Source of the DNA: Craspedostauros australis
Taxonomy: Eukaryota; Bacillariophyta; Bacillariophyceae; Mastogloiales; Achnanthaceae
Assembly (NCBI GenBank): GCA_026770025.1
Contig: JAMXDE010000014.1
Location: 1,550,001 to 1,614,000, forward strand
Direction: 5' to 3'
Length of the DNA: 64,000 bases
Part shown: in pieces, positions 1 through 64,000 of the stretch
How positions within the stretch are numbered: the first letter of the stretch is position 1
Layout: each line of letters opens with the position of its first letter
Notes under the pieces: generated by a model
Databases searched by the model: none
Seen by the model: only the letters and a program-made list of their open reading frames with translations
Told to the model about the DNA's origin: nothing
Made by a program: the position numbers and the translations under genes

Positions 1-1
1 G

Positions 2-3000
2 AAGTCGCAGGTGCTCTACGACTACGCGGTGGATGCGGACAGCGTCAAGTTCCACCTCCCGTCGCAGTACGCCGAGCTCATGGAGGAGGTGCGCGAGAAG
101 GAGAAGGCGGCCGCCAAAGAGCAGAGCGGCGACAACGGAGGCGGCGTCTGGCAATCCCTGCAGAATCGCATCATGGGCGGATCCAAGGATGACGACGAGG
201 ACGGTGCCAAAGACCCCTACGTGCAAGGACCGCCGCCGACTCTGACTGCCGTCCTGCGCAATGCGGCGCTGGAGACGTCGACCGGATCCAAGCATGAGCA
301 TCTCGAGTGGTCGGTGCATGCCATGTCGGATGGATTGGTGCGCATGCGCATCACGGAGCCCTACCGATCGGGCGCCAATCCCTACCGCAAAGCCCGCGTC
401 ACGTACGATGAGCTGGTGCTGTCCACGGACACCATGACGTCTGCCGAGCATGCCAAATGGATGCCACCGGGCGACGATCAGATCAAGCACCTCGTCGGTG
501 CTGACAAGGTGGACAACTACATGGCATTGCAGTACGGTGACGAGGAGAATGCTCCAGGGATGCTGCTTCTTGTGCGGCTCAAGCCCTTCGCTGCCTCCCT
601 GTACAGAGAGGCGGACATGGCGGCAGGACCCATCGTGTCGGTAGGGGAAAAGGAGATGTTCCATTTCGAGATCCGTCGGTTGAAGGACAGTGATGCCGAG
701 ACGAATGACGCCCAGGACAATGAAGCCAACGAAGGTGAGGGCCAGGGCGACAACAAAGATCCCGACACTCCGGAAAAGGAGATCGTGGGGTACTGGGAGG
801 ATGGTCTTGCCATCTACGCGGATGGTACCAGGGAAGAGCGCAAGGTGGACAAGGAGGAGGATGATCATCGCAAGCTGACGCAGGACTCCAACCAGCGCGA
901 CACGGCGGGCATGTGGGAGGAGTCATTCCAGAGCCACCCCGATTCCAAGCCAAATGGCCCCATGAGCGTGGGCATGGACATCGCATTCCCTGGTTCCAAA
1001 CACCTCTTCGGTCTCCCGGAGCATGCCTCCTCCACCAAGCTCAAGACCACGACCGAGGGAGGCGGGGAGTACGGCGATCCATACCGCCTGTACAACCTGG
1101 ATGTGTTCGAGTACGACCTCGATGTCCCGATGGCGCTTTACGGTGCCGTTCCGCTCATCGTCAGCCAAAGCATGGCGACCGGCACTGCCGGTGCATTCTG
1201 GTTCAATCCGTCCGAAACCTTCGTGGACATCATGGACGACCAAGATATCGACGGGCAGACTTCGCACTGGATCAGCGAGAGCGGAGTCGTGGACTTGTTC
1301 CTCATCCCTGGACCGTCACCGGCCGATGTTTATCGCCAGTACGCGAAGCTCACTGGAACCATGCCGCTGCCACCGATGTTCAGCCTGGGTTATCACCAGT
1401 GCAGATGGAACTACAAGGACGAACCAGATGTGTATCACGTGCATGGGCAGTTCGAGAAGCTGGATTACCCGTACGACGTCTTGTGGCTGGATATCGAGCA
1501 CACGGACGGCAAACGGTACTTCACATGGGACAAGAACGTCTTCCCCCACCCGAAGGAGATGCAGGAGAAGCTCTGGTCTCAGGGCCGTCGCATGGTCACC
1601 ATCATCGACCCGCACGTCAAGCGCGACAACCACTACTACATTCACAAGGAAGCGACCGCGAAGGGCCTGTACATCAAGGAAGCAGATGGCACGACCGACT
1701 TTGATGGCTGGTGCTGGCCTGGTTCGTCGTCGTACTTGGACTTCACGGCCTCGCACGTTCGTTCCTGGTGGGCCGATCAGTTTGCGTATGACCGGTACGA
1801 GGCATCCACGCCGTCTCTGTTCACATGGAACGACATGAACGAGTTCAGCGTCTTCAACGGACCAGAAGTGACGGCGAAGAAAGACCTCCGCAACTTGCGC
1901 GGCGACGAACACCGCGAGTGGCACAACCTGTACGGCATGCTCTTCCACAGATCAACAGGAGAAGGGCAGATTCGGCGCAGCGATGACACAGCGCGTCCAT
2001 TCGTGTTGAGCCGATCCTTCTTCGCCGGCAGCCAAAAGTACGGTGCCATTTGGACCGGCGACAATGCGGCGGAGTGGTCGCATCTTGAAATCGCATCGCC
2101 AATGCTTCTCAGCCTTAACGTCGGATCGTTGTCCTTCGTCGGGGCCGATGTCGGAGGCTTCTTCGGTAACACCGATGCAGAGCTCATGACGCGATGGATG
2201 CAGGCTGGTGCCTACACACCCTTCTTCCGCGGCCACGCTCACCACGATGCCAAGCGTCGGGAACCGTGGATGTTCGGACAAGAGACCATGGTCCGACTTC
2301 GCAAGGCCGCCATGGCGCGCTACGCCTTGCTCCCGTTCTGGTACACCATCTTCTACGAGGCGGGCGTCACAGGCATGCCGGTGATGAGAACCATGTGGAT
2401 GCAATATCCCAAGACGGAGGTGCTGTTCGGCACTGACGATCAATATCTCGTCGGATCAGATTTGCTGGTGAAGCCTGTCACTGCACCCAGCGTGGTAGAA
2501 ACCACCGTCAAGTTCCCCAACGATGACAGATGGTACGACGCGGAAAGCTTTGCGCTGATTGCCTCCGGCAAGGGAAAGAAGCATGGCGTCACGGAGATCA
2601 CTGTCCCAAGCGACATCAACACCATTCCGGTCTTCCAGCGCGGAGGTTCCATCATCGCTCGCAAGCTGTGGCTCCGCAGAAGTTCTGAGATGATGAAGAC
2701 CGATCCGTACACGCTGTACGTCGCGTTGGATGCCAGCATGTCCGCATCTGGGTACCTGTACATGGACGACGAGGTGAGCTTCGAGCACGAGAACGATTAC
2801 AAGTTTGCCAAGGCGCACTTCTCTTTCAACGGTTCCTCCCTGACCAACAGCGTCGAAGTCGGTTCAGGCTGGACGCACATGCTTGGCTTGATGGAGGCAG
2901 ATCGCGACGTGGAACGCATCATCGTGATGGGGCTTAACAAAGAACCCAAATCGCTGATGGAAAAGTCAAGCGGAAAGGCCGTCGACTTCGTGTATCGTGT

Positions 3001-3082
3001 CGTCAACGGCACCAGGATCCTCGTTGTGCGCAAGCCACAGGTGTCTGCCATCACTGACTGGGAGCTGGTCTTTGAATACTAA
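2..3082 (+). CDS. Glucosidase II alpha subunit (GH31), 5' end outside window
   Basis: Glycoside hydrolase family 31 alpha-glucosidase, best matched to the ER glucosidase II catalytic subunit, which trims the inner glucose residues from N-glycans during calnexin-cycle folding. The frame is open to the window edge, so the true start and any signal peptide are missing; at least 1026 codons are present. Seen directly: the GH31 substrate-pocket strand HQCRWNYKDE, the WLDIEHTDGKRYFTWD block, the nucleophile motif TWNDMNEFSVFNGPE (Asp codon at 1832), the acid/base motif WTGDN (Asp codon at 2060) and the FRGHAHHDAKRREPW block near 2225. All are in family order, followed by the C-terminal beta domains and a TAA stop. 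One oddity is Phe where the family normally has Pro after DMNE. The N-terminal part has an acidic insert (about 690-780). A plain lysosomal-type alpha-glucosidase is less likely because of the HAHHDAKRREPW pattern. No intron is visible in the part seen. Confidence 0.92.
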   Translation, partial: KSQVLYDYAVDADSVKFHLPSQYAELMEEVREKEKAAAKEQSGDNGGGVWQSLQNRIMGGSKDDDEDGAKDPYVQGPPPTLTAVLRNAALETSTGSKHEHLEWSVHAMSDGLVRMRITEPYRSGANPYRKARVTYDELVLSTDTMTSAEHAKWMPPGDDQIKHLVGADKVDNYMALQYGDEENAPGMLLLVRLKPFAASLYREADMAAGPIVSVGEKEMFHFEIRRLKDSDAETNDAQDNEANEGEGQGDNKDPDTPEKEIVGYWEDGLAIYADGTREERKVDKEEDDHRKLTQDSNQRDTAGMWEESFQSHPDSKPNGPMSVGMDIAFPGSKHLFGLPEHASSTKLKTTTEGGGEYGDPYRLYNLDVFEYDLDVPMALYGAVPLIVSQSMATGTAGAFWFNPSETFVDIMDDQDIDGQTSHWISESGVVDLFLIPGPSPADVYRQYAKLTGTMPLPPMFSLGYHQCRWNYKDEPDVYHVHGQFEKLDYPYDVLWLDIEHTDGKRYFTWDKNVFPHPKEMQEKLWSQGRRMVTIIDPHVKRDNHYYIHKEATAKGLYIKEADGTTDFDGWCWPGSSSYLDFTASHVRSWWADQFAYDRYEASTPSLFTWNDMNEFSVFNGPEVTAKKDLRNLRGDEHREWHNLYGMLFHRSTGEGQIRRSDDTARPFVLSRSFFAGSQKYGAIWTGDNAAEWSHLEIASPMLLSLNVGSLSFVGADVGGFFGNTDAELMTRWMQAGAYTPFFRGHAHHDAKRREPWMFGQETMVRLRKAAMARYALLPFWYTIFYEAGVTGMPVMRTMWMQYPKTEVLFGTDDQYLVGSDLLVKPVTAPSVVETTVKFPNDDRWYDAESFALIASGKGKKHGVTEITVPSDINTIPVFQRGGSIIARKLWLRRSSEMMKTDPYTLYVALDASMSASGYLYMDDEVSFEHENDYKFAKAHFSFNGSSLTNSVEVGSGWTHMLGLMEADRDVERIIVMGLNKEPKSLMEKSSGKAVDFVYRVVNGTRILVVRKPQVSAITDWELVFEY

Positions 3083-3316
3083 TGAGAGAAGTAGGAAGAT
3101 TTACATGAAGTACAGCAATCGTCAGCACCAACGGATTGGCACTTCTACAAGCGCGATTTCACATAAATACATTGTTTCTATTCTACGTACTGATCTGATG
3201 TGAGGGTGTTCTTGCATGCTTGAAGCAAAGTGTGGCTGTGGACGGTGTGTGCTCCTTGCGTGGTATGGTACACTTGTGTGTATTTGCTCGCACACCTACA
3301 GATGGTTTCACCCCAA

Positions 3317-5272
3317 TCAATTCACTTGCAATAGATCACCTGTCGCAACACCGTGATCGTCACTGGTGTTGTGTTGGGCGATATCAATCAATTGACCTTC
3401 AGTCACTGCATTGTCTAGTCCATCGGCTTTCTCTTCGTCGTCGTCACCGCTGCCAATCTGATTGCCACCAACGGCACCGTAATCCCCGCCGAAGCTCGCC
3501 TGATCCGAATCGCTGTCCTCGTCATCGAACAGAGTGTAGGCGCCCTCGCTCTTGATGTTGTCATCGACTGAATCATCGTCGGCGTCGCTCACGAGCTGGC
3601 TGGATTCCAACTGTGCCAACCGGGTGCGCAGAGCGTTGATCTCCAAATCTCGATTCTGCAATTCGCATTGCAGGTACGTGATGTAGCCTTCGTCGTCCGC
3701 GATTTCCTTGCGCTTCCCCATGTACGCTTCGAGCGTTCGGTCCGGATCGATACGCACGCTGTGGCCTTGTACGGCGGTGTCGCGACTGGAGAATCGCATC
3801 GTCGTTGCCTCCTTGCGGCGTCCATCCGTCTCGGTCGAGGTGGGAAGAACGGAATCAACCAGATCGATGACCTTGGTTTCCAAGTTCTGCGTCCAGCTGC
3901 GGCTCATGTCATCGTCGTAGGCTCCGATCTGCATCTTGTTCATCCGTTTGTCCTTGTAGAGCTTGAGGCGCTCGCGAAGCGTACGCGGGCTGCACATCTC
4001 ATCGGGGACGGAGTTTCCAAAACCCTCCATGCGGCTGTGCGATGTGTGCATGGAACGAGATCCCATGGGCGAGGCCGTGCCTTCCATGGCTTGGAGCTGC
4101 GTCTCCGAGATGGATGTCGACGATGACACAGAGCCTTCGTCGCTGTGGTGGCTGCTGTCGAATAGCTTCGTGTTCTCCTCCATGGCTTCGTCTGAGAAAT
4201 GGAGGACGGTTTCGGAGGATTCGAGCAGCGAGGACTGCTCAGTGTCGCCCCTGTTCCTGGATCTTGACGAGAATCCAAAGAATCGCATCTTGGAAGCGCT
4301 CTTGCTGTGAGAGCTGTTGTTCTGACGCGATGACCTGCTGCGGCCCCACAGCGACCGTCTCGACGATGATGACGATGGCAGCGGTTGTTCTCCGACACTG
4401 CCCCTGGCTTCGTAGGTGTAGCTATCATCGTCATCGTCATCGTCGTCATCCTTAAAATGGCGATCGTGGCTGTCACCATCCTCTTCGGCATTGTCAGCAT
4501 GATGGTCATCATCACCATCGCTTTCATCAAAAGATGTGAAGGAGCGCGTGCCTGCCGAGGACATGCGGAATTTGCTGCCTGACGAGTTGGCAGATTCGGC
4601 GAGTTCATCGTCTTCAGCTTCTGTGCAGGTGGCCAAGAGGGACTTGTCTTCTTCTGCACTCGAACCTGTGCTGGCTGATCGTCTCCATGACAACAGATTA
4701 CGCCACGATCTCTTCGACCTTCGACGCACGATGACTTCTTCCTCCTTGGGCTTTCCGCTGTCAAGGAGGGATGTGCATTGGGAAGCATCATCGTCATCAT
4801 CGTCGTCGGCATAGTCGCTGTTGAACGGTGAAAATTCGTCCACATTCTCGAAGAAGTCATCCTCTTCATCTTCGTCATGGTCCTCTTCATGACGTTTTGG
4901 TTCATTGATGTTGTCATGAACATCGTTGTAAAGCGGTTCGTTGTGGTTGGCGTCGAAGAAGGCCTCTTCCTCTTGCGCCTCCTGTTCATCTTCTTCATCG
5001 TCATCGTCGTCAGAGTCTTCGTCAGAGTCCTCCTCTTCGGTATCTTCTTCCTCATCATTGTCGCTGCCGTCATGGCTGCTTCCACCACTACTACTGCTGT
5101 CTTCATCATCGTCTGAATCAGAACCAGAACGGGAATCTTCATCTTCCTCACTTTCTTCGCCTTCGCTGCGCATTGCTTCGTCTTCGGCAAGATCAAGCTG
5201 GTCTTTCGGTTGCATTCCCAGAAGATCAATCTCCTTTTGCTCGCCTGCCATCGGCATCACTGCTGTCGCCAT
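3317..5272 (-). CDS. Acidic, serine-rich protein with C-terminal coiled coil, function unknown
   Basis: I do not recognise this 651-aa protein. The start is the ATG at 5272; the frame continues 18 codons upstream only through a GTG, so the ATG is preferred. The first third is made of long runs of Asp, Glu and Ser encoded by GAT/GAC/GAA-type trinucleotide tracts (about 4430-5160 in plus coordinates). The middle is basic and Ser-rich with RRRSKRSWR-like patches. The C-terminal part holds a predicted coiled coil, from about 3595 to 3680, with the heptad-like core LEINALRTRLAQLE. No enzyme motif, signal peptide or membrane segment is visible. The composition suggests a nuclear or scaffold-type disordered protein, but that is inference only. 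It converges with the glucosidase gene (234 bp apart) and diverges from the pseudouridine synthase. Confidence 0.7.
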   Translation of the reverse strand: MATAVMPMAGEQKEIDLLGMQPKDQLDLAEDEAMRSEGEESEEDEDSRSGSDSDDDEDSSSSGGSSHDGSDNDEEEDTEEEDSDEDSDDDDDEEDEQEAQEEEAFFDANHNEPLYNDVHDNINEPKRHEEDHDEDEEDDFFENVDEFSPFNSDYADDDDDDDASQCTSLLDSGKPKEEEVIVRRRSKRSWRNLLSWRRSASTGSSAEEDKSLLATCTEAEDDELAESANSSGSKFRMSSAGTRSFTSFDESDGDDDHHADNAEEDGDSHDRHFKDDDDDDDDDSYTYEARGSVGEQPLPSSSSSRRSLWGRSRSSRQNNSSHSKSASKMRFFGFSSRSRNRGDTEQSSLLESSETVLHFSDEAMEENTKLFDSSHHSDEGSVSSSTSISETQLQAMEGTASPMGSRSMHTSHSRMEGFGNSVPDEMCSPRTLRERLKLYKDKRMNKMQIGAYDDDMSRSWTQNLETKVIDLVDSVLPTSTETDGRRKEATTMRFSSRDTAVQGHSVRIDPDRTLEAYMGKRKEIADDEGYITYLQCELQNRDLEINALRTRLAQLESSQLVSDADDDSVDDNIKSEGAYTLFDDEDSDSDQASFGGDYGAVGGNQIGSGDDDEEKADGLDNAVTEGQLIDIAQHNTSDDHGVATGDLLQVN

Positions 5273-6069
5273 GGTGGATCCTCGCGAGCTTCTTGCGCGC
5301 TGTCGTTCCTGGAGGATGTGCCTCACTCTGTTGTGCTCTATTCTACAACGCCTTCTTTGTTATTCGTATTGGGGTGATAAGGATGCTTCACGAACCTTCG
5401 TTTCTTCGTTCTGCCTCTTGAGTGGCTGGACTTGCTGCTGCAACACGACGACCTCGACCGATCAAGGCATTCGTATTCTATTATATGATCTATGGTACGA
5501 ATAGTCGTAAGCAACGCGCTGCACACTCTGGGCGAGGAACAGGAACAGGGGATGGCAACAGGTCACCCAAAGGTCTCTTTGTGCCCCTCCCATGCAACTC
5601 TCTCGTTGTGCACAAAAGAACACAAACCAGGCAGCACCACAAAGTGGAGGCGTTGTCGAAGCTTCGTGTTGTGCTTTTCTCTTTCGCGACGAGAAAACCG
5701 TGTGTCGTTGTTCATGTTTCCTCTCCCACCGCGAAACCGCGCGATTTTCCGTCTTGGTGAGAGATGTTTTGTGTCGTTCGCGAATTTTTGTCGGTGACCA
5801 TGACCGTTACAATCCAATCGCATGAGTCAACACGTGATTCAACCTGTTTAGTCTTGTTTGACTCAGATGATCTGTCGCGAGTCTTCATTTTTCTTGTTTG
5901 TGCGCCAAAAAGGAAACATCGCATCAACCACACGCATCAAATTCTCTCCCACCGCCACCATCCATCATCGTCCACCATCGTCCACCACGCACGGATCAGC
6001 ATCGTCTGCTGGTGGAAGACTGAGGGAGGGCATAAAAACGCAATCCGAAAGCGGGCCGCAGTGGGTGAC
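5273..6069. promoter_or_regulatory. Shared divergent intergenic region (putative bidirectional promoter)
   Basis: About 800 bp separate the divergent starts at 5272 (-) and 6070 (+). No frame here resembles a protein. The frame of the downstream gene is open back to 5764, but that stretch is low-complexity and reads as 5' UTR. A CACGTG hexamer lies near 5830. No TATA-like box is evident. The promoter role is inferred from gene orientation alone. Confidence 0.4.
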
Positions 6070-7986
6070 ATGCAACGTTCAAGTAACTGTGCTCGTAATC
6101 GGACCACCGAATCACACCGACGAACGAAGAAGAACTGTCAGACGAGACACGAGGGATTGGTGCTGCTGGTTGGCACAGCGATTCTGACATTCTTCCTTGC
6201 CGCAGCCTTTGCAACCACGAGATCAGCAACAGTTTCTGCATTCGGATTCGAGCAGTCGCATTGCGCAAGACTGTTTGCATCAAGGCAACTGCCTCTCGCC
6301 CGACCGAAGGCTCATTCCTCCTATCTGCACCATTTGCCATCGGCTTCATTTCACATTGAGGAGGCGTTTCATCACCGCAGCAGCCCGCGACAGTCGGCAG
6401 CCATACGATCGGCATTGCAGAATCACAGGCCCACCATCGCATCCAGCAAGGCACCACAATTGCCAACAGCAACAACAACGGCGTTGGCGATGAGTGCCGT
6501 CAGTACAGATGCAACAGATGCAGAGACCGGCGATGCTGCCAATGTGAAGCCTCAGGTTTCCGCAGCCACGGGATCGAATCCTCCAGCAGCGACCAATGCC
6601 GATGATGCCAACATCGACTCTGATATGGGAAGTGTGTGCGAGGTGGTGGAAGATGATGACATTGAAACATCGTCGCTGAATGAGGCGGACATGTCGACGC
6701 TACCGCAAGGCGCCAAGAAAGGATTCTATGTCGTGAAGCAATACAAACTATCCCCCAAGCCATTCGACATGGATCAGATCCAGAAACTGCTCGGCGACAC
6801 CAACGCGGAACGACTCAAGCTGACGCCCACCAATATCACCTTGCCGCTCGCGCTCATGCTGGTGGATTCGGCGGAGTACCACTCCGTATCGCGCGCGCGC
6901 AAGGCCTGTCGCAAGGCCAACGTCCTCATCCATCGTGGACCGCTCTTGGTGGATGAAGCGACGGGCGAGAACACCGTCTTCGACACGGAACGGTGTATTC
7001 TGGGACGTGTCGGGGACCGCGTCCATCCCGGCGACGTGCTCGGCAAGCAAGTGCGGATGGGGTGCGGGAAGTTCCCGTTCATGGGACAAGAGGCGCCGTT
7101 CGATCTGCCGGTGGTGTACGAAGATGATTACTTCGCCATCGTCAATAAGCCAGCGGGCGTCGTTTCCATCGCCAACAAGAAGGAGGGGCATGGCAAGATG
7201 ACGGTAAGGGCGGCATTGCCGTTCGCTTTGACGCCGTCCCGCGTCGGGACCTTCGCGACCCTGCGCCGTCCTCAACCCGTGCATCGGCTGGATAAGCCCA
7301 CCAGCGGGTTGCTCGTGATTGCCAAGACGAAACCAGCCATGGTCAGCCTGTGTCAGCAATTCCAACATCGTGTTGTCAAGAAGGAGTACACGGCAATTGT
7401 CAACGGCATACCGAAGGAGCTGGAGGAAACGTCCATCTCCTCGCAGCAAGCCATCGAGATGGGCGTGCACGTGGAGACGGAAGCACAACACGCCGACGTG
7501 CGATGGCAGGTGGCCGACACGGATCAGGATGGAAAGCACGCCGTCACGATCTGGAGGCCCACTCGCAGCGTCGCATGCGATCGGGCGCATAACAAGACGC
7601 TGACGTTGGTCGAGCTCAAACCCAAGACGGGACGATACCACCAGCTGCGCCGCCACATGGCGTGGGATTGCGATGCGCCGATTGTCGGAGATTACATTTA
7701 TGACATCGGGATGCGAGCTCAACTCATGCGAGATGAAGGTCTGTGTCTGTGTTCGACCAGGGTGACGTTGGAGCATCCTTACTTCAATTCGGAGAAGGGG
7801 CGACAAATCTACGAAGACATGGCACAAGAGGACCGGCATCCAGGAGGCGGCCTTTGGTTCTCGGAGCATGACGACAAGGTCATGGTGACCGCGTTCATCG
7901 ATTTACCTGACAAATTCAACGAGCTGATGTCGGAAACACGGAAGCGACCGCGATCGAGGAGCAATGGTAATAATTCATCCTGTTGA
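6070..7986 (+). CDS. RluA-family RNA pseudouridine synthase, likely plastid-targeted
   Basis: A 638-aa protein that should isomerise uridine to pseudouridine in rRNA or tRNA. The catalytic block VHRLDKPTSGLLVIAKT carries the invariant Asp (codon at 7291). The upstream VYEDDYFAIVNKPAGVVS and downstream KTGRYHQLRRHMA blocks are also classical RluA-family motifs. An S4-like basic region (about 6880-7060) precedes the catalytic domain. The chosen ATG at 6070 gives a basic N-terminus, then a hydrophobic stretch LVLLVGTAILTFFLAAAFA and a probable cleavage before Phe in VSA/FGF, followed by a Ser/His/Arg-rich, acid-poor segment. That order (signal peptide, then transit-like region with Phe at +1) is the established layout of plastid preproteins in diatoms and related algae with red-derived plastids. 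Earlier in-frame ATGs (for example 5764) would bury the hydrophobic stretch and are less likely. No intron is seen. The exact RNA target cannot be told. Confidence 0.85.
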   Translation: MQRSSNCARNRTTESHRRTKKNCQTRHEGLVLLVGTAILTFFLAAAFATTRSATVSAFGFEQSHCARLFASRQLPLARPKAHSSYLHHLPSASFHIEEAFHHRSSPRQSAAIRSALQNHRPTIASSKAPQLPTATTTALAMSAVSTDATDAETGDAANVKPQVSAATGSNPPAATNADDANIDSDMGSVCEVVEDDDIETSSLNEADMSTLPQGAKKGFYVVKQYKLSPKPFDMDQIQKLLGDTNAERLKLTPTNITLPLALMLVDSAEYHSVSRARKACRKANVLIHRGPLLVDEATGENTVFDTERCILGRVGDRVHPGDVLGKQVRMGCGKFPFMGQEAPFDLPVVYEDDYFAIVNKPAGVVSIANKKEGHGKMTVRAALPFALTPSRVGTFATLRRPQPVHRLDKPTSGLLVIAKTKPAMVSLCQQFQHRVVKKEYTAIVNGIPKELEETSISSQQAIEMGVHVETEAQHADVRWQVADTDQDGKHAVTIWRPTRSVACDRAHNKTLTLVELKPKTGRYHQLRRHMAWDCDAPIVGDYIYDIGMRAQLMRDEGLCLCSTRVTLEHPYFNSEKGRQIYEDMAQEDRHPGGGLWFSEHDDKVMVTAFIDLPDKFNELMSETRKRPRSRSNGNNSSC

Positions 7987-7999
7987 GTCCATAGTACTC

Positions 8000-8029
8000 T
8001 CTCTCTATCTCTCTAGAGAGACAGAGAGA
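8000..8029. repeat. CT/AG palindrome between convergent genes
   Basis: A nearly perfect inverted repeat with 15-base arms (8000-8014 and 8015-8029), one mismatch and no loop, built from CT repeats meeting AG repeats at TCTAGA. It lies in the 114-bp gap between the stop codons of two convergent genes. In RNA from either strand it could form a hairpin, so a role in 3'-end formation or in separating convergent transcripts is possible but unproven. Confidence 0.6.
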
Positions 8030-8100
8030 CTCCACGTTGCTCCAGAGCGCTCGAGTTGTACCAGTATCCTGCGAAGTGCATGGCAATGTCAATGTTAGTA

Positions 8101-9618
8101 CTAATACTTTGGAAAGCTCGGGTCGATGTCCTTCCTCCACCTTTCCAACCCACCCGTGATGTTTTGCACCACTCCAATCGATGTTGCCTCGGCTTGCTTG
8201 GCTTCTAGGAGCATCTTCGTGGCGGCCGCTGAAAATATGCCTCTCCGACACACGCAGTAGACCGGCAAATCTCCATTCAATGACAAGTTCGATAGTGACT
8301 CCAAGCCGGTCTGCAAATCAGAGAATGACATGTTCATTGCGCCCGGCAGGGAACAGATGTCAAACTGCTCCGGGGCTCTCACGTCCAACAGAACATGAGG
8401 CTTGCCCGATTGTCGCACCTGGAAGTAATCGGCGCATGAGATCTCCATCTCCGGTGCGAGTGGGATGGCAACGTAGTCGCACGAAATCCCGCGTGCAACC
8501 TGCGATACCTCGTGACTATCCTGCATGCTGCAGATGGTCGGTTCGATGCCGCACACTGCGCAGTTGGACTTCTTCGGTGGCTTCTTCAAGGAAAGGAACG
8601 AACATTGCGACGCATCGTACATCAGCAACCGATCGTGCATGGTCTTCCCCATCCCCGTGATGAGTTTGATTGTCTCGGTCGCTTGCAGTATGCCGATGGT
8701 GCCTGGAACCGGTCCCAGCACGCCATTGTCTGAGCAGGTCTTGGTTCCTTCGCTTTTGCTGGGTTTGGGGTAGAGACACCGGTAGCATGGACCTTCCTTG
8801 TGGTTGTAGATTGTGAGCTGACCTTCCATGCCGATGGCGCTGCCCGAAACTAACGGTACACCGGCCAACACACACGCATCGTTGACCAGGTAGCGTGTTT
8901 GCGGGTTGTCGCTGGCATCCACGACGCACGTATGATCCGACACAAGCTGCAGGGCATTGTGGTAGGTCAGTGGCGACTGCACAGGTTCACACCGAATGGA
9001 GGGATTGAGTTCCTTGACAGCCCGGCATGCAGACTCCGCCTTGTTCATCCCCACATTTCTCGTGCCATGGATGACCTGTCTGTGCAGATTGGACACGTCC
9101 ACATGATCAAAGTCTACGATCGATAAGCGACCAACCCCGCACGCTGCGAGGTAGAGGATGACGGTGGAGCCGATGCCACCAGCCCCAACGATGAGGACGG
9201 ATGATTTTGCCAGCTTGAGCTGTCCCTCCACCCCAAAGCCATGAGTCATCAGCAGCTGTCTCGAGTATCGCTCAATCTGGTTGGGATCGAGCTGCGAGAC
9301 GAAGTTGCCCGTTGATTTGTCGCCAGCACTTCCGATTGCTGACGCCGACACGTGTGCTGATGTTCGCGCCTGTTTTGCCTTTGATTCATCCAGTGGAGCG
9401 TCCTTCCCATCATGAAGCTTCCTCCTTCCATCTTCGTCTTCGTCTCCCATCGCTTCTGTGCCGTCGTCGGTCTCATCGGTCTCCCCAGCTGCCTTGTTCA
9501 CTTTCGAGGACGCCAACTCGGATTGCAGCGCCTCATTCTTCTTCCGGAGCTTCTGGAGCTCACGTTCCAGCTCTTCGATTCTTGCCAACTGGTCCTCGCA
9601 GTTCTTGTCAATCGTCAT
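8101..9618 (-). CDS. MOCS3/UBA4-like adenylyltransferase-sulfurtransferase
   Basis: A 505-aa E1-like enzyme fused to a rhodanese domain. In the known family it adenylates the C-terminus of the ubiquitin-like proteins Urm1 and MOCS2A and loads sulfur onto them, for tRNA wobble-uridine thiolation and molybdopterin synthesis in the cytosol. The ATG at 9618 is used; a TTG five codons upstream is not needed. In order: an N-terminal coiled coil (about residues 5-40, core RIEELERELQKLRKKNEALQ), an acidic linker, a ThiF/MoeB domain with nucleotide motif GAGGIG (residues 145-150) and DFDHVDVSNLHRQ, two CxxC zinc pairs (CYRCLYP and CAVCG), the CSDNGVLGPVPG segment, and a C-terminal rhodanese domain with loop CRRGIFS (Cys about 457). 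All key sites look intact. It converges with the pseudouridine synthase gene (114 bp) and is divergent from the Pumilio gene. Confidence 0.93.
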   Translation of the reverse strand: MTIDKNCEDQLARIEELERELQKLRKKNEALQSELASSKVNKAAGETDETDDGTEAMGDEDEDGRRKLHDGKDAPLDESKAKQARTSAHVSASAIGSAGDKSTGNFVSQLDPNQIERYSRQLLMTHGFGVEGQLKLAKSSVLIVGAGGIGSTVILYLAACGVGRLSIVDFDHVDVSNLHRQVIHGTRNVGMNKAESACRAVKELNPSIRCEPVQSPLTYHNALQLVSDHTCVVDASDNPQTRYLVNDACVLAGVPLVSGSAIGMEGQLTIYNHKEGPCYRCLYPKPSKSEGTKTCSDNGVLGPVPGTIGILQATETIKLITGMGKTMHDRLLMYDASQCSFLSLKKPPKKSNCAVCGIEPTICSMQDSHEVSQVARGISCDYVAIPLAPEMEISCADYFQVRQSGKPHVLLDVRAPEQFDICSLPGAMNMSFSDLQTGLESLSNLSLNGDLPVYCVCRRGIFSAAATKMLLEAKQAEATSIGVVQNITGGLERWRKDIDPSFPKY

Positions 9619-10176
9619 GGTCGTTGAATACAATTCGCAATGAGCATTGTACTACTACTCCATGACGATGCATGAAGTGTGTGGTTGGCGTAGCTCGTGG
9701 CAGAGTCTCCCTTTCGTTGCTCCTCTGCCTTGTCGAGTTGGAAAGGCTTCGCTTTCCTTTCGTTTTGAGAATTGGGGCTGACGGTAAATTGGATATTACA
9801 AATATTATCGGTTTGATGCAGTGCCGAACTGAGTACAAACTTTGGCGCCTGTACTTCCTCATTGTATCAAAACTGTGACGCCATTTGTAACGACGAGTGG
9901 CGAACAATACCCCCGCCTGACATGCGACCCAACAGACCAACCAGATCCAATCCCCGAACCGTGTTTTCTGCCATCTGTCAAGAAAGACACGCAGCTTGTG
10001 GTATCTTGTCAATCCCACTGTGACAACTATTCCATTCTGCGGAACGTGTTTTGTATTCTCTCGTGCTGTCCAATCCATCCGTCAGCTGTCAACTCCAGAG
10101 AATGTCAACAAGCAGGCATAGATAGGTACCAGTTGCACTGTGGAGTACTCGTTCAAGTAGTTCAATTAGGGCAGAG

Positions 10177-10206
10177 CACAAGTACTCGCCAATGCGAGTA
10201 CTTGTG
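10177..10206. repeat. Perfect 13-bp hairpin with CAAT loop
   Basis: The arm CACAAGTACTCGC (10177-10189) is followed by CAAT and then its exact reverse complement GCGAGTACTTGTG (10194-10206). It lies in the divergent region, about 560 bp upstream of the MOCS3-like start and 1.1 kb upstream of the Pumilio start. The arms contain the hexamer AGTACT, itself palindromic. It could be a dimeric protein-binding site, an RNA hairpin or a footprint of a small transposon; nothing decides between these. Confidence 0.7.
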
Positions 10207-11080
10207 TTGGTGTGATGGAGGAGTATTACCGTGTTTGTACGGGTACGGCAGCTCGTGGAGCATGCTGAGAGGCGAGCGAACAGCCAGGCAACCGAAGAGG
10301 TTTTCCGCCTATCCCTGTGTTGTGGAGGATTTGGGCGGGTTGGTGGTTGTGAGGGGTGTCCCTTGGCGCGGTCTTTGTCTCGGTGGCGGTGTGTGGTGGT
10401 CTGCTGCTGCTCCTGCTGTCGCTGCTGTCGGTGTGCATGTGTGTTCTGTTGACACCATCCCCTCTCTCTCTCTCTCTGGTTGTGCCTGCTGTCGGAGGAA
10501 GCAAAGAAAGCGATAAAAGGCAACAGGAGAACACGAGAGAAGACAGGAACGAGCCACGATCGCCACGAAGCCAACGAGGCGCAACGTGGGAGAGATTTCG
10601 CGTGTCTCTGGACCAGACACGAACAATCTGTTCTCTTTCGTGTGTGATCGGAGCCTCCTTGTGTCTTTCGCAGCCTGCCCACGAGAAATCTGTCATTCTG
10701 CCTTTCGCTGGTTGGGGACAGAGGCCGATCCCTTCTCACGGAGACTGTTGCTGCTTCCTCGTCCTCTCGTGCAACCTCGTGCTCCGCTCCCACACGGAGG
10801 TCGCCTCTGTTGTGCCTCCTCTTGGTCCCGCTCGCTCACTGGATGTCACCTCTCTCTTGGGAGCTCTTGCAAGATACCAAGCCACCATACAACCAAAGCC
10901 ACCAAAATCCGAACGAAGAAGAAACAAACACAAGGAAGAGAACGAAGACGCACAAATACGCGAGAGCCAACAACATCACCTCCTCTGGGCATCAGAGAAG
11001 GAATCAACGGCGGTGGCGGTCTGGATCTCTTGCCCCTCTTGGCAGGTATTCATTTGGTCGGTGGAGCATCGCATCGAATC

Positions 11081-11114
11081 ACATCACATCACATCACATC
11101 ACATCACATCACAT
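11081..11114. repeat. ACATC pentanucleotide microsatellite
   Basis: About seven tandem copies of ACATC about 170 bp upstream of the Pumilio start codon, probably in its 5' UTR or promoter. Confidence 0.85.
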
Positions 11115-11286
11115 AGGAGCACGCCTCAAGTGGTGCTTCGCTTCTTTTGTCGCAGAGAAGGCAACGGCGACGGTGGCAGCGAAGGAGTCAGCAAGAGGCA
11201 AGAGGACCAGTCGCCTGTACTGGTGACACACCGTACGAGTAGGAGAGTAGGAGAGTAGGAAAAGTCCAAAAAGACCAGATTGGAGG

Positions 11287-14200
11287 ATGAGCAGCACTTG
11301 GCAGCTGGAGTTCAATGGGTCTCGGACCACCGACCATTCGTCAGGAGTTGAGCGGAATGATCCCGCAGCGACCCAGCTCTTTGGGTTGGGTCCGTCCGGT
11401 GGCAAATACGTGAGTATCCGTGCCAAAGGCAGCAGGCGTAATCGTTTTGTGTCCTACTGTGTCCTATTGTGCTCGCGTGCTATCGTACAAATGTCGCCAC
11501 AACGCAGCTCGTTCCATTTGGTGCATCGACGGTGCCGTTCGTTGAAATCGTCCTCTCCAGCGGAGACCGTAACTCGGTGCGGTGCAGCAGCCAGCCGATG
11601 GCATGCTTCCGTTTCTTCGAGGGCAACGCAGCCGCCACATACCAATAGCCTGGTGCTCCAAGAAACCCTGTCTCACAAACTGATTCTCGCTCACTGTCTG
11701 CAATATGCACCCATCATCATCGCCATCACCATCATCGACGACGATGATGACGACTCATTGCGGACTCCTGACTTGGTATCGGCACTCGTGTCCCATGAGT
11801 AGTCACAGACAGGACACTCGGGTGAAGGATACACCCTGCATGAGACGGACGATCATCCTGGGATTGAGTCAATGTTCGGAGCCCTGGGAATAGACGACCA
11901 GGAGCCGTCGGGTTCCTTCTTCTCCCCCTTGCCGCCTCGCGACCAGCCAACGACGCAGCCATTGAAGGGACTTGAAAGGCATTATGATGGCGTCAGTGCT
12001 TGGCAGCAACCTCAGCAGCAACAGGAGCAGCCACAGCAACAGCACCAACGCCCCATTGGCTCCAAACCATTCATCTTACCTACAGCAACAGCACAAAGAG
12101 CGGAGGCGGGAGCTAGAACAGTGGCTGGAGTGGGATCGTATCAGCATGATCCCAACCCTGCATCGCTTGCGGACATCATTGGCCGCGAACACACCTCCAA
12201 TCTGTTGGGCGGGGCGGGTCGTTCCGTTCCATCAGAGTGGAGTCCACAGTACGCAGCCAGCGACCATGATGCCAACACTCACATCTCAGCATCACCGGTG
12301 CTGAACTCCATCTCTCGCCCCTACGTCATCCATTCAGCGACAGAGCATCCATCACCACCATCGGCAACAGCAACTGTCACAACGCTTCACCAGCGACAGC
12401 ACCAGCACCTGCCAACAACTGGCGGCGTGTCCCAGCCATTTGACATTGCCTTGAACAACGGTCTCCACCACGACGATCTCGGCGAAGGCTACTCACCCAT
12501 GGTATGTTCTCCACATTCACCTGTCTTGTCGCTTGTTATGGTGCTCTATGGTAGTGTGCAGCACAGCTGGGACGTACCGTTGTTGTTTGAAATGTCAATC
12601 TGCCTCTGATTGATGCTCTGCCACATCATGAATACGGCATCAAGTGCGCCTATGAACACCGTGAACACCAGTATCCACAGGAATACATCATGACACATAG
12701 TCTAATACGGTTCTCTTCTTCTCCAATCTCTCTCCAATGTTCCTCCCAATTTCGACGATTGCATCTCCGATGGACAATCACCCACGCTCAACTCTGATGT
12801 ACATATGCATACCTCCGTGAATACTTCCATCAGTCTTCTATCGGTCTGCAGGACATGAACAAAGGCGCTGATCACCAATCGATGCATCTTGGTGCTGGTA
12901 ACTCGTACCTCGGTTCCTCAGGCTGGGAACACCACGGCAGGTCCATGGGAAGCGGAAATGTCAGCGATCATCACAATCACAACCCGATCACCATCACGTC
13001 GACCTCCTCCACTTCCTACTCGCATCGTCAGCAAAGTCTCGAGCGCGACTACGGTGCACCCCATGAGGAAATCAAGACATCTATCTCACCGGTGATGCAG
13101 CCCGTCCAAGTGCAGATCATCCCAGCAAGCCAGACGGTGTACGTCGCAGCTGCACCACAATCACAATACCGCTACGCACAGGTGCAACATCACTACCAAC
13201 CACCACAACCGCATGGCCATGGCCATGGTCAACACCATGAACCATTGCAAAACCATCACCATCACCACCACCTTAATCAGCAACACCAGCAGCAACACGT
13301 TCACCTTCACTCTCAATCGCTCGACTCGAACCAGCGTGGACGAACAGCAACAGGCCATCTCGATGGCTCCCGGGCGGAAGTGCACTCGCGGTACATGCCA
13401 CCGTTTCAGCTCCATGAAAACTATCCTTCGGTGGGAGAGTACACACCTCCAGGCTACGTGAAGCACCAGTCATCCTTGGGCGTGTCCCCTGGGTCGATCG
13501 GCAGCGGTGCCGAGGGCTTGCCTCCGCACACCTTCATCGTTGCGGTGGAGTCGCCCAGAGATGGCTTCGATGGCCACCACCATCAGCACCATCACCAATA
13601 TCAAACCCAGCCGCACCATGGCTACGGGAATCAGCGTCACGTGACGATGCTACGAGATGGCAGGCACAGCGGCGGCCGTTCCACCAGAAAGGCGCTGTCG
13701 TCTTCACCTCGGCGGCAAGGAGTGGCCGATGGGAGATACCGTGGCGACTCGCTCTTGGACGAGTTCAAGGCAAACAAGAGCAGGGATTGGAGCGTCCTTG
13801 ACATCCAGGGGCACGTCCCAGAGTTCTGCCAGGATCAGAACGGATCCCGATTCATCCAACAACGGCTTGAGATAGGTGACCCCACCGAAAAAGAGTACGT
13901 CTTGAAGGAGGTGCTGGGCGCCATCGAATCTCTCCGTAATGACCTCTTCGGCAACTACGTCGTCCAGAAGCTCTTCGACTTCGGCACTCCGCAGATGAGG
14001 TCGGACCTTTGCGCCACGTTAACCGGCGACATGGTCCACTTGTCCCTGAAGATGTACGGCTGCCGGGTCGTTCAGAAGGCGCTGGAGGTGGTCAACGACG
14101 ACATGCTGCCTTCTCTCCTCGATGAGTTCAAGGGCCACGTCCTCGACTGCATCTACGACCAGAACGGCAACCACGTGATCCAAAAGTGTATCGAAATCGT

Positions 14201-15213
14201 TCACAAACGATCGAGGCACGCAATGTCAAAGGGAAAGCCTGAACATGCCAAGCGGGTCGACGGGCACCTCAACTTCGTCATCGAGGACGTGCTCGGCAAC
14301 GTGACGTCGCTATCATGCCACCCATACGGCTGCAGAGTGCTGCAACGCATCCTCGAGCACTGCGAAGGCAACCGAAAGAAGCGTGCTTTGATGGTCATCC
14401 GAGATGTTCACAGAACATTGCTCGATGATCAGTACGGCAACTACGTCATCCAGCACGTCCTGCACTACGGTACCGACGTGGACAGAGACTCCGTCCTCTC
14501 CATCGTCGTTGAGAATGGCTTGCTGAAGCTTTCGCGGCAGAAATTTGCTAGCAACGTCGTCGAGAAGTTGCTCAAGCATGGTTCCCAACGACACCGCCGG
14601 GCCATCGTCCGCGAGATGCTGAAGAAGGCCAATACGTCGCCAGCATCGCACAAGGAGGGCAGGATTGGCCGAGGTTCTTCCTTCGACAGCCAGGACGGCA
14701 GAGATTCGACCGTCGTCCTCTTCATGGTACGGGACGCGTTCGCAAATTACGTCGTCCAAACAGCCCTCGATGTGCTTTGCGAATGCGAGGAGAAGAAGCA
14801 GCTCTTGCAAGAGCTCAATTCGCACTCCGCCGAACTGGTAAGTGAGGTCGCCCCTTTCCATGGATTGGTTCTGGAAGTGTATGCGTGAAGTTGAATGCGC
14901 CGAAATGATCGTTGCTGGTGCCTGGTGTTGCTCTGTCGGAGGCGTGTTTGATTCTGTTCTCGTCTTTCGCCAGCAATTCTTGCCGAGCTGCCTCTTGCCG
15001 TCGCATTGCTTCTCTTTGCAGCTTTGCGTGAACCACATCCGCAATGCAATTCATCGTGTCCTTCTCACCATCAACATGTCTTCTTCCTATTCTTGACCTG
15101 TGACATGATATGATGATGATGGTTGTGATTCGAATGTGCTTTGCATTGAATTGCGAGTGCAGCGGAACTACACATTCGCTAAACACATCGTCAGCAAATT
15201 AAGCAACAATTGA
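11287..15213 (+). CDS. Pumilio (PUF) RNA-binding protein, four exons
   Basis: A PUF-family translational repressor that binds 3' UTRs. Proposed coding exons are 11287-11409, 11809-12501, 12852-14837 and 15163-15213, all joined in phase 0, giving about 950 aa. The introns start GTGAGT, GTATGT and GTAAGT and end in AG. The last exon supplies the expected C-terminus RNYTFAKHIVSKL. The N-terminal half is Gln-, His- and Ser-rich and probably disordered. The C-terminal half (about 13790-14800) has eight PUF repeats. Their base-contact triplets read SR-Q, NY-Q, CR-Q, NH-Q, CR-Q, NY-Q, SN-E and NY-Q. This is essentially the human PUM1 set, so the predicted target is UGUANAUA (established code, applied here by inference). 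An insert of about 25 residues lies between the last two repeats (near 14630-14710). The first exon is small and the least certain; the repeat domain is secure. The gene converges with the TRIC-like gene. Confidence 0.9.
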
Positions 15214-15960
15214 ACGCTGCGAAAGCCTGCAGTACTCGTAGTGGGTCGACGAGAGTGTATGGTTTGTACAACTACGACTATGTACCAGCAAAGACGGAGA
15301 CGCAGACAGGAGCCCTACCGCAAGTCAACCTCTCCATGGTGCACAACATGCTCACCATGTCAGTGAATAGAACAAAGACACACACACGCACACCCAACAC
15401 AAACCAACAAACCATCGCCTGGAGATGCCGCAACACAAACAATCCAATAAAAAATCAAACAAAGAAACAAGAAATGCGAAAGACCATACCAATACAGACC
15501 CAATACTCATACCATACTCTACGATAGACACATCCAACTGCAAAGAATCCACAAAACGTGGCTCCCCATGGAGGGCGACGCTTACAATTCAGCACGCAAG
15601 TAAGCAAGCCAGTAAACAAATAGGCAGGCGGACAGGCAAGCAACAAGTGCCCATGCATCCATGCACACGAACGTGCGTGATGATGAAACACAATGCAATG
15701 AAAATAATACAAAGACAATACGGTTCACACAAGCACAAAATTCTACCAAATCCATAATCAAAGATATCGCAATTATAATAAACCACATCATGAACAATGG
15801 GCCTGTGATTTTGTGAATTCGGGGGGGCTTGCTTCCTGCTGCTATCTTGAACTACTTGGACTTCAAACGTGCGCGCGTCCTTCGACCTATGCCATGTGTA
15901 CGAATACCACAACTCGTACTCTATCCGCATCATTCTTTGCTGCATTGTGGAGTATAGCGG
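15214..15960. other. Convergent intergenic region, 3' UTRs
   Basis: These 747 bp lie between the stop codons of the Pumilio and TRIC-like genes. The stretch is A- and C-rich on the plus strand (CACACACGCACACCC-like near 15380 and many CAA/ACA triplets). I see no conserved frame, RNA gene or transposon end. No exact UGUANAUA element is visible on the plus strand. Confidence 0.5.
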
Positions 15961-17438
15961 CTACGATGACTTGGGTTTCTTTCGTCTGTTTCGTCTCTTC
16001 TTCGAGATCGATGTTGCTCCCGAAGGATCCGCCACGCCCTCGTACGTGATGGGCGTCATCTTGACCAAACCATTTGAGGTGCCGTTTGCAGTTCCGTTCG
16101 TGCTTCCGTTCGTGCTTCCGTTCGCACTTCCGTTCATGATGCCGTTGCTCTTGCCGTTGGAGTATGGAGCAGCAACCGCCTTTTCCTTCTTGCCAAAATC
16201 ATCCAGCACCAGCGAGGCCTTTGTTCCGAACGGAGCCGTCAAGGCATCCCAGAGTGCGAAGTACGGGCTGAATCCCGGTCCGAGGAATGCTGGAAGCTGC
16301 AGAATGCCGACGATCTGCATGAACAGACTCACTACAACCATGGCGAATGTCTTGTCGTCCAGACCGAATGGCTTGTTGCCGAGGAATGCGTGGACGGTAT
16401 CCCTGAGGATGTTGCCCATGAAGCCATCCCTGTCGTGGACGTACAGGTGGAACAATGTTCCCATGGTCAAACCTGCGCATTGAAGGGTGATCGGATGTTT
16501 TTCGTAGAATACGTGTGCCAACCGCCAACCGCCAATCGCCAATCGCGGAAAAATGAGTGGTCAAGCGGAGTATTATCCGGATGAAGCAATTGTGTGAGAT
16601 GGTGTTCTGTCATTCCAAAAATAAAAGCAAGTGACGGCAACGACGCCAATTGCGACAAGTGTGATAATGCCATTGATGACAGCCATCCAATATCTGCAGT
16701 CTCGGTATCATCGTCGGCATCATCATCGGCATCGCCGTCATCATTTGTGAGGGCAGTATGGATTGAATGAACCACAGGCACGACCGATGTCGAATCACAA
16801 CACAGCCGGGTGCTCACGAACACAGGAATAGAGCAACATAGTGTGATGCATATAGTATTGCATGGAAGGAAGGAAGGAAGGAAAGACTCACCATTTTGGA
16901 AAGGCCACGGTATTCCATTCTTCAAGTGGCCATCGAAGCCTTTCACGAGGAAGCTTCCCATGTTGCCGAGCATGCACCCGTACAGAACGGGTCCGATGAT
17001 CGGGGTCGGATAGTACGGCGACGCCTTGCCATCGAGCTCGGCGAATGCCACCATGATGAACTTCATGAGACCCAGGGCTCGGAAGAGCTGCGCCAGAGAG
17101 GTGTAGGCGATGGTGACCGGCAGAAAGCCCGCCACCTTGCGACCCACATCAAAGGGTGTGAAGTTGGCCAGGGCGTATGCGATGAAGAGCGCTGGCCAGG
17201 CGATGTCAGCGCCCGTGATCATGGAGGTTGGCTTGCCCAGCCAAATGAATCCCATCCATCCACCGCCGAAGCCAACCACTGTGGACAAGGCGAAGGCATG
17301 GAAGTCGGACATCGTCCGATCCTTGTTGCGTCCATTGCGCACGGCCAGAGCACCCTGGTATGCCATTCCAAAGGCTTGCAGCTCTGTCGTCATGTAGAAG
17401 TTCCCCGTGAGGAACGAGACCAACCAAGGCGGCACCAT
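15961..17438 (-). CDS. TRIC-like intracellular cation channel (TMEM38 family), two exons
   Basis: The proposed coding exons are 17438-16892 and 16472-15961 (minus strand). The 419-bp intron starts GTGAGT and ends GCAG and restores a Gly codon across the junction, giving 352 aa. The protein has several hydrophobic segments (for example VVGFGGGWMGFIWLG and WPALFIAYALANF). The block PFDVGRKVAGFLPVTIAYTS and the later PIIGPVLYGCMLGNMGSFLVK fit the pattern of TRIC channels, which are trimeric monovalent cation channels of ER/SR membranes supplying counter-current for calcium release. The C-terminus is a low-complexity run of about ten Asn-Gly dipeptides, then a basic tail KKRRNRRKKPKSS. The tail resembles the lysine-rich C-termini of animal TRICs and could serve ER retention (inference). 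The intron holds an AGGA microsatellite (16866-16884). The family call rests on motif memory, not a search. Confidence 0.65.
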
Positions 17439-17969
17439 CTTTGACGTTCGAACTTGTTCCGGTTTCTGACGAGTTTGTTCCTGCTCGGGCGGGGTTGAAC
17501 TCTTGTGAGCACAAGTTTGTGTGCGCGTAATTGCAGACCAAGGCGTCTGTTGTTTGTTTTCGCGTTGTTGATGTGTTGTGTACTGTCGCGATGTGGAGTG
17601 AAGGGTATTCGTACCATACGTACGAGTCTTTCCTTGATGTCTTTTGATGCCCAGCGCCACGTTGCCTGAGGGGAGTTGTGCCGTCCTCTGTGCATTTGTG
17701 ATACACAAGAATGAGAGCATTGGCAGTTGCGCGCACTTTCATCAAAATTCCGCGAACGGGAGAAGGTACGTGGTGAGTTCATCGCAAACGCAAGAAATTC
17801 TGTTCGTTGCCAACCCAATCGTGGAACAACGGATTGGCGGACAGACTTCTTCATCCACGAACAACAACGCGTCACGCAGACAATGTGGTTTCCGTCTGTC
17901 GTGTGCTGCGTCATGTCGCGCCAAGACTGTGTCTGCGACTTTCCACGAAATCTGTTGGCGGAAACATAC

Positions 17970-18127
17970 GACCCGGGTCAGTGAGTCGACCAACCATTGG
18001 TAAAGTAGAGTGGCACTTTTTCTTCGATTAAAACCAAACTAAGCATACCGATCAACTCATTATAGTGTCCATAGCAACAGGAAAATTACCCAGAAACTTA
18101 AAGTCCATAGTTTAAGTTTTATGGACC
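17970..18127 (+). repeat. Left terminal inverted repeat of the DNA transposon
   Basis: 158 bp, complementary to 22378-22535 with five substitutions. It starts GACCCGGGTCAGTGAGTCGAC. Similarity stops abruptly after ...TTTTATGGACC. Confidence 0.93.
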
Positions 18128-18625
18128 AGCAAATATTTTGAATCGTTTGGGTCAAACGTAGCATTCCACAATGTAGTTTTGTCGAAGGTTCTTTGGTGTT
18201 CCGAGTTAATAACGATTGATGTCCATTCACGTTGGTGTCTCCAGCTTTTTCCTTTCTCCTCGTTCGTTTGGAACACGTTATACACCGTTAGCTGCTCCGG
18301 AATCGATTGACATTTTCCACTTGTGACATCACACACATCATCACATGCGCACGCACACATTGTTGCCACGCCCACACAAAAACCGTCACATTTTGGGCTT
18401 CACTCCAAAGGTGCCTCCGCCGATGAGATGCTCATTGTATCTGTTGTTCTGCGGTTGTAGTTTGAGTAGTGAGAGCACTAGTTACATTGGCGGTTGTTGT
18501 TCTCGCTGCTGCATCCAACACCTCTATCGGCATCACCTCTTCCACTCGCTTTCATTCAGTGTTCTCCAGTGCCATTCATCGAACAATCAATCAATCAATC
18601 AACCTACTCTGCTACCATCAACACC

Positions 18626-21600
18626 ATGTCCTCCACCGCCGCGAAAGCCTCCATCAAGGGTGAAAACCCATCTCCTCGTAAGAAGCCTCGTTCCTGTGTT
18701 GCCCCCCTCGATTCTCCTTTTGATTCAGATGGCAACTTGGCACCTACTCGTGAGCAGCTGTTGCCCGACAAGTTGTCTGCTGGATTGCAGAAGCCCACCG
18801 ACATCACTCACGCGATCGAGGTGAAGCCGATGCTTCCGGTGGACAGCAACCTTGTTCCAACTTTGGCGCATGTCGATGCCGCCAACTTGCGCGTCGACGT
18901 GCGCCTGTCCAGTGCGGCTGGTGTCATTTTTGATACACCAACGGTCACACTGCGTACGGTTGGACAAGGTGTCGATGCGATCACAGTGGTTGACGTCAAC
19001 ATCAACGTGCCGCATCCCGTCGCGTCTCCTGCCAAACCAACTACCCGTGCAAGCACTGCACGACACGCAAACGCTGTCGCTGGAGCCGCTTCCACCCGTG
19101 TTGATGTTGACAGCGACGACGACTACGTGGATGGCCGCGATCGCAGGAGGAAGCGAACAGGACGTAACAGACTCATGCAGAAAACGGCGAGAGGATGGCG
19201 TCGCGATGCGTTGGTCCGTGTCGCAGGTTTGGTTAAGTCTGGCCTTTCTCCAAAACTGTTCGACTGTATGCCGAAGACGGGATTCGCAATTGGAGGAAAA
19301 CACAACAAGCAAGTCTGGTGCAACATCAAACGACTCTGGGCACCAATTGCTTGTGCACTCTGGGGTGTGTTGCTCCCAAAAGAAGCGACACCAACTGGCC
19401 AGATGCATGAGGTGGTGCAATTTGTCCGAGCTAGGCAACCACTGCCACCACTGAGGCTTGCACCAAATCTGTACCGCATTTGTGTTGGAGGGAGCAAGCT
19501 TATGCACCTTTGCGCGAGAGCCGTTCTCGCGCAGTCTGCATCTCCACCAACATGCACAGATATTCTCACTGGATACGTCAATGGATTGCCGGAGGAACAA
19601 CGCGTGCGTGTACATACTAATCGATTAAGTGTCACTAAAAGCCAACATAACACATTGCATCGTTACCACGACATGTTGAGCGATGGGGAAACCATTCCCC
19701 CCAAAGTTCTCCAATACCGTGTGACTGCATGTGCTTTGTCTGGCGTGGTGTCCTTTCTCTGCACTACGACCACGTACAAGGCTGGCTTGTGCCACGCAGT
19801 GGAGTGGGAAGGAGTTGTATTCGAGAATGTTCCCGTCTTCGATCGTGGAGGAAAAAGTGTGATGGCGCTATTCGACATGTACAAGACTACCACTACCAAC
19901 CCAGTGGGCAAGCCAGCATTTAAGGAGATGACTAAGCTACTAACACGACGAGGCAAAGTGAACACAGGGCTGTCTTCCTTCGAGAGCCACTTCTTGCTGG
20001 CGATGCTCACTCTCAAACGCACGATCTCGCGCCTCGTCACACTTTTGAAGGCTAAGTATCCCGCAACAAATGATGCCGAGGACGAGAATGACGTGATTTC
20101 CCAACATCTGCGCACAGCCGAGTCTCTGTTGTACTCATTGGAACTTCTTGTTGTCTTCGTCAAATGGGAATTCACTGCCTCTCACATGCAGATGGAGTGT
20201 GACGACCCACTGCACTCAGCTCAATTCGCGCTCACGCCCAACGAGAAGAAGAAGACAACGACCAAACGATCCCAACCAACCAGAACACGTACAAACAAGC
20301 ACAAGCTCAGGAAGAAGAGCACTCGAACAAGCGACATTGCTTCTGCCACCAATGACACCCCAAGCATCACAACTGATATTCGTGACATCACTTGTGTGAC
20401 AGATGCCGCTGCCAATGACACCACCACTGACAACAATGAACAGCCTCATGCCCCCACGGACAAACATCACACTGGAGTATGCAACCGTTGTGCAGCAGCA
20501 ATGCGATTTGTGGACGACCGATATGTCCCTTTCGTCACGATGCTTATGGAGGATCACCTTGCAGAACACGTGACAGAATTAGAGTCCATGCTTAATGCTG
20601 CACCGGGGTTCAACAACGAAATACTGTGGTACATGGCACACAAAGTGCGCAGTAAGGTCCAATTCGGACAAATTGAGCAGTACCTCAAAAACATCAACAA
20701 CAGAGAGGATCGTGCACACGTGGTGCTGGACCACAAACAGAAAATTCTTCCAACCGGCCAAGGCGAGGCTCAACAAGAATACTGGGGCAAGAAGGGCATG
20801 TCTCTGTTGGGTGCGATGGTGATAACGTGTCGCAATGACACATTCACTTATCGCTTCATCGATATCATCGTCAAAGGAAGACCAACACAAGACACCCTAC
20901 AAGTTGGCGGGCTTATCGAAATTGTGCAACAACAGGTGAGAAAAATTCTTCCATCGGTCACCGAAATTGTCATCCAATCCGATAATGCGTCTTGTTTCGC
21001 GAGCCACGAGCACATCCCACTGATCACCTCAGTGCTCAACAAGAACCTTGGAACGCGAAATGTCCCGAAGATTTCTGCCTGGATCTACACCGAAGCCCAA
21101 ACCGGAAAAGGCCGCCTCGACACGCACTTTGCGTACATCACTGTTGTACTGCGAGCGTACGTGCTGGAGGACAATGACATCAAAACAGAACACCAACTTT
21201 TCGACGCATTGGAAGCTGGCAACATTGCGGGAACGACCACGGTTTTGGTGGATGCAGAATGCCTCGAGGGGCGTGTCCTGAGTTTCCCTGACATGCCGAA
21301 GAAGCGTTTCTGCGCGAAAGGGCAAAAGGTACGCCAAACGCACGAGATCAAGTTTGGAGACAACGAGGCGAATTTGGTGGCGGCGTCCGGTGTCACAGAC
21401 GACGTTCTTGTCCCGTGTACCGAATGGGAAGACTGGGAAATTAACCAGCTGGGCGTCCGCACCATTGCGGCGCACACGTCAGAAAAGGAACCGTTCACCG
21501 CGGAATCGCCGAAGAAGAAGAAGAAGACACGAAAGCGCGGATCTACCGCAGTGGAGAGCAAAGCGCTCGTCTTTCGCGACGCACTGATCATGGGGCAAGG

Positions 21601-22258
21601 AGAGCTACCGCACGACCACACCGCAGAATTGAAAGACCAGACCGCGGAAGCAGAAATCCCTCGACTCGCGGTGAAGGGCTGGGCAGTGAAAACAACGCGC
21701 AGCAACGCGGAGTTACCACGGTACGTACTCCAGAAACTGGATGAAATGAGCACGGCAGCCAAAGAGGACCCGAAAAATCGGCCAACAGAACACGAAGCGC
21801 ACCGCCGATTGATGGAGGTGGAGGGAACAGAAACTGACTGGTACATCCAGTTGCACGCCAGTCCAATGCGTGTGAAATCGTACTTGGCCGCAGCGTACAA
21901 CAACGCACAGCGCGCAGCAAAGAAAACAACCGCGGCACCAAGCACGACCGACAACAACGCAAAAATGGCATCAATTTCGTCACCGTTACCACCCTCACCA
22001 TCACCACCTACAACAGCAACAGCAACCGCCGCGTCTGTAGCGGAACCATCAGGTACGAAGCAAGCAGAGCAGCAGCATACCGAAGAAGAGGAAGAGATGG
22101 AGGAAGAGGACAGAGAGAACAGAATGTGGTGTGAGGCCAACACCATCAGGAGGCACGCGGAGAACGAAGAGATGGTCCCCGAAGAAGTGAGGGATGCGAT
22201 TCGCGCGAGGATGAGACGGAGACTGATGGCGAAAATGGAAAAACAAAATAAGGACTAA
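18626..22258 (+). CDS. DDE-like transposase of uncertain superfamily
   Basis: A 1210-aa protein encoded inside the TIR-flanked element, so almost surely its transposase. The first ATG of the frame is at 18626; the codons before it run only to a TTG. The N-terminus is low-complexity with a basic, probably nuclear-targeting patch (RDRRRKRTGRNR). A Lys/Thr-rich linker (20240-20330) and a Cys pair CNRCAAAMRF (20480-20510) precede the catalytic region. Candidate acidic triad, in frame numbering from 18494: D746 (VVLDHKQKI, codon 20729), D830 (IQSDNASCF, codon 20981) and E867 (YTEAQTGKG, codon 21092), followed by D876 in GRLDTHFAY. A late GWAVKTTR motif and a charged Glu-rich tail follow. I recall a similar SDNA...E..GK...D...GWA.K layout in uncharacterised animal proteins, but this needs a search. 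There are no frameshifts or internal stops, so it may be active. Confidence 0.8.
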   Translation: MSSTAAKASIKGENPSPRKKPRSCVAPLDSPFDSDGNLAPTREQLLPDKLSAGLQKPTDITHAIEVKPMLPVDSNLVPTLAHVDAANLRVDVRLSSAAGVIFDTPTVTLRTVGQGVDAITVVDVNINVPHPVASPAKPTTRASTARHANAVAGAASTRVDVDSDDDYVDGRDRRRKRTGRNRLMQKTARGWRRDALVRVAGLVKSGLSPKLFDCMPKTGFAIGGKHNKQVWCNIKRLWAPIACALWGVLLPKEATPTGQMHEVVQFVRARQPLPPLRLAPNLYRICVGGSKLMHLCARAVLAQSASPPTCTDILTGYVNGLPEEQRVRVHTNRLSVTKSQHNTLHRYHDMLSDGETIPPKVLQYRVTACALSGVVSFLCTTTTYKAGLCHAVEWEGVVFENVPVFDRGGKSVMALFDMYKTTTTNPVGKPAFKEMTKLLTRRGKVNTGLSSFESHFLLAMLTLKRTISRLVTLLKAKYPATNDAEDENDVISQHLRTAESLLYSLELLVVFVKWEFTASHMQMECDDPLHSAQFALTPNEKKKTTTKRSQPTRTRTNKHKLRKKSTRTSDIASATNDTPSITTDIRDITCVTDAAANDTTTDNNEQPHAPTDKHHTGVCNRCAAAMRFVDDRYVPFVTMLMEDHLAEHVTELESMLNAAPGFNNEILWYMAHKVRSKVQFGQIEQYLKNINNREDRAHVVLDHKQKILPTGQGEAQQEYWGKKGMSLLGAMVITCRNDTFTYRFIDIIVKGRPTQDTLQVGGLIEIVQQQVRKILPSVTEIVIQSDNASCFASHEHIPLITSVLNKNLGTRNVPKISAWIYTEAQTGKGRLDTHFAYITVVLRAYVLEDNDIKTEHQLFDALEAGNIAGTTTVLVDAECLEGRVLSFPDMPKKRFCAKGQKVRQTHEIKFGDNEANLVAASGVTDDVLVPCTEWEDWEINQLGVRTIAAHTSEKEPFTAESPKKKKKTRKRGSTAVESKALVFRDALIMGQGELPHDHTAELKDQTAEAEIPRLAVKGWAVKTTRSNAELPRYVLQKLDEMSTAAKEDPKNRPTEHEAHRRLMEVEGTETDWYIQLHASPMRVKSYLAAAYNNAQRAAKKTTAAPSTTDNNAKMASISSPLPPSPSPPTTATATAASVAEPSGTKQAEQQHTEEEEEMEEEDRENRMWCEANTIRRHAENEEMVPEEVRDAIRARMRRRLMAKMEKQNKD

Positions 22259-22377
22259 TTAATTCAAAATGTGAACAAATTCGCCAAAACGAAGAACACA
22301 AACACGTTATTTTGGATCGAACTTGTCGGATGTCTATCGCCCAGTTTAGGAGTAGTCCAAAAATGTGCACATTGACG

Positions 22378-22535
22378 GGTCCATAAAACTTAAACTATGG
22401 ACTTTAAGTTTCTGGGTAATTTTCCTGTTGCTATAGACACTATAATGAGTTGATTAGTATGCTTAGTTTGGTTGTAATCGAAGAAAAAGTGCCACTCTAC
22501 TTTACCAATGGTAGGTCGACTCACTGACCCGGGTC
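22378..22535 (-). repeat. Right terminal inverted repeat of the DNA transposon
   Basis: Mirror of the left repeat (17970-18127), ending in GACCCGGGTC next to the right ATAC target duplication (22536-22539). Confidence 0.93.
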
Positions 22536-22754
22536 ATACACATCGGCAGGATTGCAACCATCACAATGATGATGATGGACCGTGGCGCATGCATTTTCTG
22601 CTCTGCTCCGCGAATACTCACACCGCACTGATTGATTGTATGGTAACCATGCACCACTATTATGTATTATCATATGCATCGGGCATTCTACGTACTCTTC
22701 ATGGATGGGAGACGTCGGACAACGTCATCGCCGGATGCGATGTGAGCATCAGCA

Positions 22755-25658
22755 TCAAGCCAAATTCGCCATCATCCACTCCTCCTCGATCTCGTCAATC
22801 TCGTCAATCTCCTCGTTGAACTCCGCCTCCAGCTCATCCTCGGCCAAATCGCTGTCCCACGCCGACTGTCCTCTCAAACGGCGCGAGGGGCATTTGCTTG
22901 GACGGAAACGAAGCTCGGCGATGCATCCGGAACCGGTGTATGACACGCTGGTCTTGTAGATGTTCGAGTGATTGAGCCACAGGTCGGTGAGGCCGTTGTG
23001 GCCGCCCTTGTCCGCATACCTGGTGAGGGACTGGTCGGGGCTGCTGTGGCGCGGGTGGTAGAACTGCATCTTTGGGCGGCTCTCATCGGCGTCGACGTCC
23101 AGGAATCGACTCATCTCTATCTTCACGGCTCCGTGCATGGACGATCTGAAGAAGAAATAGATGCATCCTCCTGGCTTGCCAATGTCGTCAGGGCACGTCT
23201 TCTTGTCCTCCTGGATGACGAGGACCTTGCCGATGGGGGTAGCGGGGCAGTTGGCGAACTTGTTCACGCCTCCGTTGCGTTTCAATGGCGCACCATCGCG
23301 ACCGACACCAGGACCTGGATTTGGGCAGCCGTCGTTGGGGCTTCCGAGATCTGGGTCGCCGTCGTCGCCGCTTCTCCTTGGGTCACACATGGGGTTGTTG
23401 TACAATGCATACTTTGAGTCTGATGTTCTGTACCCAGTCGGTTTGGAGGTGTCGAAGACACGGGCGGCTCCGTAGCGCTGGTCGCTTCTCCAGTTGCGGC
23501 ACTGCAATGGGTAATTGGGATTGAAGCTGCAGTAGCAACCAAGCTCACCAGTTTTGCAATTGGATGGGGGTCTGGGTGTGTACGCCCTGGAAGACGAGCT
23601 GGCGGCGATGATCTTCACACCCTTCGTGTTCCACCATTCGTCGTAGATGAAGCCACCATCTGGAAGGTCGTTGAAGTCGAGGGTGATCAGCGGGCACACG
23701 CCGGGTGGGAGCGTGCAGTCTGGCTTGCACCGAGTGCCGGAGTAGTCATTGCGAGTTCCTTCGTCGCATTCCTCGCCGGGATCGACGATGCCATTACCGC
23801 ATGTGTTTGGAACGGGGATTTCGCAATTGTTGGTGCAGTTGTCGTTGTTGTTGTTGTTGCCGTCGTCGCATTCCTCTCCGTTCTGGACGATACCATCACC
23901 GCATTTGGGAAGCTTGCAGCCGTTGGTGCAGCCATCGTTGTTGACTGCGTTACCATCATCACACTCTTCGCCGGCCTGCATGAAACCGTCACCACACTTG
24001 GCGTTCTTGCAGTTGTTGGTGCAGGAATCAGTGTTGCTGTTGTTGCCATCGTCACATTCTTCTCCGTTCTGGACGATACCATCGCCGCAGGTTGGAAGCT
24101 TGCAGCCGTTGGTGCAGCCATCGTTGTTGACTGCGTTACCATCATCACACTCTTCGCCGGATTGCATGAAACCGTCACCGCACTTGGCGTTCTTACAGGT
24201 GTTGGTGCAGGAATCAGTGTTGCTGTTGTTGCCATCGTCACATTCTTCTCCGTTCTGGACAATTCCATCGCCGCAGGTTGGAAGCTTGCAGCCGTTGGTG
24301 CAGCCATCGTTGTTGACTGCGTTACCATCATCACACTCTTCGCCGGATTGCATGATACCGTCACCGCAGGTTGGCGTGGTGCATGCGTTGGTGCAGCCAT
24401 CGTTGTTGACTGCGTTACCATCATCACACTCTTCGCCGGCCTGCATGAAACCGTCACCGCACTTGGCGTTCTTGCAGTTGTTGGTACAAGAATCGGTGTT
24501 GCTGTTGTTGCCGTCGTCACATTCTTCTCCGTTCTGGACGATACCATCGCCGCAGGTTGGAAGCTTGCAGCCGTTGGTGCAGCCATCGTTGTTGACTGCG
24601 TTGCCGTCGTCGCATTCTTCGCCGGCCTGCATGATACCGTCACCGCACTTGGCGTTCTTGCAGGTGTTGGTGCAGCCATCGTTATTGACTGCGTTGCCGT
24701 CGTCGCATTCTTCTCCGTTCTGGACAATTCCATCGCCGCAGGTTGGAAGCTTGCAGCCGTTGGTGCAGCCATCGTTGTTGACTGCGTTCCCGTCGTCGCA
24801 TTCTTCGCCGGCCTGCATGAAACCGTCACCGCATTTTGGAAGTTTGCAGCCGTTGGTGCAGCCATCAGTGTTGCTGTTATTACCATCATCACACTCTTCG
24901 CCGGACTGCACGATGCCGTCACCGCAGGTTGGAAGCTTGCAGTTGTTGGTGCAGCCATCGTTGTCGACCTTGTTGCCATCATCGCACTCTTCGCCGGTTT
25001 GCATGATGCCATCACCGCACTTGGCGCTCGTGCACTGGTTGGTGCAGGAATCGTCGTTGATCTTGTTGCCATCATCGCACTCTTCACCTGGATCCACTGT
25101 GCCGTCACCGCAGCTGGAGAATGGGGTGGGATCTTCGCAGGTTGGGACGCACTCGAGCACGTAGGTGAACTTGAGGACTGCGTACTGGATAGAGAGGTCG
25201 GCATGGCAGCACTGCGGAACTTTGCCAGTTCCGATGGTCTTGTCGATGTCGGGATCACGCACGTAGAGGGTGACGACCGATTTTGGCTTGGTCTGGAAGC
25301 ACTGCGCAGTGAAGGTTTCGCCCACGTCCTGGTTGGCCGGGACGTTGGCGAACATCTCGCAGTTGACACCGCCGATGCTGTTGTTCTCGGAGTACTCGGT
25401 GTAGATCTCGGCGGTGGGGCGGCCGTCTTGTGGCCACACGTTGTAAACCTTGAAGGAGACGGAGCTGGTGTCCTGGCTCACGATCTCGATTGGTGCTCCC
25501 GAGTACTGGAAGTCGCTGGAACGGAGCAACTGATAGTCCAACGGGCATGGCTCCGAGTTGGATCCACCAGCGTCAGAGACGGTGTCGAACATGCCATGGA
25601 CGGCATTGCTGCCGATCTGGCTCAACACGAGCGATCCCAGGAGAGTCTTGACGTTCAT
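22755..25658 (-). CDS. Secreted cysteine-rich repeat protein (DUF4215-type), copy A
   Basis: 967 aa, starting at the ATG at 25658, which begins a clear signal peptide (MNVKTLLGSLVLSQIGSNAVHG). After an N-terminal region of about 190 residues come 15 tandem repeats of about 31 residues (93 bp) with the core CGDGIVQNGEECDDGN and paired Cys; the last is a variant, CGNGIVDPGEECDEG. This is the pattern of the DUF4215/Myxococcus cysteine-rich repeat family. A C-terminal domain of about 300 residues follows, with GDPDLGSPN and VLVIQEDKKTCPDDIG, a motif pair I associate with extracellular proteins. The protein ends in an acidic tail. A 5' UTR intron is likely: GTGAGT at 25997 and CCGCAG ending at 25698 (minus strand). 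It is probably a cell-surface or wall protein; its ligand and function are unknown. The near-identical copy B lies at 59817-62534. Confidence 0.88.
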   Translation of the reverse strand: MNVKTLLGSLVLSQIGSNAVHGMFDTVSDAGGSNSEPCPLDYQLLRSSDFQYSGAPIEIVSQDTSSVSFKVYNVWPQDGRPTAEIYTEYSENNSIGGVNCEMFANVPANQDVGETFTAQCFQTKPKSVVTLYVRDPDIDKTIGTGKVPQCCHADLSIQYAVLKFTYVLECVPTCEDPTPFSSCGDGTVDPGEECDDGNKINDDSCTNQCTSAKCGDGIMQTGEECDDGNKVDNDGCTNNCKLPTCGDGIVQSGEECDDGNNSNTDGCTNGCKLPKCGDGFMQAGEECDDGNAVNNDGCTNGCKLPTCGDGIVQNGEECDDGNAVNNDGCTNTCKNAKCGDGIMQAGEECDDGNAVNNDGCTNGCKLPTCGDGIVQNGEECDDGNNSNTDSCTNNCKNAKCGDGFMQAGEECDDGNAVNNDGCTNACTTPTCGDGIMQSGEECDDGNAVNNDGCTNGCKLPTCGDGIVQNGEECDDGNNSNTDSCTNTCKNAKCGDGFMQSGEECDDGNAVNNDGCTNGCKLPTCGDGIVQNGEECDDGNNSNTDSCTNNCKNAKCGDGFMQAGEECDDGNAVNNDGCTNGCKLPKCGDGIVQNGEECDDGNNNNNDNCTNNCEIPVPNTCGNGIVDPGEECDEGTRNDYSGTRCKPDCTLPPGVCPLITLDFNDLPDGGFIYDEWWNTKGVKIIAASSSSRAYTPRPPSNCKTGELGCYCSFNPNYPLQCRNWRSDQRYGAARVFDTSKPTGYRTSDSKYALYNNPMCDPRRSGDDGDPDLGSPNDGCPNPGPGVGRDGAPLKRNGGVNKFANCPATPIGKVLVIQEDKKTCPDDIGKPGGCIYFFFRSSMHGAVKIEMSRFLDVDADESRPKMQFYHPRHSSPDQSLTRYADKGGHNGLTDLWLNHSNIYKTSVSYTGSGCIAELRFRPSKCPSRRLRGQSAWDSDLAEDELEAEFNEEIDEIDEIEEEWMMANLA

Positions 25659-25997
25659 GGTCAGCGTTGTCTTCGTTGATTGTCTGATATGAACTCGCTG
25701 CGGATGTGACAGGATTTCCCAGAGTAGGGCATTGTGCCATGCCATGCCATACCGACGTTTGTGGTTGTTTGGGGAGCCAGCAGATAGGAGAAGCAAAGGG
25801 TTGAAGACGAAACGAGGTTAGAATTTGGGGATCTCGTGGAGCAATGGTACGAATATGCAACGCCATCGAGAGGAGGCGAGAGCGTGTAGCAGATCGCAAA
25901 GGAGTGAAATGGAATTGGGAAGAAGCGCGGGAGCCGTATTGGAGGATGATAAGAGGACCGAGATGAAGCAGGACGAATACGAGCAGAAGCTACTCAC

Positions 25998-27129
25998 GTT
26001 TGGTTGCTTGCTTCTTGCGTTTCTTTGTGTTTGATTTGCGCTTGCTTTGTGAGAGCAGTTGGATTTTATGAGATGGAAATGGATCGAGGGAGGGATTGAG
26101 GGAGGGATTGAGGCGTAGCTGAGTTGATAGAGCACTTGACAAGCATTACTCGTGCAGTAAGGTATTCTCAGGAGGCGGGAGCATGGTCCAAAGCCTTGGA
26201 AAGGAGTGAAGCACCGCGCCATATATACTATTCTACCATACAACTCGCTTCGACTCAGAAACTCAATATCTGCCTGCCTCCTCGTACCTACCTACACCAT
26301 ACCATCCTACGTGTCCTCCCACGGACTCGAGGCTTGCATATCATCCTCTATTCGTGATTTCATTCGCGATGGGGAGCCCCTACCCTGGACGAGGCACAGC
26401 TTCAATTCGAAGAGACCGAGAAGCGAAGGAGCTGATCCTGCTCTGGGATTGCAATGCGCTTGGGCTCTCTCGGCAAAACAGTTGATAAAAGTACGCATAA
26501 TTGTACCCCATCCACTCCTACATTCCTTGTCGCCATGGCGCTGTGCCATTCATTGACATCAAGAAGAGTTGTATCGGAGTCTCTTGTATTCCGCACGATG
26601 ACCGCAAGATCAGAAAGTCTTCATCTCCGCCTCCGCCATACTTTTGGCCTTCTGCGTTTGGACGCAGAACACTCGACCCGGAAGCGATTTGACGAGCCAC
26701 AAGACAGGTCTACTGGGATGCAATTGGAACCGCGGTCTTCGACTCTCTTGGGAGGCCCAAGCTCTCTGGTCATAGTTGCGCAAGGATGAGCTAGAATTGA
26801 TCAACTGGCAGAGCGTCTCGTGTTCATTCCCGATTGTATAGCACTGATATGCATCGAGATGCAAATGCACAGGGCAATTATCTATTCCGTTGGAAGCATC
26901 GATAGCACAAGATTGAAGTTCGGGTCTGAAGTGCCGACGTTCAACTGCTCGTGGCGAGCACAAATACGCAAGGATGCCATCGTCAATCTCGCTGGTATGG
27001 ATAGCAATGTCAGACAAGATGGTGGTACTATACTTATGGAGTGGTTGCGCTGTTGTTGTGGTAGTAGGTTGGCACTATCGATGACCGTTGGGTCACTGAT
27101 GTCGCGACCAGTACAATTGCGTACGAGGA
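25998..27129. other. Upstream flank of copy A, no supported gene
   Basis: This is the promoter side of the cysteine-rich gene and is part of the duplicated segment. A direct 12-base repeat (GGAGGGATTGAG) lies near 26092-26113. Small frames such as 26369-26485 and 26454-26789 are kept open in copy B, but the longest opposite-strand frame (26610-27017) has a stop in copy B. I therefore call no gene. Confidence 0.45.
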
Positions 27130-28798
27130 CAATCAAGCGCGAGCAGTTATCTCCACAGTCGCGTGGGATCGAATGAGGGCTGCATGATGCTCCCGCGATG
27201 CCTTTCGCCCTTGTGTCTGTGAATCTTTTCGCGCATGTCTCAAGTTGCTACCGTTGTCACTGCTGTCTCAACCGTTGTTACGCACAGGTTTTTGATGAGC
27301 TACCGTGCTGGTTGTCGTACTATGCAGCGCATTGATTTCATTACATGCGGGTACAACAATTCGCACATGGAGTTTTGATCGTGGTCGCGAACAGAAAGAG
27401 AGAGATTGACTGAACACCCACAAGAGGGGTCATCTTGTCGTTCTTTGTGATGAATCATGCTTCAACGATGCCCCGACCGGTCGTTGCCAAAAAGTGAGAA
27501 AGAAAAAGAAAGTCTGCCTTCACTTTTTAATTGTTTTCCAACCAAAAGGATGCTAAAATCGCCACGGGGATGAAGGAAAGCGAACCAGACCATCGCGGTT
27601 GTTTCGGTCGATCCGCTTTGTTCATGCTCCGCTCGTCGGGAGGAGCTTTTAGCTTTTGCAACGATGGAAGGAACCTGGGTTGGGGTTGCTGAGGGGAAAG
27701 GAAAGAGTAGGGGGCTGGGTTGTTTCATTGTTTATCCCTTCATGACCCAGAGATAATTACACTATTGTATCGTTTGTCTCGACACCGTGTACTTCTTGAA
27801 CGCGTTTGTCCTACCACGACCTACGTAAAAACGAAATCTGTACAATCATTTACTCGTGCTATTGTTGGAACAGTTGAAATTCAATCAGGGACAGACTATT
27901 ACCAAAACATGGCGTCCTCGGCCGATGTCTGAGATTCTCGCTTTTTTTGCGCGAAACCCTCCGACTTGATCGACTACGAAACCTTTCCTCCCCCTTTCTC
28001 TCTTCCCATTCACGAATCAGTGCTGACTCAATGCCATGACCAACCTGATTCCATTCTGCTCTGGGAACTATATGCTCCTCAAATCCTCTCTACTACAACA
28101 TACCTCGATTCCCTCCATGCTCATGACCACTACATTGTTGTCATGGCCATAGCACGCATATCCAACTTGCTTCAACTCAAGCAAGGAATCCGAGGGTGAA
28201 TTCCAACCTCAGCCATTGCCGCATCGTCATCTCAACCTCAACTGAATACTGAGCTGTCATGATCTACACTGCAATGTAACCACGTATGAAGAGAGCAAGG
28301 ACCAAGGATCAACATCCACCCTCAAGCCCTGAACAAAGTAAATCAGTGCAGGACTGTATTGAGCAGTGCAACATCGTTTCTTCATCCTACCAAGACAACT
28401 AAGAAACTCAAAATAACACAATCTGAGATTAGTACAAACTGCACTACTCTACTCATTGTTACTGTAACACATCTTCCGACAAAGTTCACACCTCTTGAAC
28501 TGCATTGCACAGTTAACCCGAAACCGGCAGTCTTCGAGGCCCTCTCCACCAAATCGTGTCACCAACAGAGCACGAATTCCAACTGGTAGCTGCGACCTGA
28601 TTCATATGCTCTCACCATTCCATCGAGCATCTTCCTCTGCCAACAGATTGCAAACGTCTCTCTGAGACCAAGCCAAAAGGCACAGCTTGCAAACTGAGCA
28701 TCTTCTGTAGGACTGAAGTCCCAACCGAATGCATCTGATCCAAGACCAGATTCCATCACTCGAAAATCGAGTTTCCCAAGAGGACAAAAGTCCCAACT
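27130..28798. other. Gene-free region at the edge of the transposon cluster
   Basis: Only short, unrelated frames are present on both strands. I see no RNA gene, transposon terminus or long repeat. The first gag-like relic begins at about 28799. Confidence 0.5.
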
Positions 28799-30663
28799 GA
28801 AGGTATGCGACCAAACGTCGGCCCTCAGTAGCCTCTGCCGAAGCAAGCTATGACCGCACTCACTGACCAAGTACGATCCCTTTCCAAGCCTGCATCGAAC
28901 TTCAGTGCACACCTTCCAAATGAAGTGAAGACGAGCAAGAGCAGAAGAAGGCGAACCGATCGATCCTCTCGAAGTCCAAAGACCCCTCGAGAAGTCCCCG
29001 CTATCCACCATGGTGGAAGAGACACCCCCTGCCATGCTGGAAGAGCTGCAAGCGCAGCTTGATGCGATCACATGCAAGAATGCCCGCCTCACACAGGCAG
29101 CACTGTTGGACAAAGCCGCTACAGAAGCAGCCACAGCCACAGCCACCCCAAGTCGTTCTGGCACCAGGTGCAGCCAATCCGCTGATGCCCACTCGATTCC
29201 AAATGAACGAGTCCTTCTTCGACAACAGCATCTTCAACATGGAAACTCCCATGCCCAAGAAGAACAAGAAGTCAGGAAGTGACAGTGACAACAAGGACAA
29301 TGACCTCTCCGGAAACCCTGTCGTTCCCATCATGGGAGGCCTCATCAAGCAAGGTCGCAACTGGGTATCCTGGACTGCAGGTACACCAAATGCAGAATGG
29401 ACCGGCCTCCAAGACAAGTCACAGACCCTGTGGATCAACTCTCAACAACAGAGACTCCTCCACAATGGTGCTGACTCTGCAAATCAATCCAAGTGATAGC
29501 AGGGATTCACTGACAGGTTCAAGAAAGGCAGAAACATGCAACAGTTCATCCAACTGGTGCACAACCACATGACCAAGACTGGGCTTCTCACCATGGTGTA
29601 CATCGCCAACGATACCTCAACATCCAAGATGGCCTGTGTCCTCGACGCCCCTGCCTCCTTCACTCTTGAAGATGCCACAAAGCACTACAGCAAGTGCAAC
29701 CCAAAGTGGGACCACTACAACCTCCAGAACAACTGGACAGCTGCAGCGTTCTTCCAAGACTGTTTCGATCCAAGGCTCGAAGACCAGCTCATGAATCGAA
29801 TCGAGCCAAAGTTCCACAATAACTTCATCAACCTCTTCATCTGTTGGCAAGTTCCGCTCACGGTGACCTACGATCGTGGAAGATGGTGTTGGTTGATAGT
29901 TGTCTGTTTGCTATTTCATGAGTTGGCTACTCCGATCCTCTCGGTGTACGCCCGTTCTCTTGCCTGATGCTCTCGGCGCTTCAATCTGTTTCGTAGATTG
30001 AGACTCCGACTATGAGTCGGTACGCGAGATGCTCTCTCGCTCCTCTCTGTATTCTCTCTCTCTCAACATCGTGTGCTCGTACTACACGATACTCCGTGTT
30101 CGATGCGTACTCCGCATTTGACACTCCGTTCATTCAGTACTGGCTCCTACTCCGTGAGTACTTACCATTTGAAGTTCACCTTCTGTATCCATGAGGCTGA
30201 TCCTCTTCTTTCATCGGATCTTCGCCTCCTGCTCTGACTTGGAGACAGATGTCGACGTGGTGACACAATGACATCCTGTTGACGTCAGTAGGCGTCCTTC
30301 TGCTCTCCAGATGTCACGTTCCATTGGTGATGCAGTAGTCTGTCAGATGATATCGTCATCTGAGGTTTAGTTGGGAAGTACCTCGAGATTCTCTTGGTAC
30401 CATTGATGGATGGACGGACGATCTTCTAATTCTCTCAGAAATCGTCGATTGCAAATTTCCTCCAGAAATCTTGCTCATTTTCGTGTGTTCCATTTCCGCT
30501 GTAATTCTGACGAATCACAGTATACTATCGACACGAATGTAGTTATACCGTCCAAGTGCGTATGAGAGAATAGCGGGTGAACGATGCACATATACTCGTA
30601 CATCTTGACATATACTCACATGTACATCTCGACATTCATCAAGTTCATGAACAGCATCACTGC
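28799..30663 (+). pseudogene. Gag-like gene relic, copy 1 (split by a reverse LTR)
   Basis: Bases 28799-29841 and 30635-30663 match a second copy further right (31432-32232, 40167-40755). Coding stretches include MVEETPPAMLEEL (from 29010), then in a different frame PMPKKNKKSGSDSDNKDN (about 29240), and FIQLVHNHMTKTGLL and WTAAAFFQDCFDPRLEDQ (29540-29780). These look like a retrotransposon Gag-type protein, though the element it came from is not identified. It is broken by a frame discontinuity near 29150 and by tandem stop codons at 29494-29499 where copy 2 has sense codons. A 793-bp reverse LTR interrupts it, and it is cut off by another LTR at 30664. Confidence 0.7.
29842..30634 (-). mobile_element. 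Solo LTR of the Copia family (family A), reverse orientation
   Basis: 793 bp, reverse complement of the LTRs of the two full Copia elements. It runs TGTTGGCAAG to ATCTCGACA, so TG...CA in sense orientation. It is flanked by the 6-bp duplication TTCATC (29836-29841 and 30635-30640). The unbroken target is visible in gag copy 2 at about 40438. It is most likely the product of LTR-LTR recombination after insertion. Confidence 0.93.
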
Positions 30664-31431
30664 TGTTGGAAATCCAGGGTTATAGTTAGTACTGTAATCT
30701 AATCCGCTGTTAGAAACTGTACCGTTTTAGAACTGTGAGCACAATCTCACTTTCTCTTCCGATTCCATTTTTCATGGTAGGCATCTGTTGCGGTGGCGAC
30801 ACGGGGCGCCCTGTTGTCTCTTAGGTGCTTCTCTCCCCATTCATCATGCTCTGTTCTTGCTTCCTTGTCTTGGCATCGTTGTTGCTTGCCTCTGCATCGT
30901 CGTAGCTGTCTACGCTCGCATGGTAGGGATCTGCAGTCCTGAGCACTTGCCTATCACATGTTTCCGTTGTTGATCTCATGACGCCATCGTCCCACGATTG
31001 ATGTCAGCCTTGGTGATGTTCCAAACCTGCGGATGTTCTGATCCTTTCTGATGTTCCAAACCTGCGGATGTTCTTGTCCGCAGGAGGGGCGCGTGCTGTC
31101 CTCTGGAGGGGGTGCGTCACTTGCCCATTGACCTGCTGTTCTGATCGACGTCGTCGTCTGCATGGTTGCCATGGTTGGTTTGGTATCGGGACCTCCTGAT
31201 CCGCCATAGGTGTCGTTCTTACATTACCAGAGGACAGACTACCCTCCTCGCGGTAGTACAGGTATCAATCACGTCCGTGTCCATAGTCATAGTCATAATG
31301 ACATGGTATTCAAAGGTGTGACAAATAGTCTCAGAACATGTGACGAATAATATTCAAAGTCGTGACGAATAATGTTGGGAGGTGCGGCAATCATGGGTAT
31401 TCCGACAAAGTCATACCCTCGATTCCTAACA
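30664..31431 (+). mobile_element. LTR of family B (TGTTGGAAATCC...CCTAACA), 5' copy
   Basis: 768 bp, strongly similar to 53787-54533. It starts TGTTGGAAATCCAGGG and ends GATTCCTAACA. No target duplication is found: the left flank is CACTGC and the right flank GAAGGA. It sits exactly between gag-like copy 1 and copy 2, so it marks a recombination junction rather than a simple insertion. Confidence 0.85.
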
Positions 31432-32232
31432 GAAGGAAAGCGACCAAACGTCGGCCCTCAGTAGCCTCTGCCAAAGCAAGCTATGACCGCACTCGCTGAC
31501 CGAGTACGATCCCTCTCCAAGCCTGCATCGAACTTCAGTGCACACCTTCCAAACGAAGTGAAGACGAGCAAGAGTAGAAGAAGGCGAACCGATCCTCTCG
31601 AAGTCCAAAGACCCCTCAAGAAGTCCCCGCTATCCACCATGGTGGAAGAGACACCCCCTGCCATGCTGGAAGAGCTGCAATCGCAGCTCTATGCGATCAC
31701 ATGCAAGAATGCCCGCCTCACACAGGCAGCACTGTTGGCCAAAGCCGCTACAGAAGCAGCAAACACGGCTGTAGCCACTGCTCAAGCAGCAACAGCCACA
31801 ACCACAGCCACCCCAAGTCGTTCTGGTACCGGGCGCGGCCGATCCGCTGACGCCACTTGATTCCAAACGAACAAATCCTTCTTCGACAACAGCATCTTCA
31901 ACATGGAAACTCCCATGCCCAAGAAGAACAAGAAGTCAGGAAGTGACAGTGACAACAAGGACAACGACCTCTCCAGAAACCCTGTCGTTCCCATCATGGG
32001 AGGCCTCATCAAGCAAGGTCGCAACTGGGTATCCTGGACTGCAGGTACACCAAACGCAGAATGGACCGGCCTCCAAGACAAGTCACAGACCCTGTGGATC
32101 AACTCTCAACAACAGAGACTCCTCCACAACAGTGCTGACTCTCCAAATCAATCCAAGCGAGAACAGGGATTCACTGACAGGTTCAAGAAAGGCAGAAACA
32201 TGCAACAGTTCATCCAACTGGTGCACAACCAC
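31432..32232 (+). pseudogene. Gag-like gene relic, copy 2, first segment
   Basis: This opens with the frame MTALADRVRSLSKPASNF (31483) and runs to a stop at 31858-31860, caused by a 1-base deletion relative to copy 1. It resumes in another frame with METPMPKKNKKSGSDSDN (31903) through NMQQFIQLVHNH, where the first Copia element is inserted. Both copies share the same frame break near 31810, so the gene was probably already disabled, or is read by another mechanism, before it was duplicated. Confidence 0.7.
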
Positions 32233-33023
32233 TGTCGAGATGTACATGTGAGTATATGTCAAGATGTACGTGTATATGTGCATCGTTCACCCGTTATTCT
32301 CTCATACGCACTTGGACGGTATAACTATACTCGTGTCGATAGTATGCTGTGATTCGTCAGAATTACAGGGGAAATGGAACACACGAAAAGGGGCAAGATT
32401 TCTGGAGGAAATTTGCAAATAACGATTTCTGGAAGAATCAGAAGATCGTCCGTCCATGCATCAATGGTACCAAGAGAATCTCGAGGTACTTCCCAACTAA
32501 ACCTCAGATGACGATATCATCTGACAGACTACTGCATCACCAATGGAACGTGACATCTGGAGAGCAGAAGGACGCCTACTGACGTCGACAAGATGTCAAC
32601 ATGTCACCACGTCGACAGCTGTCTCCAAGTCAGAGCAGGAGGCGAAGATACGATGACCCATGAAGATCATGGATACTGAAGGTGAACTTCAAATGGTAAG
32701 TACTCATGGAGTAGAAGCCAGTACTGAATGAACAGAGTGTCGAATGCAGAGTATGCATCGAACACGGAGTATCGTGTAGCATGAGCACACGATGTTGAGA
32801 GAGAGAGAGAGAATACAGAGAGGAGCGAGAGAGGATCTCGCGTACCGACTCATAGTCGGAGACTGAATCTACGACACAGATTGAAGCGCCGAGAGCATCG
32901 GGCAAGAGAACTAACGGACACCGAGAGTATTGGAGTGCCAACGTAATGAAATAGCAAACAGACGACTATCAACCAACACCATCTTCCACGATCGTAGGTT
33001 ACCGTGAGCGGAACTTGCCAACA
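32233..33023 (+). repeat. 5' LTR of Copia element 1
   Basis: 791 bp, TGTCGAGATG...CTTGCCAACA, with an internal GA microsatellite near 32800 that is four bases shorter than in the 3' LTR. Confidence 0.95.
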
Positions 33024-33105
33024 CGTTTATAAACGATAGATCAGGGCGAGCCCGCGAATCGTATCGTGCGAGGAAGACGAACATCATTCAAGAGCAGCAG
33101 GCTGA

Positions 33106-36100
33106 ATGAGCGAGGAAGAGGAATTGAAAGACATCCCTCTGTCCAATCCGGCTATCAAGAGAGAAGAAGGTGCGAGTGAGACTCCATCACGAGAAGAGAA
33201 GGAAGCAGCCGCGGCTACTGTCCTATCAGGCGCATACGCAAGCGCGATCGACGAGACCGAAGAAGAACGGTCTGCAAGACTACATCGCGAGGAGAAGAGG
33301 ATTCTCAAGACGGTCAAGCAAGAGGAGACTGGTGTGACGAAGAGCATTCGCACAGCCAAACAGGGTGGGAAAAGTGAGACACCACCAGGAGGAGAATTTG
33401 TGAGCAAATCAGTCCTCGCGAAACAACAAGCGAAAATCGAAAAAGTGACAACACAGAAACAGACGGAAATCAAGGGCGCGAGCGCACCAACGACGAAACA
33501 ACGAACCAACATGGCGACATCAGCCAACGTGAACAAGCGACGCATCAAGGCGCCAATGTTCAGCGGTGAACAGGAAGACTACAGCGCATGGGAGTCCCAA
33601 GCAAAGGCATACGCTCGTGCACAGAAGACGAAGGACGTGATGTTGGGCAAGACCAAGGTGCCAACATTGAGCGAGATCGCGGCAGCCGCCGATGAAGATA
33701 AGGAAGCAATGGAGGAGACCTACGAACTGGGATGCGACTGTTTCAGCGATCTGATCCTCATGATGGATGCAGAGAAAGGAAAAGGGAAGCAGGCCATCCA
33801 ATACATCAACCAATGCATCTCCGACGACTACCCTGAAGGAGACGCACACGCAGCGTGGAACGTTCTCGCGGAGAAGTTCCGACCATCCGATGCGGTGACG
33901 AAGATCAAACTCAAGCGCCAATTCAACAACAAAAAGATGAAGAGAGACACGGACCCCAACATCTACATCACGCAACTCGAGAGTCTACGATCGCGTCTCC
34001 ACGATGTCAAGTATGAGATCTCGGACGAGGAAATGATCATGCAAATCCTCAGCACGGTGAGCAACGAATACAAAACTCACATCGTGAACTTCCAGCACCA
34101 ACTCACGTTCAATCCGGAACTGGTCACCATCAACACGATCAGAGGAGTACTCCGCACTGCATACGCCACACACAGAGGAGGCAAAGCATACGTCGACGAC
34201 TTCCAAGACAGTAACACGAAGAGCAACGACACCGGCTTCACAAGCACCGGTAACTTCAAGGGTACTTGTCACAACTGTGGCGTGTATGGTCACAGATCCG
34301 CCGATTGCCCAGAACGCAAGAAATCGAACAACAAGAAAAACAACAACAACAACAACAAGATGAACGGAAAGCGCAACAAGACAACCGGCTTCAAGGGCAA
34401 GTGCAACTACTGCGGCATCTTCGGACACCGCGAGGCGGAATGCCGAAAGAAGAAGTTCAACGAGAAGAAGAAGGCCAACGAGCAGGCCAACACAGCAACA
34501 CAAGGACACGACAAGAGCGGGCACGAGATGGTACTCTCAGCAAAGGACATGCCGCTCTGCATGTTGGTGTCCGACGACTACATCGAAGACTCCTTCTTCG
34601 ATAACTTCGAGTACGTCGGGAGTGACGACAAAGTGCAGAATGATGAGATCATCCCGGAATGGCTCAGCGAGGAGCCAATCATCCACGAGGTGGATCCAAG
34701 ACGCGAAGTGAGCTACGAATGCTGCTTCAACGCGCACGACCTGATCGGTTCATACGGCGACGAAGCTGAGATGGACGACGAGGCCAATGATAGCGACATC
34801 GAAGAGGCCATGAGCGATGACGACGACGACGCCGACGAGGACGGCGCAGATGAAGACGACGAGGCGAACCGCGACGAGTTGCCTCCTCCTCAAATTGGGA
34901 GATACGAGAGAACGGGAACCTTCATCAATCAAGGCGAAACGCGCCGCGCCGCAGCGCCGCCTCCTCCAGCAGCGGGGAACAACAGATCGGGCATCTTCGA
35001 TGAGGATGACAGCGATGAATCCGAGGACGGCAATCATCCAGACGACAGCTTCAATCCAAACGAGCGTGTCGTCTACCCAGGGAATATCGACTTCCCACCA
35101 ATCGAAGATCCCAACAGATCCAACTACCTCCATCGTCATGACACCGTCCCATATGCAACAGAGACAGCATTGGTGATCCAGAAGCAACTCATCTTCGATG
35201 CAGTGATGGAAGCGGGAGTGAGCCTGTTCCCAGGAATCGAACGAGGGGTACTCAGACCGATATGGGTCAACATGATGGGATCCATCCTATCCGAGAACTT
35301 CAGATCGATTGAAGAGATTCTCGCCAATTCGGTTGTGATCAATCGCATACTGGAAGCAGCCGAGACAGAGACGATCCCAGAAACGGATCTTCACTACATC
35401 CTAGGAGGATGTATGCGCGTACTCTTACGCGAGCGACCACGCGTCCACCCATATGATCCAGCCACAGGATCTCATCGGAACAGTACGGTTCCATCGGACT
35501 ACGCACAGCTACCTGACGATATGGATGACGGAGACCATCATCATCCATACAACGAAGATGGAGTCCACGAAGACGACGACGACGACAGCTTCGACGACGA
35601 AATAGCTGCGGCAGCTGTGGAGCAACTCCACGAGCTGAGCACCAAGTACAAGGACAAGGTCAACAAGGACACCTGGCTCGCCGACAGCGGAGCTTCGTGT
35701 CACATCGTCAACTCGGATGCCGCTCTCTTCAACGTGCGGCACATCAAGTCCTTCGTCCAAGTGGGAGACAGCACGAAACTGGACTCTCCCAAGATGGGAT
35801 CCATTCGCTTGAAAGTCAAGCAGCGAAACAACACTGGCCACATCATCCGGCTCGATGACGTGAAGTACACACCGAAAATGGCGGTGAACCTTTTCTCCAC
35901 GAACAAGGCTCTGTACAACGGTTACCAGCTTGGTAACAACGGCATTCTGATGGACATCATCAACGGATCCGGAATGAAGATCGTGTTCGATCGAGTCTTC
36001 CCCACATCCAACGGATTCATCACGGGAGTGCAGATGCATCCCATCATGCCAACAGACGACGACAAGGCTTGCACAGCCATCGTCAAGAATCCATCCAAGG

Positions 36101-39100
36101 AGATCAGCGCAGTGAACCTGCACCGAATGCTCGGCCACGCGCCACTCGAGACCATGAAGCGGACGGCCGCTCAGTACGGATGGAAAATCATCGGCGAGAT
36201 GCCGGTGTGTCGCGACTGCGCGGTCGCGAACGCAAGAGTGAAGAATATTCCGAAGGCAACCATTCCAAGAGCTACTCGCCGCGGCGAACGGTTCTTCATT
36301 GACATTAGTTACACTAAACACATAAGCTTCGGAGATAAACGCTACTGGACCCTGATCGTGGACGACTGCACGGATCACTGCTGGAGTTTCTTTCTCAAGA
36401 ACAAGAGTGATCAACCAGGATACATCAAACGATTCGTTCAAACGATCAAGTCACAGACTGGTGACCAACAGATCACCTTCCGAGGTGACAACAGCGGAGA
36501 GAACAAATCCACGGAGGATATTCTCATCGATGCAGGACTCAACGTGAAATTCGAATACACGGCATCGAACACGCCGCAACAGAACGGCAGAGTGGAACGC
36601 AAGTTCGCGTACCTCTACACCAAGATTCGCTCCATGCTTAACGGAGCACAGCTCGACGAAGAGTATAGGCATGGCCTGTGGGCAGCAGCTGCTAGCACTG
36701 CCACCGCCATCGCCAACATCACCGTAGCGAAGAACCAGAAGGAGTCACCACATCGACAATTCTTCGGCAACGATCCACCATATGCGGATGCACTCCGCAC
36801 TTTCGGAGAGGTGGGTGTTGTGAAGACTACCTACGGCGGGATCACCGCCAAACTCAAGAACAGAGGAGAAGAGATGGTGTTCATCGGATATGCACACCAA
36901 CATGCATCAGGAGTCTACAACATGTACAGACCATCGACCAAGTCACTCATCTGTTCACGGGACATCAAGTGGCTCAACCAATCATACGGACAGTTCCGTG
37001 GCTGGGCACCAGTACCGAACATATCCAATGAAACAGGAACAACGGACGCAGACGGCTTCACAACCATCGGACGGAAGGGAGCAACGCCAAAGACGGCAAC
37101 GCGTCAAACATCGGAAGCGAAGAGAGTATCTTTCGCTGACAGCAACAGATACTACATCCTATCAGACAGCGATGATGAGGATAATGAGGACAACGGAGCA
37201 GTGACTCAACTAATCCAGAATGACGAGGAAAATCGGAGCGAATCCAATCATGAGGATGACGAAATCCTACCCTCCGGCGACGAAGCCGATGACGAGACAG
37301 GTGTCACTCCTCCGAACACACCAGCGAGATCTACACATGACACACCATCCAGATCTCCACCGAGCAAACCAAACAAGCGTGACATAGCTAGAAAGGAGAG
37401 GATCCGACGTCACGAAGCACGAGGCAGGAAGGGAGAAGCCAATCCCAAGTCAACTGCTGGGAAGAGTATTCCCAGAGCTCTGCGTGAGCTCGCAGACTTC
37501 AACGAACGAGGTCGAAAGGAAGAAGGCTATGAGAGCGATCCATCATCCAACGAGACGAGTGACGAACTCAGCGACGAGATGATCGACGATTCCAACAACG
37601 AAACTACAGATGATGAAGAAATCAAAGACGAAAATGAAGAGATCGAGATCACTCATCATAGCACAACAGGACTATACGGAATGAATGCAATCATTACCGA
37701 ATCACCAGCGATCGACATCGGATTGTCGATGCAGGACGAGAACAAGGAACCAGAGAAGCACATCGAACCTACAACGTTCGACGGAGCCTTCAATCACCCA
37801 GATCCTATCCATCGGAAGGGATATCGAACAGCCATCAAGAAGGAGTTCGACTCCATGGATACATGCAAGGTGTATAGCAAGATCAAACGAGACGCCATCC
37901 CACGCGGCCGCAGATGCTGCAAGTGCAAATGGGTCTTCAAGCTGAAGCGTGACGGCACACATCGAGCACGGCTCGTTGCATGTGGCTATTCACAAGTCGC
38001 AGGAGTAGACTTCCAAGAGCATTACTCACCCGTCATCCATGACGTGACCTATCGGGTCATGATGGTGATCATGCTAATCAAGAAGATGGACTGCGCACTC
38101 GTCGATGTTGTAACGGCATTCCTACATGGAGACCTCGACGAGGAGATCTACATGAACTGTCCCAATGGGATGGATCATCAACCAGATGAAGCCCTGACCC
38201 TACACAAGCCAATCTACGGACTTGTACAGAGCGCCAGGCAATGGTTCAAGATGTTGGTATCGACCCTCAAGAATATCAGCTTCGAACAGAACGCAGCAGA
38301 CCCGTGCCTGTTCTACAGGAAGACAAACGAAGGAAGTATGATCGTGGCCATCTACGTAGACGATTGCTTCTGTTGCGGAGACTCCAAGGCACTGGAGACC
38401 TTCCTGAAGGATATTCAAGGCAGCAAGTTCAAGGTGACAATCGAGCGCGGACTCGGAGACTACCTCAGCTGCAACATCGAACTGAACCATGACAAGACTA
38501 GAGCGACATTGCGTCAACCACATCTCATCCGACACCTCATCGAAGAATTCGGAACCAAGGTTGAGAAGATGCAACGCTATGGGACACCGGGAACCCCGGG
38601 CCAAATCATCGTACGACCATCCGAAGATAACGGACTGCAGAAGGTCGGATCGGAAGAACATGCCGAATACCGCCGAGGCGTTGGTATGCTACTCTTCCTC
38701 ATCAAGCACTCGCGACCAGATATCGCGAACCCTGTGAGGGAACTCTCCAAGGTATTGATCGGGCCCACCAAGGCCGCAATGAAGGAGATGTATCGGATCA
38801 TCAAGTATGTGATCGATACAAAGGACTATGGATTGAAGATCCATCCAGCGCGTCCAGATGACGACGGCTGGGACATGGAGCTCTTCTGCGATAGCGAATA
38901 TGCAGGAGACAAGAACACAAGAATTAGCGTAGGAGGGTTCATCCTATACCTGTGCAAGGTACCAATCCTTTGGCGATCCAAAGCACAGAAGGCCGTCACA
39001 CTCAGCTCATCCGAAGCAGAATACGTTGCCCTTTCCGAAGCGGCAAAGGAAATCTTCTTCGTCATGCAGCTACTCGAAAGTGTGGGCGTCCCAGTGAAGA

Positions 39101-39351
39101 CACCGATCAAGGTCCGTGTGGACAACATCGGAGCGATCTTCATCGCCAAGAACCCATCAACATCCCAACGATCGCGGCACATCGACGTGCGCCATCACTA
39201 CGTGAGGAACATGGTAATCAACAAAACCATCGAAATCATTTTCGTCAAATCCGAGCAGAACACAAGCGACGGATTCACCAAGAACATCAAGGCCGACTTA
39301 CAACGCGAACACGAGAAGTCGTACCTTGACACATCGAGAACATTCAAATGA
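33106..39351 (+). CDS. Copia Gag-Pol polyprotein, element 1 (intact)
   Basis: A 2081-aa single frame. In order: a Gag region; two CCHC zinc knuckles (CHNCGVYGHRSADC at 388-401 and CNYCGIFGHREAEC at 433-446); a long acidic linker (about 550-600) and Pro-rich stretch; aspartic protease DSGASCHIV (Asp 860); the HHCC zinc site before the integrase (HRMLGH...CRDC); an integrase core with D1066, D1128 and E1164, giving the expected D,D-35-E spacing; reverse transcriptase with YVDD (1750-1753); and RNase H (FCDSEYAGD...SSSEAEYVAL). Integrase before reverse transcriptase is the Copia order. All catalytic residues I can check are present. The acidic linker is unusually long. Compared with element 2 it carries a net 26 extra residues, mostly in this linker. 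Confidence 0.97.
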   Translation: MSEEEELKDIPLSNPAIKREEGASETPSREEKEAAAATVLSGAYASAIDETEEERSARLHREEKRILKTVKQEETGVTKSIRTAKQGGKSETPPGGEFVSKSVLAKQQAKIEKVTTQKQTEIKGASAPTTKQRTNMATSANVNKRRIKAPMFSGEQEDYSAWESQAKAYARAQKTKDVMLGKTKVPTLSEIAAAADEDKEAMEETYELGCDCFSDLILMMDAEKGKGKQAIQYINQCISDDYPEGDAHAAWNVLAEKFRPSDAVTKIKLKRQFNNKKMKRDTDPNIYITQLESLRSRLHDVKYEISDEEMIMQILSTVSNEYKTHIVNFQHQLTFNPELVTINTIRGVLRTAYATHRGGKAYVDDFQDSNTKSNDTGFTSTGNFKGTCHNCGVYGHRSADCPERKKSNNKKNNNNNNKMNGKRNKTTGFKGKCNYCGIFGHREAECRKKKFNEKKKANEQANTATQGHDKSGHEMVLSAKDMPLCMLVSDDYIEDSFFDNFEYVGSDDKVQNDEIIPEWLSEEPIIHEVDPRREVSYECCFNAHDLIGSYGDEAEMDDEANDSDIEEAMSDDDDDADEDGADEDDEANRDELPPPQIGRYERTGTFINQGETRRAAAPPPPAAGNNRSGIFDEDDSDESEDGNHPDDSFNPNERVVYPGNIDFPPIEDPNRSNYLHRHDTVPYATETALVIQKQLIFDAVMEAGVSLFPGIERGVLRPIWVNMMGSILSENFRSIEEILANSVVINRILEAAETETIPETDLHYILGGCMRVLLRERPRVHPYDPATGSHRNSTVPSDYAQLPDDMDDGDHHHPYNEDGVHEDDDDDSFDDEIAAAAVEQLHELSTKYKDKVNKDTWLADSGASCHIVNSDAALFNVRHIKSFVQVGDSTKLDSPKMGSIRLKVKQRNNTGHIIRLDDVKYTPKMAVNLFSTNKALYNGYQLGNNGILMDIINGSGMKIVFDRVFPTSNGFITGVQMHPIMPTDDDKACTAIVKNPSKEISAVNLHRMLGHAPLETMKRTAAQYGWKIIGEMPVCRDCAVANARVKNIPKATIPRATRRGERFFIDISYTKHISFGDKRYWTLIVDDCTDHCWSFFLKNKSDQPGYIKRFVQTIKSQTGDQQITFRGDNSGENKSTEDILIDAGLNVKFEYTASNTPQQNGRVERKFAYLYTKIRSMLNGAQLDEEYRHGLWAAAASTATAIANITVAKNQKESPHRQFFGNDPPYADALRTFGEVGVVKTTYGGITAKLKNRGEEMVFIGYAHQHASGVYNMYRPSTKSLICSRDIKWLNQSYGQFRGWAPVPNISNETGTTDADGFTTIGRKGATPKTATRQTSEAKRVSFADSNRYYILSDSDDEDNEDNGAVTQLIQNDEENRSESNHEDDEILPSGDEADDETGVTPPNTPARSTHDTPSRSPPSKPNKRDIARKERIRRHEARGRKGEANPKSTAGKSIPRALRELADFNERGRKEEGYESDPSSNETSDELSDEMIDDSNNETTDDEEIKDENEEIEITHHSTTGLYGMNAIITESPAIDIGLSMQDENKEPEKHIEPTTFDGAFNHPDPIHRKGYRTAIKKEFDSMDTCKVYSKIKRDAIPRGRRCCKCKWVFKLKRDGTHRARLVACGYSQVAGVDFQEHYSPVIHDVTYRVMMVIMLIKKMDCALVDVVTAFLHGDLDEEIYMNCPNGMDHQPDEALTLHKPIYGLVQSARQWFKMLVSTLKNISFEQNAADPCLFYRKTNEGSMIVAIYVDDCFCCGDSKALETFLKDIQGSKFKVTIERGLGDYLSCNIELNHDKTRATLRQPHLIRHLIEEFGTKVEKMQRYGTPGTPGQIIVRPSEDNGLQKVGSEEHAEYRRGVGMLLFLIKHSRPDIANPVRELSKVLIGPTKAAMKEMYRIIKYVIDTKDYGLKIHPARPDDDGWDMELFCDSEYAGDKNTRISVGGFILYLCKVPILWRSKAQKAVTLSSSEAEYVALSEAAKEIFFVMQLLESVGVPVKTPIKVRVDNIGAIFIAKNPSTSQRSRHIDVRHHYVRNMVINKTIEIIFVKSEQNTSDGFTKNIKADLQREHEKSYLDTSRTFK

Positions 39352-39371
39352 CCGAATGCACACAGGAAGGG

Positions 39372-40166
39372 TGTCGAGATGTACATGTGAATATATGTCA
39401 AGATGTACGTGTATATGTGCATCGTTCACCCGTTATTCTCTCATACGCACTTGGACGATATAACTATACTCGTGTCGATAGTATGCTGTGATTCGTCAGA
39501 ATTACAGGGGAAATGGAACACACGAAAAGGGGCAAGATTTCTGGAGGAAATTTGCAAATAACGATTTCTGGAAGAATCAGAAGATCGTCCGTCCATGCAT
39601 CAATGGTACCAAGAGAATCTCGAGGTACTTCCCAACTAAACCTCAGATGACAATATCATCTGACAGACTACTGCATCACCAATGGAACGTGACATCTGGA
39701 GAGCAGAAGGACGCCTACTGACGTCGACAAGATGTCAACATGTCACCACGTTGACAGCTGTCTCCAAGTCAGAGCAGGAGGCGAAGATACGATGACCCAT
39801 GAAGATCATGGATACTGAAGGTGAACTTCAAATGGTAAGTACTCATGGAGTAGAAGCCAGTACTGAATGAACAGAGTGTCGAATGCAGAGTATGCATCGA
39901 ACACGGAGTATCGTGTAGCATGAGCACACGATGTTGAGAGAGAGAGAGAGAGAGAATACAGAGAGGAGCGAGAGAGGATCTCGCGTACCGACTCATAGTC
40001 GGAGACTGAATCTACGACACAGATTGAAGCGCCGAGAGCATCGGGCAAGAGAACTAACGGACACCGAGAGTATTGGAGTGCCAACGTAATGAAATAGTAA
40101 ACAGACGACTATCAACCAACACCATCTTCCACGATCGTAGGTTACCGTGAGCGGAACTTGCCAACA
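39372..40166 (+). repeat. 3' LTR of Copia element 1
   Basis: 795 bp, preceded by a purine-rich tract at 39364-39371 and followed by the AACCAC target duplication. Confidence 0.95.
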
Positions 40167-40755
40167 AACCACATGACCAAGACTGGGCTTCTCACCATGG
40201 TGCACATCGCTGATGATACCTCAACATCCAAGATGGCCTGTGTCCTCGACGCCCCTTCCTCCTTCACTCTTGAAGATGCCACGAAGCACTACGACGAGTG
40301 CAGCCTAAAGTGGGACTACTACGACCTCCAGAACAACTGGACGGCCGCAGCGTTCTTCCAAGACTGTTTCGATCCAAGGCTCGAAGACCAGCTCATGAAT
40401 CGAATCGAGCCAAAGTTCCACAATAACTTCATCAACCTCTTCATCAAGTTCATGAACAGCATCACTGCCAACTCCCTGGATGAGCAAGGCGCGCTCACAG
40501 CCACGATCCGCGACGTTCGTTGCCAAGACTTCCCCAACAAAAACATTGGAGCCATGGCAGTCCACCTCCACTTGCTCTGCAAACGTCTCAATGACGCCGG
40601 TCGCTTCGACTTTCATCTCCTCCACAACATCCTTGACGCCTTCCTCCAGGCAGGTGGTAAGCTCCTCTCCAGTGAACAGTACCGACGTCCTCTCTACGTG
40701 ATGAAGGATGACCTTAAGAAAATGCTCATGTGTCTCCCCGTATTCACGTACGAGC
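40167..40755 (+). pseudogene. Gag-like gene relic, copy 2, second segment
   Basis: This continues the reading frame interrupted at 32232: HMTKTGLLTMVHIADD, WTAAAFFQDCFDPRLEDQ, then FMNSITANSLDEQGAL and LLCKRLNDAGRFDFHLL. It stays open to PVFTYEH, where Copia element 2 is inserted. It supplies the sequence that copy 1 lost after 30663. Confidence 0.72.
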
Positions 40756-41545
40756 ATGTCGAGATGTACATGTGAGTATATGTCAAGATGTACGTGTATA
40801 TGTGCATCGTTCACCCGCTATTCTCTCATACACACTTGGACGGTGTAACTATACTCGTGTCGATAGTATACTGTGATTCGTCAGAATTACAGGGGAAATG
40901 GAACACACGAAAAGGGGCAAGATTTCTGGAGGAAATTTGCAAATAACGATTTCTGGAAGAATCAGAAGATCGTCCGTCCATGCATCAATGGTACCAAGAG
41001 AATCTCGAGGTACTTCCCAACTAAACCTCAGATGACGATATCATCTGACAGACTACAGCATCACCAATGGAACGTGACATCTGGAGAGCAGAAGGACGTC
41101 TACTGACGTCGACAGGATGTCAACATGTCACCACGTCGACAGCTGTCTCCAAGTCAGAGCAGGAGGCGAAGATACGATGACCCATGAAGATCATGGATAC
41201 TGAAGGTGAACTTCAAATGGTAAGTACTCATGGAGTAGAAGCCAGTACTGAATGAACAGAGTATCAAATGCGGAGTACGCATCAAACACGGAGGATCGTG
41301 TAACACGAGCACACGATGTTGAGAGAGAGAGAGAATACAGAGAGGAGCGAGAGAGGATCTCGCGTACCGACTCATAGTCGGAGACCGAATCTGCGAAACA
41401 GATTGAAGCGCCGAGAGCATCGGGCAAGAGAACGAACGGACACCAAGAGTATTGGAGTGCCAACGTAATGAAATAGCAAACAGACGACTATCAACCAACA
41501 CCATCTTCCACGATCGTAGGTTACCGTGAGCGGAACTTGCCAACA
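40756..41545 (+). repeat. 5' LTR of Copia element 2
   Basis: 790 bp, same family as 32233-33023, with element-specific variants shared with 47816-48603. Confidence 0.95.
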
Positions 41546-41627
41546 CGTTTATAAACGATAGATCAGGGCGAGCCCGCGAATCGTATCGTGCGAGGAAGAC
41601 GAACATCATTCAAGAGCAGCAGGCTGA

Positions 41628-44600
41628 ATGAGCGAGGAAGAGGAATTGAAAGACATCCCTCTGTCCAATCCGGCTATCAAGAGAGAAGAAGGTGCGAGTG
41701 AGACTCCACCACGAGAAGAGAAGGAAGCAGCCGCGGCTACTGTCCTATCAGGCGCAGACGCAAGCGCGATTGACGAGACCGAAGAAGAACGGTCAGCAAG
41801 ACTACATCGTAAAGAGAAGAGGATTCTCCAGGCGATCAAGCAAGAGGAGACTGGTGTGACGAAGAGCATTCGCACAGCCAAACAGGGTGGGAAAAGTGAG
41901 ATACCACCAGGAGGAGAATTTGTGAGCAAATCAGTCCTCGCGAAACAACAAGCGAAAATCGAAGAATCGACAACACAGAAACAAACGGAAATCAAGGGCG
42001 CGAGCGCACCAACGACGAAACAACGAATTAACATGGCGACATCAGCCAACATGAACAAGCGACGCATCAAGGCGCCGATATTCAGTGGTGAACAGGAAGA
42101 CTACAGCGCATGGGAGTCCCAAGCGAAGGCATACGCTCGTACACAGAAGACGAAGGACGTGATGTTAGGCAAGACCAAGGTGCCAACGATGAAGGAGATC
42201 GCGACAGCCGCCGATGAAGACAAGGAAGCGATGGAGGAGATCTACGAACTGGGATGCGACTGTTTCAGCGATCTGATCCTCATGATGGATGCAGAGAAAG
42301 GAAAAGGGAAGCAGGCCATCCAGTACATCAATCAATGCATCTCCGACGACTACCCTGAGGGAGACGCACACGCAGCATGGAAGGTTCTCGCGGAGAAGTT
42401 CCGACCATCCGATGCGGTGACGAAGATCAAACTCAAGCGCCAATTCAACAACGAAAAGATGAAGAGAGACACGGACCCCGATGTTTACATCACGCAACTC
42501 GAGAGCCTACGATCGCGTCTCCACGATGTCAAATACGAGATCACGGACGAGGAAATGATCATGCAGATTCTCAGCACAGTGAGCGTGGAATACAAAACCC
42601 ACGTTGTGAACTTCCAACACCAACTCACGTTCAATCCGGAACTGGTTACCATCAACACAATCAGAGGAGTACTCCGCACTGCATACGCCACGCACAGAGG
42701 AGGCAAAGCATACGTCGACGACTTCCAAGACAGTAACACGAAGAGCAACGACACCGGCTTCACAAGCACCGGTAACTTCAAGGGTACTTGCCACAACTGT
42801 GGCGTGTATGGCCATAGATCCGCCGATTGCCCAGAACGCAAGAAATCGAACAACAAGAAAAACAACAACAACAACAACAAAATGAACGGAAAGCGCAACA
42901 AGACAACCGGCTTCAAGGGCAAGTGCAACTACTGCGGCATCTTCGGACATCGTGAGACGGAGTGCCAAAAGAAGAAGTTCAACGAAAGCAAGAAGAACAA
43001 CGAACAAGCCAACGCGGCTACGGAAGGACACGACAAGAGCGGGCACGAGATGGTACTCTCTGCGAAGGACATGCCGCTCTGCATGTTGGTGTCCAACGAC
43101 TACATCGAAGACTCCTTCTTCGATAACTTCGAATACGTCGGGAGTGACGACGAAGTGCGGGATGATGAGATCATCCCGGAGTGGCTCAGCGAGGAGCCAA
43201 TCATCCACGAGGTGGACCCAAGACGCGAAGTGAGCTACGAATGCTGCTTCAACGCGCACGACCTGATCGGTTCATACAGCGACGAAGCTGAGATGGACGA
43301 GGCCAACGATAGCGACATCGAAGAGGCCATGAGCGATGACGACGATGACGCCGACGAGGACGGCGCAGATGAAGACGATGAGGCGGACCGCGGCGCGGCG
43401 CCTCCTCCCCCAGCGGCGGGGAACAACAGATCGGGTATCTTCGACGAGGATGACAGCGACGAATCCGAGGACGGCAATCATCCAGACGACAGCTTCAATC
43501 CAAACGAGCGTGTCGTCTACCCAGGGAATATCGACTTCCCACCAATCGAGGATCCCAACAGGTCCAACTACCTCCATCGTCATGACACCGTCCCATATGC
43601 AACAGAGACAGCATTGGTGATCCAGAAGCAACTCATCTTCGATGCAGTGATGGAAGCAGGAGTGAGCCTGTTCCCAGGAGTCGCACAAGGAGTGCTGAGA
43701 CCAATATGGGTAAACATGATGGGATCGATCCTATCCGAGAACTTCAGATCGATCGAAGAGATTCTCGCCAATTCGGTTGTGATCAATCGCATACTGGAAG
43801 CAGCCGAGACAGAGACGATCCCAGAGACAGATCTTCATTACATCCTTGGAGGATGTATGCGCGTACTCTTACGCGAACGACCACGCGTCCACCCATACGA
43901 TCCTGTCACAGGATCACATCGAAACAGCACCATTCCATCGGACTACGCGCAACTACCCGACAACATGGATGACAGAGACCATCATCATCCATACAACGAA
44001 GATGGAGTCCACGAAGACGACGACGACGGCAGCTTCGACGACGAGATAGCTGCGGCAGCCGTGGAACAGCTCCACGAGCTGAGCACCAGATACAAGGACA
44101 AAGTCAACAAGGACACCTGGCTCGCCGATAGCGGAGCTTCGTGTCACATCGTCAACTCGGACGCCGCTCTCTTCAACGTGCGGCACATCAAGTCCTTCGT
44201 CCAAGTGGGAGACAGCACGAAGCTGGATTCTCCCAAGATGGGATCCATTCGCTTGAAAGTCAAGCAGCGAAACAACACTGGCCACATCATCCGGCTCGAT
44301 GACGTGAAGTACACACCGAAAATGGCGGTGAACCTTTTCTCCACGAACAAGGCTCTGTACAACGGTTACCAGCTTGGTAACAATGGCATTCTGATGGACA
44401 TCATCAACGGATCCGGAATGAAGATCGTATTCGACCGAGTCTTCCCCACATCCAACGGATTCATCACGGGAGTGCAGATGCATCCCATCATGCCAACAGA
44501 CGACGACAAGGCTTGTACAGCCATCGTCAAGAATCCATCCAAGGAGATCAGCGCGGTGAACCTGCACCGAATGCTCGGCCACGCGCCACTCGAGACCATG

Positions 44601-47600
44601 AAGCGGACGGCCGCTCAGTACGGATGGAAAATCATCGGCGAGATGCCAGTGTGTCGCGACTGCGCGGTCGCGAACGCAAGAGTGAAGAATATTCCGAAGG
44701 CAACCATTCCAAGAGCCACTCGCCGCGGCGAACGGTTCTTCATTGACATTAGTTACACTAAACACATAAGCTTCGGAGATAAACGCTACTGGACCCTGAT
44801 CGTGGACGACTGCACGGATCACTGCTGGAGTTTCTTTCTCAAGAACAAGAGTGATCAACCAGGATACATCAAACGGTTCGTTCAAACAATCAAGTCACAG
44901 ACTGGTGACCAACAGATCATCTTCCGAGGTGACAACAGCGGAGAGAACAAATCCACGGAGGATATTCTCATCGATGCAGGACTCAACGTGAAATTCGAAT
45001 ACACGGCATCAAACACGCCGCAACAGAACGGCAGAGTGGAACGCAAGTTCGCGTACCTCTACACCAAGATTCGCTCCATGCTCAACGGAGCACAGCTCGA
45101 CGAAGAGTATAGGCATGGCCTGTGGGCAGCGGCTGCTAGCACTGCCACCGCCATCTCCAACATCACCGTAGCGAAGAACCAGAAGGAGTCACCACATCGA
45201 CAATTCTTCGGCAACGATCCACCATATGCGGACGCGCTCCGCACGTTTGGAGAGGTAGGTGTTGTGAAGACCACCTACCGCGGGATCACCGCCAAACTCA
45301 AGAATAGAGGAGAAGAGATGGTGTTCATCGGATATGCACACCAACATGCATCAGGAGTCTACAACATGTACAGACCATCGACCAAGTCACTTATCTGTTC
45401 ACGGGACATCAAGTGGCTCAACCAATCATACGGACAGTTCCGTGGCTGGGCACCAGTACCGAACATATCCAATGAAACAGGAACAACGGACGCAGACGGC
45501 TTCACAACCATCGGACGGAAGGGAGCAACGCCAAAGACGGCAACGCGTCAAACATCGGAAGCGAAGAGAGTATCTTTCGCTGACAGCAACAGATACTACA
45601 TCCTATCAGACAGCGATGATGAGGATAATGAGGACAACGGAGCAGTGACTCAACTAATCCAGAATGACGAGGAAAATCGGAGCGAATCCAATCATGAGGA
45701 TGACGAAATCCTACCCTCCGGCGACGAAGCCGATGACGAGACAGGTGTCACTCCTCCGAACACACCAGCGAGATCTACACATGACACACCATCCAGATCT
45801 CCACCGAGCAAACCAAACAAGCGTGACATAGCTAGAAAGGAGAGGATCCGACGTCACGAAGCACGAGGCAGGAAGGGAGAAGCCAATCCCAAGTCAACTG
45901 CTGGGAAGAGTATTCCCAGAGCTCTGCGTGAGCTCGCAGACTTCAACGAACGAGGTCGAAAGGAAGAAGGCTATGAGAGCGATCCATCATCCAACGAGAC
46001 GAGTGACGAACTCAGCGACGAGATGATCGACGATTCCAACAACGAAACTACAGATGATGAAGAAATCAAAGACGAAAATGAAGAGATCGAGATCACTCAT
46101 CATAGCACAACAGGACTATACGGAATGAATGCAATCATTACCGAATCACCAGCGATCGACATCGGATTGTCGATGCAGGACGAGAACAAGGAACCAGAGA
46201 AGCACATCGAACCTACAACGTTCGACGGAGCCTTCAATCACCCAGATCCTATCCATCGGAAGGGATATCGAACAGCCATCAAGAAGGAGTTCGACTCCAT
46301 GGATACATGCAAGGTGTATAGCAAGATCAAACGAGACGCCATCCCACGCGGCCGCAGATGCTGCAAGTGCAAATGGGTCTTCAAGCTGAAGCGTGACGGC
46401 ACACATCGAGCACGGCTCGTTGCATGTGGCTATTCACAAGTCGCAGGAGTAGACTTCCAAGAGCATTACTCACCCGTCATCCATGACGTGACCTATCGGG
46501 TCATGATGGTGATCATGCTAATCAAGAAGATGGACTGCGCACTCGTCGATGTTGTAACGGCATTCCTACATGGAGACCTCGACGAGGAGATCTACATGAA
46601 CTGTCCCAATGGGATGGATCATCAACCAGATGAAGCCCTGACCCTACACAAGCCAATCTACGGACTTGTACAGAGCGCCAGGCAATGGTTCAAGATGTTG
46701 GTATCGACCCTCAAGAATATCAGCTTCGAACAGAACGCAGCAGACCCGTGCCTGTTCTACAGGAAGACAAACGAAGGAAGTATGATCGTGGCCATCTACG
46801 TAGACGATTGCTTCTGTTGCGGAGACTCCAAGGCACTGGAGACCTTCCTGAAGGATATTCAAGGCAGCAAGTTCAAGGTGACAATCGAGCGCGGACTCGG
46901 AGACTACCTCAGCTGCAACATCGAACTGAACCATGACAAGACTAGAGCGACATTGCGTCAACCACATCTCATCCGACACCTCATCGAAGAATTCGGAACC
47001 AAGGTTGAGAAGATGCAACGCTATGGGACACCGGGAACCCCGGGCCAAATCATCGTACGACCATCCGAAGATAACGGACTGCAGAAGGTCGGATCGGAAG
47101 AACATGCCGAATACCGCCGAGGCGTTGGTATGCTACTCTTCCTCATCAAGCACTCGCGACCAGATATCGCGAACCCTGTGAGGGAACTCTCCAAGGTATT
47201 GATCGGGCCCACCAAGGCCGCAATGAAGGAGATGTATCGGATCATCAAGTATGTGATCGATACAAAGGACTATGGATTGAAGATCCATCCAGCGCGTCCA
47301 GATGACGACGGCTGGGACATGGAGCTCTTCTGCGATAGCGAATATGCAGGAGACAAGAACACAAGAATTAGCGTAGGAGGGTTCATCCTATACCTGTGCA
47401 AGGTACCAATCCTTTGGCGATCCAAAGCACAGAAGGCCGTCACACTCAGCTCATCCGAAGCAGAATACGTTGCCCTTTCCGAAGCGGCAAAGGAAATCTT
47501 CTTCGTCATGCAGCTACTCGAAAGTGTGGGCGTCCCAGTGAAGACACCGATCAAGGTCCGTGTGGACAACATCGGAGCGATCTTCATCGCCAAGAACCCA

Positions 47601-47795
47601 TCAACATCCCAACGATCGCGGCACATCGACGTGCGCCATCACTACGTGAGGAACATGGTAATCAACAAAACCATCGAAATCATTTTCGTCAAATCCGAGC
47701 AGAACACAAGCGACGGATTCACCAAGAACATCAAGGCCGACTTACAACGCGAACACGAGAAGTCGTACCTTGACACATCGAGAACATTCAAATGA
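41628..47795 (+). CDS. Copia Gag-Pol polyprotein, element 2 (intact)
   Basis: A 2055-aa frame with the same domain order and catalytic motifs as element 1 (two CCHC knuckles, DSGASCHIV, HHCC and DD35E integrase, YVDD reverse transcriptase, RNase H). The acidic/Pro linker is shorter (GAAPPPPAAG replaces a longer segment). The Gag and early Pol parts carry many substitutions relative to element 1. From base 45393 to the stop codon I find no difference at all. No stops or frameshifts, so it could be active or could mobilise related copies. Confidence 0.97.
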   Translation: MSEEEELKDIPLSNPAIKREEGASETPPREEKEAAAATVLSGADASAIDETEEERSARLHRKEKRILQAIKQEETGVTKSIRTAKQGGKSEIPPGGEFVSKSVLAKQQAKIEESTTQKQTEIKGASAPTTKQRINMATSANMNKRRIKAPIFSGEQEDYSAWESQAKAYARTQKTKDVMLGKTKVPTMKEIATAADEDKEAMEEIYELGCDCFSDLILMMDAEKGKGKQAIQYINQCISDDYPEGDAHAAWKVLAEKFRPSDAVTKIKLKRQFNNEKMKRDTDPDVYITQLESLRSRLHDVKYEITDEEMIMQILSTVSVEYKTHVVNFQHQLTFNPELVTINTIRGVLRTAYATHRGGKAYVDDFQDSNTKSNDTGFTSTGNFKGTCHNCGVYGHRSADCPERKKSNNKKNNNNNNKMNGKRNKTTGFKGKCNYCGIFGHRETECQKKKFNESKKNNEQANAATEGHDKSGHEMVLSAKDMPLCMLVSNDYIEDSFFDNFEYVGSDDEVRDDEIIPEWLSEEPIIHEVDPRREVSYECCFNAHDLIGSYSDEAEMDEANDSDIEEAMSDDDDDADEDGADEDDEADRGAAPPPPAAGNNRSGIFDEDDSDESEDGNHPDDSFNPNERVVYPGNIDFPPIEDPNRSNYLHRHDTVPYATETALVIQKQLIFDAVMEAGVSLFPGVAQGVLRPIWVNMMGSILSENFRSIEEILANSVVINRILEAAETETIPETDLHYILGGCMRVLLRERPRVHPYDPVTGSHRNSTIPSDYAQLPDNMDDRDHHHPYNEDGVHEDDDDGSFDDEIAAAAVEQLHELSTRYKDKVNKDTWLADSGASCHIVNSDAALFNVRHIKSFVQVGDSTKLDSPKMGSIRLKVKQRNNTGHIIRLDDVKYTPKMAVNLFSTNKALYNGYQLGNNGILMDIINGSGMKIVFDRVFPTSNGFITGVQMHPIMPTDDDKACTAIVKNPSKEISAVNLHRMLGHAPLETMKRTAAQYGWKIIGEMPVCRDCAVANARVKNIPKATIPRATRRGERFFIDISYTKHISFGDKRYWTLIVDDCTDHCWSFFLKNKSDQPGYIKRFVQTIKSQTGDQQIIFRGDNSGENKSTEDILIDAGLNVKFEYTASNTPQQNGRVERKFAYLYTKIRSMLNGAQLDEEYRHGLWAAAASTATAISNITVAKNQKESPHRQFFGNDPPYADALRTFGEVGVVKTTYRGITAKLKNRGEEMVFIGYAHQHASGVYNMYRPSTKSLICSRDIKWLNQSYGQFRGWAPVPNISNETGTTDADGFTTIGRKGATPKTATRQTSEAKRVSFADSNRYYILSDSDDEDNEDNGAVTQLIQNDEENRSESNHEDDEILPSGDEADDETGVTPPNTPARSTHDTPSRSPPSKPNKRDIARKERIRRHEARGRKGEANPKSTAGKSIPRALRELADFNERGRKEEGYESDPSSNETSDELSDEMIDDSNNETTDDEEIKDENEEIEITHHSTTGLYGMNAIITESPAIDIGLSMQDENKEPEKHIEPTTFDGAFNHPDPIHRKGYRTAIKKEFDSMDTCKVYSKIKRDAIPRGRRCCKCKWVFKLKRDGTHRARLVACGYSQVAGVDFQEHYSPVIHDVTYRVMMVIMLIKKMDCALVDVVTAFLHGDLDEEIYMNCPNGMDHQPDEALTLHKPIYGLVQSARQWFKMLVSTLKNISFEQNAADPCLFYRKTNEGSMIVAIYVDDCFCCGDSKALETFLKDIQGSKFKVTIERGLGDYLSCNIELNHDKTRATLRQPHLIRHLIEEFGTKVEKMQRYGTPGTPGQIIVRPSEDNGLQKVGSEEHAEYRRGVGMLLFLIKHSRPDIANPVRELSKVLIGPTKAAMKEMYRIIKYVIDTKDYGLKIHPARPDDDGWDMELFCDSEYAGDKNTRISVGGFILYLCKVPILWRSKAQKAVTLSSSEAEYVALSEAAKEIFFVMQLLESVGVPVKTPIKVRVDNIGAIFIAKNPSTSQRSRHIDVRHHYVRNMVINKTIEIIFVKSEQNTSDGFTKNIKADLQREHEKSYLDTSRTFK

Positions 47796-47815
47796 CCGAA
47801 TGCACACAGGAAGGG

Positions 47816-48603
47816 TGTCGAGATGTACATGTGAGTATATGTCAAGATGTACGTGTATATGTGCATCGTTCACCCGCTATTCTCTCATACACACTTGGAC
47901 GGTATAACTATACTCGTGTCGATAGTATACTGTGATTCGTCAGAATTACAGGGGAATGGAACACACCAAAAGGGGCAAGATTTCTGGAGGAAATTTGCAA
48001 ATAACGATTTCTGGAAGAATCAGAAGATCGTCCGTCCATGCATCAATGGTACCAAGAGCATCTCGAGGTACTTCCCAACTAAACCTCAGATGACGATATC
48101 ATCTGACAGACTACTGCATCACCAATGGAACGTGACATCTGGAGAGCAGAAGGACGTCTACTGACGTCGACAGGATGTCAACATGTCACCACGTCGACAG
48201 CTGTCTCCAAGTCAGAGCAGGAGGCGAAGATACGATGACCCATGAAGATCATGGATACTGAAGGTGAACTTCAAATGGTAAGTACTCATGGAGTAGAAGC
48301 CAGTACTGAATGAACAGAGTATCGAATGCGGAGTACGCATCAAACACGGAGGATCGTGTAACACGAGCACACGATGTTGAGAGAGAGAGAGAATACAGAG
48401 AGGAGCGAGAGAGGATCTCGCGTACCGACTCATAGTCGGAGACCGAATCTGCGAAACAGATTGAAGCGCCGAGAGCATCGGGCAAGAGAACGAACGGACA
48501 CCGAGAGTATTGGAGTGCCAACGTAATGAAATAGCAAACAGACGACTATCAACCAACACCATCTTCCACGATCGTAGGTTACCGTGAGCGGAACTTGCCA
48601 ACA
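47816..48603 (+). repeat. 3' LTR of Copia element 2
   Basis: 788 bp, ending CTTGCCAACA and followed by the CGAGCA duplication. Confidence 0.95.
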
Positions 48604-49183
48604 CGAGCACGCTCTCCCCAAACTCACTGCCAAGGATCTCACATGGATGGCAATCTGCAACAAGGCTCAGTTGTCTTACGACAACGAGGTGCGCGGCAAT
48701 TGCTGGCACGCCATTCGGCGTACCAAAGACAGCAATGTCCCAAAGTACTTGTACGCCAACAATGCCATCCAACCTCCAAGCGCCAACGTCCTCGAACAAC
48801 ACAAAGGCTTTTCCAAGAACAACGAAAGGAAGAAGATCAACACAAGGAAGGCCAAAGAACGCAATGCCAATCGCAACACGGGCCAGAACTGGTCCTCCAA
48901 GCCTCCCAAGTCCAGTGAACCACAGCGCAAGCTTGTCAACAACAAAACCTTCATGTGGCATGTCAAGTGTCGCCGCTGGCGCCTCTTGCACAACACCGAA
49001 AGCCATCTGGACAACTTCAAGTTCAAGGCAAAGACCAAGGGCAAGAGCAGTCCCAAGCCAGACAATCTTGCAATCGACATGGCCACATGGACGTGTTTCA
49101 CAGCCACCTCCAGTCAGGACGAGGACACCTGGTGGTCTCTCGTCTGGGACCTCTTCACCTTCTTCACCCACCTCAGTATGTGA
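48604..49183 (+). pseudogene. Gag-like gene relic, copy 2, third segment
   Basis: The frame resumes as HALPKLTAKDLTWMAICNKA and runs to a stop at 49181-49183. Lys/Asn-rich stretches (GFSKNNERKKINTRKAKER) and a Trp/Cys motif FMWHVKCRRW are reminiscent of nucleic-acid-binding ends of Gag proteins. Without the two Copia insertions this would follow PVFTYEH directly. The parent element (its pol gene and LTRs) is not visible here. Confidence 0.7.
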
Positions 49184-49817
49184 CGTTGTAAGGCCCAATC
49201 CCTCTCTAGAGGGACTGGATTTCGACACCAACATGTGCCCACCATCAATAAACGGAAAGAGCCATGGACTATCATGCGTGGCGAACTCCTGTTACAACAA
49301 GAAGAAAGGCATTCTGGCGTGTGCTGCTCTCACGCTGCCTGTCTTAATACAAAGATACTTGTCTGACGTGTTTCTCCGAAAAGGGAGCAATTTCCCACAC
49401 GGTTTCGAGGCACACGACCAACGGAAACTCAAAACAAAAGAAACAAATGGACCATGGATACCGGAATACAACCCGCGCGGAGACGAAACACTCCGTGCAT
49501 CGTACACCGAAGAAACAGGAAACTCATTCGGCATCGCCCGATTGGTACACCCGACAAAAGGTCGCTACAACACCAAAACCAGACGAAGCGACCACCAGCC
49601 ATGGGCGGTCATCATTGGACAACACGACGGATCGTGGTCAACCAAACCAAGTTGAAACAGGCCAATTGGAGGTTACCACGAGGGTCAACATGGTGTACGC
49701 GACAGCGCCGTGGTATCCCAACCATAGACTAAACTACAAACATAAATCCAAACTTCCATCAACTTTCTTCAGTAGTATTGTTAGATCAGTTCTTGTCGAG
49801 ATGTACATGTGTGCATG
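49184..49817. other. Remainder of the gag-like element, no clear gene
   Basis: The stretch downstream of the gag stop contains one alternative frame (to 49655) with no recognisable domain. A small palindrome TCCCTCTCTAGAGGGA lies near 49200. At 49797-49811 the sequence TGTCGAGATGTACATGTG repeats the first bases of the family-A LTR, just before the family-C LTR, so a truncated family-A end may be present. Confidence 0.4.
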
Positions 49818-50598
49818 TGTTGGAAATCCGGGGTGGTGGTGATAGTAGAAAGCTACTCGTTTGTTAGAATCTACTTCTCTGAACTGTGAGCTCTTCATTG
49901 CTCTCAACTTCCCAACTTTGATCTCTTCCTGAGATCTCCATGGGTTCATCTGTTGGTCTAGCATGCATTCATCTTCAATTCATCACAAATTCATCATGGA
50001 CATGCATGCATCACCAAGTGCCCCATGTCCGTGCACTCAACACATTGTCTTCTCTCCGATAGTTTCGTTGGCTTAGACATCGTTGAGTCACAGGCATCAC
50101 TTGGCTCGTTCCATTCAATTGGATTGTAGTCTCCCATTCTTCACAGGAACAACTGGATGATTGCTCTCTCAGCTTCTCATCATTGCACATCTCCGATACC
50201 TCTCCGATCACTTCATCGATCCTTCGCTGGTTCGTCATCAGTGATCCGTTCACAGGGTATCTCACACTTCGTGACATCGGCATGTTACAAGTACTCTCTC
50301 TTCATTCGCTGCGACATGGGGGCCATAGTCGCGTGTGTCGTGATGTTGGTCACGATTCCAACATCTCTGCCCCCTGCGACATGCACGTGTGATTCGCATT
50401 CCCCCATTTAGGTCACGAACGCCAAAGTCCGGTTCGCATTCGGCACGTGGCGTTCTCCACCGCAGGACGCGCGTAGCTCACATTTTCTGTCACAAAGATC
50501 CAAAGTAGTAGTTGCGGTAATGTAGCGTTTCTCGACAACGACTTCTTACTCTTGGAAGGTGCGGTAATTTGGTGTTTCAGAACACCCGATTCCTGACA
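49818..50598 (+). mobile_element. LTR of family C, forward copy
   Basis: 781 bp, TGTTGGAAATCCGGGG...GATTCCTGACA. It is similar along its length to 52054-52872 in the opposite orientation. No target duplication (left TGCATG, right ATCACC). Its first 16 bases and last bases are shared with family B, but the interior differs. Confidence 0.85.
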
Positions 50599-51831
50599 AT
50601 CACCATCCTGTCATCCACCGCTGCGCTTCGTCCATGGCTCGCAGATTCCAATCTGCGCATTCCTTCTCCCTCGCAGTCGCCATCATCGGCGCCGTCTGAA
50701 TCGTGATGCGAGCAAATTGCATTGGGCGTTTCCCTTCTGATGTATGATCACTGTCACAGTGCGTGAATACATGTTCATGTCAGGACGAGCGAAACACGAA
50801 GCACGCATCCCATTTTGTGGCGCCATGACATGCGCCACGAACGCGATCTAACTAGGACACAGTGGCGGTTGACGAAAATATGAAGCTAAAGCACACATTA
50901 ATGAACCAAACAACTGCCAATTGGATCATGGAATCAAGCTGATATACTCCTCCATGGAGTGCTTTCCGGATGTGTATCGCAACGATTGCTCATTGCCATT
51001 GAGAGCGCAACGAAGGTTGGTGAAGAATGCTGCAATGTAATGCATGTGAGTGAGCGGATTCCAATACATCTTGACCTGGTTCTTTACCCCAGCAGCGGGA
51101 AGTTCCTGACAATCTCCATAAACTCCCACTCGACGCAGATTCGTGCACTAGACATGTCCTTGTTGCACAGAGCTTCAGAAGAACCCCGATCGGTGTTGCC
51201 AAATGCACTATTAGAACGTAATCAAAGATGGGTAGGGTACTGCACCGAAAACGCAGAGTGATCAATTCGTAGTTGTTGGTGAGGATGATTGTTTGATTAG
51301 TGTGTTATTCGTATGAGTAGGTGAAGACTGTCGAGCTCCAAAGATTGAGATCTTGGAACTGTGAGCATGAGAGGCAACTTGCAGGTCTCATGCGATTGCA
51401 GATGGAATATAACACGGAGACAACACGACAAATGTGCGTGTTACTGCGTGGGTTCAGATTTGCAAGAGTCAGAAAACAAACACCGCGATACGCCGTGTTG
51501 TAGGGTGCAACTCCTCACGATGTTGCGAGTAGAACGATCACACGATTGATCGTATTCACTCGAGAAAGTTGGGGACGGTTCCATATTTATCGGACCCAAG
51601 GCCGAAGTCTGTCCTGATTGGACAGAGTGGTTCATCTTGGCAAGAAATTCATTTCCGCGACATGTTGGAACTGGGATTGACGGGAAAACGGTTCTTGCGA
51701 CGCAAAATGTGACACAAAATTGACACAACGGATTTTCGACCAAAATTTCCGTTCGGAACGGAAATGGTAAGAAATGTGAAGATTTCTGATTGGTCGACGG
51801 GTGTCGCTATTGTTAGGAATATAGCGTTGCG
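50599..51831. other. Unassigned spacer between opposed family-C LTRs
   Basis: No frame with recognisable coding content. The right end includes one copy of a repeated block of about 150 bp (51685-51837). The rest could be ancient flanking DNA or eroded transposon. Confidence 0.4.
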
Positions 51832-51837
51832 CTAATA
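51685..51837. repeat. Dispersed 150-bp block, copy 1
   Basis: Matches 58739-58884 in the same orientation with scattered changes. It contains a near-palindrome around CCGTTCGGAACGG and the shared segment GATTTCTGATTGGTCGAC. Its right edge coincides with the point where the Harbinger-type frame stops. Confidence 0.75.
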
Positions 51838-53695
51838 TGCACCAAGAATGTATGCAGTCGTTTGGTATGCCGGATCACACAAACAATACAGTGGATCGTG
51901 ACCAGGCAACGGCATCAATTCGCGCATGCGGTCTTCAACTTCACTCTCACGCAGCATGTACATGTCATGGCGGGCGCCCAGGATGGGCCCATAGTAATGA
52001 AGAATCAATCCGTCTGCACCAACAATACCTTGAAACTTCACTCCATGCAGATGTGTCAGGAATCGGGTGTTCTGAAACCCCATATTGCCGCACCTCCCAA
52101 GAGTAAGGAGCCGAACGTTGTGATATTCTACATAACCGCAACTCCCACGTTTGATCATTGCGACACAGAAAAATGTGAGCTGCACGTAACTCGCAGTGGA
52201 GAACGCCACGTGCCGAATGCGAACCATGCCTTGACGTTCATGACTCCAATGCAGGAATGCGAATCACACGTGTATGTCGCAGGGGGCAGGGATGTTGGAA
52301 TCGTGACCAACATCACGATACGAGCGACTACGGCCCCCATGTCGCAACCAATGAGAAAAGAGTACTGGTGGAAGGCTGATGTCACGAAGTGTGAGATGGC
52401 CTGTGAACGAACCTGAGATGAGGAACATCCAGGAAGCCGGTGAAGTGATCGGCAAAGAAACCAGCAGAAACGACAGGAGAAGCATCGGAGATGATCGGAG
52501 ATGTGAGATGACCGAGGAGCTGAATGAGCTCCCAACCAAGGTGTTCCCATTACAAATGGGAGACCGTGATCTGATCGAATGAACCAATCTGTGTGATGCC
52601 TACGACTTGGCGATGTCTAAGGCATCGAAACTATCAGCGGAGGACAACGTGCTTGAGTGCACGAACATGGGGTACTCGGTGGTGCATGCATGTCCATGGT
52701 GAAATTGTGATGAATGCAAGATGGATGCCTGCTAGACCAACAGAGGGACCCATGGAGATCTCAGGAGGAGATTGGACTTGCAATTGAGAGCAATGAAGAG
52801 CTCACAGTTCAGAGAAGTAGATTCTAACAAACGATTAGTTCTCTGCTATCACACCACCCCGGATTTCCAACACAGATGTTTGTGCCCAGATTATGCCAGC
52901 TCTTGGTTATAGGTTGGTTGGCACGTCGCAGAGAACGTCCCGTCGACGATTCCGATGACATTGTTGACCAATTGTTTTGTGAGCTGACTGACATTGTCTG
53001 CGTACTGTCGAAAGCGAGGGTGGAACAGCCTAATGTCACTCAGGTATGGAGCCGCGATTTCATAGAAGTATAGAAAGAAGGTGGAACAGATACAAGAAAG
53101 CCTGTTGACATCCATGTCGAAGCGATCCTCCATGTCAATCAATTGATCTCGATGAGCCAATCGATATAACATGATCAGAACACTGACTTCGAAGGACACA
53201 GCCAAGCGATTCTTCACCTGTATAGATCTGGGATCGGCCTCACCAGACACAGCGCTGAATTCAGGCCAAAGCGCGGCGAGGACTCGACGCAGGTGGTCCT
53301 TCCGAAAATTGAAGTGTTTCAGAGCATCCCCTCTCCAGCAGCCGACGAAATGTGACGCCACGATTGCTATGAATCCAGGGAGGATCCAGTGGAAGAAGAT
53401 ATTGACGCTGTAGTCGCAGCGTGTGCACACCAAGGGCAAATACATCGCGGAAGTACAGAAGGAGATCCTCCATGTCGTCGTCGTCGTCGTCAAGATCGTC
53501 TATTGGAAGCTGAGCTAGCCATGTAGCGGCACGCACGAATCTGGCCCTTGCCTCTGCGCAGGCCTCGCGCTCGGGCAAGCAATTCCACACGCGTCGAGAC
53601 ATCTTTCGGAGAAGTCTATAGTTGGAACACACGCGAGGCAAGTGCTGCATATCCGTAAGGAAAATTGTGTGCGGTGTTCTCGTAAGTGGACTCAC
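51832..53695 (-). pseudogene. Broken PIF/Harbinger-type transposase
   Basis: Two separated minus-strand segments read as one DDE_Tnp_4-like (Harbinger) transposase. Segment one (52891-53493, with an extension in another frame to 53695) ends IGIVDGTFSATCQP and contains the first catalytic Asp. Segment two (below 52054) reads HGVKFQGIVGADGLI, GPILGARHDMYMLRES (second Asp) and LCDPAY. A family-C LTR with a 6-bp duplication separates them. An in-frame TAA lies just before the insertion point (52891-52893), a frame change lies near 53490, and the frame stops at 51832 before the expected third acidic residue. The gene is dead. The family call comes from the order and spacing of these motifs. Confidence 0.78.
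52054..52872 (-). mobile_element. Solo LTR of family C inserted in the Harbinger relic
   Basis: 819 bp, TGTCAGGAATCGG...TTTCCAACA in plus coordinates, the reverse complement of the family-C LTR at 49818-50598. The 6-bp duplication CAGATG is at 52048-52053 and 52873-52878. Removing it and one duplication rejoins the transposase frame. Confidence 0.93.
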
Positions 53696-54653
53696 CGATC
53701 CACTTATTTTGCCACCTTCGCAGTAAGTGGACTCACCAATCCAGTTACGTAAGTGGACTCACCAATCCACTTACGAGCACAAAATGTGTTGGAAATCCGG
53801 GGTTATAGTTAGTACTAAGTTCTAATCTGCTGTTAGAAACTGTACTGTTTTAGAACTGTGAGCACAATCTCACTTTCTCTTCCGATTTCGTTTTCTTGAC
53901 AGGCATCTGTCGCGGTAACGACACGGGGCATCCTGTTGTCTCTTAGGTGCTTCCCTCTTTGTTCATCATGCTCTGTTCTTGCTTCCCTGTCTCTGCTTCG
54001 TCGTAGCTGTCTACGCTTGTATGGTAGGGATCTGCAGTCTTGAGCGCTTGCCTATCTCATGTTTCCGTCGTTGATTCTCACGACACCGTCGTCTCATGAT
54101 CGATGTCATCTTTGGTGATGTTCCAAACCTGCGGATATTCTGATCCTTTCTGATGTTCCAAACCTGCAGATGTTCTTGTCCGCAGGAGAGGCATGTGCTG
54201 TCCTTTGAAGAAGGTGCGTCACTTGCCCATGGACATGCTGTTCTGATCGACGTCGTCGTCTGGATGGTTGCCATGGTTGGCGTGGTATCGGGACCTCCTG
54301 ATCCGCCGTGGGTGTCTTCCTTACATTACCAGAGGACAGGCTATCCTCCTCGCGGTTATACAGGTATCAATCGCGTCCGTATGCTTAGTCATAGTCATAA
54401 TGACATGGTATACAAAGGTGTGACGAATAGTCTCTGAACATGTGATGAATAATATTCAAAGCTGTGACGAACAATGTTGGGAGGTGCGGCAATTATGGGT
54501 ATTCCGATAAAGTCGTACCCTCAATTCCTAACAAAAATGACTCGTCAGATTACCCCCTCTCTGAGATTGGAATAGTTCGACTAGCCCAACATCCATCTTT
54601 TCACCGATTCCTCGTGATGTTTTACACACTGCGTGTTTTGTCGTGTTATTCTT
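53683..54653 (+). repeat. Left inverted arm with palindromic units (contains an LTR)
   Basis: 218 bp once the LTR at 53787-54533 and one TSD are removed; it is the inverted match of 58118-58336. It opens with three units of the form GTAAGTGGA-n8-TCCACTTAC (or close variants), each palindromic, at 53683-53780. The inner part continues to GTGTTATTCTT. Confidence 0.85.
53787..54533 (+). mobile_element. Solo LTR of family B inserted in the left arm
   Basis: 747 bp, TGTTGGAAATCCGGGG...CCTAACA, with the 6-bp duplication AAAATG (53781-53786 and 54534-54539). The right arm (near 58233-58238) shows the unbroken site, confirming the ends. Confidence 0.95.
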
Positions 54654-55816
54654 ACGACATAAACAGTCCCGACGTTGCAGCTTCTCCTTCCAATGCGTTG
54701 AAACCTTTGTTGTATTGGCGGTGTGTACTACGTCTGGTGCTAGCGTTATAGAGGATATTGCACATACATGTACTGTGGCAGAAGCCTGGGGTTACACGCA
54801 ATACTATTAGTTCATCTATCTCACTCTTTTCCGCCCATTTCGACTGTGCAAGTACAGCAATTCTGTTCTGCTGTTCAGCCTTGCCTCGGCTGCCGACCTA
54901 TGCACAGATCATATTGTTTGTGTCCTACTGAGCTCGCTTGCTACTCCTGTGGTGCCTTGGCTTGATCGTGCCCACTTTGCCGTTGATGCATCCACGTCAT
55001 CAAATTCGTCCTCATCTTCCTCTCGTTGAAGAGCTTCCATTGCTTCTGACGCGCTCATTGTCTCTCCTCTACTACATCCAGGGCTAGCGTTCATGACCTA
55101 CTCTTCGATGGTTGCTGCTTCTTCTCCTCTGAATTATTTCTCCTCTTATCTCCGATCGGTTCTTGATAAGTGTGTGTCAGGCTTGCTTCCGCATGTTGCT
55201 GCTTGCCTCTGATAGTTTCTTCGATTGCAGGTGCTTTGCTGTCCGTGCCTGCAGTTGCTCCTGCTGTTTTTTCTCCACTGCCATTTGCTTCTCCACCTTT
55301 GGCAGGTACAGTCTCCACAGCATTCGGCACTGCTGCTGCTAACTTCTCTCTTCCAAGCTGCGCTTGTACCTTGTCTGCCCACCCTGCTTCATCTTGGTGA
55401 GCAATTTTGGTGGCAAGAGTTTTGTATGATCACCACATCCTCTCCTTTTGCGACTTTCTTCAAAGCCACAGTGGGTGCGATGCCACATTTCTTCAGCCAC
55501 TCCTGTCTCTCCCGCTTCATGAAGCCACAAGCATGAATGTAGCACCCAGGGCAAATCCATCTCATCCTGGCTGAACATACAATGCAGGTTCCTCTTGTGT
55601 TCGGGTTGTACCATGGTAGGTGCTCTCCCTCTTGTAGTTGTTTTGTCAGCTTCGCCTCCTCCTCCGAACGCAGGGAGGAAGACAAGCATACGAGGGGAAT
55701 AAATTGCGCAAGCATTGTATTGGTTGGCATGGGGACAAAGTATGGCATGGTTGTAGTAATCGCGATTCGAAGGAAGGAGCAGGTAGGAATAGCAGTTCTG
55801 AGTGACGCAAACACAC
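54654..55816. other. Interior between inverted arms, possible second exon of the nuclease-like gene
   Basis: On the minus strand, 55389-55690 encodes SLRSEEEAKLTKQLQEGEHL and then a zinc-ribbon pattern CIVCSARMRWICPGCYIHAC (CX2C-X7-CX2C-X4C). This could be a downstream exon of the ORF ending at 55817. I cannot fix the splice sites. Below 55389 there is no convincing coding sequence. Confidence 0.4.
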
Positions 55817-56968
55817 TCACCAATCACCAAAACACTCCCTTTCACACCATATATAAATGTGATGTGAAACCTGCAGCATCTCTTCATCTGCTTTGATCAA
55901 TGCTCGATATGAAGGGCTGCGCGACTCCAAGAATATGTGGATGGTGCTTGGGATGCCATGGACCCAGTGTGACTTTGTCTGATGCGCCTCTTCCTCCCTT
56001 TGCGTTTTGGCTGTTGTCCTTGTTTTCATTTCCACGATAACAGCTTCGTCTGTTGCATCGCCTATGGGGTCTCCAGCAATACCGATGAAGTTGGCAGATG
56101 TGCGAGTGTAGCCTTTGCCGCCCTTCTTCACCAGGCCCACTCTAAATGCTGCACTGAATTGGCTGCTTCCTCCAAGCATGCCCTGGTAGTCCATTGTCAC
56201 TTGCATCAGCGGCTCCTCATTCATGTAGCCGAGTCTGGCATACCTGTTCGCCCGACCTTTCTGTGGTGTCATGAACCATGGCATCAGCGCTGTTTTGGCA
56301 TGTTTTTTCAGGCTCTTCAGGTCCTGGAAGTCTGCGGAGCAATGGACCTCTGCCACGTCCAGATTTGCATCGTCTGCTGTCATGGTCATTGACCCGGCCA
56401 CCAGAGGGTCACTGGCTGCGGCTGGTGTCGCTGATGGTGCAGTAGCTTGTGTAGATTGGTTCGTTTCGATGATGCTGGTGTGGGATTGATTGTTGGTGGA
56501 ATACTCCTCCTCTGCTCCCACCTTGTCAGTCTGCGATGCTTGCTCATCGTCTTCCAATGCAACCGGATTCATAGATCTGAACTCTGCATTTGCGGAGTGC
56601 GATCGACATGTCTGAGAGCTGCCATGCCAAGACGAGGCAGAGATCCAAGACCTAAGATCAGGTTGATCAACTGGGTATTGAAATGGATGGGTTGGGGAAC
56701 CACAACAATCTGTGGTGGTACAGCTGAGTTGATGAACCTCATCAAGAAGCAATTCGTATATGTACCAACAGGCATTCCCCACCGAAACTGGGAACTCTTC
56801 ATTGTCGGGATCAAGAAGGAGCCAACGAGGATCCATGCTTGCCAGCCGTTCTGCATCTGATTGGTTGTACTCTTTGCATGGGGTGCTTGTGTTTGTTGTG
56901 GATGCAGCATCACCCGCAGTAGTTGCGCTGAAATTCTTGGTAGAGGCATTGGCGGTTGGCGTTGTCAT
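55817..56968 (-). CDS. Putative PD-(D/E)XK nuclease (YqaJ-like) in a mobile-element context
   Basis: 383 aa from the ATG at 56968. The N-terminal half is Thr/Ser/Asp-rich and unremarkable. The C-terminal half has the layout of YqaJ/lambda-exonuclease nucleases: LGYMNEEPLMQ (Glu 251/252), a spacer, RTSANFIGIAGDPIG with Asp 300, then VIVEMKTRT with Glu 313 and Lys 315. This matches the G.NE, SPDG and E-x-K motifs of that fold, except that the usual S-P-D is A-G-D. The frame ends soon after, and a zinc-ribbon frame lies downstream on the same strand, so the gene may be spliced or truncated. Such nucleases occur in phages and in some eukaryotic transposons. It lies between inverted arms and may belong to an uncharacterised element. 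The domain call is by eye only. Confidence 0.45.
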   Translation of the reverse strand: MTTPTANASTKNFSATTAGDAASTTNTSTPCKEYNQSDAERLASMDPRWLLLDPDNEEFPVSVGNACWYIYELLLDEVHQLSCTTTDCCGSPTHPFQYPVDQPDLRSWISASSWHGSSQTCRSHSANAEFRSMNPVALEDDEQASQTDKVGAEEEYSTNNQSHTSIIETNQSTQATAPSATPAAASDPLVAGSMTMTADDANLDVAEVHCSADFQDLKSLKKHAKTALMPWFMTPQKGRANRYARLGYMNEEPLMQVTMDYQGMLGGSSQFSAAFRVGLVKKGGKGYTRTSANFIGIAGDPIGDATDEAVIVEMKTRTTAKTQREEEAHQTKSHWVHGIPSTIHIFLESRSPSYRALIKADEEMLQVSHHIYIWCERECFGDW

Positions 56969-58117
56969 GGATGGAAGAAGCTTTCCTCATGATCCACCCT
57001 TGGCAATGTAGGAATCACCACTTCGATCAACATCAGCATCAATGTTATCAGCGCTGATGGCGTTGGATTCCAACACGCTATGAATGTCCTCGTCGCTTTC
57101 AGCCATCAGGAGAACGAAGTACTCGATCACTGTCAAAGGTGTCGTCAACGTAGTTGGGGTCGAGGTGGTTGTCGTCGCTGTCATCATCAGTCCGATCAAC
57201 ACTCCGTTTCATGAGGGATAAAAGGGATGTTGAAGCACGTATGATGCAGCAGAGCGATACAGAGTGTAGAAGGCAGCAATGGTTCGTAGGTATGCAGATG
57301 ACAGTGTGGAACAAGGATCGGAAGGGGTTCAGATGGAATGAACATCGGAACGGATGCAGATGGAGAAAGATGAAATCCAACGGGTGTGTAGAAGAGACTG
57401 ACAGGCAATGCGAAAGGGAGATTGCGAGGCGACCGATGAAGCTGCGGAGCGCAGTCTTGGTTTTGCTGGTTGGCAACAGCTGGATCAAGCCATGGCCCAT
57501 CGCGGAGGCGAGTCTGGTGTGGTGACAGAGGATGACGCCCGGAAAGCCTGGCTGCGATTTGGTTGGGCGGTACAAGACAAAGGTCTGTTTCATGGAAGTG
57601 CGCAGAGCGGTGGAAGGTCTGGGCTGGAGGGTGGCATTGAGCGGTCTGATGGCGCAGGGCAGGCAATGGGGGATGAGCGTGTGGGTGACTACAGGACTGG
57701 ACAGAATCGGATTGGACAGGAGGCCAGGAGTCCAGACGGCGACACCCACGTCCGCACATGGGCTATGGGGGTGACTCACTGCGGGTCAGCTGGGGGTGCG
57801 TGCATCGTGGCCTGGTGATGGTGCTCCAGGATACAAGGGACACCTCCAGCACCCTGTGTGGGGCTACACAATCCCCCAGGTTGCGCAGTGTACAGGCACC
57901 TGGGTCTGTGGCTGTTAAAACGCGGAAATGACAGGAGTGCATATATTCGTGACATACTCGACCTACCTGGTGCAGCCAGGCATGTGCGGGCGAGGCTAAA
58001 GCCCTCAGGCACTCCCTATTATGGGTTTAATTGTTGTGGGTTATTGTTATTTTTATTTTTATTATAATAATATTATATTAATACGAGAGGGAAATGCACC
58101 ATGTGTTGTTGGGTTGG
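56969..58117. other. Interior between inverted arms, no clear gene
   Basis: Overlapping frames on both strands with no recognisable domain. An AT-rich tract of T and TTATT (58030-58080) lies just inside the right arm. Confidence 0.4.
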
Positions 58118-58336
58118 AAGAATAACGCAACAAAACACGCAGTGTGTAAAACATCACGAGGAATCGGTGAAAAGATGGATGTTGGGCGAGTCGAACTATT
58201 CCAATCTCAGAGAGGGGGTAATCCGACGAGTCATTTTGTGCTCGTAAGTGGATTGGTGAGTCCACTTACGTAACTGGATCGGTGAGTCCACTTACGAAGC
58301 AACAAAAATGCCAAGTGGATTGGTGAGTCCACTTAG
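58118..58336 (-). repeat. Right inverted arm with palindromic units
   Basis: 219 bp, reverse complement of the left arm (53683-54653 minus the LTR). It shows the target site of the left-arm LTR in its uninterrupted form. The outer edge has GTAAGTGGA-type palindromic units at 58243-58336. Confidence 0.85.
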
Positions 58337-58738
58337 CGCTAAACGGACTCACGAGTCCTTTTATTTTCCTCACGGATATGACCAACATGGAAGAGACACT
58401 GAAACAGAAGAGGAGGCAAAGATACGAACAAGCACGAACATGCATGTCGAAGTGTTGGACATCCATTTTTGTTCACTGTGGACGGAAACGACAAGTGGAG
58501 AGGAACGAACTTCCTCTTCTGAGAATCTCGCGCCAAGGAACGCTACTGTAAACCATGGATAAGGCTAGACGGTTTTGATGACGCCATGGTCCGATTACTC
58601 TAATTTATAACAGTCCCTCCAAGATTCAACGTCACTGCGAAGCTTTGGGGAAGCTTCCCAATCCGTGTCACATCGACAGAGTCAGGGGATGGCTTAAAGT
58701 TACAAGCGAGAACTCTCTCATGTCATCCGAAATCTGTG

Positions 58739-58884
58739 AAAAACGGTTCTTGCGACGCGACACAAATTTGACACAACGGAATTTCGACCAAAATTTCCGT
58801 TTCGAACGGAAAAAGTGAGAAATGTGAGGATTTCTGATTGGTCGACAGGTGTCACTACTGTTAGAGATATAGCGATGTGCTGAT
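58739..58884. repeat. Dispersed 150-bp block, copy 2
   Basis: Same-orientation match of 51685-51837, including the near-palindrome around CCGTTTCGAACGG. Confidence 0.75.
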
Positions 58885-59303
58885 AATTTCACAGCATGCC
58901 GCGCATGGGCCGATCGTCTCTTGTCACCTTGCATGACCATTGTGTCACATGCCGTTGTTATGATTGATTGGCTTGGATTCTCTTTCTGAGGTGTTCTTAT
59001 TGGCAGTACAAGCATACAACTAGTCTTGTCCATCAGAAGCACATGGTGTGTCCCCATATTGGTTTCTGTTTCTCCAGGTGGGATACAACTCCTACCCACT
59101 GCCCCAGTGACCTTTCTGGTCAGACCTCACTGACTAGGTGGATGTTTTGTCGGTTTGGGTCAGGACACTGTTTTGCATTGTCATGGTTCTCACATCAGAG
59201 GAGGACAGGATGTCTTTCTTGGTATGACTGAGAGCAGTCACATTGGGTTGGGTCAAGGGTGTGATCAACAAGAGTCGATTTATTCAGTCGTGATTGACCA
59301 TAT

Positions 59304-59361
59304 TGGGAGGTGCGTCAATCATGGGTATTTTGATAAAGTCGTACTATCGATTCCTGACACA
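59304..59361 (+). mobile_element. LTR-like 3' end relic related to families B and C
   Basis: Ends CGATTCCTGACA and matches the last 60 bases of the family-B LTRs (for example 31374-31431) with several substitutions. The left end of this LTR was not found. Duplication copy B begins three bases further on. Confidence 0.55.
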
Positions 59362-59816
59362 GCGGCACTTTCATCAAAATTCCGCGAACGGGAGAAGGTA
59401 CGTGGTGAGTTCATCGCAAACGCAAGAAATTCTGTTCGTTGTCAACCCAATCGTGGAACAACGGATTGGCGGACAGACTTCTTTATCCACGAACAACAAC
59501 GCGTCACGCAGGAAATGTGGTTTCCGTCTGTCGTGTGCTGCGTCATGTCGCGCCAAGACCGTGTCTGTGACTTTCCGCGAAATCTGTTGGCGGAAACACA
59601 CACATCAGCAAGATTGCAACCATCACAATGATGATGATGGACCGTGGCGCATGTATTTTCTGCTCTGCTCCGCGAGTACTCACACCGCACTGATTGATTG
59701 TATGGTAACCATGCACCACTATTATGTTTTATCATATGCATCGAGCATTCTACGTACTCTTCATGGATGGGAGACGTCGGACAACGTCATCGCCGGATGC
59801 GATGTGAGCATCAGCA

Positions 59817-62534
59817 TCAAGCCAAATTCGCCATCATCCACTCCTCCTCGATCTCGTCAATCTCGTCAATCTCCTCGTTGAACTCCGCCTCCAGCTCATC
59901 CTCGGCCAAATCGCTGTCCCACGCCGACTGTCCTCTCAAACGGCGCGAGGGGCATTTGCTTGGACGGAAACGAAGCTCGGCGATGCATCCGGAACCGTTG
60001 TATGACACGCTGGTCTTGTAGATGTTCGAGTGACTGAGCCACAGGTCGGTGAGGCCGTTGTGGCCGCTCTTGTCCGCATACCTGGTGAGGGACTGGTTGG
60101 GGCTGCTGCGGTTCGGGTGGTAGAACTGCATCTTTGGGCGGTCCTCATTGTTGTCGATGTCCAGGAATCGACCCATCTCTATCTTCACGGCTCCGTGCAT
60201 GGACGATCTGAAGATGAAATAGATGCATCCTCCTGGCTTGCCAATATCGTCAGGGCACGTCTTCTTGTCCTCCTGGATGACGAGGACCTTGCCGATGGGG
60301 GTAGCGGGGCAGTTGGCGAACTGGTTCACGCCTCCGTTGAGGTTCAATGGCGCACCTTCGCGACCGACACCAGGACCTGGATTTGGGCAGCCTTCGTTGG
60401 GGCTTCCGAGATCTGGGTCACCGTGGTCGCCGCTTCTCCTTGGATCACACATGGGGTTGTTGTACAATGCATACTTTGAGTCTGATGTTCTGTACCCAGT
60501 CGGTTTGGAGGTGTCGAAGACACGGGCGGCTCCGGAGCTTTTGTCACTTCTCCAGTTGCTGCACTGCAATGGGTAATTGGGATTGAAGCTGCAGTAGCAA
60601 CCAAGCTCACCAGTTCTGCACCCAGATCTGGGTCTTGGCGTGTACGCCCTGGAAGACGAGCTGGCGGCGATGACCTTCACACCCTTCGTGTTCCACCATT
60701 CGTCGTAGATGAAGCCACCATCTGGAAGGTCGTTGAAGTCGAGGGTGATCAGCGGGCACACGCCGGGTGGGAGCGTGCAGTCTGGCTTGCATCGAGTGCC
60801 GGAGTAGTCATTGCGAGTTCCTTCGTCGCATTCCTCGCCGGGATCGACGATGCCATTACCGCATGTGTTTGGAACGGGGATTTCGCAATTGTTGGTGCAG
60901 TTGTCGTTGTTGTTGTTGTTGCCATCGTCACACTCTTCTCCGTTCTGGACGATACCATCACCGCATTTGGGAAGCTTGCAGCCGTTGGTGCAGCCATCAG
61001 TGTTGCTGTTGTTACCATCATCACACTCTTCGCCGGCCTGCATGAAACCGTCACCACACTTGGCGTTCTTGCAGTTGTTGGTGCAGGAATCAGTGTTGCT
61101 GTTGTTGCCGTCGTCGCATTCCTCTCCGTTCTGGACGATACCATCGCCGCAGGTTGGAAGCTTGCAGCCGTTGGTGCAGCCATCGTTGTTGACTGCGTTG
61201 CCATCATCACACTCTTCGCCGGCCTGCATGAAACCGTCACCGCACTTGGCGTTCTTGCAGGTGTTGGTGCAGGAATCGGTGTTGCTGTTGTTGCCGTCGT
61301 CACATTCTTCTCCGTTCTGGACGATACCATCGCCGCAGGTTGGAAGCTTGCAGCCGTTGGTACAGCCATCGTTATTGACTGCGTTGCCATCGTCGCATTC
61401 TTCGCCGGCCTGCATGATACCGTCACCGCACTTGGCGTTCTTGCAGTTGTTGGTGCAGGAATCGGTGTTGCTGTTGTTGCCATCGTCACATTCTTCTCCG
61501 TTCTGGACGATACCATCGCCGCAGGTTGGAAGCTTGCAGCCGTTGGTGCAGCCATCGTTGTTGACTGCGTTGCCGTCGTCGCATTCTTCGCCGGCCTGCA
61601 TGATACCGTCACCGCACTTGGCGTTCTTGCAGGTGTTGGTGCAGCCATCGTTATTGACTGCGTTGCCGTCGTCGCATTCTTCTCCGTTCTGGACAATTCC
61701 ATCGCCGCAGGTTGGAAGCTTGCAGCCGTTGGTGCAGCCATCGTTGTTGACTGCGTTCCCGTCGTCGCATTCTTCGCCGGCCTGCATGAAACCGTCACCG
61801 CATTTTGGAAGTTTGCAGCCGTTGGTGCAGCCATCGTTGTCGACCTTGTTGCCATCATCGCACTCTTCGCCGGATTGCATGATGCCATCACCGCACTTGG
61901 CGCTCGTGCACTGGTTGGTGCAGGAATCGTCGTTGATCTTGTTGCCATCATCGCACTCTTCACCTGGATCCACTGTGCCGTCACCGCAGCTGGAGAATGG
62001 GGTGGGATCTTCGCAGGTTGGGACGCACTCGAGCACGTAGGTGAACTTGAGGACTGCGTACTGGATAGAGAGGTCGGCATGGCAGCACTGCGGAACTTTG
62101 CCAGTTCCGATGGTCTTGTCGATGTCGGGATCACGCACGTAGAGGGTGACGACCGATTTTGGCTTGGTCTGGAAGCACTGCGCAGTGAAGGTTTCGCCCA
62201 CGTCCTGGTTGGCCGGGACGTTGGCGAACATCTCGCAGTTGACACCGCCGATGCTGTTGTTCTCGGAGTACTCGGTGTAGATCTCGGCGGTGGGGCGGCC
62301 GTCTTGTGGCCACACGTTGTAAACCTTGAAGGAGACGGAGCTGGTGTCCTGGCTCACGATCTCGATTGGTGCTCCCGAGTACTGGAAGTCGCTGGAACGG
62401 AGCAACTGATAGTCCAACGGGCATGGCTCCGAGTTGGATCCACCAGCGTCAGAGACGGTGTCGAACATGCCATGGACGGCATTGCTGCCGATCTGGCTCA
62501 ACACGAGCGATCCCAGGAGAGTCTTGACGTTCAT
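59817..62534 (-). CDS. Secreted cysteine-rich repeat protein (DUF4215-type), copy B
   Basis: 905 aa, paralogue of the gene at 22755-25658. The signal peptide, the N-terminal region of about 190 residues and the first repeat are identical in sequence. It has 13 cysteine-rich repeats instead of 15, which accounts exactly for the 62-residue difference. The C-terminal domain differs at many positions (for example DIDNNEDRPKM for DVDADESRPKM, and SGCRTGELG for SNCKTGELG). The reading frame is intact, and the likely 5' UTR intron with GTGAGT and CCGCAG is conserved at the matching positions. Likely function as for copy A: an extracellular or surface protein with unknown ligand. Confidence 0.88.
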   Translation of the reverse strand: MNVKTLLGSLVLSQIGSNAVHGMFDTVSDAGGSNSEPCPLDYQLLRSSDFQYSGAPIEIVSQDTSSVSFKVYNVWPQDGRPTAEIYTEYSENNSIGGVNCEMFANVPANQDVGETFTAQCFQTKPKSVVTLYVRDPDIDKTIGTGKVPQCCHADLSIQYAVLKFTYVLECVPTCEDPTPFSSCGDGTVDPGEECDDGNKINDDSCTNQCTSAKCGDGIMQSGEECDDGNKVDNDGCTNGCKLPKCGDGFMQAGEECDDGNAVNNDGCTNGCKLPTCGDGIVQNGEECDDGNAVNNDGCTNTCKNAKCGDGIMQAGEECDDGNAVNNDGCTNGCKLPTCGDGIVQNGEECDDGNNSNTDSCTNNCKNAKCGDGIMQAGEECDDGNAVNNDGCTNGCKLPTCGDGIVQNGEECDDGNNSNTDSCTNTCKNAKCGDGFMQAGEECDDGNAVNNDGCTNGCKLPTCGDGIVQNGEECDDGNNSNTDSCTNNCKNAKCGDGFMQAGEECDDGNNSNTDGCTNGCKLPKCGDGIVQNGEECDDGNNNNNDNCTNNCEIPVPNTCGNGIVDPGEECDEGTRNDYSGTRCKPDCTLPPGVCPLITLDFNDLPDGGFIYDEWWNTKGVKVIAASSSSRAYTPRPRSGCRTGELGCYCSFNPNYPLQCSNWRSDKSSGAARVFDTSKPTGYRTSDSKYALYNNPMCDPRRSGDHGDPDLGSPNEGCPNPGPGVGREGAPLNLNGGVNQFANCPATPIGKVLVIQEDKKTCPDDIGKPGGCIYFIFRSSMHGAVKIEMGRFLDIDNNEDRPKMQFYHPNRSSPNQSLTRYADKSGHNGLTDLWLSHSNIYKTSVSYNGSGCIAELRFRPSKCPSRRLRGQSAWDSDLAEDELEAEFNEEIDEIDEIEEEWMMANLA

Positions 62535-64000
62535 GGTCAGCGTTGTCTTCGTTGATTGTCTGATATGAACTCGCTGCGGATGTGACAGGATTTCCCAGAG
62601 TAGGGCATTGTGCCATGCCATGCCATACCGACGTTTGTGGTTGTTTGGGGAGCCAGCAGATAGGAGAAGCAAAGGGTTGAAGACGAAACGAGGTTAGAAT
62701 TTGGGGATCTCGTGGAGCAATGGTACGAATATGCAACGCCATCGAGAGGAGGCGAGAGCGTGTAGCAGATCGCAAAGGAGTGAAATGGAATTGGGAAGAA
62801 GCGCGGGAGCCGTATTGGAGGATGATAAGAGGACCGAGATGAAGCAGGACGAATACGAGCAGAAGCTACTCACGTTTGGTTGCTTGCTTCTTGCGTTTCT
62901 TTGTGTTTGATTTGCGCTTGCTTTGTGAGAGCAGTTGGATTTTATGAGATGGAAATGGATCGAGGGAGGGATTGAGGGAGGGATTGAGGCGTAGCTGAGT
63001 TGATAGAGCACTTGACAAGCATTACTCGTGCAGTAAGGTATTCTCAGGAGGCGGGAGCATGGTCCAAAGCCTTGGAAAGGAGTGAAGCACCGTGCCATAT
63101 ATACTACCATACAACTCGCTTCGACTCAGAAACTCAATATCTGCCTACCTCCTCGTACCTACCTACACCATACCATCCTACGTGTCCTCCCAGGGACTCG
63201 AGGCTTGCATATCACCCTCCATTCGTGATTTCATTCGCGATGGGAAGCCCCGGCCCTGAAAGAGACATGGCTTCAATCCGAAGAGACCGAGAAGCGAAGG
63301 AGCTGATCCTGCTCTGGGATAGCAATGCGCTTGGGCTCTCTCGGCAAAACAGTTGATAAAAGTATGCATCATTGTACCCCTCCACTCCCACGTTCCTTGT
63401 CGCCATGGCGCTGCGCCATTCATTGACATCAAGAAGAGTTGTATCGGAGTCTATTGTATTCCGCACGATGACCGCAAGATCAGACAGTCTTCATCTCCGC
63501 CTCCGCCATACTTTTGGTCTTCTGCGTTTGGATGCAGAGCACTCGACCCGGAAGCGATTTGACGAGCCACAAGACAGGTCTATTGGGATGCAATTGGAAC
63601 CGCAGTCTTCGACTCTCTTGGGAGGCCCAAGCTCTCTGGTCATAGTTGCGCAAGGATGAGCTAGAATTGATCAACTGGCAGAGTGCCTCGTGTGCATTCC
63701 CGATTGTATAGCACGGATATGCATCGAGATGCAAATGCACAGGGCAATTCTATATTCCGTTGGAAGCGTTGGCAACACAAGATTGAAATTCATGTCTGAA
63801 GAGCCAACATTCAACTCCTCGTGGCGGGCACAAATACGCAAGGATGCCATCGTCAATCCCGCTGGTGTGGATAGCAATGTCAGACAAGATGGTGGTACTA
63901 TACTTATGGAGTGGTTGCGCTGTTGTTGTGGTAGCAGTTTCGCACCAATGATGACTGTTGGATCACTGATGTCGCGACCAGTACCATTGCGTACGAGGAC
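62535..64000. other. Upstream flank of copy B, no supported gene
   Basis: Promoter, 5' UTR and further upstream sequence matching 25659-27129. Between about 63240 and 63280 the two copies differ more than elsewhere. No RNA gene or conserved protein frame is convincing. Confidence 0.45.

Follow-up and report, generated by a model that had tools for sequence, protein, structure and literature searches.

The window, the whole 64,000-nucleotide stretch of DNA analysed here, contains two copies of a host segment, one of which is interrupted by 4566 bp that the other lacks. This raises the question of what the inserted sequence is, how it moves and whether it arrived before or after the host segment was duplicated. 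Features of the locus lie on the forward strand unless stated otherwise. The left part of the occupied copy (17733..17969) aligns without gaps to 59365-59601 at 96.6% identity, and this leftward homology is limited to 237 bp. The right part (22540..27130) aligns to 59602-64000, with 1138 of 1185 aligned positions agreeing in the first stretch. The unoccupied copy (59365..64000), delimited by alignment to the occupied flanks, reaches the end of the window. When the occupied flanks are joined with a single target-site duplication (TSD), no gap is left at the junction relative to the second copy; the two host segments proved to be homologous right up to both junctions, near which they have diverged by 3.4-4%. 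Alignment to the occupied copy also places the empty target site, ACAC, at 59598..59601, one substitution away from the ATAC of the occupied site. On its left side the second host copy adjoins, as judged by eye, sequence resembling the end of a retrotransposon LTR at about 59361. When 1001 bp of the empty segment served as query against the genome, two copies were returned, both within the window, and two further, weaker partial matches (71-75%).

The empty copy and homologous copies elsewhere set the limits of the element at 17970..22535. It is flanked by ATAC on the left (17966..17969) and on the right (22536..22539). The left terminal inverted repeat (TIR, 17970..18127) pairs with the right TIR (22378..22535, reverse strand) over 158 bp at 97% identity, with 5 mismatched positions. 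The left TIR opens with a 22-bp outer tip box, GACCCGGGTCAGTGAGTCGACC (17970..17991), and closes with an inner box, TTTAAGTTTTATGGACC (18111..18127). Two features by which TIR elements of class II are recognised are thus present: inverted repeats lie at the exact ends of the window copy, and the TSD is of constant length, being 4 bp in 14 of the 15 copies of its family (family A) that were read at both ends. The initial annotation had proposed these ends, the 158-bp TIRs and the ATAC duplication, and its coordinates, lengths and TSD are all reproduced here. The gap-free junction and the homologous copies bear out its description of a complete DNA transposon that comes with its own empty-site control.

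The element has dozens of relatives in the genome searched (74.8 Mb in 90 contigs). The best 40 of 71 candidate places found with the TIR were scored and fetched, and with four more ends in the fetched stretches this gave 44 ends, one of which belongs to a sister family described below. The flanking 4-mers were tabulated, and the other copies share both TSD length and end point with the window copy; the outcome that the initial annotation had named as a refutation, copies differing in either respect, was thus not observed. The adjoining 4-mer reads NTAN at 40 of the 44 ends. The exceptions are C10:280926 (CAAT) and C48:393051 (TGAT), together with C14:1442212 and C16:217990, both of which have altered tips. 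All 14 paired family-A copies with an identical 4-bp duplication have NTAN; the sole paired copy without a matching TSD is C16:217990-222534, in which the left tip is altered. A pattern of the 22-bp tip covering both families was also run genome-wide, where it gave 215 matches with TA at the expected place in 210; the reversed pattern, used as a control, gave none. For comparison, in the remainder of the window TA accounts for 2.7% of all dinucleotides. From the 44 ends and the genome-wide tip matches it follows that the TSD length and the ends are constant and that the target is NTAN, a rule that is almost strict.

The initial annotation had singled out the tip of the element, a palindrome of ten bases, GACCCGGGTC. 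This is not a family trait, as it is present at only 6 of the 44 ends read, 29 of which start GACCCAG, GACCCAT or GAGCCAT. GACCCGGGTC is a variant of the variable outer stretch that precedes the conserved AGYGAGTSGACC. The window copy does carry the palindrome on both tips, as would be expected were it a functional hallmark, for example one that forms a hairpin; among the 14 other copies with two readable ends none carries it twice, and with so few ends carrying it at all we regard such a role as extremely improbable.

The sister family consists of elements of 6.0-6.7 kb with 53-57% protein identity to family A and with the TSDs ATAT and CTAG. A DNA probe for it found 242 candidates genome-wide, and 40 of these were scored. 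Both of its copies that were read at both ends also have a 4-bp TSD. One, at C10 66315-72991, is nested within a family-A copy; its TSD is ATAT and its TIRs are 77% alike over 173 aligned positions. At the insertion point the family-A rows read ATAA, GTAA or TTAA and none reads ATAT; provided that the host copy had undergone a single substitution beforehand, the insertion produced a clean duplication of 4 bp. The other copy, L044, is 6008 bp long, with the TSD CTAG and TIRs 87% alike over 162 positions. It holds an open frame of 1173 residues, starting from an ATG that matches the start of the window protein, to which it is 53% identical. Both families have an outer 22-bp tip of one general form, in which three positions differ, and an inner box like TTTAARTTTTATGGACC. 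Their conservation suggests that the outer tip and the inner box are likely to be the binding sites of the transposase.

A single intact open reading frame of 1210 codons, conserved in other copies, occupies 18626..22258 and would encode this transposase. The protein has no convincing match in Pfam, NCBIfam or the PDB sequences: the Pfam matches are weak and all below the cut-off, and the three weak matches of a PDB profile search all fall in a low-complexity tail. A scan of viral_contigs and genome_contigs with a few short peptide patterns found no relative. Some animal proteins have similar motifs, which we treat as a lead only. In protein alignments of 11 and 9 sequences (A1 and A2) it is the second half that is conserved, including Asp702, Asp786, Glu823 and Asp832. 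Asp702, in the motif VVLDHKQK (20729..20731), is invariant in A1 and A2 and is the candidate first catalytic acid. The candidate second acid is Asp786, in QSDN (20981..20983), which is Asp in 9 of the 11 aligned sequences and Asn in copies L012 and L015, both of whose frames also have an earlier stop. The third would lie within TEAQTGKGRLD (Glu823 to Asp832, 21092..21121) and be either Glu823 or Asp832, both of them invariant in A1 and A2. We infer from these motifs a DDE/D set of catalytic residues. An RNase H-like fold is also plausible. Two single-sequence AlphaFold models were obtained, both of very low confidence (mean pLDDT 35.4 and 35.9). Asp702 sits at the end of a predicted strand in both; the first (35.4) shows an RNase H-like order of strands and helices in which Asp786, too, terminates a strand, and in the second (35.9) the strand before Asp786 is absent.

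The pattern of substitution indicates that the frame evolved under purifying selection. Comparison of the window copy with nine others from both families over residues 620-1100 gave dN/dS values of 0.07-0.17. Changes private to single copies were counted among 16 aligned family-A copies, two of them partial. Those of the window copy comprise 35 synonymous and 27 non-synonymous changes, a non-synonymous to synonymous ratio of 0.77 against 2.5 under simulated random change (p = 4e-6). There is no stop among them, against a chance expectation of about 2.1, which is weak evidence alone. In damaged copies, for example L013, L016 and L038, the ratio is 2.1-2.8. Two copies run against this general sorting: L015, with its stop and its Asn, has a ratio of 0.83 on 11 private changes, and L009, with an open frame, has 1.6 on 13; such small counts therefore carry little weight. 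In this sample no other copy shares the branch of the window copy, whose nearest relative is 8.3% away, and part of the selection is therefore older than its arrival at the present site. We consider that the element, an intact copy, has probably been mobile recently.

Taking these observations together, we judge it very probable that the window holds an autonomous cut-and-paste DNA transposon, whose single gene encodes a transposase built on an RNase H-like core of the DDE/D type, which targets NTAN and which entered after the host segment was duplicated. In the proposed mechanism the transposase would recognise two sites in each TIR, the 22-bp tip on the outside and the inner box, and cut the element out of its donor. 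The element would then be joined to a target opened by cuts staggered by 4 bp around a central TA, and repair of the stagger would give the NTAN duplication. Neither footprints nor excision were seen at the empty site or among the ends read, and the cut-and-paste route is accordingly an assumption of this model. The missing footprints are equally what would be expected of a DDE element that copies itself through a circular intermediate and leaves the donor in place, and many copies with clean TSDs are compatible with either route. Long TIRs, one transposase and a short TSD, however, make up the usual plan of a cut-and-paste element, and copying through a circle appears unlikely to us.

The order of events can be approached in a similar way. 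The initial annotation took the empty copy to mean that the element inserted after the duplication or else was precisely excised from the second copy. Late insertion is indeed favoured, but the empty copy alone cannot show the order, because the same picture would result if the element had been excised precisely or if the duplicated allele had never been occupied. Were the element older than the duplication, its seamless excision would leave 59598-59601 looking just as it does; this calls for one more event, and a scarless one. Moreover, the private changes of the window copy include no stop and few non-synonymous changes, which is unlike what we would expect of an old neutral copy in host sequence 3.4-4% diverged, and we think excision quite improbable. 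If the insertion was instead polymorphic at the time of duplication and the second segment was copied from an empty allele, the result would, with one assembly, look identical to late insertion. This has no positive evidence in its favour, and the divergence of the host copies near the junctions means that the polymorphic period would need to be old; we give it a small chance, if a slightly better one than excision. Entry into one copy after duplication of the host segment is the simplest account and is favoured because the reading frame is intact and its non-synonymous load is low. Divergence between the TIRs was rejected as a clock for the insertion: left/right differences (for example AGTGAGTCGACC versus AGCGAGTGGACC) are common to several copies and are therefore older than the insertion of those copies, so that they give no date. 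The TIR counts of L009 (112) and L013 (111) reflect a shift of register and were disregarded. Copy L016 was considered as an extra empty-site control and is not clean, its left flank sitting in a high-copy repeat (105 candidates, 40 of them scored) and its right flank matching none of the six relatives fetched. The 100 bp to the left of the sister-family copy L044 had no match elsewhere in a genome search.

We compared the element with published superfamilies. According to the description available to us, Sola elements have a 4-bp TSD and a DDD-type transposase, are mostly 2-9 kb long and have TIRs of 11-1124 bp on record (PMC10741241); the TSD, size and TIR length of the window element all fit, and the acids to be set beside the DDD triad are Asp702, Asp786 and either Glu823 or Asp832. 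The Sola2 elements of two amoebae have AT-rich 4-bp TSDs (PMC3627910), which in that account follow AWWT (ATAT, AAAT, ATTT) with no NTAN rule, and their TIRs of 12-21 bp are short against the 158 bp here. Sola thus fits as the nearest named superfamily on general features, a likeness drawn from these published descriptions. Kolobok, which has been reported from a diatom, is described as having the 4-bp TSD TTAA and 5'-RR...YY-3' ends (PMC9587614). The length of the TSD and the form of the ends are shared, whereas the target here is NTAN and TTAA adjoins 1 of the 44 ends. The C/DxxH motif of Kolobok is absent between Asp786 and Glu823, as read by eye. With neither a TTAA-specific TSD nor C/DxxH, Kolobok was rejected. 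Tc1/mariner elements resemble the window element in having a target centred on TA, but their TSD is of 2 bp; here the duplication extends to the two outer bases in 14 of the 15 paired copies, and this assignment too was rejected on the 4-bp duplication. Ginger elements are described as having a retroviral-type integrase core (PMC2836005). No integrase family is among the Pfam matches of nine members at E values up to 10, which makes membership of Ginger look unlikely, although a very diverged integrase could escape such a profile search. In the literature consulted we found neither NTAN paired with a TSD nor a description of this element family. The two families might represent an undescribed superfamily, although we see this as rather doubtful. 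Its marks would be a transposase of about 1170-1210 residues in which no known domain is recognised, a tip of the GASCC type, long TIRs with two boxes each and a 4-bp target that nearly always reads NTAN.

A search of the host genome for the silicon-transporter family PF03842 gave 88 matches, and the host is therefore a silicifying eukaryote, plausibly from the diatoms or the chrysophytes. The locus thus provides, in an apparently alga-like silicifying host, an exactly delimited transposon that has an intact gene, was probably active recently and is accompanied by a natural empty site. Comparison of the two families singles out candidate binding boxes and candidate catalytic residues. Since none of the curated libraries searched yielded a convincing match to the transposase, the family would aid the annotation of similar genes.

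Two ends of family A, the group comprising the window transposon and its related genomic copies, lie near contig ends (C48:444890 and C5:4964) and have flanks that are identical over the 26 bases compared. Given this identity, the element at these sites was probably duplicated along with its flank. This would be the converse of the situation in the window, where the host segment is duplicated and one copy lacks the element. The duplicated segment itself carries a gene on the minus strand, located at 22755-25745 in the occupied copy and at 59817-62621 in the empty one. Its product contains 31-aa (93 nt) repeats rich in cysteine; the two ORFs encode 996 and 934 aa respectively, the difference of 62 aa being two repeat units long.

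Three family-A copies (L012, L015 and L017) have a stop codon immediately 5′ of the RGKVNTG codons. L017 is closest to a fourth copy, L014, rather than to L012 or L015. The stop is possibly a recurrent change.

Two closely similar polyproteins in the window, of 2081 aa (33106-39351) and 2055 aa (41628-47795), were assigned by eye to copia-type retrotransposons; around 29842-30634 this pair is accompanied by repeat arms that are related and inversely oriented. Copia-type elements, again typed by eye, also lie within or adjoin the family-A copies L027 and L025 (contigs C30 and C78).

Searching the whole genome for the silicon-transporter family PF03842 gave 88 matches (for example C9:2024068-2025684 and C2:1027174-1028778), 28 of which cover the model nearly completely without a stop. 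The set looks unusually large, since PMC10700740 gives 1-6 copies of the main SIT type across 37 Thalassiosirales diatoms.
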